Origin: Ignavibacteriota bacterium
GTDB taxonomy: Bacteria > Bacteroidota > Ignavibacteria > UBA10030
NCBI GenBank assembly: GCA_003170475.1
Contig: PMZI01000026.1
Location: 189,173 to 253,172 of the forward strand
Reading direction: 5' to 3'
DNA length: 64,000 bases
Positions 1 to 64,000 of the stretch are shown one piece after another (position 1 is the first letter of the stretch; each line of letters starts with the position of its first letter). Below the pieces are notes generated by a model that worked only from the letters and a program-made list of their open reading frames with translations, had not been told where the DNA came from and ran no database searches. Made by a program: the position numbers and the translations under genes.

Positions 1-746
1 CCGTCGGCATCGTTGAAGGGGAAGGGTACGATCGTGCGAACCTTGATCTCCCGGGACAACAGGAAGACCTCATTCGCGCCGTCTGTGAAACCGGCACGCC
101 AACGATCGTTGTGTTGATTGCCGGTAGCGCCGTAACAATGAAGAACTGGGTTGATGACGTGGCGGGGATTGTCGAAGCGTGGTACCCTGGAGAAGAGGGA
201 GGCAACGCACTTGCTGATGTTCTCTTTGGCGACTACAATCCCGGAGGCAAATTACCCATCACATTCCCACAGACCGTTGGACAGGTCCCGCTCTACTACA
301 ATCACAAACCAACAGGCAGAGGCGACGACTACACGGGGATGAGCGGCAAGCCTCTGTTTCCGTTCGGCTTCGGGCTCAGCTACTCGACATTTTCCTACAC
401 CAATCTACAGTTGAAGCCCGCGAACATTGTTCCCACGGGCACAGTTGAAGTGACGATTGATATCCAGAACACAAGTGCCCGTAAAGGCGAAGAGGTTGTC
501 CAACTCTACATTCATGATCCGGTCGCAAGCGTCACCAGGCCGTTGAAAGAGCTCAAAGGATTCAGGCGGGTGTCGTTGAATCCGAATGAGACGAAGACAG
601 TCTCATTCACTCTTGCGAGGGATGATTTTGGGCTCCTCGATTCAAAATTGAATTTTGTCGTTGAACCGGGAACCATCGAAGTGCTGATCGGCAGCTCGGC
701 TGATGACATACGAACACGGTCGAGCTTTGAAATTGTGAAACAATAG
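1..746 (+). CDS. Beta-glucosidase, GH3 family (3' end only)
   Basis: The reading frame is open from base 3 and ends at TAG 744-746, giving the last 247 residues; the start lies outside the window. The visible part covers the second half of the GH3 C-terminal domain (EGEGYDRANLDLPGQQEDL at the very start, then WYPGEEGGNALADVLFGDYN and GKLPITFP) and a fibronectin-III-like domain (from about residue 115, FPFGFGLSYSTF to the end). This order is standard for GH3 beta-glucosidases and beta-xylosidases, which release terminal beta-linked sugars from oligosaccharides, usually in the periplasm. The nucleophile lies in the missing N-terminal barrel, so substrate cannot be judged. A methyltransferase gene follows after 15 bases, suggesting one transcription unit. 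Confidence 0.93.
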   Translation, partial: VGIVEGEGYDRANLDLPGQQEDLIRAVCETGTPTIVVLIAGSAVTMKNWVDDVAGIVEAWYPGEEGGNALADVLFGDYNPGGKLPITFPQTVGQVPLYYNHKPTGRGDDYTGMSGKPLFPFGFGLSYSTFSYTNLQLKPANIVPTGTVEVTIDIQNTSARKGEEVVQLYIHDPVASVTRPLKELKGFRRVSLNPNETKTVSFTLARDDFGLLDSKLNFVVEPGTIEVLIGSSADDIRTRSSFEIVKQ

Positions 747-761
747 AACTCGGGGACTGGA

Positions 762-1769
762 ATGCAAAGAAATATGCTGATGTGGAAAAACAATATACTC
801 GCTTCGCCCAAAAGGATTGCCATCCCCATCATGACGCACCCCGGGATTGATCTCACCGGACATACGGTTGACGAGACGGTGCATAGTTCGGAATTACATG
901 CAGGCGCCGTTCAGGCTGTCGCAAAGGCTTATCCCACCGGTGCTTCGACTATGATCATGGATCTCTCCGTGGAGGCAGAGGCGTTCGGGGCAAAGGTTCG
1001 CTTCGCTGACAATGAAGTTCCCGCTGTGACCGGAAGATGCGTCTATGATGAAGAATCTATTGGGCGACTTGCGATTCCTGATCTCTCAGAGGCACGAGTC
1101 GGTCAATGGCTTGAGGCGGCACGCCGGGCTGCCTTGGTAATCACGGATCGACCGGTGTTCGCCGGATGCATTGGACCCTTTTCGCTCGCGGCTCGGTTGT
1201 ACGACGTCACCGAAATCATGACGGCAATTCTCATTGAGCCGGAGAGCATCTTGTCACTGGTGGACAAATGCACACGGTTTCTCATCACGTACGTGAAGGC
1301 GTTCAAATCGGTAGGAGCAAACGGGATTGTGATAGCGGAACCTGTTGCCGGGGTCCTGTCAGCAGATCTCTGCACTCAATTCTCGTCAGAATTCGTGCGG
1401 CGAATCGTCCTGGAAACTCAGGACGAGAACTTCCTCGTTGTTCTCCACAATTGTGGAGATACCGACACCCTACTGTCCTCGATGCACGGAACTGGCGCAG
1501 CGGGATTGCACTTTGGCAACCGATGCACGATTACGGGGGCGCTGGAACAGCTCCCTCCCGGAGTTCTTGTGTTGGGCAACCTTGACCCCGTCGGCGTATT
1601 CAAATCGGGAACGCCGGAGACAATAAGGGCGGCAACGGAGAGTCTCCTTCAGTCAACGAAGAGCTTTGCCAATTTCATCCTTTCTTCAGGATGCGATGTG
1701 CCGCCGAATGTGCCGCTGAAGAACATTGATGCTTTCTTCGACGCATTGGCTGAGTTTAATCGCTCATAG
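762..1769 (+). CDS. Zinc-dependent URO-D family methyltransferase (MtaA-like)
   Basis: 335 residues of the uroporphyrinogen decarboxylase fold. The MtaA/CmuA-type zinc site of corrinoid methyltransferases is visible: His229-x-Cys231 in LHNCGD and Cys311 in SSGCDVPP. True HemE enzymes lack this triad, so the protein is likely a methyltransferase moving a methyl group between a corrinoid protein and a thiol or folate acceptor, not a haem enzyme. It sits between a GH3 and a GH78 gene. A corrinoid protein, a reactivation protein and a second URO-D protein are encoded on the opposite strand 3-7 kb away. The start could also be the internal ATG at 774. Whether it is the substrate-side or acceptor-side methyltransferase cannot be told from sequence. 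Confidence 0.85.
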   Translation: MQRNMLMWKNNILASPKRIAIPIMTHPGIDLTGHTVDETVHSSELHAGAVQAVAKAYPTGASTMIMDLSVEAEAFGAKVRFADNEVPAVTGRCVYDEESIGRLAIPDLSEARVGQWLEAARRAALVITDRPVFAGCIGPFSLAARLYDVTEIMTAILIEPESILSLVDKCTRFLITYVKAFKSVGANGIVIAEPVAGVLSADLCTQFSSEFVRRIVLETQDENFLVVLHNCGDTDTLLSSMHGTGAAGLHFGNRCTITGALEQLPPGVLVLGNLDPVGVFKSGTPETIRAATESLLQSTKSFANFILSSGCDVPPNVPLKNIDAFFDALAEFNRS

Positions 1770-1843
1770 ACAATTCCAACCAAGATCCGCGACCAGACTC
1801 CATGGAAGAAACGGTTCCATGGCAGATTCGAAAGGGATTTGGC

Positions 1844-4513
1844 ATGGCATCCCGCAAACGCAAGGCGCCCAGATTCAATCGCCGCGATTTCTTCAAGAAG
1901 GCCACACTCGGGGGCCTCGCACTCCCGCTTCTCTCGTTTTCGCCGCAGGGTGAGAAAGTGAACCGCAGGCAAAGCGCGGCAAAACAACTTTCCATCCCTT
2001 CCATCCCTTCTCCGTCTCCGAACGCACTCGATTTGAGTCCAGCTGAATGGATTTGGTATCCCTCTGCACGAACACTTTCCAATTCCGTTGTTTTGTTCCG
2101 CCGCACCATCAAGCTTGATGGGCCGCCGAAAAAAGCGTCAGGGTGGATCGTTGCGGACAGCCGTTATCGACTCTTCGTCAATGGGAAGCGGGTTCAGTGG
2201 GGACCGGCTCCATCCGATCCGCGCTGGGTGGAAGCTGATCCTCTCGATCTCACATCCTTTCTCACTGAAGGGGAAAATGTCTTCGGCGTAGAAGTCCTTT
2301 ACTACGGCTTCGGCGATGGAACATATCCCATGGGAAAGCCCGGATTTCTCTTCAATCTTGGGATTGAGACCACCAACGGAAGGAATATCGACATCATCTC
2401 GGATACGACCTGGCAGACTCATTTGGCCCGCAGTTGGAAACCAGGAGGTTACAAACGCTGGTATGTGAGGTCATTGCAGGAGCAATTCGATGCGCGCTTG
2501 TATCCATATGGATGGCTTGGCTTGAATTTCAAACCGGATAACAACTGGTTGTTCCCTATCGACATTTTCTGTCCGGCAAATAAACCGCCGACGTGTTCAA
2601 CCTATCCTGAGTATGCGTTGGAAGTACGCGGAACGAAGGACATTTCTGAGCTGCGCCGTCGTTCAATCCCGATGTTGCATGAACACGACGTCGCTGTTGA
2701 AAAACTCTCCGAGTCACTCTGGATTCGGTGGAAACGTTCGCCGGAAGAGTACTTTGATACCTCAACGGATGACAGTTATGAAGCGGTCCGCTCTTCCGCC
2801 GCCGAACAGATCGATGCCACGACTTGGAAGACGAAACTCGACGGAGCTCTCGGGGCAGCCCTCACATTCGAATTCGAAGAACAGATCGTTGGATGGCCGC
2901 ACTTTACGATTGAGGCGCCGGAGGGAACCGTCATTGAGCTCATGGTTCAGGAATCCCACGAAGTCGGAGGCCCGCCGCTCCTCAATACGCAGTTCTATGC
3001 CTGGACGCGATTCATCTGCAAGGAAGGCGTCAACGATTTCGAGACATTCGATTTTGAAAGCTGTCGCTGGATGCAACTTCATATTCATGGGGCGACTGGA
3101 GAGGTCACCGTGCGAAATGTTGGTCTTCGTCGGAGAGAGTTTCCCTGGCCTGCAAGCCCCGACATCAAGTGCTCCGAGTCTGCACTTCAGCGGCTCTTCG
3201 ACGCTTCGGTCAACACGCTGCACAACTGTGCGCAAGAGACCATCGTTGATGGCATGGCGCGCGAACGCCAACAATACAGCGGTGACGGCGGGCATCAATT
3301 GCACGCGATCTACTCTGCGTTCGGTGATACTCGATTGACGGCACGATACATGACGACGTTTAGCCAAGGAATGACCATCGATGGATATTTTCTCGATTGT
3401 TGGCCGGCCTACGATCGTCTCGCTCGGCTGATGGAACGTCAATTGCAAATGACCTTCTGGGGGCCGCTCCTCGATCACGGAGTCGGATTCAATTTTGACT
3501 GCTGGCATCATTATCTCTACACAGGCGATCTCGATGCTTTGCGGGAACCGTATCCTCGTCTTCTCAGGTTCTTCAGCTATTTGAAATCGATTCGCTTGGA
3601 CGATGGTTTACTGCCCGCGGAGAATCTTGGTGTGCCGTCGCTCTACATTGACCATAATGCTTTCAAGAAACAGCGGCACAAACAGTGTTCGTTCAACCTC
3701 TACACGGCGGCGATGCTCGAACACGCTTTGGCGTCTCTTTGCGACGAGTTTGGAGATCGGCAATGGGCTGCAGAAGCCAGGGAGGTCGGAGCCGCTCTGC
3801 TGAAGCAAACGGTCAAAACGTTTTGGGATCGTAAGAGGGAATTGTTTGTCGACAATCTTCCCTGGCTGCATGAGGAGAAGGAGACCCGTCTGTCAGACCG
3901 GACGCTCGCAACATCGATACTCTTTGATCAATGTCCAGGGGGCAAACAGAAGGCGGCGCTTGATGCGCTTGCAGAATTGCCGCCTGAAATGGGATTTTCA
4001 TACCCGGCGAATGCCGGATGGCGGTTGTGGGCGCTTGCGAGGGGGGGGCGCGCTGATGCGGTCGTCAGGGACCTGCGAACCCGCTGGGCAACGATGGACT
4101 CTGTCCGTTTGAACAACACACTCCAGGAATTCTGGATCGTGAAGCCGGATACAACATCGCAATGGAGCCATTGTGCTGTGGTACCGCTGTATGTGCTCTA
4201 TATGAATATCGCAGGGATCAAGTCACTCGAACCTGGATTCAAACGATACGAAATCGTTCCGCAGTTCGCGGATATCGAATCGCTTTCCCTTACGGCCAAC
4301 ACTGTCCTGGGACCGATTCGCGTGGAGACTAAAGGACTTGTTGGAAGTCGCTTGCTTGTCGTGGAAACGCCTGCTCACGGGGAAGGGGAGATAGCTCTTG
4401 ATTCCAGGGAGTCTGTGCCGCTTCAAAGGTTGAAAGGGAAGGGAGGCTTGAACCGGGTTCGCTATCGCCTGCCGGCTGGGGAGAAGGTGATCCTCACGCT
4501 GAAATACACTTAG
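1844..4513 (+). CDS. Alpha-L-rhamnosidase-like glycoside hydrolase (GH78), Tat-exported
   Basis: 889 residues from ATG 1844. This start was chosen over the upstream ATG at 1802 because AAAGGGA lies about 7 bases before it and because it puts a twin-arginine signal (NRRDFFKKATLGG) near the N terminus. The body follows GH78 order: an N-terminal beta-sandwich that binds sugar, a second sandwich, an (alpha/alpha)6 catalytic barrel and a C-terminal sandwich. The GH78 signature is readable as RERQQYSGD, with Glu474 and Asp481 in the usual catalytic positions. GH78 enzymes remove terminal alpha-L-rhamnose from pectin, flavonoid glycosides or bacterial polysaccharide. Tat export implies a periplasmic enzyme folded before transport. 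The gene faces a minus-strand operon that ends 69 bases away. Confidence 0.88.
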   Translation: MASRKRKAPRFNRRDFFKKATLGGLALPLLSFSPQGEKVNRRQSAAKQLSIPSIPSPSPNALDLSPAEWIWYPSARTLSNSVVLFRRTIKLDGPPKKASGWIVADSRYRLFVNGKRVQWGPAPSDPRWVEADPLDLTSFLTEGENVFGVEVLYYGFGDGTYPMGKPGFLFNLGIETTNGRNIDIISDTTWQTHLARSWKPGGYKRWYVRSLQEQFDARLYPYGWLGLNFKPDNNWLFPIDIFCPANKPPTCSTYPEYALEVRGTKDISELRRRSIPMLHEHDVAVEKLSESLWIRWKRSPEEYFDTSTDDSYEAVRSSAAEQIDATTWKTKLDGALGAALTFEFEEQIVGWPHFTIEAPEGTVIELMVQESHEVGGPPLLNTQFYAWTRFICKEGVNDFETFDFESCRWMQLHIHGATGEVTVRNVGLRRREFPWPASPDIKCSESALQRLFDASVNTLHNCAQETIVDGMARERQQYSGDGGHQLHAIYSAFGDTRLTARYMTTFSQGMTIDGYFLDCWPAYDRLARLMERQLQMTFWGPLLDHGVGFNFDCWHHYLYTGDLDALREPYPRLLRFFSYLKSIRLDDGLLPAENLGVPSLYIDHNAFKKQRHKQCSFNLYTAAMLEHALASLCDEFGDRQWAAEAREVGAALLKQTVKTFWDRKRELFVDNLPWLHEEKETRLSDRTLATSILFDQCPGGKQKAALDALAELPPEMGFSYPANAGWRLWALARGGRADAVVRDLRTRWATMDSVRLNNTLQEFWIVKPDTTSQWSHCAVVPLYVLYMNIAGIKSLEPGFKRYEIVPQFADIESLSLTANTVLGPIRVETKGLVGSRLLVVETPAHGEGEIALDSRESVPLQRLKGKGGLNRVRYRLPAGEKVILTLKYT

Positions 4514-4582
4514 AGCATCATTGAATCTTTGCAAGGTGCCAAGGACAAGCTATTTGAACTTGAAAAGGCGCCATAAACGCGC

Positions 4583-5743
4583 TCACTGGTAAACGCATTT
4601 GTGGGCTTCGTCTGCGAACGCTTTCAGCAATTCTATGTCTGCATCGAAAAAGTGGTCAGAAGGACAGAGTATATAACCTCCGCCGCTTCCGGCCTCCTCG
4701 AAACACTTGCGCACCGCCTTCCTCGTTTCTTCTGTCGTGCATCCTTTGAAGTAGTGGAATTGGTCGAACCCGCCGATCATGCACACGCGCTCTCCAATTC
4801 TTTCCTTTGCTTCCGCAAGAATCGTATCGCCTCCCATGGATTCTGGAGTGAACGTTTCCAAAGCATCAGGCTTCATATCTGCAAGCCGTTCGAGAAACGC
4901 CATCATTCCTCCGCACGTATGATACACGATTCGTTGTCCTGCTTCGTGGGCGAGTTGAATCAGCTGAGAGTCGTAGGGAGCAACAAACTGGTCGAAGATA
5001 TCGGGAGAGATGACCGTGGACGATGCATCGCCGCCACCAAGTTCGATAACGTCGTACTGTGCCCCTTTCATCGATTGGATGAAAACCTTCTTCCGTTCGA
5101 GCATCACGTTCAGGAACGAATTGACCCAATCGGGATCTTCAAACGTTGCCATGATAAGGTCCTCGATGCCGAAGAGCACAGAAGCGTCCTGCCAACAACC
5201 GGGTTGGCCATACACATCGAAAGAGTTGACGAATCCGCGGAACATCCCCCGCTCGCCGAATTCTGCCGCTTGCTTATTGACCTCAGCGACGTCACACTTC
5301 GGTTTCACCGCGAATTTGGCAATGATATCGATATCAGATTTTTCTTTCACAAGCCGTTCGCTGACCCATGAGGTGTATTCGTTGCTCTGCAGGACAGTTG
5401 TCAGGGTCTTCTTCGGCGTGATAAACTTGTAACGAATCGTCTCATATCGGGGATCGGGGATCGCCTCGTGCTCGATCCTCCAGGTGTCGGAGGTGACGCG
5501 ATGAGCCTCGAGGTATCCAGGGACATGATGTGGGTCGTAGTATTCTCCCTTCGATTCGTCTGGCTGGTACGCCAGGAGCCACCGTATGGGGTCAATCCCC
5601 AAATCGGCAAAGAATTGATCGTTGGAAATGCCGTTCATGTACTTCGTGAGGAAATACGGCATCACGTGGTGGGTGGTGACGGGCAACCGATCAGGTTTCT
5701 GATGCGTCAAAGCCGCAGTGAACCTCTGTTTTGGAGTCATCAT
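4583..5743 (-). CDS. URO-D family methyltransferase (corrinoid-linked)
   Basis: 386 residues starting MMTPKQRFTAALTHQKPDR, a typical N terminus of MtaA/MtbA/CmuA-like proteins. It carries its own zinc triad: His275-x-Cys277 (YHTCGG) and Cys360 (YILCPSDHFFDAD). It is distinct from the 335-residue URO-D protein encoded at 762, so the locus has two such enzymes. In known systems one methyltransferase loads the corrinoid from the substrate and another passes the methyl group on. It is the last gene of a minus-strand run (corrinoid protein, reactivator, ribokinase, isomerase, this gene), 15 bases after the isomerase gene. No HemE neighbours are present, so haem synthesis is unlikely. Confidence 0.87.
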   Translation of the reverse strand: MMTPKQRFTAALTHQKPDRLPVTTHHVMPYFLTKYMNGISNDQFFADLGIDPIRWLLAYQPDESKGEYYDPHHVPGYLEAHRVTSDTWRIEHEAIPDPRYETIRYKFITPKKTLTTVLQSNEYTSWVSERLVKEKSDIDIIAKFAVKPKCDVAEVNKQAAEFGERGMFRGFVNSFDVYGQPGCWQDASVLFGIEDLIMATFEDPDWVNSFLNVMLERKKVFIQSMKGAQYDVIELGGGDASSTVISPDIFDQFVAPYDSQLIQLAHEAGQRIVYHTCGGMMAFLERLADMKPDALETFTPESMGGDTILAEAKERIGERVCMIGGFDQFHYFKGCTTEETRKAVRKCFEEAGSGGGYILCPSDHFFDADIELLKAFADEAHKCVYQ

Positions 5744-5758
5744 AGGGTGCTTCTGTCT

Positions 5759-6301
5759 TCAGCGAATCTCTGGAATTCTCTTGATGTTTGGATCGGTGAA
5801 TACGTCGCTCTCGTCTCTGCTCGTCGACGAGAATTCGGAGATGATTGCGCCTTGATCTCCGGCCTGAAACCAATGTAATGTGTCGGGTGGGATGGTATAT
5901 TGATCGCCCGGCCGAAGAATCGTCTCGTTCCATACGGAGAGGTGCTTTTTGTATCGATCGGGAACGTGGGCCCTGGGGGCTGGATTGGCCGGGCCCTCGA
6001 CGTACAAATACACTTCTCCCCACCGGCATCGAAACGTCTCCCGTTTCCCGGCGTTGAGCTCATCGACCCTCGGATGACGATGTTGTGGGCACATCTGACG
6101 TGGGAGGAGAACGAGTTCCTTCGCGCAATACCTCTCATTGTTTTCATACACGATGATCTCGAGCCCCAGATGCTGAATATCATTCAGTCCAAAGTCGGCA
6201 ACTTCCATCGAGTATTTCTCCTGCTCCCTGAATGCAATGTTCGCTTTCCGCAGGAGAGCAGCAGCCTCGGCTTGCAGGTGTTGGACTTCTTCCTGTTTCA
6301 T
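5759..6301 (-). CDS. D-lyxose ketol-isomerase-like cupin protein
   Basis: 180 residues from ATG 6301, preceded by GGAGG; a GTG 18 bases upstream is also in frame. The sequence matches the D-lyxose isomerase (DUF1498) cupin family: the metal-binding stretch MCPQHRHPRVDE is followed by E-F-RCRWGEVYLYVEG, and DTLHWFQAG supplies the late cupin histidine. Family members interconvert D-lyxose and D-xylulose or D-mannose and D-fructose with a divalent metal. The gene lies between ribokinase and a methyltransferase gene, which suggests the operon isomerises and then phosphorylates a rare sugar, possibly one freed from an O-methylated glycan. Sugar identity is not visible in the sequence. Confidence 0.82.
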   Translation of the reverse strand: MKQEEVQHLQAEAAALLRKANIAFREQEKYSMEVADFGLNDIQHLGLEIIVYENNERYCAKELVLLPRQMCPQHRHPRVDELNAGKRETFRCRWGEVYLYVEGPANPAPRAHVPDRYKKHLSVWNETILRPGDQYTIPPDTLHWFQAGDQGAIISEFSSTSRDESDVFTDPNIKRIPEIR

Positions 6302-6370
6302 CCTTTTGTGATCCTCCACGTTTCCGAATAAAGGTACTCAACAATCTTCTCTGTCTCAAATGAATAGGTT

Positions 6371-7303
6371 CTACAACTCCTGGGTTCTCGCCTTAAGAAA
6401 ATCGAGAATCTCCGATCGCCGCGGTGCAGATGGTTGCGCGCCAAGTTTCTGAACTGACAGAGCCCCGGCTGCATTCGCGAAACCTACAGCCTCGCGCAAG
6501 CTCGACCCCTCGCCAATCGAGACGGCAAGCGCTCCATTGAATACGTCTCCCGCGGCTGTCGTATCGACGGGTTTCACAGAAAAGGCCGGAATGAATTCGT
6601 ATGTTTCGGTTTCCGCAAGAAATGCACCACGTGCCCCGAGCGTAATAACAACGGCTCCGACTCCTTGCGACATCAGGGCCTTTGCTGCAGCTTCCAGGGA
6701 TTTGTGATCTACCAGTGGAATGCCGGTGAGAACCTCGGCCTCGGCCTGATTAGGAGTGATGACCGAGACAAACTGGAGCGCCTCAGTGTCAATCCTTCGG
6801 GCGGGTGCAGGATTCAGAATAACTCGAACTCCAGCCTGCGCGGCACACCGAATCGCTGCTTCAACGGTGGGGAGAGGTATCTCGAGCTGGACCAGGAGCA
6901 CGTCGGCCGATGAAATGAGATCGAGTGTCTCCGAAAGGTCAGATGGATGGAATCCGGCATTTGCCCCCGAGGCAACTCCGATGCTGTTCTCTCCACGGTC
7001 GTCGACAAAGATGAGTGCTACGCCCGAAGGAGCGGCGGAGTCAGTTCCCACGAACTCAGCATTGATCCCTTCTCTCCTGAAGCCTTCCATCGACTGGCTC
7101 CCAAAGAGATCGGCGCCGATTTTCGTGAGGAGTGTGACCTCTCCGCCGGCGCGTGCGGCTGCGACAGCTTGGTTCGCGCCTTTCCCTCCGGCTGCCATGG
7201 TGAACGATCCGTTGATGACCGTCTCACCGGGTGCAGGAAGATGGGAGAGTTTCACGATCATGTCGGTGTTGGAACTTCCGACGACGACAATCTTCGGTTT
7301 CAT
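6371..7303 (-). CDS. rbsK: Ribokinase (PfkB family sugar kinase)
   Basis: 310 residues with all PfkB landmarks: N-terminal VVGSSNTDMIVKLSHLPAPGET, the glycine-rich GGKGANQAVAAARAGG, the ribokinase-type LNPAPAR and NQAEAEVLTG, and the C-terminal anion hole and catalytic base DTTAAGDVFNGALA. It phosphorylates ribose or a related pentose at O5 with ATP. The start codon overlaps the stop of the upstream reactivator gene by 4 bases (ATGA, 7300-7303), indicating translational coupling. Its neighbours, an isomerase and corrinoid methyltransfer genes, are unusual company for rbsK, so the real substrate may be another sugar of the PfkB range. Confidence 0.88.
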   Translation of the reverse strand: MKPKIVVVGSSNTDMIVKLSHLPAPGETVINGSFTMAAGGKGANQAVAAARAGGEVTLLTKIGADLFGSQSMEGFRREGINAEFVGTDSAAPSGVALIFVDDRGENSIGVASGANAGFHPSDLSETLDLISSADVLLVQLEIPLPTVEAAIRCAAQAGVRVILNPAPARRIDTEALQFVSVITPNQAEAEVLTGIPLVDHKSLEAAAKALMSQGVGAVVITLGARGAFLAETETYEFIPAFSVKPVDTTAAGDVFNGALAVSIGEGSSLREAVGFANAAGALSVQKLGAQPSAPRRSEILDFLKARTQEL

Positions 7304-8031
7304 CGCTGTTCCGCGGCGAGCTCTGATTCATCTACTCTTCGGAAACAATCCTTGAGCTCGCAGATCGAACACTGGAAGGCGCCGCGCTTCACATTGGGTC
7401 CGAGGCCGATAATGCCGCTCAGCGATTTGATGGGAATCATGAGCGAACTGGGTGTGAGGGAGATGCCGCAAAAGTCCGGCGGAAAGAAGGAGAATAATTT
7501 CTGCTGGTCGGTGACAGGCCAATCACAATACCCGGGGCAGTAGCGATTGGTGATGGTCCATCCTCGAGGCGTCACGCGCTCCGCAATGCGCTTCTCCAGC
7601 CACTCGGACGCTCGATCAGCGACCTCTGAACCTATGGCGTCGACGAGATATCCCTTCATCATGTCGGCTTCCGCCATGAGCTGGTGTGACCACTGCTCAA
7701 GGAGTGGACCGGCCGTCGAGACGAACAACGCGGCTGTCGTCGACTTCTTCAGCTGTGAAGCGATGATGGGACCGGTTGAAATGTGAACATCACCGCACTC
7801 GATCCCGGATTCCGTCAGCGAGAAAAGGTCCGGAGGGAGAATTCGGAAGCCACATTGAATGGCAAGTCGGAGCGGAACTTCAGGCAAGATTTCGTCAATC
7901 AATTGACGAACGATCTCGGGAGGCGGACCTTTTCGATACCCCAGGTCCCTCTCGACGATCGTTCGATCAATTGCGAGCTCTTGAAATGAGGGAGAGAATG
8001 AAAAAGTTTCAGGTGTCGGAAATTCAGGCAT
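7300..8031 (-). CDS. Corrinoid reactivation protein (MetH activation-domain type)
   Basis: 243 residues from ATG 8031, two bases past the stop of the corrinoid protein gene; a TTG 18 bases upstream is in frame but less likely. The C-terminal half carries the hallmarks of the S-adenosylmethionine-binding activation domain of cobalamin-dependent methionine synthase: TNRYCPGYCDWPVTDQQKLF, then LTPSSLMIPIKSLSG-IIGLG. It ends with a Cys cluster (FQCSICELKDC). In MetH this domain remethylates oxidised cob(II)alamin. As a free-standing protein beside a corrinoid carrier it probably rescues that carrier after accidental oxidation, the role RamA-type proteins play elsewhere. It lies in the middle of the methyl-transfer operon and is translationally coupled to ribokinase. 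Confidence 0.83.
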   Translation of the reverse strand: MPEFPTPETFSFSPSFQELAIDRTIVERDLGYRKGPPPEIVRQLIDEILPEVPLRLAIQCGFRILPPDLFSLTESGIECGDVHISTGPIIASQLKKSTTAALFVSTAGPLLEQWSHQLMAEADMMKGYLVDAIGSEVADRASEWLEKRIAERVTPRGWTITNRYCPGYCDWPVTDQQKLFSFFPPDFCGISLTPSSLMIPIKSLSGIIGLGPNVKRGAFQCSICELKDCFRRVDESELAAEQR

Positions 8032-8033
8032 CC

Positions 8034-8708
8034 CTAGTTCGGCGTGCAACGGGTATTCAAGAATTCCACGGCACCTTGCGGATCCGGAGAGTAGTAGTCC
8101 GCCCCAATTTTCGCGGCGAACTCTTCTGTCACCGGTGCCCCGCCAATGATTACTTTGACTGCAGGGTGTTTCGACTTAATGTGCTGTACCGTCGCTTCCA
8201 TGTTGACCATCGTTGTCGTCAGCAATGCGCTCAGTCCAACAACGCAACCCGGATGTTCATCGACAGCTTTGAGGAACTTGTCCGGAGAGACATCGGTGCC
8301 CAGGTCGACGACTTCCCAACCGGAGCCCTCGATGACCATGGACACGAGTTTCTTGCCGATGTCATGAAGATCACCCAAAACTGTTCCTATGACGATCGTC
8401 CCTTTGTGTTTGAGCTCGTCGGATTTAAAGAATGGCTTCAGATGTTCCATCGCGGCAGCCATTGCCTTTGCCGCCATCAAAACATCGGGGACGAATATTT
8501 CCTTGTTTCGAAATCGTACTCCCACCTTTTGCATCCCGACGATGAGTGCTTTGGAAAGAATGTCTTGTGGCGCAATTCCAGCCTCGAGTGCTTTCCTCGC
8601 AAGTTCGTCCGTTCCGTCCTGACCCTTCATGTCCGGCGGGTAAGGGGATTTAATGTTGACTTTTCCGCGTTCTACGCAGCGTTGAAGGGATTCAAGGATT
8701 TCGTTCAT
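8034..8708 (-). CDS. Corrinoid (cobalamin)-binding methyl carrier protein
   Basis: 224 residues from ATG 8708, chosen because it gives the normal MtbC/MtaC-type N terminus; upstream in-frame codons look non-coding. An alpha-helical cap (residues 35-95, with KEIFVPDVLMAAKAM) is followed by a B12-binding Rossmann domain. The cobalt-ligand motif Asp113-x-His115-x-x-Gly118 (GDLHDIGKKLV), Ser160-x-Leu162 and a late GG (IIGGAPVT) are all present. The protein would carry the methyl group between the two URO-D methyltransferases encoded nearby. It is the first gene of the minus-strand run of five and has a good sigma-70-type promoter about 80 bases upstream. Confidence 0.9.
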   Translation of the reverse strand: MNEILESLQRCVERGKVNIKSPYPPDMKGQDGTDELARKALEAGIAPQDILSKALIVGMQKVGVRFRNKEIFVPDVLMAAKAMAAAMEHLKPFFKSDELKHKGTIVIGTVLGDLHDIGKKLVSMVIEGSGWEVVDLGTDVSPDKFLKAVDEHPGCVVGLSALLTTTMVNMEATVQHIKSKHPAVKVIIGGAPVTEEFAAKIGADYYSPDPQGAVEFLNTRCTPN

Positions 8709-8784
8709 CGGTTTTCTCGCAGATGTTGGTGAATGCGAAAGTGCTCTTTTGCCGCGTCGGTGACTGGAATGGCGGGCTACATGA

Positions 8785-8813
8785 ATAATACACCTTTGAT
8801 TGAAAAAACTCAA
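8785..8813 (-). promoter_or_regulatory. Predicted promoter of the corrinoid methyl-transfer operon
   Basis: On the minus strand TTGAGT (8813-8808) and TATTAT (8790-8785) are separated by exactly 17 bases. The next gene downstream is the corrinoid protein start at 8708, leaving a leader of about 70 bases. I saw no B12-box or other cobalamin riboswitch in that leader. Confidence 0.5.
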
Positions 8814-8902
8814 GTATCTGATGTTCGTTAAGTGCGGAATACTTTTTCGTGAGGTGATTCCCTTGAACTCGTTTGCCTGTTTTTCCTATTTCTGGGCGGG
8901 GT

Positions 8903-8931
8903 TTGACTATGCAATGGGAACTTACTACTTT
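8903..8931 (+). promoter_or_regulatory. Possible promoter of the lipid kinase gene
   Basis: TTGACT (8903-8908) and TACTTT (8926-8931) with a 17-base spacer lie about 40 bases before the kinase ATG and diverge from the corrinoid operon promoter. The -10 match is only four of six. Confidence 0.35.
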
Positions 8932-8969
8932 CAACACAATCAAAGATCCCTCCATCGATCGAGTTTAGA

Positions 8970-9899
8970 ATGAATTCTCCCCGGACACATGTTGTCGTCA
9001 ACCCCTCATCATCAGGAGGGAAGACTGCCCGGCGGCACGAGCGAATTGTGCAGGAGTTGAGAAAGCGCCTCCAGGGTGAGGTGACTGTGTTCGCAACGGC
9101 CAAACCTCTGGATGCGACTCAATCCACTCGCGCCGCGATCATGCAGGGAGCAGAATTGATCGTCGTTGTAGGGGGGGATGGCACTATTCATGAGTCCGTC
9201 AATGGATTCGCCGACGGAGGCGAACTTATCAATCCCTCCTGTCAGCTGGGGATTATTTCCAGCGGAACAGCGCAAGACTCGGCAAGAGGATTCGCCCTTC
9301 CCAAGGGCACCCTGAAGCAGATCGAAGCAGTATGTGGCTCGGGTTATCGTAGAGTGGATATTGGCCGAGTTGCCTTTATAGACAATCAAGGCAAGGCGAG
9401 CGAACAGCTTTTCTTCAATGAATGTCAGCAGGGGATTGCGGCGGTCGTCGTCCAGCGTTTTCAGGCCCATCACAAATGGATGGGTGGGTTTCTTGGGTTC
9501 GGGATTACGGCTGTTGCAACAGCTGCACGGCATCGAGAGCAGCTCATGACTGTCGAAATCGATGGCAAGCATGTCGCCACCGGCCATTTACTCGGTGTCG
9601 TAGTTGCGAACGGGGCCTACGCAGGAGGCGGAATGCACTTTGCCCCGAAATCAAAAGTCGATGATGGGCTCTTCGATGTTGTGCTTATCCACAAACAGAG
9701 CATTCCTTCGCGCCTCATCAATTTTCCCCGGATCTATATCGGAACGCACATCAACCTGTCCTGGATAAGCTACTTCCAGGGCCGTTCAGTCAAGGTAACA
9801 TCAAGCGAAATCGTCCCCATCGAATCCGATGGCGAGTTCCTCGGCCATCTCCCATGCTCCATCGACATCCTGCCGTCAGCTCTTTCACTCAAGTGCTAG
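8970..9899 (+). CDS. Diacylglycerol kinase family lipid kinase (YegS/BmrU type)
   Basis: 309 residues. The N-terminal VVVNPSSSGGKTARR and the nucleotide-binding VVVGGDGTIHESVNGF loop are diagnostic of the DAGK catalytic domain. SSGTAQDSARGF replaces the usual GTGNDFAR, and the C-terminal half has the GGGMHFAPKSKVDDGLFD motif that closes this family. These cytosolic or membrane-surface enzymes phosphorylate diacylglycerol or similar lipids. It stands alone between the divergent corrinoid operon and the pilin-like cluster, so lipid recycling is the only role I can offer. Confidence 0.88.
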   Translation: MNSPRTHVVVNPSSSGGKTARRHERIVQELRKRLQGEVTVFATAKPLDATQSTRAAIMQGAELIVVVGGDGTIHESVNGFADGGELINPSCQLGIISSGTAQDSARGFALPKGTLKQIEAVCGSGYRRVDIGRVAFIDNQGKASEQLFFNECQQGIAAVVVQRFQAHHKWMGGFLGFGITAVATAARHREQLMTVEIDGKHVATGHLLGVVVANGAYAGGGMHFAPKSKVDDGLFDVVLIHKQSIPSRLINFPRIYIGTHINLSWISYFQGRSVKVTSSEIVPIESDGEFLGHLPCSIDILPSALSLKC

Positions 9900-10307
9900 T
9901 CGCTTCAGGGCAACTCCTCAGCCGTTTGTCGCAAAAATCTCTGACCTTTGAGGGTATACCCGCGTCCGCTGGAACCTCCGCACGAGACTGTTTCATGGGC
10001 CAGTAGTTTGAAGAATATACAACCTGTTTCCGACCTCATTCATCCCCATTGAGGCGCTTGGGGTGGCAACTCCTTATCTAGTAATCCTTTCCGACATCCG
10101 AGAGCATTCCAAGCTGTGTTCATCTTCTGGCACCATATGTGCAGTAACAGGAACACATGCTTGTTCTCTAAGGAATAGACAGAGAAAGCTCTAGGAAAAC
10201 TGACTCATTCTCATATTGGAAATACCAGTTGACTCAGTCTTAGAATGAGATTCCAGGAAGCTGAAGACGGATAGCTAAGTCACTTAACGAATTCTGAAGG
10301 AGTTGTG
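9900..10307 (+). other. 408-base intergenic region before the pilin-like cluster
   Basis: No open frame of interest. It holds one sigma-54-type element (10128-10142) and, closer to the gene, an 8-base inverted repeat (CTCATTCT about 10205 with AGAATGAG about 10242). The Shine-Dalgarno GAAGGAG sits at 10296-10302. Confidence 0.6.
10128..10142 (+). promoter_or_regulatory. Sigma-54-type -24/-12 element (pilin-like cluster)
   Basis: TGGCACCATATGTGC keeps GG and GC exactly ten bases apart (10129-10130 and 10141-10142) and the full TGGCAC half; the -12 half is GTGC instead of TTGC. The first pilin-like ATG is 165 bases downstream. A near-identical element, TGGCACCATTTGTGC, precedes the second part of the same cluster. 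Confidence 0.55.
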
Positions 10308-11555
10308 ATGGGAAGATCTTCGCTGATCATGGTCTTGGGTTTCACGACAGCTCTGCTGATGATTGGTTCGAATATTTCGAAAGTCTCAAGCGCGGCGATG
10401 GACAACTATGTTTACTACTACAATAATGCGATGGCGCACTCAGTGGCGGGTGCCGGTATGAACATGGCCTCGCGGGCACTTTTCGAGAACTCGCTCTGGA
10501 CGGCTGGTTTCTCCAACAAGAGTTTTGCCAACGGCACATTCAACGTAACGGTACAAAACCTTGGTGGTAACAAAATCAAAGTAGTGTCCACGGGAAGCTT
10601 CTTTGGCGCACAACGAGTTGTCTCCTGTGTCCTCCAACCGAGTAGCTTTTCGAGATTCAACTACTACAGCGTCACTGACCAAAACGGATTCTGGGGGGGC
10701 GGTGATACCATCTGGGGTCCGTTCCATTGCAACAACACTATCAACGTAGCCTACTTCAATGGCGGCAGCCCTGTGTTCATGCAGAAGGCGACGAGTCTGA
10801 ACGGGATCTGGAACTACAATGGTGCACACCCGGTGTTCAAAGGGGGATACGCTTCCGGTGTGAATGTGACGCTGCCGGCAAACCTCACACCACTTCAAAC
10901 GGCGGCACAGTCTGGTGGTAAGTATTTCACAGGTGCTGGTGGCGATGTGTTCATTCAACTCAATAGCGATGGAACGGTGACGTGGAGACAGGGTGGAGCA
11001 GCAGATTGGACTGGCACAGGTTGGACGACTACGCCGATCAGCTCCTTCGCTCCCAACGGAGCCGTCTATCTGACTGGTGCAAACCTTCGACTCAAAGGGA
11101 CGCTCCACGGACAATTGACAATCGGAGTTGGCGGCACGACAGCGAGTACTACCCAGGGCAACATGTGGCTTGATAACGACATTGTTTACAAAGATGATCC
11201 TCGCCACGGATACTCCACTGACATGCTCGGTCTCGTTGCCGAGAACAAGCTTTGGATTACGGACAATACAATGAACCGTGGTCCGAACAATGACTTCGTG
11301 TTGATGGCTTCCGTGTTTTCGAGGACAGACGGATTGTGGGCCCAGAACTACGGATCCAGGCCAGTTGAAGGAAAGTTGACAACAGTTGGTGGACAGATTC
11401 AAAACGTCGGCGGCTACACGGGAACGTTTTCCGGCAACACGATCGTCAACGGTTTCAAGCCGGGTGGCACGTACTATGACGACCGGCTCATGAACGACGC
11501 ACCCCCGTTCTTTCCTACAACGGGAAATTTTGAGGTCGTTTCATGGTTTGAGTAA
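10308..11555 (+). CDS. PilX-like minor pseudopilin, paralogue 1
   Basis: 415 residues from ATG 10308 (GAAGGAG five bases before; the GTG immediately upstream is ignored). The protein opens with MGRSSLIMVLGFTTALLMIG, a hydrophobic helix with no prepilin peptidase site before it, then DNYVYYYNNAMAHSVAGAG, like the helix of PilX-type proteins. The rest is a long glycine- and aromatic-rich beta domain, ending PPFFPTT and EVVSWFE. It is clearly paralogous along its whole length to the protein encoded at 13117. I infer an envelope role in a type IV pilus or pseudopilus tip. Major pilin, PilB and PilQ genes are not in the window. Confidence 0.75.
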   Translation: MGRSSLIMVLGFTTALLMIGSNISKVSSAAMDNYVYYYNNAMAHSVAGAGMNMASRALFENSLWTAGFSNKSFANGTFNVTVQNLGGNKIKVVSTGSFFGAQRVVSCVLQPSSFSRFNYYSVTDQNGFWGGGDTIWGPFHCNNTINVAYFNGGSPVFMQKATSLNGIWNYNGAHPVFKGGYASGVNVTLPANLTPLQTAAQSGGKYFTGAGGDVFIQLNSDGTVTWRQGGAADWTGTGWTTTPISSFAPNGAVYLTGANLRLKGTLHGQLTIGVGGTTASTTQGNMWLDNDIVYKDDPRHGYSTDMLGLVAENKLWITDNTMNRGPNNDFVLMASVFSRTDGLWAQNYGSRPVEGKLTTVGGQIQNVGGYTGTFSGNTIVNGFKPGGTYYDDRLMNDAPPFFPTTGNFEVVSWFE

Positions 11556-11579
11556 TCTTGAGATCTTCTTCTTGATGGG

Positions 11580-11634
11580 GAACCCCGGTTGAGCGCACTC
11601 AGAGTCTTTGAGTGGAACAGCTCATCCGGGGTTC
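11580..11634 (+). terminator. Hairpin terminator after the first pilin-like gene
   Basis: GAACCCCGGTTGAGC (11580-11594) pairs with GCTCATCCGGGGTTC (11620-11634) with one mismatch, 25 bases of loop, followed by TTGCTTT. It separates the first PilX-like gene from the downstream trio. Confidence 0.6.
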
Positions 11635-11882
11635 TTGCTTTGGTCTTCGACCGACACATCGTTTTCTCCGATCCATTTTCCTCTCCTTCATCAGATCATA
11701 TCTCATCGCTCAATATTTGCTCTAGTTCCTCCGTGTTCGCATTTCGCGGATGTTGATGGAGATTGTACAATTTACATGGTGCACCATCACTGTCCAAAAT
11801 GGTGCAGCATCGGGACTCCTGTAAAGCCTTGATAGGCCGATTCCTCGAGACACGGTGCATCCTTGGCTTCCGAATGATGTCT

Positions 11883-11897
11883 TGGCACCATTTGTGC
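11883..11897 (+). promoter_or_regulatory. Sigma-54-type -24/-12 element (second pilin-like unit)
   Basis: TGGCACCATTTGTGC has GG (11884-11885) and GC (11896-11897) ten bases apart. It lies 63 bases before the GTG start at 11961, a normal sigma-54 promoter distance. It matches the element at 10128 in 14 of 15 bases, although the surrounding sequences differ. Confidence 0.55.
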
Positions 11898-11960
11898 GCG
11901 ATAATTTCTACGAATACCGTCAACTCCCTTCCCGATGATGATTCTGTGAGGTAGACCTCT

Positions 11961-12455
11961 GTGAACACCGGACAAACAATTCTCACCATCATTGCCATCG
12001 TGTTCCTGGGAACAAACGTCGTCAGCGTGAACCGAACATTCATGCAACATGGGATCATTCTTCAGCAGACGGAGATTGGATTGTTCGCGACTTCTTTGGC
12101 AACCTCGTTGATTGAAGAAGCGCAGGGAAAAGCATTTGACAAGAATTCCCTGGAGGGACTTCTCCAAGTCACTTCTGACTGTACGCCCGTGGATTCGCTA
12201 GGTCCGGAATTCGGCGAGAAACGTGAAGACTACAACGACTTCGATGACTACAACAAACTCAAAGATACTGTCAGGATCAAAGACGTTGATACATTCTATC
12301 GATGGGCCACTGTTTCCTACGTCGACTCCATGAGTCCAAACGTCTCCACAAGCTACAGGACGTTCAGCAAGAGGCTTACGGTCTACGTCAAAGGGCTTGC
12401 CTCTCAGGACACCATTCGCATGTCCTATCTCTTCAGTTATTGGTCATTCAGGTGA
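11961..12455 (+). CDS. Small pilin-like membrane protein
   Basis: 164 residues from a GTG start with GAGG eight bases upstream. An N-terminal hydrophobic helix (TILTIIAIVFLGTNVVSVN) is followed by a long amphipathic stretch and a polar C-terminal domain, the layout of a minor pilin, but without a recognisable prepilin cleavage motif. It overlaps functionally with the two genes that follow at 3 and 16 bases. No named family is recognised; the pilin reading rests on shape and neighbours. Confidence 0.65.
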   Translation: MNTGQTILTIIAIVFLGTNVVSVNRTFMQHGIILQQTEIGLFATSLATSLIEEAQGKAFDKNSLEGLLQVTSDCTPVDSLGPEFGEKREDYNDFDDYNKLKDTVRIKDVDTFYRWATVSYVDSMSPNVSTSYRTFSKRLTVYVKGLASQDTIRMSYLFSYWSFR

Positions 12456-12458
12456 TCC

Positions 12459-13100
12459 GTGGGTACCAGTACCATCTTTGATATCGTCACTTCGACTGTG
12501 ATTGGCGGGCTGTTGTTGCTCATGGCGCTGCGTCTCAATGCGCAGGCGATCGAGACGAATGCAATCTATCAGGACAATTTGAATCTTCAGCAAGGTCTCG
12601 TGGCACTGGTAGACATTGTAGAATATGACTTCCGAAAAATCGGATACTGCCGAGACTTCACGAAGATCAACCCACCCAACATTGCGATTGTCAGTGCCGA
12701 TTCGAACAGCATCAAGTTCCTCACCGACATCCCTTCCAATCCCAATGATACCGGTGATGGTGTTGTCGACACCATTTTCTACTCTTTGGGGACCGTTGCC
12801 GTCAATCCGAACAATCCACGGGAGCGCCTCCTGTACCGGGTGGTGAACGGAGAGACGACAAAGGGATGGAATCTTGGAGTCACGCGGTTCGCCCTCCGGT
12901 ATTTTGACGCCTTGGGAGACACGATAATATCTCCGGTCACAGATCCGAAACTCATATACACGCTCGAGGTCAATCTCTCTTTGGAAAGTCCGGCTCCGCT
13001 GACGGCGATACAGTATCACGACTCGGCCTCCGCTCAGGAAGATTTCAAAGTGTATTGGAAACAAATCCGTCTCGCATCGCGCAACTTGCGAAACCGTTAG
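12459..13100 (+). CDS. PilW-like pseudopilin
   Basis: 213 residues from GTG 12459, three bases after the preceding stop with AGGTGA just upstream. The N terminus STIFDIVTSTVIGGLLLLMAL is a membrane helix. It is followed by the long helix and YDFRKIGYC segment seen in PilW-like minor pilins, where an Asp-Phe-Arg-x-Ile-Gly motif starts the globular domain. The middle contains NDTGDGVVDTIFYSLG, also typical of PilW-type domains, which report on a dsDNA- or surface-binding tip complex in better known systems. Membership of a pilus tip complex with its three neighbours is inferred. Confidence 0.7.
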   Translation: MGTSTIFDIVTSTVIGGLLLLMALRLNAQAIETNAIYQDNLNLQQGLVALVDIVEYDFRKIGYCRDFTKINPPNIAIVSADSNSIKFLTDIPSNPNDTGDGVVDTIFYSLGTVAVNPNNPRERLLYRVVNGETTKGWNLGVTRFALRYFDALGDTIISPVTDPKLIYTLEVNLSLESPAPLTAIQYHDSASAQEDFKVYWKQIRLASRNLRNR

Positions 13101-13116
13101 AGAAGGAGAAAACGTC

Positions 13117-14337
13117 ATGGGACGGTCTGCACTGATTATGGTTATGGGTTTCGGCACAGCACTTCTGATGATCGGATCGAACATCGCGAGAGTGTCGAAT
13201 GATGCCATGATCAATTATACCTACTACTACAATGCCTCCATGGCCCGGACGATAGCGGGATCTGGAATGAATCTCACTGCCCGGTCGCTGTTTGAGAACT
13301 CAGCATGGCGCGCGGGATTTGCAAGCAAGCAGTTTGGCGATGGTACGTTCTCGTGCTCGGTAAGAGACACGACGTACAACAGAGTCCGGGTTACCGCCGT
13401 CGGAACGTTTCAGAACATGACGCGAACCGTGTCGTGCCTCCTGCAACCGAGCAGCTTCTCTCGATTTGGCTATTACAGCGTTGTGGAGGGAAGCATCTGG
13501 TGGATTACGGGAGATACTGTTTGGGGTCCAATGCACACGCAGGACAATCTGCGTGTCGCAGGCAAGCCGGTGTTCATGCAACGAAGCACTTCACTGAAAC
13601 CGATTATCTATAACACCGGCCCAACCGTCGACAAGCCTGTATTCAAGGGGGGGTATGACACCGGTGTAAACATCAGTCTTCCTTCAGATCTCAATCCTCT
13701 GAAAAATGCTGCTGCAAGTGGGAAGAAGTTTACCGGTCCGGATTCTGTCTACATTCAATTTGAGTCGAATGGCAAGGTGAAGTGGAAGCAGGGCGTCGGC
13801 AGTGGATGGAATGAAGAATTCGTTTCGACCTTGGCGCCGAACGGTGTCATCTACGCCGACGGAACGAATGTGCATGTCAGCGGTGTCTTGAGTGGAAGAG
13901 TAACCATTGGAGCGGGCGGGTTGACCGGGAAAGGCAAACAAGGAAATATTTACATTGACGGCGGCATCACGTATGCACATAATCCCCTCACAGGGTCTTC
14001 CAGCGACATCCTTGGGTTGGTTGCTGAAAACAGTGTCCTGATCGCTGACAATGCCGCGAACGCCGGCAAAAGCATCGATCTCCAGGCCTCAGTCTTCTGC
14101 CGTACCGGTGGGTTCATGGCCGAAGACTATTCCACTCGCGGTATCGAAGGCACCATCAAACTCCTTGGCGGGATCCAGAACAATACCCGGGAGCCCGTTG
14201 GGACGTTTACCGGCAGCCCCCCCCATCTCACGAGCGGCTACCTCAAGAACTATTTCTATGACGAGCGGCTCATGACTGATGCCCCGCCGTTCTTTCCAAC
14301 AACAGGTCAATACGAAATTGTGTCGTGGTTTGAGTAG
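13117..14337 (+). CDS. PilX-like minor pseudopilin, paralogue 2
   Basis: 406 residues with AGAAGGAG nine bases before ATG. It is colinear with the protein at 10308: MGRSALIMVMGFGTALLMIG, YYYNASMARTIAGSGMN, RTVSCLLQPSSFSRFGYYSV, FKGGYDTGVN, then LMTDAPPFFPTTG and the identical ending VSWFE. The two copies enclose the PilW-like and small pilin-like genes, so the duplication is old and not a simple tandem copy. The second copy lacks a few short loops. Function beyond an envelope-anchored beta-rich surface or tip protein is unknown. Confidence 0.75.
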   Translation: MGRSALIMVMGFGTALLMIGSNIARVSNDAMINYTYYYNASMARTIAGSGMNLTARSLFENSAWRAGFASKQFGDGTFSCSVRDTTYNRVRVTAVGTFQNMTRTVSCLLQPSSFSRFGYYSVVEGSIWWITGDTVWGPMHTQDNLRVAGKPVFMQRSTSLKPIIYNTGPTVDKPVFKGGYDTGVNISLPSDLNPLKNAAASGKKFTGPDSVYIQFESNGKVKWKQGVGSGWNEEFVSTLAPNGVIYADGTNVHVSGVLSGRVTIGAGGLTGKGKQGNIYIDGGITYAHNPLTGSSSDILGLVAENSVLIADNAANAGKSIDLQASVFCRTGGFMAEDYSTRGIEGTIKLLGGIQNNTREPVGTFTGSPPHLTSGYLKNYFYDERLMTDAPPFFPTTGQYEIVSWFE

Positions 14338-14683
14338 GGGATGAAGCTGTAAATCTGGGGGAAAAAACCGACTGCACCATCGATATTATGAGGTGATGGG
14401 CGCAGTCGGGCTTTGTTGAGAGCCCCCGGTTTTCTCTCTTCTTAGCCCCGAGATCCGCACAAACAGCGCGATTCCCAGAAAGAGCAAAATCCTGTCGGTC
14501 CTTCGGTGATCCAGAGAACTGGTTACCGTGCACCTCTGCTGCAGATTCCGGAGCTTCCCACGCGGCACGTCTGAGACCTCTTTTTCCTGCCGTCGAACAA
14601 GAGTTGTATTCTGAGAGCCCTTCTCTTATCTTACGGTCAGGACTACAACCGCACCCGACCACCACTCTGGACGATCAGCATCC
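14338..14683 (+). other. 346-base intergenic region
   Basis: Apart from the terminator at 14368-14409 I see no gene, RNA or clear promoter here. A minus-strand open frame crossing it has no start signal and no protein-like composition. Confidence 0.5.
14368..14409 (+). terminator. Terminator after the pilin-like cluster
   Basis: CCGACTGC (14368-14375) pairs with GCAGTCGG (14402-14409), with an inner CCATC/GATGG pairing, and is followed by GCTTTG. It closes the second pilin-like unit. Confidence 0.6.
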
Positions 14684-15781
14684 ATGACAAGAGTACTCGT
14701 TATCGATGATGAACCCGCGATTCGCGAGGTCATTGCTATCACACTTCGAAAATTCGGCTACCAGGTTTCTGGGGCAGCCAATGGAGCGGAGGGACTTGAG
14801 CTCGCGCGCAAATTGTTGCCAGATCTGATTCTCTGTGACGTGCGCATGGAAGTTGTCGATGGTTATGAGGTGCTCGCGGCCATTCGCAACAATCCTTCCA
14901 CCGCTTCGATTCCGTTTATCCTTGTCACCGCACAGGCGGGAGCAACAGGAATGCGCCAGGGAATGGACCTCGGTGCCGACGATTATCTGCTCAAGCCATT
15001 TTCGCAGAACGAGCTCATATCCGCCGTCCAAACACGGCTGCAGAAGCACCAGACAATGCTTCAGCACGCCGAGTCAAAACTTGAGCTGCTGCGTCAGCAT
15101 TTGAGCACTGCTCTTCCTCACGAACTCCGTACCCCCTTGAATGGCATCCTCGGCTACGCCGACATCTTGCGAAAACAATCCGTGGATCTCGATCCGAACG
15201 AAGTCTCTCAAATGGCCGAACGTATCTACAGGAACGGCAAACGGCTCGACCGCCTGATCGAAAACTTTTTGATCTACGCCCAGATCGAAATTGTCAAAAT
15301 GGATTATCAAAAAATCGATCAGCTTCGGAAGAACAAAACAATGGGCGTCGACAAGATCATCGACATTATGGCGCGCCATCGAGCGTATGATGCCGAGCGG
15401 ACGACTGATCTCTCATTGAATTTGACACCCGGCAACGTCGCGATTTCCGCTGATTATTTCTCCAAAGTGTTTGAGGAACTCTTCGACAACGCCGTTCGGT
15501 ATTCAAAGAAGGGTTCCGCCGTCTGCGTGAAAACAGAATCGGCGGACGATGAGTTTGTCCTCAAGATTACCGACCAGGGACGGGGACTCACTTCTGAGCA
15601 ATTGGTCAACATCGGAGCCTACATGCAGTTTGAACGAAAGGTCTATGAGCAGCAAGGCTCCGGGCTTGGCCTCACCGTCGCACGGAGGCTTGTGGAAATT
15701 CACGGTGGACGCATCGTGCTTGAAAGCGAATATGGCAAGGGCACGACAGTCACGGTGATGTTGCCTTCCGTTGCGGATTGA
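14684..15781 (+). CDS. Response regulator-histidine kinase hybrid
   Basis: 365 residues. Residues 1-120 form a receiver domain: VLVIDDEPAIREV with the acidic pair, LILCDVRMEV with the phosphorylatable Asp, and LLKPFSQNE with the conserved Lys. A short coiled linker leads to a HisKA domain with the H-box LPHELRTPLNGILGYADIL and an HATPase_c domain (LFDNAVRYSKKGSAV, DQGRGL, GSGLGLTVARRLVEIHGG). A receiver in front of a kinase, without a membrane segment, suggests a cytosolic kinase gated by phosphorylation from another kinase, perhaps the one encoded next. It lies downstream of the pilin-like genes, but its target is not visible. Confidence 0.9.
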   Translation: MTRVLVIDDEPAIREVIAITLRKFGYQVSGAANGAEGLELARKLLPDLILCDVRMEVVDGYEVLAAIRNNPSTASIPFILVTAQAGATGMRQGMDLGADDYLLKPFSQNELISAVQTRLQKHQTMLQHAESKLELLRQHLSTALPHELRTPLNGILGYADILRKQSVDLDPNEVSQMAERIYRNGKRLDRLIENFLIYAQIEIVKMDYQKIDQLRKNKTMGVDKIIDIMARHRAYDAERTTDLSLNLTPGNVAISADYFSKVFEELFDNAVRYSKKGSAVCVKTESADDEFVLKITDQGRGLTSEQLVNIGAYMQFERKVYEQQGSGLGLTVARRLVEIHGGRIVLESEYGKGTTVTVMLPSVAD

Positions 15782-15801
15782 GCGCTCCTTCGATTTTCCC
15801 G

Positions 15802-17052
15802 ATGGACAAACAAAGACAATTCCAAAATGAGATCCGGCTTCTCAGCCAGGCACTCGACATGTCGGCTGACCTTGTGTGCATCTCGGATGCTGAAGGCACC
15901 ATTGTCTCTGTTAACAGAGCATTCCTCGAAAGGTTCGGATATGCCTCGGCAGAACTACTCGGGAAGCGGATGCAATCGTTTGACCTGTTCATTCTTCAGG
16001 TCGGAGAGAAGTTGATTGCTCCTGAAGAGACGGTGGCGGCGGGTTGGAGGGGAGAAACCTCGGCCAGGAGAAAAGATGGTTCTGAATTCCGCGTTCATCT
16101 AGCGATGATGCCCGTGTCCGACGGCGCTGGACAAACTCTTGGACTCATCTGCTTTGCGCGCAGCGCGATGCGGCATCAGGATGCGCTCAAAGAGATCCGC
16201 TCACTGGCAACCGATATCGAGCAAAGCGTCCTCGTCAGAACTGCAGAGGTCGTTACCCAGAAAGACGAACTTGCGCGCATCAATCAGCATCTGGGAGACC
16301 TTGTTCGACAGCTGGATGAAGCGAAGCGCAGAGCTGAACAGGCAAACACGATCAAGGGGCAGTTTCTCGCCCATGTCAGCCACGAAATGCGCACGCCCCT
16401 CAATTCCGTCATTGGATTTGCCAATTTGCTGTCCAAGAACAAGGAAGCAAACCTCAGCGAACACGATCTCTTTTATCTGAACAGAATCACCGGCAATGCC
16501 ACTCACCTCCTGAACGTCATCGGTCAGATGCTCGACCTCTCTGTCATCGAGTCCGGGAAACTCATCTTGAACATTTCGGAGGTGTCGCTCGCCGAACTCA
16601 TCCGGGAAACGATTGCCGATCTGCGCGGGCACTCCCGTGCTGAGTCTGTGTCCATGATCGCCGATATTCCCAAAGGTTCTCAGGCTGTCGAAACGGACCG
16701 GCAGAAGCTTAAGCAGGTGTTGATCAATCTTTTGGGAAACGCGTTGAAATTCACCGAGCGGGGCGGAATCATCGTGCGGGTGATTGTTGATGTCCTTCGT
16801 CGACCGATTCGGATCGAGGTCAGCGATACCGGAGTGGGGGTTGCGAAAGAGCGGCTGGAAGCTATATTTGAACCATTTGAGCGTGTCCAGCCGGCGGGAA
16901 ACTCGGAATCCGAAGGAACCGGTCTCGGTCTTACGATCTCCCGGTCGCTTTGCTCGCTGATGGGGTACGAAATAAGTGTGGAAAGCGATATAGGGAAGGG
17001 TTCAACGTTTACCGTCCACCTCACGAAGACTGTTACTGCTGAACATCACTAG
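15802..17052 (+). CDS. PAS-domain sensor histidine kinase
   Basis: 416 residues from ATG 15802; a TTG at 15778 overlapping the upstream stop is the alternative. An N-terminal PAS domain (residues 10-125, DMSADLVCISDAEGTIVSVN) is followed by a coiled-coil linker, the H-box HVSHEMRTPLNSVIGFANLL, and HATPase_c boxes NLLGNALKFTERGG, VSDTGVG and GTGLGLTISRSLCSLMGY. No transmembrane helix, so it senses a cytoplasmic cue. It is transcribed with the receiver-kinase hybrid upstream and the two may pass phosphate between them. Confidence 0.9.
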   Translation: MDKQRQFQNEIRLLSQALDMSADLVCISDAEGTIVSVNRAFLERFGYASAELLGKRMQSFDLFILQVGEKLIAPEETVAAGWRGETSARRKDGSEFRVHLAMMPVSDGAGQTLGLICFARSAMRHQDALKEIRSLATDIEQSVLVRTAEVVTQKDELARINQHLGDLVRQLDEAKRRAEQANTIKGQFLAHVSHEMRTPLNSVIGFANLLSKNKEANLSEHDLFYLNRITGNATHLLNVIGQMLDLSVIESGKLILNISEVSLAELIRETIADLRGHSRAESVSMIADIPKGSQAVETDRQKLKQVLINLLGNALKFTERGGIIVRVIVDVLRRPIRIEVSDTGVGVAKERLEAIFEPFERVQPAGNSESEGTGLGLTISRSLCSLMGYEISVESDIGKGSTFTVHLTKTVTAEHH

Positions 17053-17078
17053 GAATTCAGAGATTTTTCCTTACCGGT

Positions 17079-17107
17079 CTCCGTTGCGGAGTTTCTCCGC
17101 AACGGAG
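17079..17107. terminator. Perfect hairpin between convergent genes
   Basis: CTCCGTTGCGGAG (17079-17091) and CTCCGCAACGGAG (17095-17107) are exact reverse complements with a three-base loop. It lies between the stop codons of the convergent kinase and FKBP genes. Neither side has a clean U-run, so it may act as a transcript-end stem for both genes rather than as a classical intrinsic terminator. Confidence 0.5.
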
Positions 17108-17122
17108 CGGCGACAGTCTCTT

Positions 17123-17815
17123 TTACTTCTTGATATCAATCAACTCGACTTCGAAAATCAGCGTGGCATTCGGACCGATATCCCCTCCGGCGCCGTTCTC
17201 ACCGTAACCCAGGTTGGAAGGAACAAAAAGTTGCCACTTGGATCCCACCTTCATCTTCTGTAGTGCTTCCGTCCATCCTGCAATGACCTGGTTACAGGGG
17301 AAAGTTGCAGGCTGATTGCGCTTGTAAGAACTGTCAAATTCCTTGCCGTTGATCAATGTCCCGCGGTACTGAGTGACCACAGTGTCGGTTGCTTTTGGTG
17401 TGGGGCCCGTGCCTTCTTTCAGAATCTTGTACTGCAGTCCACTGGGCAACGTAACAACGCCGGGTTTCTTCTTGTTCTCGGCGAGGAAAGTGTCCCCTTC
17501 CTTCTTGTTCTTTTCTCCGGCCTTCTTCTGCGTTTCGGTTGCTTTGGCCATCATTTCCTTTTGCCATGCTGCCATTGTCACTTGCATCACGCTATCCGAA
17601 ATTGCCGGTTTTGCGTCACTCAAGCCGTCTTTGACGCCGCGCATGAGAAGATCGACGTCAACCTGGATCGATTGGCGCTTCATGTTCCGGCCGATGTCCA
17701 GGCCGATGCTGTAGCTGACTTTTCCCTTCATGGTTTGAAGGCCTTCTTTTTGCTGAGCGAAAATGGCCGTCGGAAGGAGAAGAAGTACCACGAGTGTAGT
17801 GATAGATGATTTCAA
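17123..17815 (-). CDS. FKBP-type peptidyl-prolyl cis-trans isomerase (FkpA/Mip-like)
   Basis: 230 residues if translation starts at TTG 17815. I chose this rare start because AAAGGA sits upstream at normal spacing and because it yields a clean signal peptide (SSITTLVVLLLLPTAIFAQ); ATGs further up would give an odd polar extension. Residues 25-115 are the FKBP N-terminal dimer domain (KVSYSIGLDIGRNMKRQ), then the PPIase domain (LPSGLQYKILKEGTGPTP, GTLINGKEFDSSYKR, VPSNLGYGENGAGGDIGPN, LIFEVELIDIKK). It is a periplasmic folding helper. It is divergent from trpB2 and ends against the two histidine kinases. Confidence 0.88.
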   Translation of the reverse strand: MKSSITTLVVLLLLPTAIFAQQKEGLQTMKGKVSYSIGLDIGRNMKRQSIQVDVDLLMRGVKDGLSDAKPAISDSVMQVTMAAWQKEMMAKATETQKKAGEKNKKEGDTFLAENKKKPGVVTLPSGLQYKILKEGTGPTPKATDTVVTQYRGTLINGKEFDSSYKRNQPATFPCNQVIAGWTEALQKMKVGSKWQLFVPSNLGYGENGAGGDIGPNATLIFEVELIDIKK

Positions 17816-17979
17816 CGAAGAATCCTTTCTCTGGAAGTGAAATGATGAGATAGCGACTGATGACAATGTCTGCATCAAGGTACGATTTTTTCCCGAAAAC
17901 TGAAACAGATGGTGAATTTCCTGGGAAACACCTTGCCATCGGCGTTGACTCTCACGGTCCGCAGACATCTTGTTCAGGC

Positions 17980-18008
17980 TTGACAACGATGCCGCAAATT
18001 GCTATACT
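17980..18008 (+). promoter_or_regulatory. Sigma-70 promoter of the Trp leader / trpB2 unit
   Basis: TTGACA (17980-17985) and TATACT (18003-18008) with a 17-base spacer, matching the -35 fully and the -10 at five of six. The expected transcript start is near 18015, only a few bases before the leader peptide ATG at 18018. Confidence 0.8.
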
Positions 18009-18017
18009 ATCGGTAGA

Positions 18018-18098
18018 ATGAATCCGGACAGATCATATCTCAATCAGCAGTGGGCTTGGCGGTGGCCTTGGCGTCAGTTCGCGTTTCGGATACCGTAG
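18018..18098 (+). CDS. trpL: Trp-rich leader peptide (attenuator)
   Basis: A 26-codon frame reading [20 protein letters not shown] then FAFRIP and TAG. Four of seven consecutive codons (18051-18071) are TGG, the signature of a ribosome-sensing Trp attenuator. No Shine-Dalgarno is seen, and the predicted transcript start leaves almost no 5' leader, so translation may begin in a leaderless way. The stop at 18096-18098 places a terminating ribosome over the antiterminator strand at 18078-18095. It is too short to be found by ordinary gene calling. Confidence 0.85.
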
Positions 18099-18138
18099 CC
18101 TAGTCTTCGATTGTCTTTTCAAACGGTGGAAACGCGAA
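18078..18138 (+). promoter_or_regulatory. Antiterminator pairing of the Trp attenuator
   Basis: TTCGCGTTTC (18078-18087) plus ACCG (18092-18095) can pair with CGGT (18124-18127) plus GAAACGCGAA (18129-18138). The second strand overlaps the 5' arm of the terminator stem, so the two structures exclude each other. A ribosome stalled on the Trp codons leaves this pairing free to form. Confidence 0.75.
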
Positions 18139-18163
18139 ATGGAGCGTTCCACCGTTTCTTTTT
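18121..18163 (+). terminator. Intrinsic terminator of the Trp attenuator
   Basis: AAACGGTGGAAACGC (18121-18135) pairs with GCGTTCCACCGTTT (18144-18157) with a single bulge and is followed by CTTTTT. It lies 80 bases before the trpB2 start and would end transcription when charged tRNA-Trp is plentiful. Confidence 0.85.
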
Positions 18164-18243
18164 GTACCCTTCCCATTGTTCGGCGGAACCTCCTGTCATC
18201 GTTTCCTAAAATTCATTCACTCTTCATTGATGGAGGTTCTACG

Positions 18244-19554
18244 ATGCAACGCAAAATCACACTCGAAGAGCACGAGATCCCGACGGCGTACTACAATATT
18301 CTCGCCGACCTACCCAAACCGCTCGATCCTCCCCTGCATCCGGGAACGAAACAGCCTATCGGTCCTCAGGATCTTGCCGCCATTTTTCCCATGGAGTTGA
18401 TCAAGCAAGAGGTCAGCACAGAACGATTCATCGAAATCCCGGACGAGGTCCGGAACGCCTATGCCATGTTTCGGCCGACTCCGCTGTTTCGGGCGATCGA
18501 ACTGGAGCGGGCACTCGATACTCCAGCCCAAATATATTACAAATACGAAGGGGTAAGTCCCGCCGGCAGCCACAAGCTCAATACTGCGCTCCCGCAGGCT
18601 TTCTACAACAAGCAGGCTGGTATCAAGCGACTTGCGACTGAGACAGGAGCAGGACAGTGGGGGAGTTCGCTGAGCTATGCCTGCAATTTTTTTGGTCTTG
18701 CGTGCAAGGTCTACATGGTGCGTGTCAGCTACGACCAGAAGCCGTATCGGCGATCGATGATCCGAACGTGGGGGGGAGAGGTTGTAGCAAGTCCCAGTAC
18801 CGACACAGCATCCGGACGGGCGGTTCTGCAACGCGACAGGAACTCCACGGGAAGCCTGGGTATCGCCATCAGCGAAGCGGTTGAAGATGCGGCGGGAAGA
18901 GAAGACACGAACTACTCGCTCGGAAGCGTTCTGAACCACGTGCTTCTGCATCAGACCATCATCGGTCTGGAGGCGAAACAGCAACTCGCGAAAGCGGGAG
19001 TTTACCCTGATGTTGTGATCGGTTGTGTCGGAGGGGGATCAAATTTCGGAGGCATCGCACTTCCGTTCATCAAAGACAAGATCGATGGAAAACCGATCCG
19101 TGCGATTGCTGTCGAGCCGGCGTCCTGTCCTTCATTGACCAAAGGCGAATTCCGCTATGACTTCGGCGACCTTGCAGGCCTGACTCCACTTCTTCCCATG
19201 TACACTCTCGGCCATGATTTCGTTCCGCCATCGATTCATGCGGGTGGATTGCGCTATCATGGAATGGCGCCGATCATCAGTCGCTTGTATTTGGATCGAT
19301 TGATTGAAGCGCTGGCATACGAGCAGGAAGAGGTGTTTGAGGCGGCAGTTCTCTTTGCACGGACAGAAGGCATTATCCCTGCTCCGGAATCGGCTCATGC
19401 GATCAAAGCCGCACTTCAGGAAGCTCAGCAGGCAAAGGTCGAAGGAAAGAAGAAGGTGATCCTTTTCAACTTGAGCGGACACGGACACTTTGACATGAGC
19501 GCCTACGATGCGTTTTTCTCCGGAGCTCTCAGCGGGTCAAAGATGGTGGCTTGA
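18244..19554 (+). CDS. trpB: Tryptophan synthase beta chain, TrpB2 type
   Basis: 436 residues from ATG 18244 with GGAGG ten bases upstream; the upstream in-frame ATG at 18139 lies inside the attenuator stem and is rejected. The fold type II PLP enzyme shows the lysine site [11 protein letters not shown] (Lys111), [12 protein letters not shown] and the phosphate loop [11 protein letters not shown]. The long N-terminal extension and FRPTPLFRA place it in the TrpB2 branch, which is often free of TrpA. TrpB2 joins serine and indole to tryptophan. No other trp gene is near, and the Trp attenuator in front shows that it serves tryptophan supply. Confidence 0.93.
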
Positions 19555-19575
19555 AACAGGATTCATGAGAACGAA

Positions 19576-19618
19576 GAAGCGCGGGACCCTTCGCAGTGGA
19601 AGGTCCCGCGCTTCCTTC
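19576..19618 (+). terminator. Terminator after trpB2
   Basis: GAAGCGCGGGACC (19576-19588) is the exact reverse complement of GGTCCCGCGCTTC (19602-19614), with a 13-base loop, followed by CTTCAT. Confidence 0.75.
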
Positions 19619-19707
19619 ATCTTTAAGTTGCAAGAGGATCGTTGAACGAGTACCTTCTTCAGGAACCCTCCCGAAACAGCCCACCGTGGTCACAAGGAGA
19701 AACCTTC

Positions 19708-20862
19708 ATGAACCGAATGATCCGAATCCTCTGCTTCCTCATCCTCGGAGGTCTCATGGCGACCGATGCGATTGCACAGGGGAGTTCTTTCAACGGTTTG
19801 CATATGAGTTTGGGGAATCTCTCGCTACTTTCGAAAGCCAAGACTCGATCGATTTCTGCTGAGAACTTCAGAGGGGAAAGAGGGAAAGGGGGGATGGCGA
19901 CGAGTGGCACAGGCGAAAAAGCCGGCAGGGAACTGGGGCAGGGGTGGAAATTATCCCCCTCCGTCAAAATAGAAAAGAAGACGATCTTCACGATGGCCGA
20001 AATTGATGGGCCGGGTGCCATCCAACATATCTGGATGGCGCCTCTGGGGACCTGGCGTCAAATCATTATGCGGGTCTATTGGGATGACGAAAAGGAACCA
20101 TCGGTGGAAGTGCCGGTGGGAGATTTCTTTGGAAATGGCTGGGGGTCATTTGCCCAGATCTCTTCGCTCCCGGTTGCAGTGAACCCGGCAGGTGCGTTCA
20201 ACTGCTACTGGGAAATGCCATTCAGAAAGTCGTGCAAGTTCACAATGGAGAACATCGGCGAAAGCGACGTGACGCTGTATTATCAAGTCGCCTACACGCT
20301 CACAGACGTTCCTTCAGACATCGGGTATTTTCATGCTCAGTTTCGGCGCGTCAATCCGCTTCCTTTCAAATCCGTGTATACCATCCTCGATGGTGTGAAA
20401 GGATGGGGCCACTATGTAGGGACCTATGTCGCGTGGGGAATGAACAATGGAGGTTGGTGGGGAGAAGGCGAGATCAAGTTCTTCCTTGACGGAGACGACA
20501 AGTTTCCGACGATCTGTGGGACCGGCACTGAAGACTATTTCTGCGGATCATACGGTTTTGAAAATCCTGTCACCCACCAATATCAGGAATTTGCTTCGCC
20601 TTATGCAGGGTTGGCGCAAGTGATTCGACCTGATGGAGTCTATCGTTCACAAGAACGGGTTGGCCTTTATCGGTGGCACGTCATGGATCCTGTCAGATTC
20701 GAGAGAGATTTGAAGGTGACGATCCAGGCACTGGGCTGGCGATCAGAGGGGCGATATCTCCCACTTCAGGATGACATAGCTTCGGTAGCGTACTGGTACC
20801 AAACTGAACCGCATGCAACATTTCCGAAACTTCCCGACAGAGACTATCTCGAAATTCAATAG
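19708..20862 (+). CDS. GH172 (DUF2961) family protein, copy 1
   Basis: 384 residues from ATG 19708, preceded by AAGGAGA. A signal peptide (MIRILCFLILGGLMATDAIAQ) is followed by a single DUF2961/GH172 double jelly-roll domain: GPGAIQHIWMAP, VPVGDFFGNGWG, CYWEMPF, YYQVAYTL, FLDGDDKFPTICGTGTEDYF. The GTGTEDYF segment holds a Glu conserved in the family. Characterised GH172 enzymes act on fructofuranose or arabinofuranose linkages, so an exported furanosidase is plausible, but the substrate is unknown. The next gene is a full-length tandem copy. Confidence 0.85.
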   Translation: MNRMIRILCFLILGGLMATDAIAQGSSFNGLHMSLGNLSLLSKAKTRSISAENFRGERGKGGMATSGTGEKAGRELGQGWKLSPSVKIEKKTIFTMAEIDGPGAIQHIWMAPLGTWRQIIMRVYWDDEKEPSVEVPVGDFFGNGWGSFAQISSLPVAVNPAGAFNCYWEMPFRKSCKFTMENIGESDVTLYYQVAYTLTDVPSDIGYFHAQFRRVNPLPFKSVYTILDGVKGWGHYVGTYVAWGMNNGGWWGEGEIKFFLDGDDKFPTICGTGTEDYFCGSYGFENPVTHQYQEFASPYAGLAQVIRPDGVYRSQERVGLYRWHVMDPVRFERDLKVTIQALGWRSEGRYLPLQDDIASVAYWYQTEPHATFPKLPDRDYLEIQ

Positions 20863-21077
20863 AAGGAATCGCCGAGGTTTGTATGGATCTCTCTTGATTC
20901 CTTCATGATTCATCGGATGAAACATGGATGTGTGGGTGTGGATCATGACACCCTGGGTCGATCTTGTTGGACAGTTGAGTGCGTCTTTTGCGACCGGGTT
21001 GCAAGTGTACCATTGAACGAGTACCTTCGATCTGCATCCTTCCTGAAACAGTCCACCATGGTTACGAGGAGGAACAC

Positions 21078-22232
21078 ATGAACCGTATGATTCGATTTCT
21101 CTGCTTCCTCATCATAGGAGGTTTTATGGCGACCGAGGCATTCGCTCAAGGGAGCTCTTTCAATGGTTTGCATATGGGACTGGGCAATCTCTCAAGGCTC
21201 TCGAAAGCCAAGACCCGATCGATCTCCGCGGAGAACTACACAGGGGAGCAGGGGAAAGCGGGGATGGCGACGACCGGCACGGGGGAAAAAGCCGGCAGGG
21301 AACTGGGTCAGGGGTGGAAGATATCCCCCTCCGTCAAGATAGAAAAAAAGACGGTCTTCACGATGGCTGAAGTCGAAGGGCCGGGCGCCATCCAGCATAT
21401 CTGGATGACTCCGACGGGAAATTGGCGCTACACTATCATGCGCATTTATTGGGATGGAGAGAAAGATCCGTCTGTGGAAGTGCCTGTGGGTGACTTCTTC
21501 GCCAATGGTTGGGGAACGTTTGCCCCGATTTCCTCGCTCCCGGTTGCTGTGAACCCGGGAAGCGCTTTCAACTGCTATTGGGAAATGCCATTCAGAAAGT
21601 CGTGCAAGATCACGATGGAGAACATCGGCGAAAGCGACATGACGCTGTACTATCAAGTCGACTACACGCTTACAGACGTCCCTGCAGACATTGGGTATTT
21701 TCATGCTCAGTTTCGTCGCGTCAATCCGCTCCCCTTTAAATCCGTGTACACCATCCTCGATGGCGTGAAAGGTTGGGGGCACTACGTCGGCACCTACCTC
21801 GCGTGGGGAGTGAACAATGGAGGCTGGTGGGGAGAAGGGGAGATTAAATTCTTTCTCGATGGTGACGACAAGTTCCCAACAATCTGCGGGACCGGCACCG
21901 AGGACTATTTCTGCGGATCATACGATTTTGAAAATCCGATCACTCATCAGTATCAGGAATTCAACTCGCCTTATACGGGATTGGCACAGGTCATCCGACC
22001 CGACGGACTCTATCGATCGCAGCAGCGGTTTGGTCTCTATCGCTGGCATATCATGGATCCCATCCGATTTGACAAGGATCTGAAAGTGACGATTCAGGCC
22101 TTGGGCTGGCGATCAGAGGGTCGATATCTGCCACTTCAGGATGATATGGCTTCGGTAGCGTACTGGTACCAGATGGAGCCGCATGCTCCATTTCCGAAAC
22201 TTCCCGACAAAGACTATCTCGAAATTCAATAG
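21078..22232 (+). CDS. GH172 (DUF2961) family protein, copy 2
   Basis: 384 residues, the same length as copy 1 and colinear with it without gaps; most differences are scattered single substitutions. It begins after GAGGAGGA with the same signal peptide pattern (MIRFLCFLIIGGFMATEAFAQ) and keeps GTGTEDYF. The duplication also includes about 60 bases upstream (GAACGAGTACCTTC, then a similar Shine-Dalgarno block), so it was a DNA-level tandem copy. Copies differ in the YGFE/YDFE and TSGTGE/TTGTGE neighbourhoods, so modest divergence in specificity is possible. Confidence 0.85.
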   Translation: MNRMIRFLCFLIIGGFMATEAFAQGSSFNGLHMGLGNLSRLSKAKTRSISAENYTGEQGKAGMATTGTGEKAGRELGQGWKISPSVKIEKKTVFTMAEVEGPGAIQHIWMTPTGNWRYTIMRIYWDGEKDPSVEVPVGDFFANGWGTFAPISSLPVAVNPGSAFNCYWEMPFRKSCKITMENIGESDMTLYYQVDYTLTDVPADIGYFHAQFRRVNPLPFKSVYTILDGVKGWGHYVGTYLAWGVNNGGWWGEGEIKFFLDGDDKFPTICGTGTEDYFCGSYDFENPITHQYQEFNSPYTGLAQVIRPDGLYRSQQRFGLYRWHIMDPIRFDKDLKVTIQALGWRSEGRYLPLQDDMASVAYWYQMEPHAPFPKLPDKDYLEIQ

Positions 22233-22252
22233 CAGTCATTGCAGAGGTTGAT

Positions 22253-22711
22253 ATGGATCTCGCTCAACTCCTTCATGATTCGTCTGATGATATTCTCGCG
22301 ACCGCGAACCTTGCCGTCGAGCGCACACATCTCAAGAACTACATTCGCGATGGAAAAGAACACACCCATCAGCGGTTGAAAGCGCTCTTTGTGCTGACAA
22401 CAAGAGCGGTCAAGGAGCGAAACCTTGGCCCGATGATTGCCCACGCCGAAACAATCGCACGTGAGCGGTTTGCTGCCGGTTACGATCTCGCCGAGGTTCA
22501 GACTGCTTTCAACGTTCTTGAGGAAGCAATGTGGACGCGAATTGTGCAAAGTGTGCCGCCGAGCGAATACAGCCAAGCCTTAGGGCTGGTCAGCACAGTC
22601 CTCGGGGCAGGAAAAGACGCGTTGGCGAGGACATACGTCACCCTCGCGAGCAAGTCCCACGCCGGATCATTGAACCTTCATTCACTGTTCGCAGGCTCAG
22701 AAGGAGTTTGA
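22253..22711 (+). CDS. RsbRD N-terminal-like helical domain protein
   Basis: 152 residues, all helical, with no membrane segment. The pattern LLHDSSDDILATANLAVER, then LFVLTTRAVKERNLG and ERFAAGYDLAEVQTAFNVLEEA resembles the RsbRD/PucR-associated sensor domain (PF14361-like), in which the FxxGYxLxEVxxxFxxLxxA stretch is the best kept part. Such domains usually precede STAS or kinase modules; here it stands alone, so it may be a dedicated partner protein. It follows the GH172 gene by 20 bases. Function unknown. Confidence 0.6.
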   Translation: MDLAQLLHDSSDDILATANLAVERTHLKNYIRDGKEHTHQRLKALFVLTTRAVKERNLGPMIAHAETIARERFAAGYDLAEVQTAFNVLEEAMWTRIVQSVPPSEYSQALGLVSTVLGAGKDALARTYVTLASKSHAGSLNLHSLFAGSEGV

Positions 22712-22755
22712 AAGAACAATCGATCTCATCCAACCGCAATCAGGAATAGTGCAGC

Positions 22756-23646
22756 ATGCCATTCATCGGTGAGCTCTGCGGATTGTTGACAGCCGTGTGC
22801 TGGTCTGGGAGCTCACTTGCATTTTCCGCGGCAACGTTGAGAGTGGGCCCGATCCGGCTGAACGTCACCCGCCTGATCTTCGCGGCAGTCCTGCTTTTTG
22901 TTGCGGTTGTCATCACCGGCGGCGACATCCACCTCTCCTCATCCCAGTTTTGGAATCTCGTCGTCAGCGGCCTCATCGGTTTGGTCATCGGCGATACCTT
23001 CCTTTTCAAATCCTACGAAATCATCGGTGCTCGCATGGGCATGCTGATCATGTCGGTCGCACCGGCGATCAGTGCCTTCCTTGCCTACATGCTTCTCGGC
23101 GAGATCCTGAGTTGGATCGCAGCGCTCGGAATGGTTGTGACTCTTCTTGGGATTGCCCTCGTGGTGCTCGAACGTCGTGAGACAACTACGGAAACTAAAA
23201 GCATGCATGTGCAGGGAATTGTGTTCGGTTTCCTCGCAGCAGCCGGGCAGGGAGCCGCGCTGGTGATGGCGAAGATGGCGTTCAACGAAGGTCCCATCAA
23301 TGGCTTTGTGGCCACTCTCGTCCGTATTGTGTCGTCCACGATAGTGATTTGGCCTCTTGCCTGGCTTGCGGGGAAGTTCGACAACGCTCTCGCGATTTAC
23401 AGGAAAGACAGAAAGGCGTTGTTGCTGACATTACTGGGAGCGTTCCTCGGTCCCTTTCTCGGTATCACCCTGAGTCTCGTTTCTGTTGCCAACACGACTG
23501 TTGGAATCGCTGCCACGCTGATGGCAACGGTCCCAATTCTCATGTTGCCTCTGGTGAAATACATTCAGAAAGATCATATCTCTTGGCGGGCAGTTCTCGG
23601 GGCCGCCATCGCGGTCGCAGGTGTCGCTATCCTGTTCGCACGATAG
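22756..23646 (+). CDS. EamA/DMT-family transporter
   Basis: 296 residues with about ten hydrophobic segments arranged as two EamA repeats (residues 3-140 and 155-293). Each repeat starts with a GxxxAxxW/GFLAAAGQG-type helix and ends in the LGEILSWIAALGMVVTLLGIALVV / WRAVLGAAIAVAGVAILFA pattern. It is a cytoplasmic-membrane drug/metabolite transporter, probably an exporter of amino acids or small metabolites; the family does not allow a finer call. It is followed after 64 bases by a peptidase gene. Confidence 0.88.
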   Translation: MPFIGELCGLLTAVCWSGSSLAFSAATLRVGPIRLNVTRLIFAAVLLFVAVVITGGDIHLSSSQFWNLVVSGLIGLVIGDTFLFKSYEIIGARMGMLIMSVAPAISAFLAYMLLGEILSWIAALGMVVTLLGIALVVLERRETTTETKSMHVQGIVFGFLAAAGQGAALVMAKMAFNEGPINGFVATLVRIVSSTIVIWPLAWLAGKFDNALAIYRKDRKALLLTLLGAFLGPFLGITLSLVSVANTTVGIAATLMATVPILMLPLVKYIQKDHISWRAVLGAAIAVAGVAILFAR

Positions 23647-23710
23647 CGCCCTCATCCCGTTCCATGAATTGTGTGCGTTCTTCACATCAACCTTATGAAA
23701 GCAAAGAATC

Positions 23711-25231
23711 ATGACACCGTCCCCACAATCGAAAAGAATCCTCTTCGCTGCAGTCTGTCTCGCACTTATTGTCGTCGGTTCTCCGGCGCAGAAGAAGACG
23801 ACCTATCCAGAAGACAAACTTCGTCAGGAGGAACTGGCAGCGCACCTTCGATTCATTGCTTCCGACAAGCTGTTGGGGAGAATGACGGGCACGCCCGGGT
23901 GCGATGAAGCAGCCCGATACATTGCAGCAGAATTCAAGAAATCCGGTCTGAGCACCTTTCAATCTGCGGAGGGATACTTCCAACGCGTACCCATGGTGCG
24001 AAGAACACCGCCGGGGAATGGTACTGTCGTTCTGAGGGGAGATTCACTGAATCAGCCGGACAAAATGATTCTGAGAAGCGGTGGGCCTTTGAAGTGGAGC
24101 GGGCGTTTTGAATATGTTGAATATGGAATGGTTGATGGCGAAAAAGGGATCGACGACTACAAGGGGATAGACGTCAGAGGAAAGGTTGTGCTGGCGCGAT
24201 TCGGGGAACAGGGGGAGACCAACCTCCGTCGATCACTTGTCACGATCGCCGAAGTGAAACGGCGTGCAGCGCAGGCTCGTGGTGCAGTCGCTCTTGTTGA
24301 ACTCTACCAGGGACAGCGCGACTGGAAATCTATCGCTTCGTACCTAATCAGGCCGGGATTTGAGACAGGTCCTGTCAGCGGAATGTTCTCTCATTTTCTT
24401 GTCGAGGATACCTCGATGAGCTTTCTTCTAAAAATCCAAACGAAGCCGAGCGGAGAAATTGCGCTTCAGACTGATGGATTCCGGCTCGAGGAGATCCCTG
24501 CTCGCAATGTCATAGGGTTCTTCCGCGGTTCGGATCCCAGGCTCCGTGACGAATATGTTCTGCTGACGGCTCACTACGATCACATTGGCGTGGGCAAGCC
24601 GGAAGGAGCTTCGTTGGATTCGATCTACAATGGTGCAAGGGACAATGGCATGGGGACCGTGGCCTTGATCGCCGCCGCTAAATCGTTTTCAAAAGCTTCC
24701 CCGAAACGGTCTGTCATCATCGCGGCTGTCACCGGTGAAGAGGTCGGACTGATTGGAAGCAAGTATCTCGCTGCTGAATCACCCGTACCCATGGGTAAAA
24801 TCGTGTTTGATTTAAACATCGATGGCGCGGGATATGACGACACGACGATCGTCACTGTGGTGGGTCTCGACAGAACCAACTCCGAACCCGCAATCAAGGC
24901 GGGGACCGAACGATATGGTCTGACGGTGATGGCCGAGCCCGACGCACTCAAGGGTCTCTTTAATGCTTCGGACAACCTTTCCTTTGCCAACGAGGGTGTT
25001 CCTGCTCCGACATTCAGCGAAGGCTTCCACGCGTTCGGACCTGAAATTACGAAATACTATCATCGTGCCGCTGATCAGGCAGACGAGAACTTCAACTTCT
25101 CGTATCTCCTTAAGTTCTGCAAAGCATTTGTGCATTCGGCTCGCATGATTGGTGATCTGCCCGTTGCCCCTTTCTGGAAACCGGGTGATCCATTCGAACA
25201 GGCGGGTAAGAAACTCTATCAGAAGAACTGA
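23711..25231 (+). CDS. M28-family metallopeptidase, exported
   Basis: 506 residues with an N-terminal signal peptide (RILFAAVCLALIVVGSPAQ). A protease-associated (PA) domain lies around residues 120-260 and the M28 catalytic domain from about 270. Zinc ligands and the catalytic Glu can be read: His and Asp in TAHYDHIG and NGARDNGMG, Glu-Glu in TGEEVGLIGS, Asp in NIDGAGYDD and a terminal His in KYYHRAADQ. M28 enzymes are aminopeptidases that trim exported or periplasmic peptides. The M1 aminopeptidase gene 13 bases downstream suggests a two-gene peptide-use operon. Confidence 0.9.
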   Translation: MTPSPQSKRILFAAVCLALIVVGSPAQKKTTYPEDKLRQEELAAHLRFIASDKLLGRMTGTPGCDEAARYIAAEFKKSGLSTFQSAEGYFQRVPMVRRTPPGNGTVVLRGDSLNQPDKMILRSGGPLKWSGRFEYVEYGMVDGEKGIDDYKGIDVRGKVVLARFGEQGETNLRRSLVTIAEVKRRAAQARGAVALVELYQGQRDWKSIASYLIRPGFETGPVSGMFSHFLVEDTSMSFLLKIQTKPSGEIALQTDGFRLEEIPARNVIGFFRGSDPRLRDEYVLLTAHYDHIGVGKPEGASLDSIYNGARDNGMGTVALIAAAKSFSKASPKRSVIIAAVTGEEVGLIGSKYLAAESPVPMGKIVFDLNIDGAGYDDTTIVTVVGLDRTNSEPAIKAGTERYGLTVMAEPDALKGLFNASDNLSFANEGVPAPTFSEGFHAFGPEITKYYHRAADQADENFNFSYLLKFCKAFVHSARMIGDLPVAPFWKPGDPFEQAGKKLYQKN

Positions 25232-25244
25232 TGCTGGAGACTTG

Positions 25245-26894
25245 ATGCGAAGGGCTTTGCCTGTCCTCATATCGCTTTTGGCTTGTTTCGGTGGCGTCAA
25301 TGCTCAACAACGCACTCTCCACGCTGGCATTGATGTGCTGAATTACGAATTCACCATCCGGCTCCCCGAAGCCGGACGCATCATCGACGCTCACGCCGTG
25401 ATCACCGTACGTCGATCATCGTCTGCTGACAACCTCATTCTGGATCTCGTGGGCCTTCAGGTCGATACAGTGTGGGTGAACTCCAAACCTTCTGCTTTTC
25501 AAAAAGACAACACAACTCTCAGAGTTTCCCTCCACCCGAAAACACGGCAACCAGCTGACACCCTCCTTGTGAATATCCACTACTCAGGCGAAGTACGAGA
25601 CGGACTCATCATTCGAACGGACAGCAAAGGGCGGTGGTGTGCCTTCGGCGACAACTGGCCCGCGAGAGCGCGCTACTGGCTTCCGACTTTCGATGATCCG
25701 GCGGACAAAGCTTCGGTGACATGGAACATCATTGCGCCGACTGACCGAACAATCGTTGCGAATGGTGCGTTGATGGGAGAGAGAGTTCTGAACTCCGGAG
25801 ATGAGCATGCGAAGGGGAAGTGGAGGTTGACGACGTGGAGAATGTCGAAGCCGATCGCTCCGTACCTGATGGTGATTGCAGCGGCTCCGCTCGTTTCCTA
25901 TGACCTTGGCCTCACTGCATTGGGGCTCAGCGAATTCCCGCCGGGCGTCTCGCAATCCGTCTATGTTTTTCCGGAGCAGGCAGACTATCTTCCCGGTCCC
26001 TTTGAGCGTGCGGGTGAGATTGTCGAGTTCTTTTCGAAAACCATCGCGCCGTTCCCGTATGAAAAACTCGCACATCTGCAGAGTTCTACCCGATACGGTG
26101 GAATGGAAAACGCGAGCGCAATCTTCTATGCGGAAGATATTTTCCGGCGTCACATGATGACGTATGGTTTGATCGCACATGAGACGGCACATCAGTGGTT
26201 TGGGGATGCGGTAACGCCCCGAAGCTGGGGCCATGTGTGGCTTTCGGAAGGATTTGCGACATACTTTGAGAAACTGTGGGTCGAGAAAAGCGAAGGAGAA
26301 GCCGCGTTCAGGACCGGCATGAAGGAACTGCGCGACGAGGTGGTGAATGCGAGGGAAGTTCGCCAGAGACCCGTGATCGATACGCTTCAGACCGAGCTGA
26401 TGCAGCTTCTGAACACCAACAGTTATCAGAAGGGAGCATGGACGCTTCATATGCTCAGGTCAATGCTGGGCGACAGCCTGTTCTTCGGCGGTATCAGAGT
26501 GTACTACATGCGTCATCGTCATTCGAACGCCACCTCCGACGATCTCTGCGATGATCTTGGGGGATTTGCCCATACCAATCTGCAGTGGTTTTTCGACCAA
26601 TGGCTGCGTCGGCCCGGCTTTCCGGAAATTGCCGTGGGCTGGAAATACGATGCTCAATCACAAACAGTGATACTCGAGATCGACCAACATTCAGGCTTTG
26701 AGCCGTATCGATTTCCACTGAAGGTCGAAATTCAAACGACCGACGGAGGCAGCCAGACGATGCCTGTCAATGTTCCTGCCGAACGATCATATCGCGTTGT
26801 CTTCCCCCAAAAACTCAGATTCCCACCTAAGACCTTGCTCTTTGACCCTTCTATAGAATTACTTGCCACTGTTAAGTCTGCCCCCATGGATTAG
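25245..26894 (+). CDS. M1-family aminopeptidase, exported
   Basis: 549 residues from ATG 25245 with GGAG upstream and a signal peptide (RRALPVLISLLACFGGVNAQ). The zinc motif His312-Glu-x-x-His316 and the third ligand Glu335 (LSEGFATYFE) have the exact 18-residue spacing of M1 enzymes. The exopeptidase motif reads GGMENAS instead of GAMEN, a common variant. An N-terminal beta saddle domain precedes the catalytic domain; the helical C-terminal domain is short. It removes N-terminal residues from peptides, likely in the periplasm, together with the M28 enzyme. Confidence 0.92.
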   Translation: MRRALPVLISLLACFGGVNAQQRTLHAGIDVLNYEFTIRLPEAGRIIDAHAVITVRRSSSADNLILDLVGLQVDTVWVNSKPSAFQKDNTTLRVSLHPKTRQPADTLLVNIHYSGEVRDGLIIRTDSKGRWCAFGDNWPARARYWLPTFDDPADKASVTWNIIAPTDRTIVANGALMGERVLNSGDEHAKGKWRLTTWRMSKPIAPYLMVIAAAPLVSYDLGLTALGLSEFPPGVSQSVYVFPEQADYLPGPFERAGEIVEFFSKTIAPFPYEKLAHLQSSTRYGGMENASAIFYAEDIFRRHMMTYGLIAHETAHQWFGDAVTPRSWGHVWLSEGFATYFEKLWVEKSEGEAAFRTGMKELRDEVVNAREVRQRPVIDTLQTELMQLLNTNSYQKGAWTLHMLRSMLGDSLFFGGIRVYYMRHRHSNATSDDLCDDLGGFAHTNLQWFFDQWLRRPGFPEIAVGWKYDAQSQTVILEIDQHSGFEPYRFPLKVEIQTTDGGSQTMPVNVPAERSYRVVFPQKLRFPPKTLLFDPSIELLATVKSAPMD

Positions 26895-27010
26895 TGAAAC
26901 TGCTTGGTTCTGCTGCATTTTTTTTGGCCATCTGTTTGAATCCTCCACTCAAATCATGCATCTCATTTGTGAGCAAATGATGAACACAACCCAAAACAGT
27001 GGAGCAGAAA

Positions 27011-27373
27011 ATGGCTGAGAATCTATCAAAACAACTATTCTTCGAGAAGGTGTACAACTACGAAGCCAACAAGGAATGGAAGTACGAAGGTGAGCTGCCG
27101 TGCGTCGTGGATTTCTGGGCACCGTGGTGCGGTCCATGCAGGGTCGTTGGACCCGTGATCGAAGAACTTTCGAAAGAGTATGCCGGTAAAGTGAATTTCT
27201 ACAAGGTCAACACTGACGAGGAGCAGGAACTCGCCGGCGCTTTTGGCATCCGAAGCATCCCATCGCTCCTCCTCGTGCCAAAATCCGGGCAACCAAAGAT
27301 GGCAGTCGGCGCATTGCCGAAAAACGCCCTCAAGGAAGCGATTGACAAGGAACTTCTGACGACGGTCAGTTAA
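27011..27373 (+). CDS. trxA: Thioredoxin
   Basis: 120 residues from ATG 27011. The active site WAPWCGPCR has Cys40 and Cys43, and the cis-proline loop is SIPSLLL. It has no signal peptide, so it is a cytoplasmic disulfide reductase. The N-terminal 25 residues are longer than in E. coli TrxA. A terminator follows directly, so it is probably monocistronic. Confidence 0.93.
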   Translation: MAENLSKQLFFEKVYNYEANKEWKYEGELPCVVDFWAPWCGPCRVVGPVIEELSKEYAGKVNFYKVNTDEEQELAGAFGIRSIPSLLLVPKSGQPKMAVGALPKNALKEAIDKELLTTVS

Positions 27374-27394
27374 GCCTGCTCTCTCACTCACATC

Positions 27395-27428
27395 AAAGCG
27401 CCTCCGGAAACGGGGGCGCTTTCGTTTT
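27395..27428 (+). terminator. Terminator after thioredoxin
   Basis: AAAGCGCCTCCG (27395-27406) pairs with CGGGGGCGCTTT (27411-27422) and is followed by CGTTTTTC, a standard intrinsic terminator. Confidence 0.8.
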
Positions 27429-27456
27429 TCAGACACCTCCTGCCAAAAGTGTTCTG

Positions 27457-27485
27457 TTGACGCTGACTGAATCTGTGCGTATTTT
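27457..27485 (+). promoter_or_regulatory. Predicted promoter of the aminotransferase gene
   Basis: TTGACG (27457-27462), a 17-base spacer and TATTTT (27480-27485), about 40 bases before the GTG start at 27524. Confidence 0.45.
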
Positions 27486-27523
27486 GAATTATCACAGAAC
27501 TTCGACGTCAAGGAACTCACTTC

Positions 27524-28687
27524 GTGAAAAACAGAAAACTCCTGATGATCCCCGGGCCGATCGAGTTTACACCCGATGTGCTTCGTGCCATGGGGATGCC
27601 AACCACGAGTCATGTTGCCCAGAACTTCATCGAGGTTTTTGGCCAGGTCCTGGAGGATCTTCGCAAGGTATTTCTTGCACCAAGCGGGCAGCCGTTCGTG
27701 GTGCCGGGTTCAGGGACGCTGGCGATGGATATGGCTGCGGCGAATCTTGTCGAGCCGGGAGATCGCGCTCTTGTCGTCAACACGGGATATTTCAGTGACC
27801 GCTTCGCGAAAATTCTCGAGCGCTATGGAGCCGCAGTCACTCATGTCCATGCTCAGGCAGTCGGAGATGCCCCATCTGTCAACGAAGTGGAGTCCGCACT
27901 TCAATCGATCAAACCCAAGCTGATGACAATTACACATGTTGACACGTCGACGGCCGTCGCCACGAATGTCAAAGATCTTGCGGCACTGGGTCGGAAATAT
28001 GGAGCACTCGTCATTGTCGATGGAGTGTGCGCGACCGCAGGCGAAGAGATGCGGCAGGATGAGTGGGGGATAGACCTCGCGCTGACAGCTTCACAAAAAG
28101 CACTTGGCGTACCACCCGGCCTGGCGGTTGTTGTCGCCGGACCTAGGGTGATGCAAGCGTTCAGCACGCGAACAAAGCTGGTCGGCAACTTCTATGCAGA
28201 TTGGACGGAATGGCTCCCCATCATGCAAGCCTACGAGGGACGCAAGCCGAGTTACTTCGCGACGCCTGCCGTCAACCTGATGTGGGCGCTCCATGTCAGT
28301 CTCAAGGGCATTCTTGCGGAAGGGATGGAGGTTCGGTTTGCGAGGCACAAAAAACTGAGCGATGCATTCAAAGCCGCGGTGAGCGCTCTGAACTTGAAGC
28401 AAGTGCCGACGCGCCCGGAGAACTGTGCAACAACGCTGAGCGGGGTCTACTATCCGCAGGGTGTCGACAAAGGGATCTTGAAGTACATTGATGAGGCAGG
28501 GGTCATCGTTGCAGGTGGACTTCATCCAGCCATCCGCGAACAGTATTTCAGGGTAGGTCACATGGGGGCGGTCACGGGGAGCGATGTGATTGCTACGGTT
28601 GCTGCTATCGAATCGGGACTATCCCGCTCCGGATACATATTCGAAAAGGGGGTTGGAGTCGTTGCCGCTCAACGGCATCTGCTTTAG
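27524..28687 (+). CDS. Class V aminotransferase (serine/alanine-glyoxylate type)
   Basis: 387 residues from GTG 27524, preceded by AAGGA. The N terminus LLMIPGPIEFTPDVLRAMG is the family signature; VPGSGTLAMDMAAANLVEPGD, DGVCATAGEEM and the PLP lysine in TASQKALGVPPGLAVV follow in order. Such cytosolic enzymes move amino groups between alanine or serine and glyoxylate, or in some anaerobes work in serine formation or phosphonate use. Residue choice does not separate these. It is preceded by its own promoter-like element, with no pathway genes beside it. Confidence 0.88.
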   Translation: MKNRKLLMIPGPIEFTPDVLRAMGMPTTSHVAQNFIEVFGQVLEDLRKVFLAPSGQPFVVPGSGTLAMDMAAANLVEPGDRALVVNTGYFSDRFAKILERYGAAVTHVHAQAVGDAPSVNEVESALQSIKPKLMTITHVDTSTAVATNVKDLAALGRKYGALVIVDGVCATAGEEMRQDEWGIDLALTASQKALGVPPGLAVVVAGPRVMQAFSTRTKLVGNFYADWTEWLPIMQAYEGRKPSYFATPAVNLMWALHVSLKGILAEGMEVRFARHKKLSDAFKAAVSALNLKQVPTRPENCATTLSGVYYPQGVDKGILKYIDEAGVIVAGGLHPAIREQYFRVGHMGAVTGSDVIATVAAIESGLSRSGYIFEKGVGVVAAQRHLL

Positions 28688-28725
28688 CCGCCATATGTGC
28701 TTGCTCTCGCCGAAGCCTCCACTGG

Positions 28726-29244
28726 TTAGGTCGCTGCATGGTTGGCGGCATCATTCCGCGCCATGACTTCCAGATAGAATCCGAATAACACCATCCAGGG
28801 CAGTTCCGGTATTTGAAGTGCTCTCCTGTTCATCCTCACCGAAGCAGAGAGTCGGAAGGAGCCGCGCTGCTGAATTTCGAAGAGAGGCTCGCCTTCTTCT
28901 GTTCGAAATTCCGAGAGTCTCTTCCATATGCTTTTCCAAACAATGAACTTCCGGCCATTGGTCAGTTCCAACGCTCCACCGCCTCTCCAGGTATTTCTTC
29001 TGTAGCTCCCCAGTTCGTCAGCGGATCCGCTCGCCTTGATAAAGGTCTTCGTTTTCCAGAAGCCAGTTCGCTGGAAAGTCCAGCTCCCGTCGCCGCTCTC
29101 GGCAACAGCTAAATTCCCCATCATCTTCGGGAGTCGCAGAGTGGCCACGAGCTCTCCGCCAAAGCGAAGTTCAAACTCATTTTTGAATAAACTCTGCTGT
29201 GACCATGAGAGCTCATGATCAATAACGGATCTGATGTTCTTCAT
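28726..29244 (-). CDS. Conserved-looking hypothetical protein
   Basis: 172 residues from ATG 29244; the longer frame to 29295 has no ribosome site. No signal peptide or clear membrane helix except a hydrophobic patch near the C terminus (ELPWMVLFGFYLEVMA). The sequence alternates polar and hydrophobic residues as in a beta-rich barrel (FELRFGGELVATLRLP, WTFQRTGFWKTKTFIKASG, RKFIVWKSIWKRLSEFRTEEGEPLFEIQ), reminiscent of LURP/tubby-like barrels, but I cannot assign a family. It lies downstream of the ribbon-helix-helix gene on the same strand. Confidence 0.6.
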   Translation of the reverse strand: MKNIRSVIDHELSWSQQSLFKNEFELRFGGELVATLRLPKMMGNLAVAESGDGSWTFQRTGFWKTKTFIKASGSADELGSYRRNTWRGGGALELTNGRKFIVWKSIWKRLSEFRTEEGEPLFEIQQRGSFRLSASVRMNRRALQIPELPWMVLFGFYLEVMARNDAANHAAT

Positions 29245-29367
29245 AGCATTTTGTCTTTCGGAAATGAAATCCGCCCTCGTTCCCCTGCAACCCAACGACG
29301 AGACACCAGCCAGGCGTCACCATGTCGGTGGCTCGGCCTGGTATCTGCCGTCGTGTTTTCCCGACAC

Positions 29368-29565
29368 TCAGGAAGTTGACGAGGAAGGGCCGGAGGCTTC
29401 ACCGCCCTCGCCCCGTGTCTTCAGTCGCCCTGCCTTTCTCAGCGCTTCGGTGAGCAGGAACTCGATCTGCGCATTCACGCTGCGCAGATCGTGTCCGGCC
29501 CATGTCTCGAGTGCGGTGTAAAGGCTCTCATCCAGCCGAAGCAAGTATTTCTTTTTGTCGCTCAT
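29368..29565 (-). CDS. Ribbon-helix-helix DNA-binding protein
   Basis: 65 residues. The first strand [19 protein letters not shown] followed by [21 protein letters not shown] is an Arc/MetJ-type ribbon-helix-helix fold; the C-terminal 20 residues are Gly/Ser/Glu-rich and probably loose. The ATG overlaps the stop of the SPFH gene by four bases (29562-29565), so the two proteins are made together. Three 11-base repeats over the operon promoter are the likely autoregulatory binding site, since such dimers often bind tandem short repeats cooperatively. Confidence 0.82.
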
Positions 29566-30437
29566 TGATAGAGTGTGCCAGTGTTGATAACCGGCTGTGC
29601 CTGAGATTCGGAAACGAGCGCAACGAGGAGATTGTTCACCATCGTCGCCTTCTTGTCCTCATCGAGAGTCACGATCTTCTGTTCACTGAGGGTGCGAAGC
29701 GCCTGGTCGACCATACTCACTGCTCCTTCGACGATCTTTTTGCGGGCAGCAATGACTGCTTGAGCCTGCTGGCGTCGGAGCATCGTCTGCGCAATCTCTG
29801 GAGAATAGGCGAGATGACTGATGCGCGCATCGGTAATTTCGATACCTGCGATATCGAGTCGGGATTGGACCTGATGCTTCATCCGCTCGGAGATTTCCTG
29901 CGGTCTGCCGCGCAACGACGGAACGTCTTCGTCCTCTGCATCATACGGGTACTCGGAAGCCAGCGCCCGGATGGCCGTCTCGCTTTGGATGGCAATGAAA
30001 TTCTCGTAGTGGTCGACATCAAAGAGCGCACGTGCAGAATCGACAACACGCCACACAACGACTGCGGCGATCTCAATCGGATTGCCGTGGAGGTCGTTCA
30101 CCTTGATCTTCTCGCTGTTGAAGTTCCTTATACGCAGCGACACGTGCCGCTTGATCGCGAACGGATTCGCATAGCAGAATCCCGAATCGCGAACAGAGCC
30201 GATGTATTTGCCAAAGAGAACAAGCACTCGAGCCTCGTTCGGCTGAACAACGAAGAATCCCGCCGGGAGGATCATGGTGAGGATGAACAACGGGATCTCC
30301 ACCCAGAGATAACCAAGCGTCCTGCTCTCAATAATGAAGTAGACCAAATAGGCATTCAGAGCCAGCAAAAAGACGAGAAAGAGAAACGCTGCATAGCCGC
30401 TGACTTGATTTGCCTTGGATTCAGTGATCGTGTTCAT
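29562..30437 (-). CDS. SPFH/Band 7 domain membrane protein
   Basis: 291 residues preceded by a strong AAGGAGG site. Two N-terminal membrane helices (residues 14-35 and 43-63) are followed by an SPFH domain ([84 protein letters not shown]) and a short coiled coil ending in an Ala/Gln-rich segment. SPFH proteins form large membrane-bound rings that organise lipids or restrain proteases. It is transcribed first in a two-gene operon with a ribbon-helix-helix regulator. Confidence 0.88.
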
Positions 30438-30460
30438 GGTAAACCTCCTTTGTGATTCTG

Positions 30461-30499
30461 TGATAGCATAATGATATCATAGTGATATCACAATGTCAA
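30461..30499 (-). promoter_or_regulatory. SPFH operon promoter overlapped by three 11-bp operator repeats
   Basis: On the minus strand TTGACA (30499-30494), 17 bases, then TATCAT (30476-30471) forms a strong promoter. The same stretch, read on the plus strand, holds three consecutive 11-base units beginning about 30460: GTGATAGCATA, ATGATATCATA and GTGATATCACA. One helical turn per unit and core TGATATCA palindromes suit cooperative binding by the ribbon-helix-helix protein of the operon. Confidence 0.7.
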
Positions 30500-30698
30500 G
30501 TTAATTCGTGACTATTTCGTGCAGCGCTAATTGGGAGAAAGCTCGCAAATGCCGAGAGTTTCACACATTTTGCCGGAACAAGAAATCTCGACGATCTCAC
30601 TGTCGATGAGGTAACCTTTTTCATCTTGTGCGGTCTTTAGTAGTGACCGGTCGATATACAAGCCACCAACTCCCGCGAGGGATCTGATTCGGGGTCGA

Positions 30699-31256
30699 GT
30701 GAATTCACTCTCAGTGACAGATAATGAGCTCATGCTTCAGGTCCGCGATGGCGATGTCGCGAAACTGGGCATCCTGTTCGAGCGGCACCACGTGAAGCTG
30801 TACAACTTTCTCGTGCGTATGACGAACAGGCGTGACTCCAGCGAGGACCTCGTCCAAGAGGTGTTTCTTCGAATTCTGAAATATGGGCATTCGTACCGCG
30901 GAGACGCAGAGTTTGTAGTCTGGATGTTTCAACTCGCCCGCAACGCGGCCAACGACCACTTCCGGAAGTGGAAGAAGGAAATGCCATTGGAAGATGCTGG
31001 GGATATGCCCGACCAGGAACCGGCTCCTGATGACTCGCTCATGCATCACGAGAAATCGGCGCTTCTCACAAAGGCTCTGGCGCTTCTCTCTGCTGAAAAA
31101 AGAGAGGTCCTTGTTCTGAGCAGGTATCAGGAGCTGAAGTACGAAGAGATTGGCACCATCCTCAATTGCCCTGTAGGGACCGTCAAGGCAAGAGTGCACC
31201 GGGCATTGAAGGATCTGAGACGGGAATACCACAAATTGTCACAGGACAAACCATGA
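30699..31256 (+). CDS. ECF-family RNA polymerase sigma factor (first)
   Basis: 185 residues from GTG 30699 (an ATG 11 codons later is possible). Region 2 is seen in LFERHHVKLYNFLVRMTNRRDSSEDLVQEVFLRILKYG and region 4 in LSAEKREVLVLSRYQELKYEEIG-TILNCPVGTVKARVHRALKDLRR. ECF factors direct polymerase to stress or envelope genes and are held by a membrane anti-sigma factor. The next gene encodes a zinc-finger anti-sigma protein, and two exported DUF4097 proteins follow, so an envelope-related regulon is likely. Confidence 0.92.
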   Translation: MNSLSVTDNELMLQVRDGDVAKLGILFERHHVKLYNFLVRMTNRRDSSEDLVQEVFLRILKYGHSYRGDAEFVVWMFQLARNAANDHFRKWKKEMPLEDAGDMPDQEPAPDDSLMHHEKSALLTKALALLSAEKREVLVLSRYQELKYEEIGTILNCPVGTVKARVHRALKDLRREYHKLSQDKP

Positions 31257-31313
31257 CGAGGCGATCAAGGAGTTGAGTAATGATTTTGCGGAAGAGAGAA
31301 TGAAGGTGACACC

Positions 31314-32153
31314 ATGATGAAATCAAGCCACGTTCTGAATCAACTGCCCGAGTATCTTCGCGGAAGCGTGAGCGAAGCTGACAGGTCTGCTATCGAGCGA
31401 CATCTCAAGGCTTGCAAGTCATGCAAGGCGGAGTACACGGCTCTGGCAAATGTCTGGACGGAGTTTAGCCGGCTGCCCGATGAAAGGCCAAGCCCCCGGA
31501 TGCGTCAACGATTCTACGCTGAACTCGAACGCCGGAAATCCGGCCGCGCTCTTCACTCAGCTCCCGAGATTCAGTCAAGCGGCCGACTTCGCAACTTGTT
31601 GGGGCGGTTATGGCCGAAGCAACCGGCGATGCAGTTTGGCATCGCGTTAGTTTGCCTGCTTGTCGGATATGTCATCGGTTTTAGAATTGACGGTGGTGGA
31701 AAGAACTCCGGGGGTGACGTTGCTCAACTTCGAAGCGAGGTCGTCAATATGCAGCGGCTCGTCATGCTTTCCCTCTTAAAGACGGAATCTGCCAGCGAAC
31801 GAATCCGGGGAGCAAACTGGACAGAGCGGATTGTCCGGCCGGATACGGAGGTCTTCTCAGCACTCTTCGAGACCGTTAACTATGATCCCGTCGTCAACGT
31901 TCGGCTCGCTGCACTTGATGCCCTTGCGAAGTACTACGACGAAACAGAAGTCAAGAAGGGAATCATCAGTTCTCTGCTACATCAGACTTCTCCGCTTATT
32001 CAGCTAGCGCTGATTCAGGTCATCACGACCGTCCACGACTCCGAGGGCATTGCTGCATTGAAGGAACTCCTCAAGAACAAGGACCTCAACAAGACCGTTC
32101 GTGGGCAGGTTGAAAAGCGCCTCAAAGAAATGGGAACAGAGGGAATTCATTGA
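31314..32153 (+). CDS. Zinc-finger anti-sigma factor with HEAT-like repeats
   Basis: 279 residues. A zf-HC2 anti-sigma domain (residues 5-50, ERHLKACKSCKAEY with the His-x3-Cys-x2-Cys motif) is followed by a linker, one membrane helix (about 103-122, FGIALVCLLVGYVIGF) and an extracytoplasmic part. That part contains HEAT-like helical repeats (NVRLAALDALAKYYDETEVKKG, PLIQLALIQVITTVHDSEGIAALKELL). A HEAT domain on an anti-sigma factor is unusual and could be the outside sensor. Coupled with the ECF gene 57 bases upstream. Confidence 0.87.
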   Translation: MMKSSHVLNQLPEYLRGSVSEADRSAIERHLKACKSCKAEYTALANVWTEFSRLPDERPSPRMRQRFYAELERRKSGRALHSAPEIQSSGRLRNLLGRLWPKQPAMQFGIALVCLLVGYVIGFRIDGGGKNSGGDVAQLRSEVVNMQRLVMLSLLKTESASERIRGANWTERIVRPDTEVFSALFETVNYDPVVNVRLAALDALAKYYDETEVKKGIISSLLHQTSPLIQLALIQVITTVHDSEGIAALKELLKNKDLNKTVRGQVEKRLKEMGTEGIH

Positions 32154-32164
32154 AGGAGAGGGAT

Positions 32165-33034
32165 ATGAGAAACCGATGGCTTGAGATCCTGTTGATTGGC
32201 GGCGGATTGGTGGTCGTGCCGCTTGGAGGTGCGATAGGTCAACGAAATGCACTTTCAGACAGAGAAGAGATAAAGAAGAGTTTCACGTTGGTGTCCACCG
32301 ATCACCGGCAGCTCGTTGTCGATAACATCAATGGCGAGATAAACGTAGTCGGCTATGACGGGGATACCATTGAACTCGTCTCACGCAAAGAGATAAGGGC
32401 GGAATCGAACGAGAAGATCGAAGAGGCAAAGCAGGATGTGAGCCTGGATATCAAGGAGGAGAAGAACAAGCTCATTCTCTATGTCGATGCGCCCTGGCGC
32501 GCCGGCGAGGAGGGCAATTACAAGGGTTGGCATTACTACGGATATGACGTCATCTATGATTTCGATCTGAAGGTTCCACATAAAATGAGCCTCTTCTTGA
32601 AGACCGTCAATCATGGCAAGGTCATGGTCCGGAGTGTGGAAGGTGAGTTTGAAGTGACGAACGTGAACGGGGGGATTGAGATGAGCGACATCAACGGACC
32701 CGCTGTTGTGAAAACGGTCAACGGTCCTATCAAGGTCTCCTTTGCAGAGAATCCAGGCTCTGGATGCTCCTTTAAGACGATCAACGGCAAGATCGAAGTT
32801 GTATTGCATGACGGGCTCAATGCCGACATGAAGCTGAAGACGTTCAACGGAAAAGTGTATTCCGATTTTGAGGTTTCCACACTCCCTCAAGAGAACAAAA
32901 CCGTTGAAGAGCACAATGGATCTCGTCGAATCTACCGGCGCGGTGATTCCTCTACCGTTCGGGTTGGGAAGGGTGGGTCGGAGCTCGTGTTTGATACGCT
33001 GAATGGCAGCATCTACGTCCTCAAAAAAGATTGA
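32165..33034 (+). CDS. DUF4097-type exported beta-helix protein (first)
   Basis: 289 residues from ATG 32165 with GGAGAGGG before it; the frame can extend to a TTG at 32150. A signal peptide (LEILLIGGGLVVVPLGGAIGQ) precedes repeated short beta strands with an N-G core: NINGEINVVGYDG, VNGGIEMSDINGPAVVKTVNGP, INGKIEVVLHDG, LNGSIYVLKK. This is the DUF4097 putative adhesin fold. It belongs to the ECF/anti-sigma operon, likely as a target or sensor partner in the envelope. Confidence 0.8.
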   Translation: MRNRWLEILLIGGGLVVVPLGGAIGQRNALSDREEIKKSFTLVSTDHRQLVVDNINGEINVVGYDGDTIELVSRKEIRAESNEKIEEAKQDVSLDIKEEKNKLILYVDAPWRAGEEGNYKGWHYYGYDVIYDFDLKVPHKMSLFLKTVNHGKVMVRSVEGEFEVTNVNGGIEMSDINGPAVVKTVNGPIKVSFAENPGSGCSFKTINGKIEVVLHDGLNADMKLKTFNGKVYSDFEVSTLPQENKTVEEHNGSRRIYRRGDSSTVRVGKGGSELVFDTLNGSIYVLKKD

Positions 33035-33119
33035 GTCGATTGATCCGACAGGCAAGAGTGTGAACTCAACAAGTGTTGCAAGACAAATAAACGAAATGAT
33101 GACAGGAGGAGTACTTGAA

Positions 33120-33956
33120 ATGAAAAACTCACGAATGATATTTTTGGCGAGTATGTTGACTGTGTGCTCGCTTGCGCTGGCACTTGCTCAGGATGCAACG
33201 GTTGACAAGGTCAGCGTCCCGCTCTCAGATCCGTCTCGTCCAGTGATGTTGAAGGTGGGCTTAATCAGCGGCGGTATTATGGTCAAGGGGGGGGCGGTCA
33301 AGGACGTTACTGTCGAAGCACGAGTTCGGGCTTCGGAAGACGACGAGGAGAAATCCGAAAAGCCGCGCGGCTTGAAACTCATCCCGAACAACAGCACGGG
33401 CCTGACGGTCGAAGAGGATGACAACACCGTGTCGGTAAGCACGGGGATGCGCGGAGGATTGCGCACGGTGGACCTCACCCTGCGCGTTCCGACGAATTGC
33501 TCGATGCACCTGAGTGCGGTGAATGACGGCAATATCGAGGTGGAGAACGTCAATGGGGATCTGGAAATCAATTGCACAAATGGTTCCGTCAAGCTCTCGG
33601 GGATCTCCGGATCTGCCGTTGCTCATGCGCTCAACGAGGACCTCACGGCGACCTTCGTGAAGGTGAATCCACAGAAGTCGATGTCCTTTAGCTCACTGAA
33701 TGGGAAAATCGATGTGACCTTTCCTTCCGATGTGAAGGCAAACGTCTACATGAAATCGGATCAGGGAGAGATCTACAGCGACTTTGACATGAAAGTGAAG
33801 AGTGAAACCGCCAAACAAGAAGACAATGCGAAGGGTAAAAAAGGGAAATTCCGCATTTCCGTCGAGCGCGGAATGCGCGGAACAATCAATGGTGGAGGAC
33901 AAGAGATCGAGATCACGAACTTCAATGGTGATATTTACATCCGAAAAGGAAAATAG
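33120..33956 (+). CDS. DUF4097-type exported beta-helix protein (second)
   Basis: 278 residues from ATG 33120 with GGAGGA upstream. A signal peptide (RMIFLASMLTVCSLALALAQ) is followed by the same N-G strand repeats as in the preceding gene: VNDGNIEVENVNGDLEINCTN, LNGKIDVTFPSDV, FNGDIYIRKGK. A charged linker (KSETAKQEDNAKGKKGKF) sits between strands. The two DUF4097 proteins share architecture but differ in most residues. Last gene of the ECF operon; a terminator follows. Confidence 0.8.
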   Translation: MKNSRMIFLASMLTVCSLALALAQDATVDKVSVPLSDPSRPVMLKVGLISGGIMVKGGAVKDVTVEARVRASEDDEEKSEKPRGLKLIPNNSTGLTVEEDDNTVSVSTGMRGGLRTVDLTLRVPTNCSMHLSAVNDGNIEVENVNGDLEINCTNGSVKLSGISGSAVAHALNEDLTATFVKVNPQKSMSFSSLNGKIDVTFPSDVKANVYMKSDQGEIYSDFDMKVKSETAKQEDNAKGKKGKFRISVERGMRGTINGGGQEIEITNFNGDIYIRKGK

Positions 33957-33985
33957 AAACTACGCACTTCCGAATGTGAGCAGCG

Positions 33986-34035
33986 AACCCCCGAGGATTC
34001 TCGAGTATTGCCTCAAGTCCTCGGGGGTTTTGCTT
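33986..34035 (+). terminator. Terminator after the first ECF operon
   Basis: AACCCCCGAGGA (33986-33997) pairs perfectly with TCCTCGGGGGTT (34018-34029), followed by TTGCTTTG. Confidence 0.75.
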
Positions 34036-34120
34036 TGTGTTGGGCTCGTTGACTTGCCAACGACGATCCTGCTTCAAGACTCCATCGTTTCTCCACATTG
34101 ACCTCGGGGGTTCACGCCCC

Positions 34121-35440
34121 TCACTTTTTTTGAACCTGGTAGTTCTCGTACTGGATTGCCTTCTTGGCCTTCCGATCGTCAGTGCTGTCTTTGAGGAGCT
34201 GCTGGTAACTTTCGAGTCTTCCTTTCTGCTGGATCAGCAGTGATGCTCCAGCGCCCGTGGAAAATGCCGCCGGGGATGCCATCACGGCATCCTGGGCATT
34301 TTTCAGCTCCCTGGCGGCATCTTCGCGCCGACCTTCATCAAGTGCACGAAGTGCCTTTTCCACATTGCGGGTGGAAACAGCCACGTCTGCCTTGGCCTGA
34401 GTCTCATGGTCTCGATTCCTGTCGACTTCGGAAAGGTCTTTCGTGTAGCGAATCTCCGCTGCAAACGAAGGCCACGACTCGAACCATCCGCGTTTCCCGT
34501 CGTACTTCAGCACACCTTTTGCCACATTCAATACGCCCGTTCCCTCGGGAATTTCAAGTTCGACGGTCAACTCGCGGTGCTCATTCGAATACACGTCACC
34601 AATCGGAATCACAATCTCTTTCCCCTCTCCTCGATGTTCGTAGCCGATAACGTCGCGCAGACGCACGCCGTCACCGAGCCGCAGTTCTACCGAAGCGTTC
34701 TGCGCCACCACGCACGAGAGGCTCTTCAGCTCCTTCCGGAAAATGGACGCGAGGCTCTGAGGGCTCTCAATAAAGTAATAGTTGCCGCCGCCGCTCTCCG
34801 AAAGTCGAATCATGAGATTCTCATTGTATCCCAGCCCGACACCCATGGTTGTCACGGAAACTGATTTGCCGCGGTAGCGCTGAACCATTCTTTGGAGTTC
34901 GTTTGGATCTGTCACACCACGATTCGCAAGACCGTCGGACAAGAGAATGACCCTATTAAGGTATTCTTTGTCACGATGACGCTCGACCTGGCGGAGACCC
35001 TCGGCAAGTCCGCCTCCAAGGTTAGTCGCCCCACGTGGAAAAACCTCATCCAGGAGACAGAGAAGCTCTCTCTTGTCGTGGACTGGTTTCGCCTCACGGA
35101 GCACGTCGACCACATCATCGTAGATGACAAACGAAAAAATGTCGTCGTACTGTAGCTGATCGATAAGTAACCGCACCGCCTTCTTTGCGTATTCAATTTT
35201 GTTTTGATCTGCCATCGACCCGCTGCGGTCGAGAACAACAGCCAAATTCATCGGTTGACGGAGTTTCGGCTCGGTCGCAGGCGCGGCAATCGTAAGCAAG
35301 AGATACGCGGTTCCGCCGTTATGGGACACGAAGGGGCAATTGATGTGGCCGTTGATTGTCACCTTCTGATCGGGAGTGCGACCTAAGCCTGCGGAGAAGA
35401 ATCCGATCATCGTCAAAACTGCTATGATAGTGCGTTTCAT
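34121..35440 (-). CDS. VWA-domain protein, exported
   Basis: 439 residues from ATG 35440, preceded by GGGGGA. A signal peptide (RTIIAVLTMIGFFSAGLG) leads to a von Willebrand A domain with the complete MIDAS DRSGSM and later TNLGGGLAEG and LLSDGLANRG. A beta-sandwich and a helical, charged C terminus follow (EKALRALDEGRREDAARELKN). Exported VWA proteins of this Ca-activated-channel-like type bind a metal ion and partner proteins at the cell surface or in the periplasm. The DUF4139 gene ends 51 bases upstream of its start. Confidence 0.85.
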   Translation of the reverse strand: MKRTIIAVLTMIGFFSAGLGRTPDQKVTINGHINCPFVSHNGGTAYLLLTIAAPATEPKLRQPMNLAVVLDRSGSMADQNKIEYAKKAVRLLIDQLQYDDIFSFVIYDDVVDVLREAKPVHDKRELLCLLDEVFPRGATNLGGGLAEGLRQVERHRDKEYLNRVILLSDGLANRGVTDPNELQRMVQRYRGKSVSVTTMGVGLGYNENLMIRLSESGGGNYYFIESPQSLASIFRKELKSLSCVVAQNASVELRLGDGVRLRDVIGYEHRGEGKEIVIPIGDVYSNEHRELTVELEIPEGTGVLNVAKGVLKYDGKRGWFESWPSFAAEIRYTKDLSEVDRNRDHETQAKADVAVSTRNVEKALRALDEGRREDAARELKNAQDAVMASPAAFSTGAGASLLIQQKGRLESYQQLLKDSTDDRKAKKAIQYENYQVQKK

Positions 35441-35490
35441 AAAGATATCCCCCATTCAAGAAAAACCGTGTCACGCTGATTAGGATGACG

Positions 35491-37011
35491 TTACCATGAG
35501 TACCGGATGGTGTAAGAGATTGTCTTCTCACTGCCCTTGCTGATCTTTACAGGAAACCTCAATGTCGTTTGGTCGGCTTTCGTCCAGTCGCCGGTGCTTT
35601 TGACGATCTCCCATTGGCTCCAACGCCAGGGGTGCTCGTAGATTTGTATCTCCACCGGCTCTTCCTTGTGGTTTCTCACTTTTATTTCAATGGTTTCTTC
35701 GACAACCCGCCCGGAGGAGTAGGATTTGAAATCTTTCTGCACGCGTTCTCCGACGATGTCGAATGCATCACCAAGATACAACCGCAATTCTTCGTCCTTC
35801 GGTGTATGGTCGATCTGATCTTCGCCTACGAACTGTTCTTTGCCCTCATCATCCCGTTTGTAGACCCGCACTTTTCCTTTCGGGAGTGGGATGCCAAGCC
35901 CGGAGGATTGGTCATTTTTGAAGGTCACATAAACACCAACCTTTGAATTTGACTGCTGTCCGAAACTTCCCTGCGAACGATAGGAATAGTTGCGGTACCA
36001 ATATCTCCATTGGTCTCCGAGGCCGTCAAAGATGAAGACCTTCTGCGCAGGCACGTTATTCGCCGATGTGAGTTCAATCTGCTTCGTCTCGTTGTTATTA
36101 ATGTCGGTATGGCGCTGCAGGGAATACAGTTTGTACTCAAACAACTCTGACTGTTGAAACTGGGGTGCGTTGGCCTCCTGGGCTCGCATGTTCTTGCCTG
36201 AAAGCATGGCATCATACTTCATCGCGTCTTTGACGACGTTGACATCCCCGGCAACCAGTTTAAGCCCTGCGTTGTGAAAGCTGGTGCCGGAGTTGTTCGT
36301 AATCGTCACCCACCCTGTGAGATCGATTTTTGAATCGTTGGCGTTGAGCAATGCGACATAGTTGCACGTCCACGACAATTGTCCGGCCAGGTAGCTGATT
36401 TCAGATTTATGCTGACCATCTTTATTCGAGTTGAGAAGCCACTCGAGTTGCGGTTGCAGAATCAAGCCCTCGGGCAATGCAGGCAAGACCAGCCTCCCGA
36501 CAGGATTGATCTCAATTTTGCCCCCGATTTCCACTATCATTCCTCCGGTGGAGTAATAGCTTGGGGCAGAATTTCCATATTGAGGCTGAAAGGCATAGCC
36601 TGTTGCGATCAGTCTCCCACGAACCGAATACTCCTTTTTTGTTGAAGGTTCCTCACGGATGAATTGCACTTCTTTTCCGATGTATTTTTCGAGGAGCTTC
36701 GCTTGATGAACGAGATCGTACTGATAATTCTGCTCGAGGACGCGCACACCTCGCGGGTCGACAAGACTCAGATAGTGCAGCGATGTTCCGTCGATGGTCG
36801 AAGGGATCTCGGGCAGGGTGACCCTGTTCAGGCCTTTGATCAATTTGATCGTCCTTTCTTCGCGGATGAGCGAAAGATTCTGATTGTAGATCGTAAGGTC
36901 GACGGAGGTTCTGTCGCCTGCGATGGTTTGCGGGATTGATTGGGCAGACAGCAAAGCGCTGAAGGCCGCCGTGAGCAGCATTTGCTTCAAAAACCCATGA
37001 ATCCGTGTCAT
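35491..37011 (-). CDS. DUF4139 domain protein, exported
   Basis: 506 residues from ATG 37011 with GGAGG eight bases upstream; the frame continues 80 codons further up without a start signal. A signal peptide (LLTAAFSALLSAQ) is followed by an N-terminal domain (SVDLTIYNQNLSLIREERTIKL) and a DUF4139 domain (WTCNYVALLNANDSKIDLTGWVTITNNSGTSF, then GKVRVYKRDDEGKEQFVGED). Function unknown; these beta-rich proteins are often found beside VWA proteins in envelopes. Divergent from the second ECF gene. Confidence 0.82.
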   Translation of the reverse strand: MTRIHGFLKQMLLTAAFSALLSAQSIPQTIAGDRTSVDLTIYNQNLSLIREERTIKLIKGLNRVTLPEIPSTIDGTSLHYLSLVDPRGVRVLEQNYQYDLVHQAKLLEKYIGKEVQFIREEPSTKKEYSVRGRLIATGYAFQPQYGNSAPSYYSTGGMIVEIGGKIEINPVGRLVLPALPEGLILQPQLEWLLNSNKDGQHKSEISYLAGQLSWTCNYVALLNANDSKIDLTGWVTITNNSGTSFHNAGLKLVAGDVNVVKDAMKYDAMLSGKNMRAQEANAPQFQQSELFEYKLYSLQRHTDINNNETKQIELTSANNVPAQKVFIFDGLGDQWRYWYRNYSYRSQGSFGQQSNSKVGVYVTFKNDQSSGLGIPLPKGKVRVYKRDDEGKEQFVGEDQIDHTPKDEELRLYLGDAFDIVGERVQKDFKSYSSGRVVEETIEIKVRNHKEEPVEIQIYEHPWRWSQWEIVKSTGDWTKADQTTLRFPVKISKGSEKTISYTIRYSW

Positions 37012-37117
37012 AAAGCCTCCGGTGGTTAGTTTGAAATAGAGTGCGGTTATTAGTACTTTCTGGTGGTTTTCGTCATTCACCTTCTGCTTATTGATGACAT
37101 TAACTATTGAAAGGTAA

Positions 37118-37684
37118 ATGAAGCTGTCCCTCTTTTTTCTTACACCCGATGCTAAGATTCTGGATCTCATCCGAAAAGGGGACGAGGAAGCTTTGGTGAC
37201 TTTGTACGAGTCGAACCGGAGACCGATTGCGACGTACATTGCCCGCAACAACGGAACGATTGAGGACGCTCACGATATGCTGCAGGAATCGCTCGTGATT
37301 CTCTGGGAGCGAATCCGGGCAGGAAGTTTTGAGTACAAGGCGCACCTCAGTACTTTCATCTACGCGACGGTGAAGAACTTGTGGTTGCAGCGATTAAGAA
37401 AGAAGAAACTTTTCTCGTCTGCCGAAATCGATCCAGAAGCTCATGAAGATCAGTCTCCGTCAGCGCTGGAGGGCCTCATTGCGACAGAGCGGGTGGAGAT
37501 GGTGAGGGATGCCCTTGAGACGATCGGAGAGCAATGCAGGAAATTGCTCCTTTTGTTCTATTGGGAAGAACAATCGATGGAGGAAATTGCCGTGCATCTG
37601 GGTTTCGCAAATGCCGACACCGCCAAAGCCAAGAAATACCAGTGCAAGAAAGCGCTGGAGCAAGCACTTCATCGGCTCCAGTAA
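37118..37684 (+). CDS. ECF-family RNA polymerase sigma factor (second)
   Basis: 188 residues from ATG 37118 after GAAAGGTAA. Region 2 reads LIRKGDEEALVTLYESNRRPIATYIARNNGTIEDAHDMLQESLVILWERI and region 4 CRKLLLLFYWEEQSMEEIAVHLGFANADTAKAKKYQCKKAL. Region 4 is close to the variant sigma-like proteins of Bacteroidota-type lineages in which K-YQCKKAL replaces the usual R-H-RAL. A membrane protein with a zf-HC2 motif follows after 18 bases, completing a sigma/anti-sigma pair. Confidence 0.88.
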   Translation: MKLSLFFLTPDAKILDLIRKGDEEALVTLYESNRRPIATYIARNNGTIEDAHDMLQESLVILWERIRAGSFEYKAHLSTFIYATVKNLWLQRLRKKKLFSSAEIDPEAHEDQSPSALEGLIATERVEMVRDALETIGEQCRKLLLLFYWEEQSMEEIAVHLGFANADTAKAKKYQCKKALEQALHRLQ

Positions 37685-37702
37685 CGCCAAAGGACAAACG
37701 AC

Positions 37703-38806
37703 GTGTCTGAATCCAGAGATATTCATTGGTCAGAAGACGAAGACCTCTTGGAGCAATTTGTGCTTGGTCGACTCGAATCGGTTCAAGTCGCAAGACTCGA
37801 GAAGCATCTTCAAGAGTGTGACCGATGCCGGATAGCTGTGGCGAAAGAGCGCGAACTCGCCGCAGGGATCCGCCTTGCTGGACGCCAAACCGTGAAGCAT
37901 AGGCTGGCCCAGAGGCTTGAACAACGTAGGTACCGCAGCGCCGGCTGGTATCGCGTTGCCGGAGTGGCGGCGGGAATAGTGCTTCTGGTGACCATTGGCA
38001 TCTATAATAGATGGTTTGCCGCAAACGAAACACAGACGGACAAACAAGACAGGACCGACAGGATCGAGAAACATGTCGAGCCTGAGCCCCCGCGCTCGCC
38101 TGAAAGGCAAGTGACGGACGCTGAAAAGCCAGCTGGCGATGCTTCACGACAATCGGCCGCTGAGAACAGGCAAAAAGCGCCGAGCCTTGCCGCTGGGGCG
38201 CCAAGGGCGGCTGGAGCGCAATCGGGAAACATCACGGATGCTCGAGTCGATAGGCTCAAAGACCTCAAGGCGACGAATGTCGCCGAAGAGGCAGAGCGCC
38301 GCGAGAAAAAGGATCGAATCACTATTGTAACAGGTTCTTCAACGGTCTCAGCGGCCTGGGTACAGGGAATCGTGATCACGGAACGCGATCAAAATGAACC
38401 CATGCCAATGGAGACCGGGGCGAAGGCGAAGGATGAGCGAGCGGTCCTTCGAAAAGGAAAGGAAGAGAACTTCCTGGCGGGTAAATCAGTGAATGCCAAG
38501 GCAAGTCAAAACACCATTCAGAATTTCACTGTCACACAGAAACTTATTTCTGACCTCCCCGCATCTCAGCGAACTCATCTCCAAGAAGCAGCTTCAGTCC
38601 AGACACTCCTTCAGAGAAATCCGACAGGCACGCAGATCACCGTGTTCCTGGATTCACTCCTGACGAAAAAGGAGTTCGACCAATCACGTGTGAAGACGAT
38701 CGGTGAAGATTCGATCATCTTGAATATTGGTAAGCGGATGGTTGGCTACAGGCTTCCACCTGATTGGACTGGACAAGGAGTGCAACAAACGCGGAAAGAG
38801 AAATAG
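37703..38806 (+). CDS. Putative zf-HC2 anti-sigma factor, membrane-anchored
   Basis: 367 residues from GTG 37703. The N-terminal motif LEKHLQECDRCRIAVAKE carries His-x3-Cys-x2-Cys. One membrane helix (about 78-98, YRVAGVAAGIVLLVTIGIY) is followed by a long charged, Ala/Arg/Glu-rich low-complexity stretch and a compact C-terminal part (VQTLLQRNPTGTQITVFLDSLL). It should hold the sigma factor encoded just upstream at the membrane. The external sensing part resembles nothing I recognise. Confidence 0.78.
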   Translation: MSESRDIHWSEDEDLLEQFVLGRLESVQVARLEKHLQECDRCRIAVAKERELAAGIRLAGRQTVKHRLAQRLEQRRYRSAGWYRVAGVAAGIVLLVTIGIYNRWFAANETQTDKQDRTDRIEKHVEPEPPRSPERQVTDAEKPAGDASRQSAAENRQKAPSLAAGAPRAAGAQSGNITDARVDRLKDLKATNVAEEAERREKKDRITIVTGSSTVSAAWVQGIVITERDQNEPMPMETGAKAKDERAVLRKGKEENFLAGKSVNAKASQNTIQNFTVTQKLISDLPASQRTHLQEAASVQTLLQRNPTGTQITVFLDSLLTKKEFDQSRVKTIGEDSIILNIGKRMVGYRLPPDWTGQGVQQTRKEK

Positions 38807-39085
38807 ACGGCTTGCTCCTCCAGTCCATGGCATGTTGGTTCTCGTCTTCGATCAGTGTCGCACTCGGCTGATCGCCTGACCCTCCAGCTTCTTCTCACAT
38901 CTCTATTCCAATTGACGCCGCATTTCATCCCTGCCCACGTCCGTTTCGTCCCATCGTCGGTATTTTTCGAGCCATCTCCTGTGACCCAACACCTCATCGT
39001 GGAACACGAATCCGAGTCCGTCGTCTAACGGTGAAAGAGCAACACCCAACGAATCTATCAAGAACTTCTATGAGGAGACATCATC

Positions 39086-40117
39086 GTGAAAAGGATACTC
39101 ATTCTCGGTTTTGTGTTGTGTTCAATGCTCGCAGGGATACTTGGTCTAGCGAGTGCCCAGATCCTCAAGGTGCAAAAGAAGGAAACAGGTTCTTCGAAAA
39201 GTGGGTGGCTCGGTGTAAGCATCCAGGACATCACTTCTGAAATGAAGAAGGCGATGGAGTTGAAATCACGCGAGGGAGCTCTCGTGAGTGACGTTGTGAA
39301 AAAGAGCCCCGCGGACTCGGCAGGCATCCGGGAGAAGGATGTGATCGTGCAGTTTGGGGGAGAGACTATTTCCGATGCGTCAGAACTTCAGAAAGCAGTT
39401 GCCGATACGAAACCCGGGACGAAAGTGCCGGTTGTTGTGATGCGCAAAGGCGACAAGAAAACAATTGATGTTGTTGTTGGCAGGCAAAAGGAGAGCCGAA
39501 GCTTCACGGTGAGATCCTCCAGGTCTTTCAGTGGACCCGAGTTGTTCTCGGGTGGCCGGAATGCGCAGGGAATGGCGCTGAGGCAACTGAATGATCAACT
39601 GGCGAAGTATTTTGATGTCCCGGAAGGAACGGGCGTGCTTGTGTGGGAGGTCGAAAAAGGGAGTGTGGCGGAGAAGGCTGGAGTCAACGCTGGTGATGTG
39701 ATCACGGTGATAGGGAAGAAAAAGATCAAGGTTCTGCGCGATGTTTCGAGGGCTTTGGGAATCTATGATGAAGGAGAGAAGGCGGAAATAGACATTCTGA
39801 GGAAGGGAGTCCGGAAGACCCTTACGCTGGAAGTCGAAGAGGGGAATGACGGAGAAGGGTATCACTATTGGTTCAACGAAGGACCATTCAAAAGTCGTAA
39901 CGAGAGCATGTTCTTTACTGTGCCGGAGTTCGATGTCAACGTGCCTTCGATCGATCCTGAGATCGAGATCGGATCAGTTCATCCGGACTTCGATAATCTG
40001 AGGATTGAGACGAACAATCTCCGCGAACGTTTGAGGGATCAATCGACTCAACTGCGCGAGAAGATCCAGAACGAAGTGAGACCTCGTATCAGTGTACGTA
40101 TCAGCCGTAGTATCTAA
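39086..40117 (+). CDS. Exported two-PDZ-domain protein
   Basis: 343 residues from GTG 39086 with GAGGAG upstream. Signal peptide (ILILGFVLCSMLAGILGLASA), first PDZ domain about residues 35-140 (WLGVSIQDITSEMKKAM, ADSAGIREKDVIVQFGGETI) and second about 165-255 (VPEGTGVLVWEVEKGSVAEKAGVNAGDVI). There is no trypsin-like HtrA domain. The C-terminal 80 residues contain acidic repeats (DVNVPSIDPEIEIGSVHPDF) and a coiled coil. It may bind misfolded or C-terminal peptides in the periplasm as an envelope-stress scaffold, which suits its position after the second sigma/anti-sigma pair. Confidence 0.85.
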   Translation: MKRILILGFVLCSMLAGILGLASAQILKVQKKETGSSKSGWLGVSIQDITSEMKKAMELKSREGALVSDVVKKSPADSAGIREKDVIVQFGGETISDASELQKAVADTKPGTKVPVVVMRKGDKKTIDVVVGRQKESRSFTVRSSRSFSGPELFSGGRNAQGMALRQLNDQLAKYFDVPEGTGVLVWEVEKGSVAEKAGVNAGDVITVIGKKKIKVLRDVSRALGIYDEGEKAEIDILRKGVRKTLTLEVEEGNDGEGYHYWFNEGPFKSRNESMFFTVPEFDVNVPSIDPEIEIGSVHPDFDNLRIETNNLRERLRDQSTQLREKIQNEVRPRISVRISRSI

Positions 40118-40144
40118 TCCACCCACCATATCCCAATACAAACC

Positions 40145-40178
40145 GAAGCCACGCGTGAATACGCGTGGCTTCTTGCTT
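40145..40178 (+). terminator. Terminator after the PDZ protein gene
   Basis: GAAGCCACGCGT and ACGCGTGGCTTC form a perfect 12-base stem with a four-base loop (40145-40172), followed by TTGCTTTTT. Confidence 0.9.
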
Positions 40179-40277
40179 TTTCGGCGATTCCAGGCGGTGC
40201 AAAGACGTAACCTTCGGTCCATCTTCTCTTGCCAATGAAGCGAACTTGGAGTAACTTCATTCACTTAGGGCACTTGA

Positions 40278-41699
40278 ATGGCACTCCGTTCCTCAAAATA
40301 TGGCCGTGTTTTTGACCTCCTGCCGGAGATGATCTTTATTGTCGATAGTGATCAGAAGATTGTCGATCACAACGTGGTTGCGGCGACCGAGACAGGGTAT
40401 GCCCCGGTCGATCTTCTGCACAGTTCGTTTGAAATCATTCTTCAGCCCGAGCAACGAAGGACGCTCCTGAGCATTCTCAAGACGGACTACGGCGAGCAGT
40501 CGCTTGAGACGAAATTCGTCCGCGCCGATAAGACCATCATGGATGTTCAGGTAGACCTGAGAAGATTGTACACTGCGGAACGGTTCTATTCTGTCCTCAT
40601 CGCAAAGGATATCACGGAGCAGAAGAAGAAGGAACTTGACTACCTCCGATACTCCAACGTCATGCAGCACACGGTCAATCCCATACAGATCACCGATGCC
40701 AGCGGGAAAATGATCTACGTCAATCCTGCGTTTGAACGAGCGAGCGGATTTTCGAACGAAGAGCTCATTGGAAGGAATCCGAGAATCCTGAACAGTGGCA
40801 GATATTCGCGTGAGTTCTGGAAATCCGTGTGGGACCACATCACCACCCGCAAGGTGTGGGTTGGCGAAATTGAGAATAGAAGGAAAGATGGGAGTCCTTT
40901 CCACACCGAGTTGGTTATTTCGCCAATCGTGGATGGAAACGGACATATCGTGGGTTTTCTTGGTGCCCACCGTGATATTACAGAGCAAAAGATCCTTGAA
41001 CAACAGCTTGTGCGTTCTCAAAAAATGGAAAGCATCGGTACCCTTGCGGCGGGCATTGCTCACGAAGTTGGAAACCCTCTGACCTCTATCTCATCACTCG
41101 TGCAGGTTATCCAACGGACCACGGCGGATGAGTTCGCGAAGGACAAGTTGGAGTTGATCAAGGATCAGATTAATCGGATAGCCAGGATTATTAGAGACCT
41201 CGTCGATTTCTCCCGTCCCTCGTCCTACGTGATCAAGCCGACGGATGTCAACAAGGTCATTCGTGAGGCTCTGAACATCGTCCAGTACGGCAAGAAGGTT
41301 AAAGACATTGCTTTCACGCTTGAGTTGGCGGATGATCTGCAGAGCCTTCCCGTCGTGCCGGACCAGCTCGCGCAGGTCTTCATCAATATCCTCATGAATG
41401 CTGTCGATTCACTTGACGGGAAGCCCGGTTCAATTTGGATCCAATCACGTGTCGATGGGGAGATGGTGGAAGTGCTCGTCAAAGATACGGGGAAAGGAAT
41501 AGCTCCGGACGATCGCGAAAAAATCTTTGAACCGTTCTTTACGACGAAGGCGGTTGGGAAGGGGACTGGTCTCGGTCTGTGGGTTAGCTACGGAATAGTC
41601 CAGAGTTTTGGAGGAGACATCGAAGTCGATAGTGATCTTGGCAGAGGAAGCACATTCACAATTCAATTACCGGTCAATGGAAAAGAGCAGAGGAGTTGA
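40278..41699 (+). CDS. Two-PAS sensor histidine kinase (NtrB-like)
   Basis: 473 residues, soluble. PAS domains occupy about 10-120 ([22 protein letters not shown]) and 125-245 ([25 protein letters not shown], then the PAC segment [13 protein letters not shown]). The H-box is [21 protein letters not shown]; catalytic boxes are [26 protein letters not shown] and [18 protein letters not shown]. It is coupled by a 1-base stop/start overlap to an NtrC-type regulator, so it is very probably that regulator's kinase. A cytoplasmic cue, perhaps redox or ligand bound by PAS, is inferred. Confidence 0.93.
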
Positions 41700-43066
41700 T
41701 GGCAGAGCGCATTTTGGTTGTTGACGATGAGCAGATTATCCGGGAATCGCTGGGTTTCGTTCTGAAGAAAGAGGGATTCCAGGTAGAAGAGGCGGCTAAC
41801 GGCCGGGAAGCTCTATCAAAACAGGAAGCCCATCCGTTCGATGTTGTGATCTCAGATATTGAAATGCCCGAAATGCGGGGAATGGAGCTGTTGGAGCACA
41901 TCACCAAGCGGACGCCCCAGACCTTTGTTATCATGATCACTGCGTTCGCCTCGGTAGAAACGGCGATCGCGGCACTACGCCGGGGTGCATACGACTATGT
42001 CTTGAAGCCGATTGATTTCGATGATATCCTTCATCGGATCCGAAAGCTCCTCGAGCACCGCGCCTTGTCGCTTGAAAACTCATTGCTGCGGCAAGAGATC
42101 AACAGGACATATGATTTCGACCAGATCATCGGTCAAAGTCAAAGCATGAAGAACATCTTCCAGATCATTAAGCGGGTGGCCGGGAGTGACGGAACGGTCT
42201 TGATTACGGGGAAAAGTGGCACTGGAAAGGAACTGGTTGCAAGAGCCATCCACTACAACAGCAACCGGAAGGCGAAGAGATTCGTCGCCATCAATTGCGG
42301 CGCGATAGTGGAGACCCTTTTCGAGAGTGAGTTGTTTGGCCACAAGAAAGGATCATTTACCGGAGCGACGACCGACAAAGAAGGACTCTTCAAGGTTGCA
42401 GATGGAGGGTCGGTTTTCCTTGATGAGGTCAGCGAAATCCCGTTGCATCTTCAGGTCAAGCTGCTTCGGGCTATTGAACAGAAGGAAGTCATACCGGTCG
42501 GGCATACGGATCCAATCACCATCGACCTCCGCATCATTGCAGCGACCAACAGGGATCTCCGGCAGGAAGTAGAGAATGGAAAGTTCAGGGAGGATCTGTT
42601 TTATCGGCTGAACGTTGTGGAAGTGGACTTGCCGTCGCTCAGCGAGAGGAAAGAAGACATTCCGCTTCTCTGTCAACACTTCCTCGAAGCGTACAGGAAA
42701 CATATGGGGCGGCCCATCCAGGGATTCACGAATGAAGCGATGGGCGCGCTCATTCAGTACCAGTGGAAAGGCGAAGTCCGTGAACTCGAGAACGCGGTGG
42801 AACGAGCTGTTATCTTCTGTGACAAAGAATTCATCGGTCTTGAACACCTGCCGGATTACTTCCGTCTGATTGTAGCTCAGCATACGTCCATCGTCCCCGG
42901 TGGTCATCAGACCCTTCGCGATGCAGTCAAGGCCTTCGAGCGGACATATATCGAACAAGTGCTTGCGCAGAATGATCGCAACAAGGAAGCGACCGCTCTC
43001 GCCTTGGGGGTGAGTCTGTCGTCACTGTACCGGAAGATGGAAGAGCTCGAAATTCCGACCCGATAG
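41699..43066 (+). CDS. NtrC-family sigma-54-dependent response regulator
   Basis: 455 residues from ATG 41699 with AGGAG upstream. Receiver domain 1-120 (VVDDEQIIRESL, VISDIEMPEM, VLKPIDFD); AAA+ domain 140-380 with Walker A GKSGTGKE, the sigma-54 contact loop GSFTGA (a Ser for the second residue of GAFTGA) and Walker B GGSVFLDEVSEIP; then a Fis-type helix-turn-helix at the C terminus (NKEATALALGVSLSSLYRKMEEL). It activates sigma-54 polymerase when phosphorylated by the kinase encoded upstream. Sigma-54 elements in this window at 43218, 49604 and near the pilin-like genes are candidate targets. Confidence 0.94.
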   Translation: MAERILVVDDEQIIRESLGFVLKKEGFQVEEAANGREALSKQEAHPFDVVISDIEMPEMRGMELLEHITKRTPQTFVIMITAFASVETAIAALRRGAYDYVLKPIDFDDILHRIRKLLEHRALSLENSLLRQEINRTYDFDQIIGQSQSMKNIFQIIKRVAGSDGTVLITGKSGTGKELVARAIHYNSNRKAKRFVAINCGAIVETLFESELFGHKKGSFTGATTDKEGLFKVADGGSVFLDEVSEIPLHLQVKLLRAIEQKEVIPVGHTDPITIDLRIIAATNRDLRQEVENGKFREDLFYRLNVVEVDLPSLSERKEDIPLLCQHFLEAYRKHMGRPIQGFTNEAMGALIQYQWKGEVRELENAVERAVIFCDKEFIGLEHLPDYFRLIVAQHTSIVPGGHQTLRDAVKAFERTYIEQVLAQNDRNKEATALALGVSLSSLYRKMEELEIPTR

Positions 43067-43076
43067 CAATGAAAAG

Positions 43077-43095
43077 AGTCCGTAGGCGGACAATT
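43077..43095 (+). terminator. Weak hairpin after the NtrC-type gene
   Basis: GTCCG and CGGAC form a 5-base stem with a four-base loop (43077-43090), followed by AATTTATTGTTG. Short, so only possibly a terminator. Confidence 0.35.
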
Positions 43096-43217
43096 TATTG
43101 TTGTTTAGCAACCTTTTGCTCCCGTTCTAAAGTTTGAGAATTCTCTCGTCCCGTCATTCCTAATATTGAACAAGCTGCGATATCCCCCTCAAATGGGCTG
43201 GCCAATTCGAGTCGAAT

Positions 43218-43235
43218 TTGGCAGTCCCCCTGCAT
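43218..43235 (+). promoter_or_regulatory. Sigma-54 promoter, upstream copy (Fis-like gene)
   Basis: TTGGCAGTCCCCCTGCAT keeps GG (43220-43221) and GC (43232-43233) ten bases apart. It lies 35 bases before a second and stronger element. Confidence 0.6.
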
Positions 43236-43252
43236 ATTTTCTGTACTTCCAA

Positions 43253-43270
43253 TTGGCACGTTCCTTGCAC
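43253..43270 (+). promoter_or_regulatory. Sigma-54 promoter, near-perfect consensus (Fis-like gene)
   Basis: TTGGCACGTTCCTTGCAC matches the TGGCACG-N4-TTGCA consensus at every conserved base. The transcript should start about 12 bases past the GC, giving a leader of about 60 bases before the ATG at 43344. Confidence 0.88.
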
Positions 43271-43343
43271 TTTCGCAAATGGGGTAGGACTCTACTCCAG
43301 CACCGTGATATTGCAGATACCAGATAATCAACAGGAGGAACCA

Positions 43344-43610
43344 ATGGAGCGAAACAGAATGCAATCACCTGTCGGATCAGACGGATTGGTTGCGGGGAAC
43401 TTAAAGGACTCAGTTCGTACCTACGAACGTGCATTGATTATAGATGCTTTGAAGGTCAACGGTAATGACAAACGCAAGGTTGCGAAGTTGCTTGGCATCA
43501 GTTTGTCGTCGTTATATCGGAAGCTTCGCGAACTTTCCATCGAAGATCTCGATGAGTGCGGGAAGCCCGAACATGAGCACGCTTCGGAATTGAATGCTGC
43601 ACTGAACTAA
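43344..43610 (+). CDS. Standalone Fis-type helix-turn-helix protein
   Basis: 88 residues from ATG 43344 with a strong GGAGGA site; the upstream extension of the frame crosses the promoter and is not coding. The only domain is HTH_8: KDSVRTYERALIIDALKVN-GNDKRKVAKLLGISLSSLYRKLREL. It closely follows the C-terminal domain of the NtrC-type regulator just upstream (FERTYIEQVL, GVSLSSLYRKMEEL), as if that domain had been copied and freed. It has no receiver or AAA+ module, so it cannot activate sigma-54 itself; a role as a DNA-bending partner or as a competitor for the regulator's sites is likely. Confidence 0.87.
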   Translation: MERNRMQSPVGSDGLVAGNLKDSVRTYERALIIDALKVNGNDKRKVAKLLGISLSSLYRKLRELSIEDLDECGKPEHEHASELNAALN

Positions 43611-43686
43611 GATGTTGTTGCTCGATTCACAGATGCGCTACGGTTTAAGGGGAAGTCCAGAAGCGCATCCTTCTTCAAGGAGTTAG

Positions 43687-43887
43687 ATGATGAAGCCGGG
43701 CTGGTGGATTGTAGGATTTGTCGCTGCCATCGCCGTAGGCGGAACACTATGGTATCTTCGTCGCTTTCGAGGGGATGATTCAGGAGCTTTCCATTTCGTT
43801 GATGACGAAAGTGCTCTGAAGAATTTTGGAGCGTTTCCGCCTGAGGTGCCAGAGGATGAATTCGATGGCGTGAACTTTCTTTTCTGA
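43687..43887 (+). CDS. Small single-pass membrane protein
   Basis: 66 residues, AAGGAG before the ATG pair at 43687/43690. One membrane helix (GWWIVGFVAAIAVGGTLWYL) followed by a basic patch (RRFR) and an acidic tail (ESALKNFGAFPPEVPEDEFDGV). Orientation with the acidic tail inside is suggested by the RRFR stop. Function unknown. It follows the Fis-like gene by 76 bases and may share its sigma-54 promoter. Confidence 0.65.
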   Translation: MMKPGWWIVGFVAAIAVGGTLWYLRRFRGDDSGAFHFVDDESALKNFGAFPPEVPEDEFDGVNFLF

Positions 43888-43930
43888 GTTCGGCCTCAGC
43901 ACCCCAGCATCGAGTGTGCGACAAAACAAC

Positions 43931-43948
43931 GAGAGAATCCGTTCTCTC
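43931..43948 (+). terminator. Hairpin downstream of the small membrane protein gene
   Basis: GAGAGAA TCCG TTCTCTC forms a 7-base stem with a four-base loop and is followed by TTCTGT. Confidence 0.45.
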
Positions 43949-44009
43949 TTCTGTCAGTCAATGCAGGTGAGGAGGGCGCATTCCCCGAACAAACTCAGGA
44001 ACAGAATCT

Positions 44010-44064
44010 GCCCACAGGTGAGCCGCTTGTTGAATGCATGGCATTGCCGCCTGTGGGCATTTTG
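44010..44064 (+). terminator. Second hairpin, possible terminator
   Basis: GCCCACAGG (44010-44018) pairs exactly with CCTGTGGGC (44050-44058), loop 31 bases, followed by ATTTTGTT. It lies before the MarR gene. Confidence 0.5.
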
Positions 44065-44128
44065 TTACCCGGCTGCTCTTGTCAAAATTTAGAATGGCAT
44101 GTATTTCTGAGTCTTCAGGCGACGTCAG

Positions 44129-44623
44129 ATGATGAGTTTGTCGCCGATCGAACCAGTTCAAACGCTGATTCCAATGAGCACACACGACAATGAACTCGCA
44201 GAGCAACTGGCGGATCTCACGTATGAGCTGCTTGAGAACTGCCAGGTGAAGATAGAACGGACGGCGCACAAGCTGAACCTTACCGTTGCAGAGTTCAAGC
44301 TTCTACGTTCTATCGGTGACGATGAAAAAGTTGCTGCTGGCGTTCTGGCCAATAGGCTGGGGCTTTCCAGCAGCCGTCTTACACGGATCATCGATGGACT
44401 CGTTGCCAAAAGGATCGTGAAGAAAAGTGTTTGCGGCAAGGACCGTCGGGTCGTTGAGATCCAATTGACACCTGAGGGAGTCCAGACAAGTGATCAACTC
44501 AAACTCATGTATGTGACAGTTCACCAGGAAATAATTGGTCTTCTCCCCTCCGATGCCGGCGAATCTGTGATTCTCGCTATGCAAAAACTCCGCTCTGCCA
44601 CCCATGAATGGATCAAGGAGTGA
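44129..44623 (+). CDS. MarR-family transcriptional regulator
   Basis: 164 residues from ATG 44129; ATG 44174 is an alternative and neither has a strong ribosome site. A winged helix-turn-helix is clear: NLTVAEFKLLRSIGDDEKVAAGVLANRLGLSSSRLTRIIDGLVAKRIVKKS, then the wing GKDRRVVEIQLTPEGVQ. Long dimerisation helices lie at both ends. MarR proteins usually respond to small aromatic or oxidant signals and repress nearby genes. The nearest downstream gene is the T9SS-exported cytochrome, 0.7 kb away. Confidence 0.88.
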   Translation: MMSLSPIEPVQTLIPMSTHDNELAEQLADLTYELLENCQVKIERTAHKLNLTVAEFKLLRSIGDDEKVAAGVLANRLGLSSSRLTRIIDGLVAKRIVKKSVCGKDRRVVEIQLTPEGVQTSDQLKLMYVTVHQEIIGLLPSDAGESVILAMQKLRSATHEWIKE

Positions 44624-45298
44624 GCCCACTCCTCCCCTCTGATACTGTGCAATCAAGCGACTGACAATCTGGTATTCTCCCGGCCTAGTTTTGATCTCCC
44701 CTGAACAGATGACGATACTTGATGATTTCGAACCCTCCTCCTTGCTTGGGAGCCCTCATTTCCCATCTTCGGAAATGGCCAAAGGTATTCAGGGCAAGAG
44801 TAATAATCAGGAACATGAACTCGCCGAGAAGATGGCTAAAATCTGACCATTTTGGCAATCATGCCTCTGGTTTCGTTGAAAAAATCGACGGCACGATAGT
44901 TGAAAATGTTTAACATCTGCCCGTGAAATCAATGGATTATGCTGAATTTATCAACAGTATTCGCTTTTGGGACGGGAATTTCAGCCGTCAGGCATGCTTG
45001 GCAGATCGAGACTTTTTCATGAGTCGGAATGAACGGGAGTTGAGTTTGCCAATCCTGAGAACAGAGCTAGATTTGTGTTAGGGGATAAGGGATTTCTTCC
45101 ATTTTTTGCAGTCTAGGAATGGTTCGCTGTTTTCTCATTTGCGGCACAAATATTGAACAGAAGTCAAGTATTCTCGTTCTCGGTAGGGGCCAGGGAGGTC
45201 CTAGAAACCGAAGTACATCTGCTCTCGCGCAAAGAAGATTTTGATTCAAATTGGAGTTATCTGTGAAACGGTTTAAAACAAATCAAGACGGAGGTTTT
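44624..45298 (+). other. 675-base intergenic region before the exported cytochrome
   Basis: Long and relatively AT-rich in its middle. I find no supported gene; a 64-codon frame at 44719 has no ribosome site and odd composition. No sigma-54 element with correct spacing is present. GGAGG at about 45289 serves the cytochrome start. A long regulated leader or an undetected small RNA is possible but not shown. Confidence 0.5.
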
Positions 45299-48205
45299 AT
45301 GAAGAGACATCTACTCGTTGGCATCCTCTTCCTGCTGATGATCTCAATCCTGTCGGGTCTTGTTCTGGCTCAGACCCAAACAGGTACGATCAAAGTTGTG
45401 GGTGTGCCCGACAGGTTCAAGAGTGCCAACAAGAATCAGGCGGCGACTGGATTGAAGACCATCGGAGTTGGCAGTCGTATCGTCCTGGCGCCGATGATCT
45501 ACAGCGGTACGGGTGGCCTGACAACCGACACCTTGAATCCAGTCTCTAGTGCTACTTGGACGTTGAAGAATCCGCTTGGCGTCACGAAGCCGATTCTGGA
45601 TACGGCAGCGGGACTCAATGGCAATTACGTCTACTTCGTTCCTGATACCGTGGGAGATTGGACCGTGACAATGACCGCGACGACAGCCAAGGGAACGACG
45701 ACACCAGTCTCGATAAGGGTCACCGCTTCCAAGTTTGTGGGTGAAGGAATCAGCTTGAAGTCGAACGGTGTTCCGAACGGTTGTGCTTGTCACCTCGTGG
45801 ACCCGACGAACTTCACCGATTGGCAGAAGACCAATCACGCAACGGCAGTCCAGCGGGCCGTCAACACAGCAGGTGGTCACTTCAGTTTTGGCAGTTGCAT
45901 GAGTTGCCATTCCGCCGGGGTCGATGGGGCTGTCGGAGTTGGAAACAATGGTTTCTTTGACATTGCGAAAACAGAAGGTTTCACCACGATTCCAGCGAAT
46001 AATCCTGGAGTCTATGACACGCTCGTCGCGAAGTATCCGAAGTCAATGGCATCGGCAGGGATCATGTGCGAAAACTGCCATGGTCCTGCAGGCCAACATG
46101 CTGGCGGCGCGGGCGTATTTCCGCAAGCGGGCGACAACAAATTGGATGAAACGCTCTCAGCTGATGTTTGTGCAGTATGCCACTTCTCGAGTGATCGACA
46201 TGGTATTGGCTACGCTTGGACAGGATCAGCACATGCAAACTCGACGGCCGAGGGAACTCAGGTTCAATTCACCGATCGTGCCGTTTGCGCAAAATGTCAC
46301 ACTGCGCAGGGGTATATCAATGAAACAATTGGCGGCAAGGCCCAACCGGTTCCCGCATCCGGCGCGTTGGTCTATCAGAATCCAATGCCCATCGGTTGCT
46401 CCACGTGTCATGATCCGCACAACGGTTCGAATGAAATGCAGCTCCGCGCCAAGACAGTGGGTGATGCCTGCATCGGTTGCCACGAGACTCGTCAGAGCAC
46501 ACGTGGCTTGCACACCTCGCATCAGGGCTCAATGCTGATCGGTGCGGACGCGAGTCCATTCACTCTGGACATAGTCAACGCGTATCTTCTCGCACCGTCC
46601 GGCTCAGTTCAACAGAACAACGCTGCGTACGGAATGTGGAGCGGATGGGAGTTCCCGGGTTACAACTACGAGAATTCTTCTCACAGCGGTATCAAAGAGC
46701 GTTGCGTAGCGTGTCACATGGCCAGTTCGCCATCGTTCCTTGCTGCGTCTGCTTCGAATTTCACAAAAGCGGATACCCTGATAACGAAACTCGGCGGCCA
46801 TACATTCAAGGTGGCTTTTGACAACATCGTTGGAAAAGACACCACAACGATTCTCAATCCGACCGGTTGTGCAGAATGCCACGGAACGGTTACCATGGAT
46901 TTTGTCGACTTGACCCAGGCCAAGACGAACAACTATCTGTCCACGTTGTATAATCTTTTGCCGAAGCGCGACACGATTGTGGCCGCAACAGCTCCAAAAG
47001 GAACGGCTATCCTCTTCACGGATACGATCGCATGGCAGAATCAGAAGAACGCGTCGGCATCAGCCAAGCGCAAACTCACTCTCACAGAGAGAGCAGCCGC
47101 CTACAACTTCCAGTTTGTGACCAACGACGGAAGCTTCGGCGTGCACAACTACAACTATGCGAAGGGTCTTCTCACTTCATCGATCGAGCAATTACAGCTC
47201 ACCGCCGGTGCAGCAAGCATTGCCTCAATCAAAGACGTTCCCTCCGACAATGGCCGAAAGGTTCAGGTCGTGTGGAATGCCTTCCCGGCCGAGCAATGGA
47301 GCTACAACACTGTGATCAACTACGGTGTGTGGAGAAAAGATCCGATGTTGCCCAGCCTGAACTCCGTGAAGAAGGCAAACAGTTTCACAGAGATGATGAA
47401 GGTAACGAGTCAAGGAAGCCAGGTAGTCATGGGTGGTAGCGTGTGGTCATATGTTGGCGGCGCGCCGGCTTCGAATCTGCCACAGTACTCCTTCGTTGCT
47501 CCGACGTTGTTCGATTCGACGAAGACCTCGGGTCAGCGCTGGACAGTGTTCTACATTGCCGGCTACTCGAAGGACAACGCAGTGGCGTACTCGACGCAAC
47601 CGGATAGCGGATACTCAACGGATAACATTTCACCGATCGCACCTCAGGTCGTCTCGGCTGGTTTCACGACGAACACCGTGACGATCAAGTGGAAGGCAAA
47701 TTCGGAGACCGATGTCTATGAGTATGCGATCTATCGCGGGACAACAGCTTCGTTCACACCATCGTCACCGTTGGTAAAGGTCCGGGGACTTCAGTATCAG
47801 GATGTGCTGAGTCAGACCGGAGGGACGTACTACTACAAGGTATCGGCAATTGACGCCTCTGGCAATGAGAGCCCCTACACCGCGGTAAGCATCTTGACAG
47901 GGGTCGAGAACTCGGGCGGAGTGCCGACGGAGTTTGCTCTTGGTCAGAATTATCCGAATCCGTTCAACCCAACCACCGAGATCACGTTTGCGATACCAAA
48001 GCAGACGAACGTGAAGGTCGTGGTCTACAACCTGGCGGGAGCCGAGATAGCGACGCTTGTCAATCAGTCGATGTCGGCAGGCAACTACCGGGCGATGTGG
48101 AATGGTCGCACGGACGATGGACGGACAGTGGCTAGCGGAGTATACTTCTACCATCTGCAGGCGGAAGGATTCACTGCCACCAAGAAAATGACCCTGTTAA
48201 AGTAA
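45299..48205 (+). CDS. T9SS-exported multiheme cytochrome c with FN3 domain
   Basis: 968 residues from ATG 45299 with GGAGG upstream. A signal peptide (HLLVGILFLLMISILSGLVLAQ) and an Ig-like N-terminal domain (about 30-155) precede a cytochrome region with eight CXXCH motifs: CMSCH, CENCH, CAVCH, CAKCH, CSTCH, CIGCH, CVACH, CAECH. One CxCH (GCACH) comes before them. A beta-rich middle, an FN3-like domain (TIKWKANSETDVYEYAIYRG) and a type A T9SS sorting tail (LGQNYPNPFNPTTEITF ... GVYFYHLQAEG) close the protein. It should cross the outer membrane by T9SS and stay at or leave the cell surface, placing hemes outside the cell. A MarR gene lies before it and the main cytochrome operon 1.5 kb after it. 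Confidence 0.9.
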   Translation: MKRHLLVGILFLLMISILSGLVLAQTQTGTIKVVGVPDRFKSANKNQAATGLKTIGVGSRIVLAPMIYSGTGGLTTDTLNPVSSATWTLKNPLGVTKPILDTAAGLNGNYVYFVPDTVGDWTVTMTATTAKGTTTPVSIRVTASKFVGEGISLKSNGVPNGCACHLVDPTNFTDWQKTNHATAVQRAVNTAGGHFSFGSCMSCHSAGVDGAVGVGNNGFFDIAKTEGFTTIPANNPGVYDTLVAKYPKSMASAGIMCENCHGPAGQHAGGAGVFPQAGDNKLDETLSADVCAVCHFSSDRHGIGYAWTGSAHANSTAEGTQVQFTDRAVCAKCHTAQGYINETIGGKAQPVPASGALVYQNPMPIGCSTCHDPHNGSNEMQLRAKTVGDACIGCHETRQSTRGLHTSHQGSMLIGADASPFTLDIVNAYLLAPSGSVQQNNAAYGMWSGWEFPGYNYENSSHSGIKERCVACHMASSPSFLAASASNFTKADTLITKLGGHTFKVAFDNIVGKDTTTILNPTGCAECHGTVTMDFVDLTQAKTNNYLSTLYNLLPKRDTIVAATAPKGTAILFTDTIAWQNQKNASASAKRKLTLTERAAAYNFQFVTNDGSFGVHNYNYAKGLLTSSIEQLQLTAGAASIASIKDVPSDNGRKVQVVWNAFPAEQWSYNTVINYGVWRKDPMLPSLNSVKKANSFTEMMKVTSQGSQVVMGGSVWSYVGGAPASNLPQYSFVAPTLFDSTKTSGQRWTVFYIAGYSKDNAVAYSTQPDSGYSTDNISPIAPQVVSAGFTTNTVTIKWKANSETDVYEYAIYRGTTASFTPSSPLVKVRGLQYQDVLSQTGGTYYYKVSAIDASGNESPYTAVSILTGVENSGGVPTEFALGQNYPNPFNPTTEITFAIPKQTNVKVVVYNLAGAEIATLVNQSMSAGNYRAMWNGRTDDGRTVASGVYFYHLQAEGFTATKKMTLLK

Positions 48206-48511
48206 GTCTGGATTTCTCCAAGGCGGGTGTTCTCAGGCATTGAGCCTGAGGACCCCGCCTTTTCATTTCCTGGAATGCCCTTGCATGAAAACGACCTAGC
48301 GGATAGGCTGAAAAGTCAATGCGGCAAAGGGTTTCTGTTTTTGAGAAAATGAGAAAGCAGTTATTGGAATTCGGTAATAGGCTGTTGGCGCAAATCAAAT
48401 AAGTGCGAAAATCAAGGTAACGACGCTAGTCGACACTTTCTGCCGATGAATTTCTCTACGAAATGAAGTTGGCATACATCTTGAGCGGTTTACCAAAGGA
48501 AAGTGACGACT
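48206..48511 (+). other. 306-base intergenic region
   Basis: Holds the terminator at 48220-48265. Just before the receiver gene is TTGGCATACATCTTGAGC (48469-48486), which has a sigma-54-like -24 half but GA in place of GC in the -12 half, so it is not called as a promoter. Confidence 0.4.
48220..48265 (+). terminator. Terminator after the exported cytochrome
   Basis: AAGGCGGGTGTTCTCAGGC (48220-48238) pairs with GCCTGAGGACCCCGCCTT (48244-48261) with small mismatches, followed by TTCATTT. Confidence 0.75.
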
Positions 48512-48940
48512 ATGTATCCGATAGGAACAACCACAGTGAAGAATGCTGCGAAAGACAAGCTCATCCAAAGTGATGGACGGAAGAGGGTTCTTGTCTTCAG
48601 TCCGGATGTGGCTTTGGCAAAGAGCCTTTCGCTATTGCTCGAGGATCAGTACGAGATTGCCTGCGAAACACAGCTGGACAATCTGAAGGGGACAATTGGC
48701 AATGCTTCGCCGGGGTTGTTGCTCATCGATCTGTTTTCGTTTCCGTCCGACATCTTGAAAGAGATCAACGTCCTCCGGACGAGTCGGCTCAAGGTGCCTG
48801 TTATCATCCTCCGTGTGTACCGACAGCTCAATCCTGAGATTGAAGAGACGATTAGAGATCTTTCGGATTTCGTATTCTACAAGCCTTTCGATGTTAACGC
48901 AGTAGCGGACGCGGTCCATAAGCTCCTGGATGGCCATTAG
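48512..48940 (+). CDS. Single-domain receiver protein (CheY-like)
   Basis: 142 residues from ATG 48512 with AAAGGAAAG upstream. Residues 27-142 form a receiver fold: RVLVFSPDVALAKSLSLLLED, LLLIDLFSF with the phosphorylatable Asp, PVIILRVYR and the conserved Lys in FYKPFD. The first acidic position is SPD instead of DD, so phosphorylation may be weak or altered. No output domain. It is directly followed by a DksA-like zinc-finger gene and lies between the exported cytochrome and the main cytochrome operon, so it may relay a redox or kinase signal there. Confidence 0.78.
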   Translation: MYPIGTTTVKNAAKDKLIQSDGRKRVLVFSPDVALAKSLSLLLEDQYEIACETQLDNLKGTIGNASPGLLLIDLFSFPSDILKEINVLRTSRLKVPVIILRVYRQLNPEIEETIRDLSDFVFYKPFDVNAVADAVHKLLDGH

Positions 48941-48998
48941 CGAGCCGGTCGCTCCGCGCTTCTTCACCTCCTCGGCGGTTCGAAAGGGGGGAAGTGCT

Positions 48999-49358
48999 GT
49001 GAAAGCAACAACAGACCTGAGCCAAGTCAAGCTCGTGATGCTCCGGCAGCTTGATACCACCCTGCGGCAAAACTACCATCAAACCCTCATCGAAGTTCTC
49101 AACGAGCTCAGAATGCGGAGTGTCGTCTCTCAACCTGATCCATCGCCTGACAAGGTTTTCTCCGTCATCCTGCAGACGCACGTACTGACATACAAGCCGA
49201 CTCCGTCAGTTCAGCGCCTCCGAGAGGCGTTGGAGCGGATGACATACGGCAAGTTCGGGTTATGCATTCGATGTGGCAGAGAGATTGCCATTGAGACCCT
49301 GCTTGGTGATCCGACAGTCTCCTCTTGTGCCCACTGTCAAGGGAGAGCCAACGGCTGA
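48999..49358 (+). CDS. TraR/DksA-type zinc-finger protein
   Basis: 119 residues from GTG 48999 preceded by GGGGGAAG; an ATG at 48930 overlaps the receiver gene and is less likely. An N-terminal coiled coil (LRQLDTTLRQNYHQTLIEVLNELRM) leads to the C4 zinc finger CIRCGREI-(11)-SSCAHC typical of DksA/TraR proteins, with the FGLCIRCGREI hallmark. Such proteins enter the polymerase secondary channel and adjust transcription with or without ppGpp. The acidic DxxDxA tip motif of DksA is not obvious. Last gene before the sigma-54 promoter of the cytochrome operon. Confidence 0.82.
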   Translation: MKATTDLSQVKLVMLRQLDTTLRQNYHQTLIEVLNELRMRSVVSQPDPSPDKVFSVILQTHVLTYKPTPSVQRLREALERMTYGKFGLCIRCGREIAIETLLGDPTVSSCAHCQGRANG

Positions 49359-49686
49359 GAGTTGGCCCCGCCGATCTCAAAAAATGGCGCAGTTCCTCCC
49401 GCCTTCATGATTCTGTACCTCTTCCACCCCAGCAATGTTCATTGGATATCCGTGTCTTGTGGATCTTGATCTGGGTGAAGTTTGGTTTCTCCAATCTGAG
49501 AATCTGTTTCTTTCACTTCTCGCACGGGAGAAAGCCATCGAAGGAGCGACACCAAATTGTTGTTATTTGTTAAGGAATTCGCGTGATCCAGAGTCACCGA
49601 GGCTGGCACGGGACTTGCGAGAAAATGGTTGAATATTTGGGCTTTGTTTGATTGTAGAGAAATTCAGCAGGCAATTAATCAAGAAA
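49359..49686 (+). other. 328-base intergenic region before the cytochrome operon
   Basis: No gene supported. Contains the near-consensus sigma-54 promoter at 49603-49618. TTGTTGTTATTTGTTAAG (about 49557-49574) upstream of it shares TTGTTGTT with a stretch at about 43099 ahead of the other sigma-54 promoters; an activator site is possible but unproven. Confidence 0.5.
49603..49620 (+). promoter_or_regulatory. Sigma-54 promoter of the cytochrome operon
   Basis: CTGGCACGGGACTTGCGA matches TGGCACG-N4-TTGC at every conserved base, with GG (49605-49606) and GC (49617-49618) ten bases apart. Transcription would start near 49630, and the first cytochrome ATG is at 49687. This ties the operon to an NtrC-type activator such as the one encoded at 41699. 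Confidence 0.85.
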
Positions 49687-51873
49687 ATGAGAGAATACTC
49701 AAGACTTGTGTTCGTGCTGATTGTCTTTCTGGCGTGGATGGTTCTTTCCGTTCACGCTGATGCTCAATCGCGCGAAGACTGCCTCGCATGTCACAGTGAC
49801 AAGTCGCTGACAATGGAGAAGAAGGGAAAGCAGGTCTCCATTTACGTCGATGCGGCAGTATTTGAAAAGTCCTCGCACAGAAAGATGTTATGTGTTTCGT
49901 GCCATGTCGGCTTCGACCCAGAGAACGTTCCTCATAAAGCGAAGATTGATCCGGTAAACTGCAGAGCGTGCCACAAAGATGCTCCCTTGAAACACCAGTT
50001 CCATCCTCAGATGAATCTTGCTTCTGGTGCGAGCGGAGGATCAGGAGTTGATTGCAAGGACTGCCACGGATCGCACGATGTTGCGTCACCCAAGGAGCCC
50101 GGCTCCAGGTTCAATGCTTCGAAGCTCACGGATTTCTGTGGATCATGCCATCGAGATGTGGGAAGAACTTTCGCGCAGTCTTCTCACCGGCATGCGCAGA
50201 TTGCCGGCGTCAAAGGTGCTCCGAGCTGCATCGAGTGTCATAGAAACCAAATCGCTCACGTGAGCGCGGCGCGGGATACCACGCAGCTCAAGATCGCCCA
50301 GGAGAAGCTTTGCCTTTCATGCCATCTCGATGATCCGAACGTCAAGGCTGCGATGTCGCCGACAACCGGATTCATCGCCGCGTACGAAGGAAGTGTTCAC
50401 GGCGCGGCACTGCAGCGTGGAAATGGAAAGGCAGCAAATTGTGTCGATTGCCACGGCAGTCATGAGATGAAGAAGGGGTCCGATCCGACTTCGCGCGTTG
50501 CGAAAGCGAACATCCCTCAGACTTGCGCAAAATGTCACGCGAGTGTTGCCAATGAATATGGCTACAGCGTTCACGGGTTGGCAGTCAAAAACGGCAACAT
50601 GTCGGCGCCTGTATGCACGGATTGTCACGGTGAGCACAACATCCTGAAGACTTCGGATCCTCGCTCGCCTGTGGCCGCGGGAAATGTCTCAAGTCAGGTG
50701 TGTTCACCTTGCCATAGCTCGGTAAAACTCAGTGAGAAGTTTGGTCTCGCCAGCGATCGTTTCAAGAGTTTTTCGGACAGCTATCATGGGCTTGCCGGCA
50801 AGGCTGGATCCGTCCAGGTTGCAAATTGTGCGAGCTGTCATGGTGTCCATGATATCAAGCGATCAACTGATCCGTCGTCAAGAATCAACAAGGCGAATCT
50901 TGTCAAGACCTGCGGTACATGCCATCCCGGTGCCAATGAGAATTTCACGAAGGGGGCCGTCCACATCGTCGCCAGCGAGAAGAAGGATGATATTCTGTCT
51001 CTGGTCTCTACCGGATATATTATTCTGATTGTCGTGACGATCGGTGGCATGTTCTTCCACAATGTGCTCGATTTCATAAAGAAGTCCAGGCGCCAGCTCA
51101 TGTATCGCCGCGGTTTGCTTCCATGGCCTACGGTTGGTCACCGATTGTATCTCCGGATGTCGTTGGCTGAACGCATTCAGCATGCCACCTTGTTGATTAG
51201 TTTCATTACGTTGGTTTTGACAGGATTTGCATTGAAGTATCCGGATGCATGGTGGGTGGCACCTCTTCGCGATGTCAGTCCTGTGATGTTTGAACTTCGC
51301 GGAATCCTGCACCGGGTCGCAGCAGTCGTGATGGTCACGGCAAGTCTCTATCATGTGTACTACGTATTCTTCGTGCCGCGAGGCAAACAGCTGATTCGCG
51401 ATCTGTTTCCAAGACTTGAGGACGTAACAGACGCCATCGGCGTATTCAAACATAACCTCGGGATATCGCCTGCAAAGCCGAAGTTTGCCCGATTCAGCTA
51501 TGCCGAAAAAGCTGAGTACTGGGCTCTCATTTGGGGAACGATCGTTATGGCCGTCACCGGCGTCATCCTCTGGTTTGATAATACCTTCCTCGGACTATTG
51601 ACAAAGTTGTGGTGGGATGTTGCCCGCACGGTGCACTACTACGAGGCGTGGTTAGCAACGCTTTCGATTATCGTGTGGCATTTCTACTTCGTGATCTTCA
51701 ATCCTGATATCTATCCCATCAACCTGGCGTTCTGGAAAGGAACGCTGACGGAAGAAGAGATGGAAGAAGAACATCCTCTTGAACTCGAAGAAATCCGTGA
51801 CGCGGAGATGAAAAAGGCGATGAAGGAAGCGAGCGAACAACAGGACCAGAAATCGGCCGAGGCCAAGAAGTAA
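49687..51873 (+). CDS. 13-heme cytochrome c fused to membrane cytochrome b (CbcL-like)
   Basis: 728 residues from ATG 49687 (a TTG at 49648 is in frame). A signal peptide (LVFVLIVFLAWMVLSVHADAQ) is followed by 13 CXXCH motifs between residues 30 and 425: CLACH, CVSCH, CRACH, CKDCH, CGSCH, CIECH, CLSCH, CVDCH, CAKCH, CTDCH, CSPCH, CASCH, CGTCH. From about residue 437 five membrane helices form a FdnI/HydC-type cytochrome b domain (GYIILIVVTIGGMFFHN, ATLLISFITLVLTGFALKY, GILHRVAAVVMVTASLYHVYY, YWALIWGTIVMAVTGVILWF, LATLSIIVWHFYFVIF) with paired histidines for two b hemes. This is the architecture of Geobacter CbcL, a quinol oxidase feeding periplasmic cytochromes. First gene of the operon. Confidence 0.9.
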   Translation: MREYSRLVFVLIVFLAWMVLSVHADAQSREDCLACHSDKSLTMEKKGKQVSIYVDAAVFEKSSHRKMLCVSCHVGFDPENVPHKAKIDPVNCRACHKDAPLKHQFHPQMNLASGASGGSGVDCKDCHGSHDVASPKEPGSRFNASKLTDFCGSCHRDVGRTFAQSSHRHAQIAGVKGAPSCIECHRNQIAHVSAARDTTQLKIAQEKLCLSCHLDDPNVKAAMSPTTGFIAAYEGSVHGAALQRGNGKAANCVDCHGSHEMKKGSDPTSRVAKANIPQTCAKCHASVANEYGYSVHGLAVKNGNMSAPVCTDCHGEHNILKTSDPRSPVAAGNVSSQVCSPCHSSVKLSEKFGLASDRFKSFSDSYHGLAGKAGSVQVANCASCHGVHDIKRSTDPSSRINKANLVKTCGTCHPGANENFTKGAVHIVASEKKDDILSLVSTGYIILIVVTIGGMFFHNVLDFIKKSRRQLMYRRGLLPWPTVGHRLYLRMSLAERIQHATLLISFITLVLTGFALKYPDAWWVAPLRDVSPVMFELRGILHRVAAVVMVTASLYHVYYVFFVPRGKQLIRDLFPRLEDVTDAIGVFKHNLGISPAKPKFARFSYAEKAEYWALIWGTIVMAVTGVILWFDNTFLGLLTKLWWDVARTVHYYEAWLATLSIIVWHFYFVIFNPDIYPINLAFWKGTLTEEEMEEEHPLELEEIRDAEMKKAMKEASEQQDQKSAEAKK

Positions 51874-51877
51874 CGGA

Positions 51878-53902
51878 ATGGAAGAATTGGTTCACACTTT
51901 GACCAATCGCTCTAGGAAAGACGCTCGCTCGAGCTTCCGGTGGCTCGGGCTGGTGTTTTTCGCTGCTCTCTGGCTTGTGCCAGCGATGGGTCAGGAGAAC
52001 TCCGATTGTTTCGCTTGTCACAGCGACAAGGCGTTGACCGGCACGAAGACGGGGAAATCGTTCCCGGTGTTTATCGACGAGAAGAGATTCGGAGAGTCGG
52101 TTCACTCGGCACTCACCTGCGTCTCATGCCATACCGACCTGGAAGGAAAAGAACTGCCGCACGCCGAGGGTCTGGCGGAGGTGAAGTGCGGAACCTGCCA
52201 TGCAACGGAGCAGGAGCTTCATGCGAAATCGCTTCATGGAAAAGCTATTGCTCGGGGAGATGCACTTGCACCGCGGTGCAAAGACTGTCACGGCAAACAT
52301 GATATCCTGTCGGCTAAGAATCGCATGTCTCCGACCTCAGTCTTGAAGGTTCCGTTCCTCTGCGGTAAGTGTCACACAGAGGGATCTCCGGTCACAGCCC
52401 AGAGAACGATCCATCAGGATCACATCCTGGAGAATTTCTCTGAGAGTATCCATGGTCAGGCGCTGTTCAAGAAAGGGCTTATCGTTGCACCCAACTGCGT
52501 GTCGTGCCACACGCCGCACTCCATTCTTCCTCACACAGATCCGGCATCGTCGATCGCTCGTCGCAACATCGCTGCGACGTGCACGAAGTGCCATGCCCAG
52601 ATCGAGGTTGTGCATCGGAAGGTCATCCGTGGAGAACTCTGGGAAAAGGAAGCAAACAAATTACCGGCATGCGTCGACTGCCATCAGCCGCATAAGATTC
52701 GCAAAGTCTTCTACACGCAGGGAATGGCCGACAAGGATTGCCTCGGATGCCACGAGAGACGGGATCTGAAATCATCGAAGGATGGTCGTTCTCTGACAGT
52801 GAAGATCGAGGAATTGGGAGACTCGAGACACCAGAAAGTGTCATGTAGCCAATGCCATTCCGAAGTCAGCGTTTCTCATCTCCGGCCTTGTGAGACGATC
52901 ACAAAGAAAGTGGAGTGTTCCTCCTGTCACGCGGAGGTTGCACAGCAATATCAGGTGAGCATACACGGGAAGCTCGTGAGCAAGAACGATCCGAACGGTC
53001 CGACCTGCAAGGATTGTCACGGGACGCACAGTGTCCTTGGAAAATTGAGCCCCAACTCGCCCACGTTTCCCACGAATGTCCCAGGCTTGTGTGCACGGTG
53101 CCATCGTGAAGGACAGAAGGCGGCGGCACGGTACACGGGCAGTCAACATGAAATCATCGAGCATTACACAGAGAGCATCCATGGCAAAGGGTTGATGAAG
53201 AGCGGTCTCACGGTTACCGCCACCTGCACCAGTTGCCATACTCCGCACAGTGTATTGCCCAAGACCGACACATTGTCAAGCGTAAACCGGAAAAACGTTC
53301 CTCAAACGTGCGGCCGCTGCCATCATGGCATCGAAGAACAATTTGAGCGCAGTATCCATTCTGTGCTTGTGAGTAAGACGGACAAAGAGTTGCCGGTGTG
53401 TAACGATTGCCACACGGCGCACACCATCCGACGTGCAGACGAGACCGGATTCAAGCTGGAGATCATGCAACAATGCGGACGTTGTCATGAGGCGATTGCG
53501 AAAACATATTTCGATACCTATCACGGAAAAGTATCGCAGCTCGGATACACGAAAACAGCGAAGTGCTATGACTGTCACGGTGCCCACGATATTCTGGCCA
53601 CTGCCGATCCTCAATCCCATTTGAGTCGCCAGAATGTCGTCGCGACGTGTCAGAAATGCCATGCTGGCGCCACACGCAAGTTCGCCGGATATTTGACACA
53701 TGCGACGCATCATGATCCTCAGAAATACCCGTTTCTCTTCTGGACATTCTGGGGCATGACATCGCTGCTCGTAGGGACATTTGTTATTGGTGGAATTCAC
53801 ACGCTCCTCTGGCTGCCGAGAGCTCTGCAGATGAAGCGGGCAAATCGGAAACGAATGGAGCAAGAGAACAAAGGAAAGAATGGAAACGACAAAGAAGCCT
53901 GA
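51878..53902 (+). CDS. 19-heme membrane-anchored cytochrome c
   Basis: 674 residues, four bases after the preceding gene. Signal peptide (WLGLVFFAALWLVPAMGQ), then 19 CXXCH motifs from CFACH near residue 45 to CQKCH near 590, and one C-terminal membrane helix (about 620-645, GMTSLLVGTFVIGGIHTLLWL) with a basic cytoplasmic tail. The heme region contains an internal repeat: ESIHGQALFKKGLIVAPNCVSCHTPHSILP recurs as ESIHGKGLMKSGLTVTATCTSCHTPHSVLP. Its gene overlaps that of the cytochrome b that follows, so the two should form a complex equivalent to the fused protein upstream. Confidence 0.9.
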   Translation: MEELVHTLTNRSRKDARSSFRWLGLVFFAALWLVPAMGQENSDCFACHSDKALTGTKTGKSFPVFIDEKRFGESVHSALTCVSCHTDLEGKELPHAEGLAEVKCGTCHATEQELHAKSLHGKAIARGDALAPRCKDCHGKHDILSAKNRMSPTSVLKVPFLCGKCHTEGSPVTAQRTIHQDHILENFSESIHGQALFKKGLIVAPNCVSCHTPHSILPHTDPASSIARRNIAATCTKCHAQIEVVHRKVIRGELWEKEANKLPACVDCHQPHKIRKVFYTQGMADKDCLGCHERRDLKSSKDGRSLTVKIEELGDSRHQKVSCSQCHSEVSVSHLRPCETITKKVECSSCHAEVAQQYQVSIHGKLVSKNDPNGPTCKDCHGTHSVLGKLSPNSPTFPTNVPGLCARCHREGQKAAARYTGSQHEIIEHYTESIHGKGLMKSGLTVTATCTSCHTPHSVLPKTDTLSSVNRKNVPQTCGRCHHGIEEQFERSIHSVLVSKTDKELPVCNDCHTAHTIRRADETGFKLEIMQQCGRCHEAIAKTYFDTYHGKVSQLGYTKTAKCYDCHGAHDILATADPQSHLSRQNVVATCQKCHAGATRKFAGYLTHATHHDPQKYPFLFWTFWGMTSLLVGTFVIGGIHTLLWLPRALQMKRANRKRMEQENKGKNGNDKEA

Positions 53903-54779
53903 TTCAGAATCTCCGGGACTGACCTCATCCGAGGTTCCGCCCACAGGATCCGAAGAAAAGCAATTCCTTCGGTTCAAGAGATTGAATCGGATCCTTCATA
54001 TTGTCATGATTGTAAGTTTCATGAGCCTTGCACTGACCGGCATGACGCTCAAGTTCGCGTATACCGGTTGGGCGGCTTTTCTTTCGCGCCTCTTCGGAGG
54101 ATTCGAATCTGCCGGCTACATCCATCGAGTGGCAGCGGTCGCGATGATCGGGATCTTCATTGCGCACATTGTGGACATCGTCAGAATGAAAAGGCACCAC
54201 TACACGTCGTGGCGCTCATTCATCTTCGGTCCCGATTCCATGGTGTTCAACAGGAAAGATCTTCGGGATCTGATCGGCAACTTCAAATGGTTCATTGGCC
54301 GAGGTCCACGGCCCGCGTACGGAAGGTGGACCTACTGGGAGAAATTCGACTACTTCGCAGTCTTCTGGGGAATCGCGGTGATCGGATCGACGGGCTTGAC
54401 GCTTTGGTTCCCCGAGTTTTTCACGAGGTTCATTCCCGGATGGTACCTGAACGTCGCGACGATTATCCACAGTGACGAGGCGTTGCTCGCTGTCGGGTTC
54501 ATTTTCACGGTGCATTTCTTTAACACGCATCTCCGTCCGGAGAAGTTCCCGATGGACATCGTCGTCTTCACTGGCCGAATGACTCTTGACGAACTTAAGG
54601 AGGACAAACCGGAGGAGTATGAAGCGCTCGTCAAGACAGGCAAACTCGATGTGTCCATGGTCGAGCAATATCCCCCGATTGTCATCAGAGTGATACGGAC
54701 TTTCGCATGGACCGCGCTCTGCGTAGGATTCAGTATCGTCATTTGGATTATTTATGCCATGCTCTTCGCGTATCAATAA
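53880..54779 (+). CDS. Membrane cytochrome b subunit (FdnI/HydC-type)
   Basis: 299 residues; its ATG lies 23 bases inside the end of the 19-heme gene. Five helices: [84 protein letters not shown] and [19 protein letters not shown]. Histidines in helices 1, 2 and 4 can bind two b hemes. [13 protein letters not shown]-type loop sequence corresponds to FNPDIYPIN in the b domain of the CbcL-like fusion, so the two b modules are paralogues, one split and one fused. Expected role: quinol oxidation with transfer to the 19-heme partner. Confidence 0.9.
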
Positions 54780-54793
54780 TGGGAAGAAAATCG

Positions 54794-54822
54794 TTGCAAG
54801 TAAGGATTCATGATATTATTAT
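54794..54822 (+). promoter_or_regulatory. Possible internal promoter before the NapC-type gene
   Basis: TTGCAA (54794-54799), 17 bases, TATTAT (54817-54822), 49 bases before the ATG at 54871. Matches are four and five of six. Confidence 0.3.
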
Positions 54823-54870
54823 CAATACCAACACCTTTCGCTGAAGCACCGATTTTCATAGAGAATTCTG

Positions 54871-56361
54871 ATGAAACGCATTTTCCCAGCTTCCTTCTAT
54901 AACCCTGTGACGCTTGTCGGCGCCGCGATTGCTGCCGTTAGCCTGGGGCTTATTGCGTTCTTGATGGTGATTGAGAGTTTTGCGGAAAACCCGAAGCCAT
55001 ACATGGGAATTGTCGCGTTTGTGTTGCTTCCTGGAGTGATGATTGTCGGTCTTGCCATTCTAATATTTGGGATTCTCCGTGAGCGACGAAGAGTGCATGC
55101 GGGAAAACCTGAAACGCATCTCCCGATCATTGACCTGAATAATCCTAAGCATCGCACGGCCTTTGTCTTTTTCTCTTTTGGGACGATCCTTCTTCTGATA
55201 CTTTCGGCGTTCGGCAGTTTCAAGGCGTATGAGCACACCGATTCTGATCAATTCTGCGGCGAGACATGTCACAAGGTGATGGAGCCGGAATATACGGCCT
55301 ATGAGTACTCTCCACATGCACGCGTCGGATGTGTAAAGTGCCACATCGGTCCGGGGGCGGGCTGGTTTGTCCGTTCGAAATTGTCCGGTGCATATCAGGT
55401 ATATGCAACGTTGTTCAACAAATACCCAACTCCAATCCCGACTCCCATCGAGAACTTGCGTCCTGCTCAGGAAACGTGCGAGCAATGCCATTGGCCGAAG
55501 CAATTCTTCAGTCAGAAGGAGTTGATGAATACCTATTTCACTTCTGATGAGAACAATACCAGGTGGTCGCTGAATCTGCTGGTCAAAGTCGGAGGCGGAA
55601 ACATTGAGGCCGGTCCTACATCGGGCATTCACTGGCACATGAACATCGCCAATGAAGTGACGTACGCGGCTGTAGACACCCAGCGACAGGTCATCCCTTG
55701 GGTTCGGATAAAAACTGCAGAAGGCAAGATCATCACTTACAAATCGACGGAATCAACGCTTTCTGATGCAGAGATCCAGAAGATTCAGAAGCGGCGGATG
55801 GATTGCATCGATTGTCACAATCGTCCGACGCACATCTATCATCCGCCGGCACGATCGATCGATCATGTGATGTCATTAGGTTGGATCGACCCCGAGTTGC
55901 CGAACATCAAAAGCGTTGCGGTGAAGGCTTTGGAGCATCCCTACACAACCAAGCCTGCGGCGTTGGACAGCATCAAGCAGGAGATTGGTGAGTTCTATCG
56001 TTCGAATCACCCCGATGTCGCGGCAAAAAAGAGTGCGCAGATTGACCGTGCCATCGCCGAAGTGCAGAAGATCTACAGCCGAAACTACTTCCCTGAAATG
56101 CATGTCAGCTGGAAGAAGTTCAACGACAACATCGGGCACATGTATTATCCCGGATGCTTCCGTTGCCATGATGGGAAGCACGTGTCGGAAGAAGGAAAGG
56201 TGCTTTCGAGGGACTGCAATGTCTGTCACACGATTCTTGCACAACAAACAGAGAAAGATGATCTGCGCATCTCCCTTCAGGGCGTCGAGTACAAGCATCC
56301 CGTGGACATCGGAGATGCGTGGAAGGAAATGAACTGCAGCGATTGTCACAATTCCCAGTAA
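54871..56361 (+). CDS. Seven-heme NapC/NirT-type membrane cytochrome (ImcH-like)
   Basis: 496 residues. Three membrane helices lie before the heme part (LVGAAIAAVSLGLIAFLMVI, YMGIVAFVLLPGVMIVGLAILIF, RTAFVFFSFGTILLLILSAF). A NapC/NirT domain follows with SPHARVGCVKCHIGPGAGWFVRSKLSG. Heme motifs: an unusual CGETCH (CX3CH), then CVKCH, CEQCH, CIDCH, CFRCH, CNVCH, CSDCH. Three helices plus seven heme sites match the layout described for Geobacter ImcH, an inner-membrane quinol-oxidising cytochrome used with high-potential acceptors. It is followed by the Rieske/cytochrome b unit. The ImcH comparison is by architecture only. Confidence 0.85.
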   Translation: MKRIFPASFYNPVTLVGAAIAAVSLGLIAFLMVIESFAENPKPYMGIVAFVLLPGVMIVGLAILIFGILRERRRVHAGKPETHLPIIDLNNPKHRTAFVFFSFGTILLLILSAFGSFKAYEHTDSDQFCGETCHKVMEPEYTAYEYSPHARVGCVKCHIGPGAGWFVRSKLSGAYQVYATLFNKYPTPIPTPIENLRPAQETCEQCHWPKQFFSQKELMNTYFTSDENNTRWSLNLLVKVGGGNIEAGPTSGIHWHMNIANEVTYAAVDTQRQVIPWVRIKTAEGKIITYKSTESTLSDAEIQKIQKRRMDCIDCHNRPTHIYHPPARSIDHVMSLGWIDPELPNIKSVAVKALEHPYTTKPAALDSIKQEIGEFYRSNHPDVAAKKSAQIDRAIAEVQKIYSRNYFPEMHVSWKKFNDNIGHMYYPGCFRCHDGKHVSEEGKVLSRDCNVCHTILAQQTEKDDLRISLQGVEYKHPVDIGDAWKEMNCSDCHNSQ

Positions 56362-56461
56362 CGTGGGATTTGTTCACCGGGATGTCGAAGGGACCGTCGT
56401 TCTGAGGCTGGCAGAGCCGGCAAAACGCTGGTCGCTGTTCAACGGAGAGATTTGAAAAACG

Positions 56462-56920
56462 ATGGCTGAATCTACCGAGCCGATGGATACTCAAGAAAAC
56501 AGAAGAGACTTCCTCAAGTATTTCCTTGGGGGTGGTCTGATTGCGTGGCTGGCTGCGATTCTCTATCCTATGATGGCCTATCTCAAGCCGCCGAAGCAGG
56601 CCGAAGTGGAAGTGACAAGTGTGAAGGCGGGCAAGGTCGGGGCCGTAGAAAAAGACAGCGGCACCATCGTCCGGTTTGGAAACAAGCCGGTTATTCTCCT
56701 GAGGAATGCTGCCGGCGAGTTCCGGGCATTCTCGGCGACGTGCACACATCTTGATTGCACGGTGCAGTATCGAAAAGATATGGGCCTCATCTGGTGTGCG
56801 TGTCACAACGGTCGTTATGATCTGAACGGCCGCAATGTTGCAGGACCTCCGCCGCGCCCTCTGGATGAATATCGGGTTGTGATCCAAGGTGAAGACATAC
56901 TGATTTCCAAAAAAGCATGA
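56462..56920 (+). CDS. Rieske [2Fe-2S] protein of a cytochrome bc complex
   Basis: 152 residues. A twin-arginine motif ([17 protein letters not shown]) and one membrane helix (20-41) precede the Rieske domain. Cluster motifs are Cys94-Thr-His96-Leu-Asp-Cys99 and Cys112-Ala-Cys114-His115, so ligands Cys94, His96, Cys112, His115 and the disulfide pair Cys99/Cys114 are all in place. It takes the first electron from quinol at the outer site of the cytochrome b encoded next; the start of that gene overlaps this one by four bases. Confidence 0.95.
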
Positions 56921-57996
56921 AGACACTCTGGTCAAAAACCTATCATTGGATCAACGAACGCGTCGAGCTCGACGGGCTTGTCGAGTTCATGGGCAAGAAG
57001 TACGTACCCGTGAACAGCCATTCCATCTGGTATTACTTTGGCGGCGTGTCATTATTCCTCTTCATTATTCAGGTTGTCACGGGCATTCTGCTCCTCCTCT
57101 ACTACAAGGGGGGAGAGGCACTGGCGTTTGAGAGCATACAATTCATCATGTCCAAGGTGCAGTTTGGATGGTTGATCCGATCGATCCACAGCTGGACGGC
57201 GAACCTGTTCATACTGACTGCATTGATCCATATGTTCAGCGTTTATTTCGGAAAGGCGTATCGCAAGCCTCGGGAAATTACCTGGGTGACGGGAATGTTG
57301 ATGTTCTTCCTTGCGATGGGATTCGGATTCAGCGGCTATCTGCTGCCGTGGAACGAGCTGGCCTTTTTTGCAACCAAGGTAGGCACGGACATCGCAGGAG
57401 CCGTCCCGGTTGTTGGCAAACCGATGATGGTATTCCTCCGAGGCGGTGAAGAAGTAACGGGAGCAACCCTCTCTCGCTTCATCGGTTTCCACGTTGCGGT
57501 GTTGCCGGGTCTTTTCACTGTTCTCCTGGGAATCCACTTGCTTCTGGTCCAGCGACAGGGAATGAGTGAACCATTGTCGTACGAAGAAGAAAGTCCGAAG
57601 GAACGCAAGACAATGCCGTTTTTCCCAAACTTCCTTCTCCGTGACATGCTTCTCTGGCTGATTGTTCTCAATCTTCTGGCGATTCTGGCGGTGTTCTTTC
57701 CGTGGGAGCTTGGCAAGAAGGCCGATTTGTTTGCTTCTGCGCCCGCGGGGATCAAACCTGAATGGTACTTCCTCTTCATGTTCCAGACTCTGAAGTACAT
57801 CCCGGGTAAAGTTTTCGTGTTCGATGGTGAAGTGCTCGGTATCATGACTTTTGGGCTCGGAGGGTTGTTGTGGTTGTTGGTTCCCTTCTGGGATCGCAAG
57901 AGTTCCCGCGGTGAGCGAAACCGATTTATCAACTATATCGGTTTGTTCATCGTGCTCTACATCATCATTCTGACAATCGTCGGGTGGATCCTATGA
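56917..57996 (+). CDS. Cytochrome b of a bc-type complex (fused b6/subunit IV)
   Basis: 359 residues with about eight helices. Heme ligands: the pairs in [16 protein letters not shown] and [17 protein letters not shown], the second with the 14-residue gap seen in b6-type proteins. The quinol-site motif [14 protein letters not shown] is present. The protein joins the b6-like N-terminal part and the subunit IV-like part in one chain. Start and stop overlap both neighbours by four bases (ATGA), so Rieske, cytochrome b and the 11-heme protein are made as one complex; the multiheme protein would replace cytochrome c1 or f. Confidence 0.95.
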
Positions 57997-59468
57997 ACCG
58001 AATCACGCGAATGATGATGGGGATAGCACTCCTCGTGTGCGTTTCGGCGAACGCTCTGCGTGCACAGGACAAATGCCTGAGTTGTCATGAGGCCACTGTC
58101 GGCGGCCAACCGGTTGAGATGTTCAAGCACGATATTCATCATGCAAAGGGAATTTCGTGCGCCGGTTGTCATGGCGGTGACTCAAAGACGGAAGAAATGG
58201 ATCAGGCGATGAACGCCAAAGCGGGATACATTGGAGTCCCGAAGGGAGACGAGATCTCCAAGGCATGTGCCAACTGTCACGCCAATGCGGCGAAGATGAA
58301 GAGCTTTGGCTCCAATCTGCCGACGAATCAGTTCCAAAATCTTCAGGAAAGCGTTCACGGGAAGCTGGCGACCAACGGCAAAGAGCGTATCGTTCAGTGC
58401 ACGACGTGTCACAATGCTCATGGGATTGTGGCGGTGCGCAATGCGTCATCCCCTGTGTTCCCGCTCAATATTGTGAAGACATGCACCAAGTGTCATGCTG
58501 ATGCGGCGTTCATGCGAATGTACAATCCATCGCTTCCGGTGGACCAGTTGGACAAGTACCGAACAAGCGTGCACGGGATTCGCAATGCAAAAGGGGACGC
58601 GAAGGTTGCTCAGTGTGCCAGCTGTCATGGGAGCCATGATATCCGAAATGCAAAAGACACGAAATCAAAAGTCTATGCAACCAATGTCCCATCGACGTGT
58701 GCACATTGCCACAGCAATGCCGAGTATATGAAGGAATACAAGATTCCGACGGACCAATTTGACAAGTTTTCGAAGAGTGTTCACGGGGTTGCGCTGTTGA
58801 CGAAGCATGATCTTGGAGCTCCGGCGTGCAATAGCTGCCACGGAAATCATGCCGCCACGCCTCCCGGCATATCGTCGGTTTCCAAAGTGTGTGGAACATG
58901 TCACGCGTTAAATGCCGATCTGTTCTCTGCAAGTCCGCACAAAAAGGCGTTCGACGATCGCAAGCTGCCCGAGTGCGAGACATGCCACAGCAATCACGAG
59001 ATCATCGTCGCCACGAACAAGTTGCTTGGTGTGACAAGTGAGGCCGTTTGCAGCCGCTGCCACAGCGAGGCGCAGAATGCAAAAGGATATGCGGCTGCCA
59101 AAGCGATGAGAAGTCTCATCGACAGTCTGGAGAACAACGAAAAGAAGGCCTCCGAATTGGTGAACGAAGCTGAGCAAAAGGGAATGGAAATCTCTGAGGC
59201 GAAGTACAAGCTCCGGGACGCTCATCAAGCGCGGCTCGAATCGCGGACGATGGTTCATGCTTTCAATGAGGGACGATTCAGAGAAGTCGCATCGAAAGGA
59301 CTTGTCGTATCGGCGACCGTGTCGGCGGAAGCCACAGATGCGTTGGACGAATACGTTTTTCGACGCATCGGACTCGGTCTCGCAACGCTCGCAATCACGA
59401 TCCTGGCTATTTCATTGTATGTTTACATTCGTCGTATTGAACGTCGACAAGCTAAGGGAGTTCAGTAG
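57993..59468 (+). CDS. 11-heme cytochrome c, membrane-anchored partner of the bc complex
   Basis: 491 residues from ATG 57993 (overlapping the cytochrome b stop). Signal peptide ([19 protein letters not shown]), eleven CXXCH motifs between residues 20 and 355 (CLSCH, CAGCH, CANCH, CTTCH, CTKCH, CASCH, CAHCH, CNSCH, CGTCH, CETCH, CSRCH), a helical coiled stretch ([18 protein letters not shown]) and a C-terminal membrane helix ([19 protein letters not shown]) with a basic tail. It stands in the place of cytochrome c1, giving a Rieske/b/multiheme complex comparable to Geobacter Cbc complexes. Confidence 0.92.
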
Positions 59469-59508
59469 CTCCCAATCTTCAAATCCAAACCATCAGAGGA
59501 GGATGTCT

Positions 59509-60039
59509 ATGCTTACTCGTTTGCTCACCCTGCTTTTGATTCTGGTGCTCGTGGTCGGGTTCTCCGCCCAGGCTCAGAACAAGTACGTCGGCGTCAAGAC
59601 GTGTTCTATGTGCCACAAAGCTGATAAGACCGGCAATCAGTTCGGCGTCTGGTCAAAATCTGCGCATGCTCAAGCCTACAAAACTCTGACTGGCGAAAAG
59701 GCAGCGGCAATTGCAAAGGCGAAGAACATTAAGAATGCCGCAGAAGCTCCGGAATGTCTCGAATGCCACGGGGCCGTTGATGCAAAACTGATCGGCACCT
59801 ACGATGTCAAGGACGGTGTTCAGTGTGAGACCTGCCACGGACCGGGCTCGGCCTATAAGACCATGGCGACGATGAAGGACAAGCCGAAAGCCATTGCAGC
59901 TGGTTTGCATGAGTTCAAAGATGCAGCAGCTATCGAGAAGTTCTGTAAGACGTGCCATAACGAAAAGAGTCCGACAAACAAAGCGTTCAAGTTCGACGAG
60001 TACTGGGCAAAGATCAAACACACAGTGCCGAAGCCGTAA
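59509..60039 (+). CDS. Cytochrome c554-like tetraheme protein
   Basis: 176 residues from ATG 59509, chosen over ATG 59503 for its spacing to AGAGGAGG. Signal peptide (RLLTLLLILVLVVGFSAQAQ), then four CXXCH motifs: CSMCH, CLECH, CETCH, CKTCH. The pattern CSMCH-x-ADKTGNQFGVWSKSAHAQAYKTL is typical of the cytochrome c554/c-prime family start. It is a soluble periplasmic electron shuttle in good position to link inner-membrane cytochromes to the outer-membrane part encoded next. A terminator-like stem follows. Confidence 0.92.
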   Translation: MLTRLLTLLLILVLVVGFSAQAQNKYVGVKTCSMCHKADKTGNQFGVWSKSAHAQAYKTLTGEKAAAIAKAKNIKNAAEAPECLECHGAVDAKLIGTYDVKDGVQCETCHGPGSAYKTMATMKDKPKAIAAGLHEFKDAAAIEKFCKTCHNEKSPTNKAFKFDEYWAKIKHTVPKP

Positions 60040-60083
60040 GCGCGCTCTCTCGGTTGATAGCACACGTTGTAGGACGAAGGAGA

Positions 60084-60115
60084 CGGCGCTGCGGTGAGCG
60101 GTGCAGCGCCGGTTC
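60084..60115 (+). terminator. Hairpin after cytochrome c554
   Basis: CGGCGCTGC (60084-60092) pairs exactly with GCAGCGCCG (60103-60111) over a 10-base loop, followed by GTTCTT. It may cut transcription between the inner-membrane part and the outer-membrane part of the cluster. Confidence 0.55.
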
Positions 60116-60150
60116 TTCCTACCGAAGCGACGGGGGAGGAAGGTTGTCGA

Positions 60151-60552
60151 ATGGATCGGACCACCATCCAGAGATCCCTAGAAGTCTGGCTCTTTATCGC
60201 CGTTGCCTCGATGATGAACGGGATGTTTCGGAGCCTGTTTCTTGTCCCCAGGTTGGGAGAGCACATGGGGCATGTGTTAGGCGTTTTGATATTGATAATA
60301 GTAGTTCTTCTTTCTTCATCAGTATTGGTAAACAGGGTCTTGAAGGAGTATGGAAACAGCGATTTGTTTTTTATCGGAGTCCTGTGGGTTGTTTTGAGTG
60401 TAGGTGTCGATTTTGTTTTTGAGCATTACTTGTTGCACGTGCCGTGGACCGCAATACTGCATGATTACAATCTGTTCTCGGGCAGGATCTGGATTTTTGT
60501 CTTGACGACAGAGTTGATCGGCCCCTGGTTCATGGCATCTGATAAACGTTAG
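60151..60552 (+). CDS. Four-helix membrane protein of unknown function
   Basis: 133 residues from ATG 60151 with GGAGGAAGG upstream. Four hydrophobic helices: VWLFIAVASMMNGMFRSLFL, MGHVLGVLILIIVVLLSSSVLV, LFFIGVLWVVLSVGVDFVF and IWIFVLTTELIGPWFMA. No cysteines, no quinone or heme motif except isolated histidines (GEHMGHVLG, FEHYLLHVP) that could bind heme b but do not form a known pair. No family is recognised. Its place between cytochrome c554 and the porin suggests an accessory role in the electron-transfer cluster. Confidence 0.7.
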   Translation: MDRTTIQRSLEVWLFIAVASMMNGMFRSLFLVPRLGEHMGHVLGVLILIIVVLLSSSVLVNRVLKEYGNSDLFFIGVLWVVLSVGVDFVFEHYLLHVPWTAILHDYNLFSGRIWIFVLTTELIGPWFMASDKR

Positions 60553-60630
60553 TTGAGTGGGACAGGTATTTCCCCCCAACGCACCGGAAACCGGCAGATC
60601 CGAACATTCACTCCAAAATCAAATAGGAAC

Positions 60631-60651
60631 TGTGATATCGTCATAATCACA
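60631..60651. promoter_or_regulatory. Inverted repeat before the porin gene
   Basis: TGTGAT-(9)-ATCACA, an inverted repeat of 21 bases, lies 20 bases before the porin ATG. The half-sites look like CRP/FNR-family half-sites but the spacing is longer than the usual 4-6 bases, so the binding protein is not known. Confidence 0.35.
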
Positions 60652-60671
60652 CTCTATTTCACTGAATCATT

Positions 60672-61985
60672 ATGAAGAAACTGACAACTCTTATTATTCT
60701 CATCGTGCTCTCCGTCTCGGGCGCCCACGCCCAAAGGTTGCAGGCACGGTTTGTCACCTCTGCATACGCTTGGGAGCGCCAAGACACCATCGGCAAATCC
60801 TCAGAGCATCTCTACGGGTATGAAACGATGCAGCTCTCTCTCTCAGGAGAACAGCTCTCGTTGCACACCTACCTCCAGGGATTCAACGATTTCGCCGGGC
60901 CTCTGAGTAACAACCCGACGTTCAGGCTCTACAACCTCTATTTCAAATGGGCCAACATCGGCAACATGGTCGATGTGAGTCTGGGACGTCAGGCTGTCTT
61001 CGCCGGGGTGGGGAATGGCACCATCGATGGCGGTCTCGCATCATTCAAGTTCCTCGATTCCCGCTACAAGCTTACGGGATATTATGGGGCACTCCCAGCT
61101 GAGCGCTATGAGGCGAGACTGATCGATAACACCGACAAGAACTTCATGGCGGGCGGACAGTTGTCGGCTTCTCCGCTTGATTTCGCCCAGTTCTCCGTGA
61201 GTTACATGCAGAAGAATATCAAGCCAGAAACATACCTTGGCATTCGACGGGACTCGCTGTTCAATCCGTATACGGTTGAGATCACGCCCACAGCAACAGC
61301 CGAGGAATACGTCAGCGGTGATGTGAGTTTGGAATACAAGGATTGGGCCTCGGGGTATCTTCGTTATGACTATGACCTTCTGCTCGATAAGAACTCGCGC
61401 TTCCAGTTCTTCACTCGGGTGAAACCTTTCCAAGCGTCAAGTCTTACGGCTCTTCAACCGTTAAGTCTGACCGGTGAGTACCTGCAGCGTGAACCGCGCC
61501 TTCTGTTCAATTCCATTTTTTCGGTCTTTGCATTCAACACGATGAAGGAATATGAGATCGGGGCGGAATATGCTCTCGGAACGGAATGGCAGTTGTTCGC
61601 CAAGTATGGTGCAGTCTCCTACAATGACGGCGACTCGCATCAGATGACACTGGGGGTTAATAGCAACCATGTATCATTCAGCGTCACGCGAGATGACGGA
61701 AATGGCGGCGAATTGAGTGCCGCATCCCTCAGCCTTGGCTATCCCTTCTTCGAAAACAAGCTCACGCCGACATTGATGCTCAGCTACGCCCACTACAAGT
61801 TGAGCGAGTTCTCGACCAGCCTCGATGATGCATTGAGCCTTTCCGTGGGGGCCGTTTATCGACCCATTCGCTTGCTCTCGGTCGATGCTCAGGCACAGTG
61901 GATTCAGAACAAGATCTACAATAACGATATGCGATTTTTCGTCAGGGTCAGTTATCTCCTAAGTCAACAACTTGGAATCTTCTAA
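60672..61985 (+). CDS. Outer-membrane beta-barrel (porin-like) protein
   Basis: 437 residues. Signal peptide (KKLTTLIILIVLSVSGAHAQ) followed by alternating amphipathic strands throughout (RFVTSAYAWERQ, YETMQLSLSGEQLSLHTYLQGF, FRLYNLYFKWANIGNMVDVSLGRQAVF) and a terminal Phe (LGIF), the outer-membrane insertion signal. No cysteine pairs or hemes. It is directly followed by a 14-heme cytochrome whose start is 11 bases downstream and by a multiheme lipoprotein, so it most likely forms the channel of a porin-cytochrome conduit that lets hemes make contact through the outer membrane. Confidence 0.85.
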   Translation: MKKLTTLIILIVLSVSGAHAQRLQARFVTSAYAWERQDTIGKSSEHLYGYETMQLSLSGEQLSLHTYLQGFNDFAGPLSNNPTFRLYNLYFKWANIGNMVDVSLGRQAVFAGVGNGTIDGGLASFKFLDSRYKLTGYYGALPAERYEARLIDNTDKNFMAGGQLSASPLDFAQFSVSYMQKNIKPETYLGIRRDSLFNPYTVEITPTATAEEYVSGDVSLEYKDWASGYLRYDYDLLLDKNSRFQFFTRVKPFQASSLTALQPLSLTGEYLQREPRLLFNSIFSVFAFNTMKEYEIGAEYALGTEWQLFAKYGAVSYNDGDSHQMTLGVNSNHVSFSVTRDDGNGGELSAASLSLGYPFFENKLTPTLMLSYAHYKLSEFSTSLDDALSLSVGAVYRPIRLLSVDAQAQWIQNKIYNNDMRFFVRVSYLLSQQLGIF

Positions 61986-61995
61986 CAAGAATCCT

Positions 61996-63234
61996 ATGGT
62001 CATGGCAAAACACTTATTTCATCGGACCGTCAGACGGGTCTCTTTTGGTCTTCTCTTCGGCGTGGCCTGCCTGCTTGCCTTCACTGTGATAAGTTCGTCA
62101 CGTGAGGTGAGTCAGTGGCAGCAGCAACCGAGCACCGTCAAGTTCTCTCACCGCTTTCACGTCCGGGATGCGGGCGTTGCCTGTGCCGACTGCCATACGA
62201 TGGCGCCGACAAGCAGACTCGCTACAGACACTCTTCTGGCAAAACACGAACAATGCAAGAGTTGCCATGAAGAGCAGCTGAACACGAGGTGTGACTTCTG
62301 CCACACCGGCGATGACCCCTCGACGTATACGGCGACTGAATTGCCGAAACGTAACCTCGTTTTCTCGCATGAGGCACACGTAAGTGGTCGGAAGCTCGAG
62401 TGCGAAAAATGCCACACGGGTGTCGACCAGGCCGAGATTGGAGTATCAGTGAAGATACCCGGCATGCCAACGTGCAACACATGCCATAATGACGTCAAGG
62501 CATCCAATGCATGCGAGGGGTGTCATGTGGACCTAGCTGCGCTTCGGCCGCGGGAACACAATCGGACAGATTTTGTACACGAACACAAGATCATCGCCCG
62601 ATCGTCGACGGCGACCTGCGCAACGTGCCACACGCAGGAAACGTGCGCCGACTGCCACAATGGCTCCGATCTCATCAGAGTCGATCTGACCGGAAAAGAC
62701 TTGACCTCGCCGATGTCGCCGCGGATCGCCGCGATCGATCGCGGCCAGGGAATGAAACTGACCAAAGTCCACGATTTGAACTTCAAGTTTACGCATGGAA
62801 TTGCGGCCTCGAAAAAAGGAACAGAGTGTCAGACGTGTCACGATCAGCAGACCTTTTGCGCGACGTGTCACAACGCCGGCGGCGACGTCAATCAGTCTAA
62901 GTTCCTGCCTCAGTCTCATCAGCAAGCAGGGTTCATCACGTTTGGTGTGGGAAGTGGTGGTGGCTTGCATGCGAAACTCGCGAAGCGCGATATCGAGAAT
63001 TGCGCGGCATGCCATGATACTCAGGGGGCTGATCCGGCATGCATTCAATGCCACATGGATTCTGATGGGATCAAGGGCACGAACCCGCGGACGCATGACC
63101 CGGGATACATGAATGGAGAACACGGCTCATGGCACACCGACCCGGGGGCGACGTGCTATGTCTGCCACACCGACGCCAATGCGCGAGTGGGTGGAGTAAA
63201 AGGTCAAAAGTTCTGCGGCTATTGTCATAAGTGA
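61996..63234 (+). CDS. 14-heme periplasmic cytochrome c
   Basis: 412 residues from ATG 61996 (an in-frame TTG at 61972 lies inside the porin gene). An N-terminal membrane or signal helix (VSFGLLFGVACLLAFTVI) is followed by 14 CXXCH motifs: CADCH, CKSCH, CDFCH, CEKCH, CNTCH, CEGCH, CATCH, CADCH, CQTCH, CATCH, CAACH, CIQCH, CYVCH, CGYCH. The repeating KFSHRFHVRDAG / VFSHEAHVSGRK segments before heme groups are like cytochrome c7/c3-type modules. In a porin-cytochrome conduit it would be the periplasmic partner handing electrons to the channel. Confidence 0.92.
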   Translation: MVMAKHLFHRTVRRVSFGLLFGVACLLAFTVISSSREVSQWQQQPSTVKFSHRFHVRDAGVACADCHTMAPTSRLATDTLLAKHEQCKSCHEEQLNTRCDFCHTGDDPSTYTATELPKRNLVFSHEAHVSGRKLECEKCHTGVDQAEIGVSVKIPGMPTCNTCHNDVKASNACEGCHVDLAALRPREHNRTDFVHEHKIIARSSTATCATCHTQETCADCHNGSDLIRVDLTGKDLTSPMSPRIAAIDRGQGMKLTKVHDLNFKFTHGIAASKKGTECQTCHDQQTFCATCHNAGGDVNQSKFLPQSHQQAGFITFGVGSGGGLHAKLAKRDIENCAACHDTQGADPACIQCHMDSDGIKGTNPRTHDPGYMNGEHGSWHTDPGATCYVCHTDANARVGGVKGQKFCGYCHK

Positions 63235-63245
63235 GCGAAAAACCT

Positions 63246-64000
63246 ATGAGAACAAATAGATCATTGTCGAGTATCACCGCTGCGCTCCTCTTGCTGGTCG
63301 CTTCAGTCCTGACCTCGTGCAGCGATCTTAAAACGACTCTGCCACCTGCGACATCCAATAATCTGCAGGTGCACGACGATAACTGGGATAACAATGCCGC
63401 CTCGGCCTCCTTTCACGGAGCCTATCTCAAATCGATCGGCTGGCAGACGAGTGAATGCAAGACGTGCCACGGATCGACGTATACAGGCGGAACGAGCGGA
63501 AAATCGTGCTTCAAGTGTCACGCATCCTATCCGCACGTTTCGGGATTCTCCACGGGGACGACGCACGGCACATACCTTTACAATCTGAACTATCCGCTGT
63601 CGTCGTGCCAGACATGTCATGGGACTGCGTACGCAGGTGGAACCATCGCGAATGTGACCTGCATGCGCTCAGGTTGTCATGTCGATGCTACGAACACGCC
63701 TCGATCGCCAGAATCCTGCAACACCTGTCACGGTGATTTCACAGCTGCAGCGAGCAATTTCCTGGCCAGCGCCCCGCCGAAGAGCGTCACCGGCGCAACG
63801 GCAACAAGTGTTCGAGGGGTCGGTGCTCACCAGAAACACCTGGCCACAAACGCCATGGGTGTCGCAGTGAAATGCCAGGAGTGCCATGCAGTCCCGGCTC
63901 AAGTTTCCTCCGCCGGACACCTTGGGACATTGCCAGCTGAAGTGGTGTTCAATGACAAACTTGCTCCATTGCCTACGGGCAGCGGGACTCTGGTTCCGAA
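63246..64000 (+). CDS. Multiheme cytochrome lipoprotein (5' part, cut by window end)
   Basis: The frame starts at ATG 63246, 11 bases after the preceding stop, and stays open to the window edge (251 codons). The signal peptide ends in a lipobox (SVLTSC), so it is a lipoprotein, probably at the outer membrane. Visible heme motifs: CKTCH, CFKCH, CQTCH, CMRSGCH (CX4CH), CNTCH, CQECH. The CX4CH form together with paired C..CXXCH units and HGxY/YxGG segments (CHGSTYTGGTSG, CHGTAYAGGTI) is the pattern of the Geobacter CxxxxCH/CxxCH repeat family seen in OmcB-like proteins. It would be the outward-facing cytochrome of the conduit. Not in the supplied frame list because it lacks a stop. Confidence 0.9.
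   Translation, partial: MRTNRSLSSITAALLLLVASVLTSCSDLKTTLPPATSNNLQVHDDNWDNNAASASFHGAYLKSIGWQTSECKTCHGSTYTGGTSGKSCFKCHASYPHVSGFSTGTTHGTYLYNLNYPLSSCQTCHGTAYAGGTIANVTCMRSGCHVDATNTPRSPESCNTCHGDFTAAASNFLASAPPKSVTGATATSVRGVGAHQKHLATNAMGVAVKCQECHAVPAQVSSAGHLGTLPAEVVFNDKLAPLPTGSGTLVP

Follow-up and report, generated by a model that had tools for sequence, protein, structure and literature searches.

The gene trpB2 in this stretch of Ignavibacteria DNA (hereafter the window, meaning all 64 kb analyzed) encodes a protein that is nearer to TrpB2 than to TrpB1 (TIGR01415/NF009057; Table 1). The TrpB1 model TIGR00263 gives only 157.5 bits, below its cut-off of 392.45. The best solved relatives (6hul, 4qys, and 6hte) include depositions as tryptophan synthase beta chain 2. 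The neighbors are an FKBP isomerase gene on the opposite strand and DUF2961 genes, so trpB2 stands alone as a monocistronic gene. The DUF2961 genes downstream (19642-22232) are two tandem, very similar copies, each with an apparent signal peptide.

A complete tryptophan pathway is encoded elsewhere in the same genome, in dispersed form: trpD-(CBS-domain gene)-trpC-trpF-trpB1 on contig C16, trpE-trpG at another site on C16, and trpA on C13. The CBS-domain gene between trpD and trpC is CorC-like (L155:11971-12837). By its position outside any trp operon, with a trpB1 elsewhere in the genome, it fits the TrpB2o type, a group of genes found outside operons, beside trpB1, whose function is unsettled (PMC1854888).

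Table 1. Features of the trpB2 leader region (window coordinates)
Feature	Position	Strand	Remarks
Promoter TTGACA-17-TATACT	17980-18008	+	11/12 consensus matches; TG precedes the second hexamer
Leader ORF, 26 codons	18018-18098	+	ATG 18018; stop TAG 18096-18098
Trp codon run W-A-W-R-W-P-W	18051-18071	+	Trp codons at 18051, 18057, 18063, 18069
Element 1	18052-18063	+	Overlaps the Trp run
Element 2, antiterminator 5' strand	18078-18095	+	Covariation
Element 3	18123-18136	+	Common to antiterminator and terminator
Element 4, terminator arm	18144-18155	+	Part of hairpin 18121-18157
Intrinsic terminator	18121-18163	+	Hairpin 18121-18157, -21.1 kcal/mol; U-rich tract to 18163
Element 5	18181-18193	+	Potential partners: element 4 (CGGCGGAAC) and the trpB2 Shine-Dalgarno (GGAACCTCC)
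Element 6, trpB2 Shine-Dalgarno region (GGAGGTTC)	18232-18239	+	Partner of element 5
trpB2, TrpB-like PLP enzyme, 436 aa	18244-19554	+	TIGR01415, 654.7 bits (cut-off 518.85)

Nine bases separate the promoter from the ATG of a short ORF that ends 145 nt before trpB2. Transcription is predicted to start at ~18015, and the ORF is therefore nearly leaderless. Four of seven consecutive codons in it encode tryptophan, a density that chance does not readily explain: among 5000 dinucleotide shuffles of 18010-18243, eight gave an ORF with three Trp in seven codons and not one gave four. Among ORFs of 8-45 codons on both strands of the window, it is the sole case with at least three Trp in seven. A pattern search of the whole genome for further Trp-run ORFs returned 29 matches, against 11 in a reversed control. 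As for the candidates in frame, those near C16:211430, C62:34420, and C51:102123 sit within larger genes, so no second Trp leader was accepted. Upstream of the trpE of this genome, no Trp-rich ORF and no attenuator were found. As the pathway genes of the genome lack such a leader, trpB2 is the sole Trp-attenuated gene found there.

The RNA that follows can adopt two structures that exclude each other, because element 3 pairs either with element 2 (antiterminator; TTCGCGTTTC...ACCG with ACGGTGGAAACGCG) or with element 4 (terminator). An alternative 1:2 pairing is also possible (18052-18063 with 18092-18102, -20.1 kcal/mol). Folded as a whole, the leader (18015-18170) reaches -51.7 kcal/mol and is more stable than its own shuffles (z -2.40). 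The leader stop codon adjoins element 2, so that a terminating ribosome would mask it. With a ribosome placed at Trp codons 1-3, the folded nascent RNA forms 2:3 (-20 to -22 kcal/mol), and with a ribosome at the stop codon, 3:4 alone forms; a stall at Trp codon 4 hides part of element 2 (all with an assumed footprint of 12 nt past the start of the A-site codon). For stalls at Trp codon 1 or 2, the minimum-energy fold of the full-length RNA still has the terminator. Antitermination therefore needs folding during transcription, and we infer a timing step of the kind that operates in known attenuators. Overall, these results bear out the preliminary description, which had listed a leader peptide with four Trp codons in seven, a terminator at 18121-18163, and an antiterminator exclusive of it and correctly ordered relative to the leader stop. 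The antiterminator pairing that it gave (18078-18095 with 18124-18138) also holds, with the 3' strand adjusted to 18123-18136. No Rfam 15 covariance model, the trp leader included, matched 17000-19500 at up to E=1.

A search for TrpB2 gave 67 positive genomes out of 245 for the class and 45 out of 98 for the order. When the DNA upstream of trpB2 was read, Trp-run leaders came to light in 38 genomes from eight families within the class (e.g., MSNEMQYRSQQQAWWWRWIKSALPLR, MKQATFHNTSLLNWWWRRVLVSPPA, and MNLKSINIVNNWWWRIISLPS). Within the family, all 14 members with TrpB2 of at least 67% identity and upstream sequence have the leader, one of them (L259) being cut by a contig end. The leader is missing from about half of the class's trpB2 loci, in many of which the gene directly follows another one. 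The order also contains a second TrpB2-like group, ~50% identical (G082:C36, G223:C70, G252:C248, G269:C352, and G270:C249), with no leader in the two cases read.

Although the sequences of the RNA elements vary greatly from family to family, their pairing is preserved. The element pair is CGCGTTTC/GAAACGCG in the window, GGTGTCCC/GGGAACACC in L006, L007, and L091, CTGCCGTCC/GGATGGTAG in another family, and CTTCCACTCTTC/GAATAGTGGAAG in L146. The antiterminator covaries in two independent sets of loci. Element cores were excised by their pairing, which favors structure in the following counts. In set A, 79.2% of cells are paired, both sides have changed in 6 of 12 pairs, both-side changes occur in 18 cells (7.0 in shuffles), and covariation is 0.431 versus 0.213 in shuffled data (0/500). 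The corresponding values for set B are 88.6%, 5 of 11 pairs, 13 cells (4.1 in shuffles), and 0.364 versus 0.231 (0/500). When the partner is shifted by 1-3 columns, the signal is lost in both sets and scores are far lower. The same elements came into register when whole set-A leaders were aligned with MAFFT without guidance, and the terminator, with compensated pairs, is part of the consensus predicted from that alignment. Cognate 2:3 pairs also ranked high in an energy-based partner-swap test; this was blurred by related and by GC-rich partners, so we counted pairs in the aligned elements instead. Almost every locus in sets A and B has a terminator hairpin (-15 to -25 kcal/mol) followed by a U-run.

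The preliminary description had proposed comparing relatives for covarying stems and Trp runs, with loss of the Trp-rich frame from a retained stem as the outcome that would count against it. The comparison leaves its reading standing. The one locus to note is L119, in which the stem elements and TGGTGGTGG are kept and the frame to the start codon is ambiguous (a broken leader, an unusual start, or an assembly error). Five loci (L093, L122, and L133-L135) have Trp leaders and no terminator. The leaders of L122, L133, L134, and L135 end in WWP and are accompanied by small hairpins (GGCCTC...GAGGCC) rather than a U-run terminator; their output may be translational or Rho-dependent. Trp-containing ORFs in family f11 were considered as leaders and rejected, as they are the ends of the upstream gene.

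The proximity of promoter and leader start codon recurs in the relatives. In 30 of 35 loci, 33-42 nt separate the start of the best -35 element from the leader start codon, which places the predicted transcription start ~0-6 nt before that codon in most of them. At these positions the promoter score reaches 9 in 66% of loci, as against 1% of control positions, and the leaders before trpE (see below) seem to have the same promoter-to-start arrangement. Translation of the leader probably starts at the extreme 5' end of the RNA, without a Shine-Dalgarno sequence. The trpL of Sinorhizobium meliloti is an established case of a leaderless Trp leader (PMC7298713); the present data suggest that a leaderless start can be the norm for leader peptides in a bacterial group of this kind.

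It could be argued that the hairpins of the leader act as a constitutive partial terminator, the Trp-rich ORF being incidental to an RNA sequence of GGTGG type that pairs with the terminator arm, given that TGG triplets lie in RNA able to pair and that leader C-termini such as SLP follow RNA elements. We regard this as very unlikely. The Trp run is always in one open frame with a fixed relation of start and stop to element 2, the promoter is positioned by reference to the start codon of the leader, and the Trp frame stays while the RNA elements change completely between families.

What sequence and comparison reveal (a promoter, a Trp-run leader ORF, a covarying antiterminator, a terminator exclusive of it, and a conserved order) points instead to a ribosome-mediated tryptophan attenuator controlling transcription of trpB2, a reading to which we assign a probability of about 0.9. 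The central proposal of the preliminary description, a classical attenuator of this type before a lone trpB2, is thus supported by architecture, order, and conservation. With ample charged tRNA-Trp, the ribosome would get to the leader stop at 18096 and cover element 2, hairpin 3:4 would then form, and RNA polymerase would stop at ~18160. When charged tRNA-Trp is short, the ribosome would stall in the Trp run and 2:3 would form, blocking 3:4 and allowing trpB2 to be transcribed.

Tryptophan might in principle be sensed by a TRAP-like or TrpR-like protein rather than by the ribosome. Protein control of trpB2 does exist elsewhere: directly before the gene, two Neomarinimicrobiota loci (L073 and L080) have a TrpR-family gene and also a short Trp-containing ORF. 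In the window no regulator gene adjoins trpB2, and a conserved Trp-run ORF that ends at element 2 would be superfluous for a sensor of that sort; for this locus we consider a protein sensor extremely unlikely.

The complementarity may not end at the terminator. In the window, both pairings of element 5 exceed those of shuffles (4:5, p=0.010; 5:6, p=0.007), and its stretch GGAACCTCC (18185-18193) is an eight- to nine-base complement of the trpB2 Shine-Dalgarno region. Complements of 8-10 bases occur also in L082-L085 and L089. Across 25 loci, 4:5 pairing beats shuffles (p<0.05) in 14, where about one is expected, and a significant Shine-Dalgarno complement is found in only six. In L007, L091, L109, L146, L149, L258, and L265, element 5 lies within a second terminator-like hairpin.

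These complements, and the existence in other families of leaders without a terminator, would fit a control that is mainly translational, with the leader using element 5 to expose or hide the trpB2 Shine-Dalgarno and with the upstream hairpin in a secondary role. The strong terminator with its U-run in nearly all loci of both sets, and the small share of loci with a significant Shine-Dalgarno complement, make this very improbable as the main mode. Within the transcriptional attenuator, element 5 could form a second barrier, either on the trpB2 Shine-Dalgarno or, in relatives, as a second terminator, which would be released once the freed element 4 captures element 5. Capture by arm 4 is attractive because an unrelieved second strong terminator would silence the gene. 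The second hairpin could also be a duplicate of the first, in which case the 4:5 complementarity could stem from descent. Chains of helices and overlap with ribosome sites have been proposed earlier for attenuators, according to PMC4833913, which cites a 2010 survey. That a second barrier obeys the same Trp cue is plausible but much less certain than the attenuator itself. The full relay, in which a class-wide leaderless mini-gene stalls the ribosome, 2:3 forms, arm 4 captures element 5, and the trpB2 Shine-Dalgarno or a second terminator is released, is a tentative proposal that we judge a little less probable than even. If it is true, a single ribosome event opens two successive barriers.

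Leaders of this kind are not restricted to lone trpB2 genes. The two family-mates G231 and G216 have the same leader at the front of a co-directional array, trpB2-E-G-D-C-F-B1-A. Other relatives have separate Trp leaders before trpB2 and before trpE (G033, G267, and G013), or Trp- and Tyr-rich leaders before trpE (G136, G109, and G141). Most members of the genus represented in the window have another type of trpE, without a leader (e.g., G242, 85% identity). The preliminary description had called an attenuator on an isolated trpB2 unexpected. The gene is indeed monocistronic here; the expectation itself needs revision, in that the leader is class-wide, heads a complete trp operon in G231 and G216, and has sister leaders before trpE in other relatives. 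The simplest history would be that the leader type served both trp operons and trpB2, and that after dispersal of the pathway trpB2 alone kept it.

The role of stand-alone TrpB2 has long been debated, with proposals including a serine deaminase, an indole scavenger, and a spare synthase (PMC1854888, PMC11917138). PMC11917138 also cites results according to which TrpB2 binds indole with high affinity. The preliminary description took the attenuator as strong evidence that TrpB2 serves tryptophan supply. This stands insofar as the leader marks trpB2 as a Trp-starvation gene; regulation alone does not show the reaction, nor does it by itself show whether serine or O-phosphoserine is the reaction partner of indole. 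TrpB2 may be a starvation-induced second synthase that makes tryptophan, most likely by capturing free indole beside TrpA/TrpB1. Such an enzyme fits the leaders, the T-boxes and TrpR genes found before other trpB2 genes, and the literature, with the enzymatic step itself being conjectural. A Trp sensor occurs on trpB2 in dozens of genomes and on none of the rest of the pathway in the genome studied here, so a role in Trp starvation is directly testable.

Ribosome-mediated Trp attenuation is a known mechanism. What the present case adds is its extension to Ignavibacteria-type bacteria and a class-wide switch that ties a puzzling second tryptophan synthase to tryptophan supply. In the full-text papers searched, we found no description of an attenuator on a stand-alone trpB2 and no case of Trp attenuation in Ignavibacteria; the survey cited in PMC4833913 may touch related phyla.

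The trp attenuators of Proteobacteria and Actinobacteria (E. coli trpL; Corynebacterium, Streptomyces) share with the window leader a Trp-run leader peptide, a U-run terminator, alternating 1:2, 2:3, and 3:4 pairings, and a stop codon beside element 2 (PMC1262725). They control trpE or a trp operon, whereas the window leader controls a stand-alone trpB2, is unrelated in sequence (no Rfam match), has a leaderless start, and has a pairing chain that may run past the terminator. In S. meliloti, the leader RNA likewise begins at the trpL ATG, but the system controls trpE(G) in an alphaproteobacterium (PMC7298713). Corynebacterium diphtheriae has a candidate Trp attenuator before trpB2A, which shares the name trpB2 but is paired with trpA in a split trp operon (PMC1262725). 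In Dehalococcoides, a T-box reported before a trpB-like gene likewise couples it to uncharged tRNA-Trp, but by direct tRNA binding and without a leader peptide (PMC2494555).

Among the trpB2 loci that we read, T-boxes with UGG at the specifier position (identified by eye) precede the gene in L011, L023, and L037, an independent form of Trp control of trpB2, by tRNA binding without a leader peptide. A deltaproteobacterial trpB2 (L042:2081-2503) has its own Trp leader (SSWWVWRRPQ), with a Shine-Dalgarno sequence and a GC-rich hairpin, and is probably an independent attenuator. In a KSB1 bacterium (L014:2109-2530), trpB2 is preceded by a His-rich leader ORF (MPTINPTNHVHHNIHAHGWRMVSGIESRMKKS) together with an antiterminator and a terminator, and hisG-like and hisB-like frames come after it; this trpB2 appears to be the first gene of a his operon controlled by His attenuation. 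The trp leader of Bacillus subtilis, acting with TRAP, combines transcription attenuation with Shine-Dalgarno sequestration on read-through RNA. The window leader would share both features, but the sensor there is a protein, whereas the linkage proposed here would be made by RNA only.

Follow-up and report, generated by a model that had tools for sequence, protein, structure and literature searches.

The window, i.e., the whole 64,000-nucleotide stretch of DNA from an Ignavibacteriota bacterium that was analysed (GCA_003170475.1 PMZI01000026.1:189173-253172), carries a gene for a multiheme cytochrome of the OcwA type that ends in a C-terminal sorting domain (CTD) of the type IX secretion system (T9SS). 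The gene and its parts are located as follows:

45290 to 45294, plus strand: Shine-Dalgarno-like GGAGG, 4 nt before the ATG, read from the sequence
45299 to 48205, plus strand: T9SS-tailed OcwA-type multiheme cytochrome, 968 aa; ATG at 45299, stop at 48205
45299 to 45370, plus strand: signal peptide, aa 1-24, MKRHLLVGILFLLMISILSGLVLA
45386 to 45733, plus strand: N-terminal beta (Ig-like) region, aa ~30-145, kept in alignment A1; fold inferred only
45776 to 47218, plus strand: nine-heme electron-transfer/catalytic domain, aa ~160-640; A1 profile against OcwA 6I5B, E 5.7e-34
45782 to 45793, plus strand: heme site 1, C162-A-C164-H165 (CX1CH; CX2CH in most relatives)
45896 to 45910, plus strand: CXXCH 2 (CMSCH), counterpart of OcwA open heme 2 in the alignment
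46067 to 46081, plus strand: CXXCH 3 (CENCH)
46169 to 46183, plus strand: CXXCH 4 (CAVCH)
46286 to 46300, plus strand: CXXCH 5 (CAKCH), counterpart of OcwA open heme 5 in the alignment, the position of the NrfA active-site heme
46397 to 46411, plus strand: CXXCH 6 (CSTCH)
46469 to 46483, plus strand: CXXCH 7 (CIGCH)
46703 to 46717, plus strand: CXXCH 8 (CVACH)
46868 to 46882, plus strand: CXXCH 9 (CAECH)
47144 to 47146, plus strand: H616 (DGSxGVHN), invariant His at the OcwA distal ligand position by alignment
47219 to 47893, plus strand: FN3/Ig-like linker, aa 641-865
47894 to 48202, plus strand: type A T9SS C-terminal sorting domain, aa 866-968 (NYPNPFNP...KKMTLLK); TIGR04183 37.3 bits, AF2 pLDDT 89
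48220 to 48261, plus strand: strong hairpin with a U run behind it, probably a terminator, from RNA folding

That a single chain combines a type A T9SS tail with eight CXXCH motifs and a signal peptide, as claimed in the first-pass annotation, was confirmed at these coordinates. By hydropathy, the N-terminal hydrophobic segment spans residues 4-28 and is single, similar N-termini being found in 48 of 50 relatives; hydropathy and a sequence scan over the whole chain revealed neither a second transmembrane segment nor a lipobox. The FN3-like domain named in the same annotation is only weakly backed, since Pfam fn3 does not match the 968-aa protein and gave just a sub-threshold match (E 5e-4) in an orthologue (L018). 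The corresponding stretch (641-865) is an optional insert, missing in the relatives of about 700 aa and occurring also in heme-less T9SS cargos. Because of the strong terminator-like hairpin after the stop codon, overlooked by a simple terminator scan and revealed by RNA folding, the cytochrome gene is probably a transcription unit of its own and not part of one operon with the downstream electron conduit.

The neighbors of the cytochrome gene include regulators on the upstream side, where a MarR gene follows the PAS kinase and the sigma-54 regulator, and an extended set of electron-transfer genes on the downstream side:

40278 to 41699, plus strand: PAS sensor histidine kinase, conserved neighbor
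41696 to 43066, plus strand: sigma-54 response regulator, conserved neighbor
48503 to 48940, plus strand: small REC-like protein, conserved neighbor, no family match
48930 to 49358, plus strand: DksA/TraR-type zinc finger protein, conserved neighbor, weak Pfam match
49648 to 51873, plus strand: 13-CXXCH cytochrome fused to a cytochrome b561 domain
51878 to 53902, plus strand: 19-CXXCH cytochrome
53880 to 54779, plus strand: cytochrome b561-like membrane protein
54871 to 56361, plus strand: NapC/NrfH-type 6-CXXCH cytochrome
56462 to 56920, plus strand: Rieske protein
56917 to 57996, plus strand: cytochrome b/b6
57984 to 59468, plus strand: 11-CXXCH cytochrome
60672 to 61985, plus strand: porin-like beta-barrel candidate, sub-threshold Porin_4
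61972 to 63234, plus strand: 14-CXXCH cytochrome, its gene overlapping that of the barrel; candidate porin-cytochrome conduit
63231 to 64000, plus strand: lipobox-bearing multiheme cytochrome, 7 CXXCH and CX4CH sites (PF09698), continuing past the window end to L064:2501

The last of these is likely the outer cytochrome of the porin-cytochrome set. The neighborhood with the 13-/19-heme cluster is conserved in several genera, and parts of the gene order are found again next to the T9SS cytochrome at loci of the same genus (L066, L067, L068), family (L059, L071), order (L078, L085, L206) and class (L079); L066 and L010 are one contig and entered the counts a single time.

The eight canonical CXXCH motifs (at residues 200, 257, 291, 330, 367, 391, 469 and 524) are not of chance origin, which was ruled out by shuffling: 5000 shuffled copies contained 0.006 CXXCH on average and 1 at most. 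The earlier label "octaheme" understates the number of sites, as CACH 162-165 aligns with a ninth site, the Cys/Cys/His of which is invariant in 38 relatives. In fact, all nine C/C/H sites are invariant across the 38 sequences of the heme-domain alignment A1, which reaches down to 28% identity, and the same is true of H180, H267, H374, H405, H462, H501 and H616, with H312 nearly so. Site 1 is peculiar in its spacing, being CX1CH in the genus of the window and in L021, CX3CH in two relatives, CX5CH in one and CX2CH in most. The unusual spacings fall on several branches of the tree, and the alignment shows no change in either Cys, in the His or in H180. This pattern fits either a heme still held by the unusual spacing or a site that has been relaxed only recently; hence, the window protein is best described as having eight canonical heme sites and an uncertain one (CX1CH). 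No literature pairing "CXCH" with heme and cytochrome c was found in open-access papers.

Heme attachment in this organism is probably of the Ccm type, since its genome contains CcmF and lacks ResB. A second CcmF-type heme lyase is encoded about 0.4 kb past the window end (L064:2566-4830; C27:253565-255829), beside the porin-cytochrome genes, and is possibly dedicated to unusual heme motifs.

The fold of the heme domain was inferred from profile alignment, because the AF2 model of the whole protein, built from two sequences, reached a pLDDT of only 28.5 and was discarded. A search of the PDB with the family profile retrieved 6I5B at 120.7 bits (E 5.7e-34); a PDB search with the single sequence did not recover this structure. 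The entry corresponds to OcwA of Thermincola potens, a nonaheme protein proposed as the terminal reductase at the cell surface; its fold is akin to those of NrfA, MccA and cytochrome c554, and it transfers electrons to solid acceptors and shuttles as well as to nitrite and hydroxylamine (PMC6703420). ONR, NrfA and MccA also match the family profile, at 58-38 bits. The pockets at the open hemes 2 (HH281/282) and 5 (HH380/381) of OcwA correspond to R300-H301 and H405-T406 in the window protein, and H301 is kept in 33 and H405 in all of the 38 relatives. The offset of 29 in the OcwA numbering is itself inferred and agrees with both published His-His pairs. The OcwA Met that we take to be the ligand of heme 9 aligns with H462 in the HMMER alignment; this assignment is tentative, the column being gapped in a second alignment. 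According to the passages of PMC7829351 that deal with the OcwA tree, OcwA has already been set among nonahemes of Gram-negative bacteria, and T9SS is not mentioned in these passages.

The tail scores 37.3 bits with TIGR04183 (cut-off 23) and 27.7 bits with CHU_C (cut-off 27), and falls marginally short of the cut-off of 27 with the Pfam Por_Secre_tail PF18962 (26.7 bits). Residues 866-968, modeled with AF2 together with 34 other CTDs, gave a pLDDT of 89.2 and a pTM of 0.80. Its best-scoring VIA match, with Z 10.1 and an rmsd of 2.3 Å across 89 residues, is the PorU CTD; the CTDs of PorZ (Z 8.7) and mirolase (Z 8.1) are matched as well. Since other Ig-like domains score 8-9.5, the fold alone is unspecific, and the specificity of the tail rests on the sequence profile, on its place at the very end of the chain and on the T9SS genes.

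These genes are present in the same genome, where SprA (1118 bits), PorU (974) and PorV (292) all exceed the curated cut-offs, along with about 100 CTD cargos, i.e., unrelated proteins with similar tails; SprA was detected in 290 of the 294 genomes of the class. According to a review, Ignavibacteriota may possess T9SSs (PMC11285876), and the paper on the Melioribacter genome reports CAZymes that bear the Por domain (PMC3534657). The absence of T9SS genes (porU, sov/sprA, porM/L), named in the first-pass annotation as fatal to the idea of export, was thus met only in part: SprA, PorU and PorV were recovered, but no match to PorL/PorM (GldL/GldM) over the cut-off was obtained in this genome or in those of the class. 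GldL exceeds its cut-off in 36 of 148 genomes of the phylum, all of them outside the class of the window. The PorL/PorM motor of the class is taken to be divergent or replaced, i.e., not recognizable, which is not read as a sign of a missing T9SS.

The pairing of a CXXCH array with a T9SS CTD, sought as a check on the initial reading, extends over many families of the class: by profile counting, the CTD is present on all 68 distinct complete relatives with at least seven CXXCH. It is absent from three complete 5-6-heme homologues, and of the remaining multiheme ORFs at these loci just 4 of 39 bear it. Judged by sequence comparison, the tail is a conserved feature of the family and not an accidental fusion. 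The relatives come in three sizes (about 520, 700 and 900-1000 aa). At E 1e-30, the profile is matched by 65 of 395 genomes of the phylum, a count which takes in the short 5-6-heme homologues; all but two are in the class of the window. A class-wide tally of 294/294, inflated by CTD-only matches, was rejected as a family count in favor of this one. One member from outside the class (L190) is full length and CTD-tailed, and an orthologue 77% identical to the window protein sits on a contig labeled Ignavibacteriales. The search for relatives in viral contigs yielded one weak locus, which was not used. In the genome of the window, the cytochrome is the sole CXXCH-bearing ORF among the 100 CTD ORFs fetched; therefore, this genome does not tag cytochromes in general.

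Several variations on this architecture were encountered. The short (about 520 aa) OcwA-type members at L194-L199 lack the N-terminal beta region and are still CTD-tailed. At L067, L059, L074 and L077, the OcwA-type cytochrome is adjoined by multiheme proteins from other families (7-9 CXXCH, 526-961 aa) that bear a T9SS tail too, and more than one cytochrome family may be exported by the T9SS. A genome of the same genus (G204) carries tandem copies of the T9SS cytochrome (L068, 8662-11605 and 11666-14544), both split into two frames at residues about 188-221; sequencing error, decay and frameshifting were not distinguished as the cause.

Taken as a whole, these data make it probable that the window protein belongs to a class-wide, hitherto undescribed family of nine-heme cytochromes of the OcwA type with a type A CTD, which are loaded with heme, exported by the T9SS and operate as surface reductases, even if their location, heme content and activity are without experimental evidence. 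In the proposed sequence of events, the chain would cross the inner membrane via Sec, and heme loading by c-type (CcmF-type) maturation in the periplasm, followed by folding, is inferred. The CTD would then be recognized by the translocon (SprA/PorV), and the holo-protein would pass the outer membrane; PorU would remove or replace the tail, and the cytochrome is presumed to end up either attached to the cell surface or set free from it. On this outer side, it may dock to, and receive electrons from, the adjacent quinol-to-outer-membrane multiheme pathway (cytochrome b, the 13-/19-heme cytochromes, the porin-like barrel with the 14-heme cytochrome), handing them over to extracellular acceptors, e.g., Fe(III) minerals, humics or oxyanions, where both the direction of flow and the substrate are inferred as well. 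The addressing of a multiheme cytochrome to the T9SS, as initially proposed, is supported by the CTD on all complete relatives and by SprA, PorU and PorV in the genome, and we infer that such export very likely takes place. The further proposal of a surface terminal reductase suited to the nearby conduit finds support in the OcwA homology and in the conserved multiheme/cytochrome b cluster; this role, like the location and activity it implies, is an inference that we regard as rather likely. More speculative is the suggestion that covalent heme is kept at C162-A-C164-H165, so that the family would be a natural nonaheme one binding its first heme via 1-5-residue spacers (CX1CH, CX2CH, CX3CH, CX5CH), perhaps with the help of a CcmF-type lyase of its own, and exported fully loaded by a T9SS without a recognizable PorLM motor; we put it forward tentatively, as a possibility that may well not hold.

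The main functional rival to the terminal reductase of solid acceptors is a protein that is likewise exported by the T9SS and mainly reduces small soluble compounds (nitrite, hydroxylamine and other N/S oxyanions) or serves in detoxification. The activities of OcwA toward nitrite and hydroxylamine, its membership in the NrfA/c554/MccA fold group, the profile matches of ONR, NrfA and MccA, and the distal His largely kept at both open hemes (H301 and, in all relatives, H405) would agree with such a function. At the same time, one His of each OcwA His-His pair is replaced (R300, T406), and the adjoining genes encode large electron-conduit cytochromes, and we consider this option unlikely. The flow of electrons might also be inward, from extracellular donors such as Fe(II), partner cells or cathodes, given that multiheme chains are reversible in principle and the direction is not fixed by sequence. 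The closest characterized homologue, OcwA, is a terminal reductase, however, and the nearby quinol-linked NrfH/cytochrome b modules suit an outward flow, even if able to run backwards; uptake appears decidedly improbable.

Two other alternatives question the export itself. NrfA, octaheme nitrite reductase and MccA are periplasmic enzymes, and direct location data for the window protein are lacking, so one might envisage an NrfA-like respiratory enzyme of the periplasm with a vestigial CTD. A vestige is difficult to reconcile with the retention of the CTD in all 68 complete relatives across a divergence to about 28% identity, with the kept KKMxLxK terminus and with the intact SprA, PorV and PorU, and little weight is left for this possibility. 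Still less can be given to the tail being a generic FlgD-like or Ig domain for protein contacts and no T9SS signal, which we find barely credible: the CTD profile does match FlgD Ig domains too, but the tail occupies the extreme C-terminus, exceeds the TIGR04183 cut-off, has the PorU CTD as its best structural match, with the PorZ and mirolase CTDs listed as well, and has about 100 counterparts on unrelated cargos of the same genome.

To our knowledge, respiratory cytochromes reach the surface of Gram-negative cells by type II secretion or as exported lipoproteins, and the pairing of a T9SS tail with a cytochrome may represent an undescribed way to put respiratory wires on the bacterial surface. 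No literature on T9SS together with multiheme proteins, and none joining type IX secretion, multiheme cytochromes and extracellular electron transfer, was found among open-access papers; subscription papers and preprints were outside the scope of both searches, so the novelty is unproven. A class-wide T9SS route, if true, would explain how metal- and electrode-respiring Ignavibacteria-like bacteria build their outer face, and would carry the OcwA type of reductase beyond its Gram-positive model, into cells that possess an outer membrane. The combination of nine heme sites and a CTD provides a simple genomic marker for such cytochromes. Such a route also raises the question of whether the T9SS can move a rigid folded nine-heme protein, and of what powers it in a class without visible PorLM.

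Among the known systems, the type A cargos of the T9SS (gingipains, RemA, CAZymes) resemble the window protein in combining a signal peptide with a type A CTD, the genome of the window having SprA, PorV and PorU, but no multiheme cytochrome cargo was found in the open-access literature. MtrC and OmcA, ten-heme outer-membrane lipoproteins that use type II secretion, share the role of a surface reductase and a weak PF22113 match (35 bits) with the window protein, which differs from them by the absence of a lipobox, by 8 CXXCH plus one CX1CH and by a heme order of the OcwA/NrfA type. Membership in the MtrC/MtrF type was rejected, as the Pfam match spans the heme arrays only and the lipobox and ten CXXCH are not met. 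NrfA, octaheme nitrite reductase and MccA belong to the same fold group as the C-terminal hemes of the window family, but the catalytic heme of NrfA is bound by CXXCK, and the window protein has CXXCH there. The second-best solved relative, 6QVM (97.6 bits over about 360 residues), which we take to be OmhA of Carboxydothermus ferrireducens, has 11 hemes and comes from a Gram-positive organism. The closest likeness is that to OcwA, with nine hemes in identical order: all nine motifs map one to one, and most axial His and the DGSxGVHN motif align. OcwA, however, operates in a Gram-positive host that has no T9SS, whereas the window protein has its heme 1 site as CX1CH and bears an added N-terminal beta region, the FN3-like part and the CTD.
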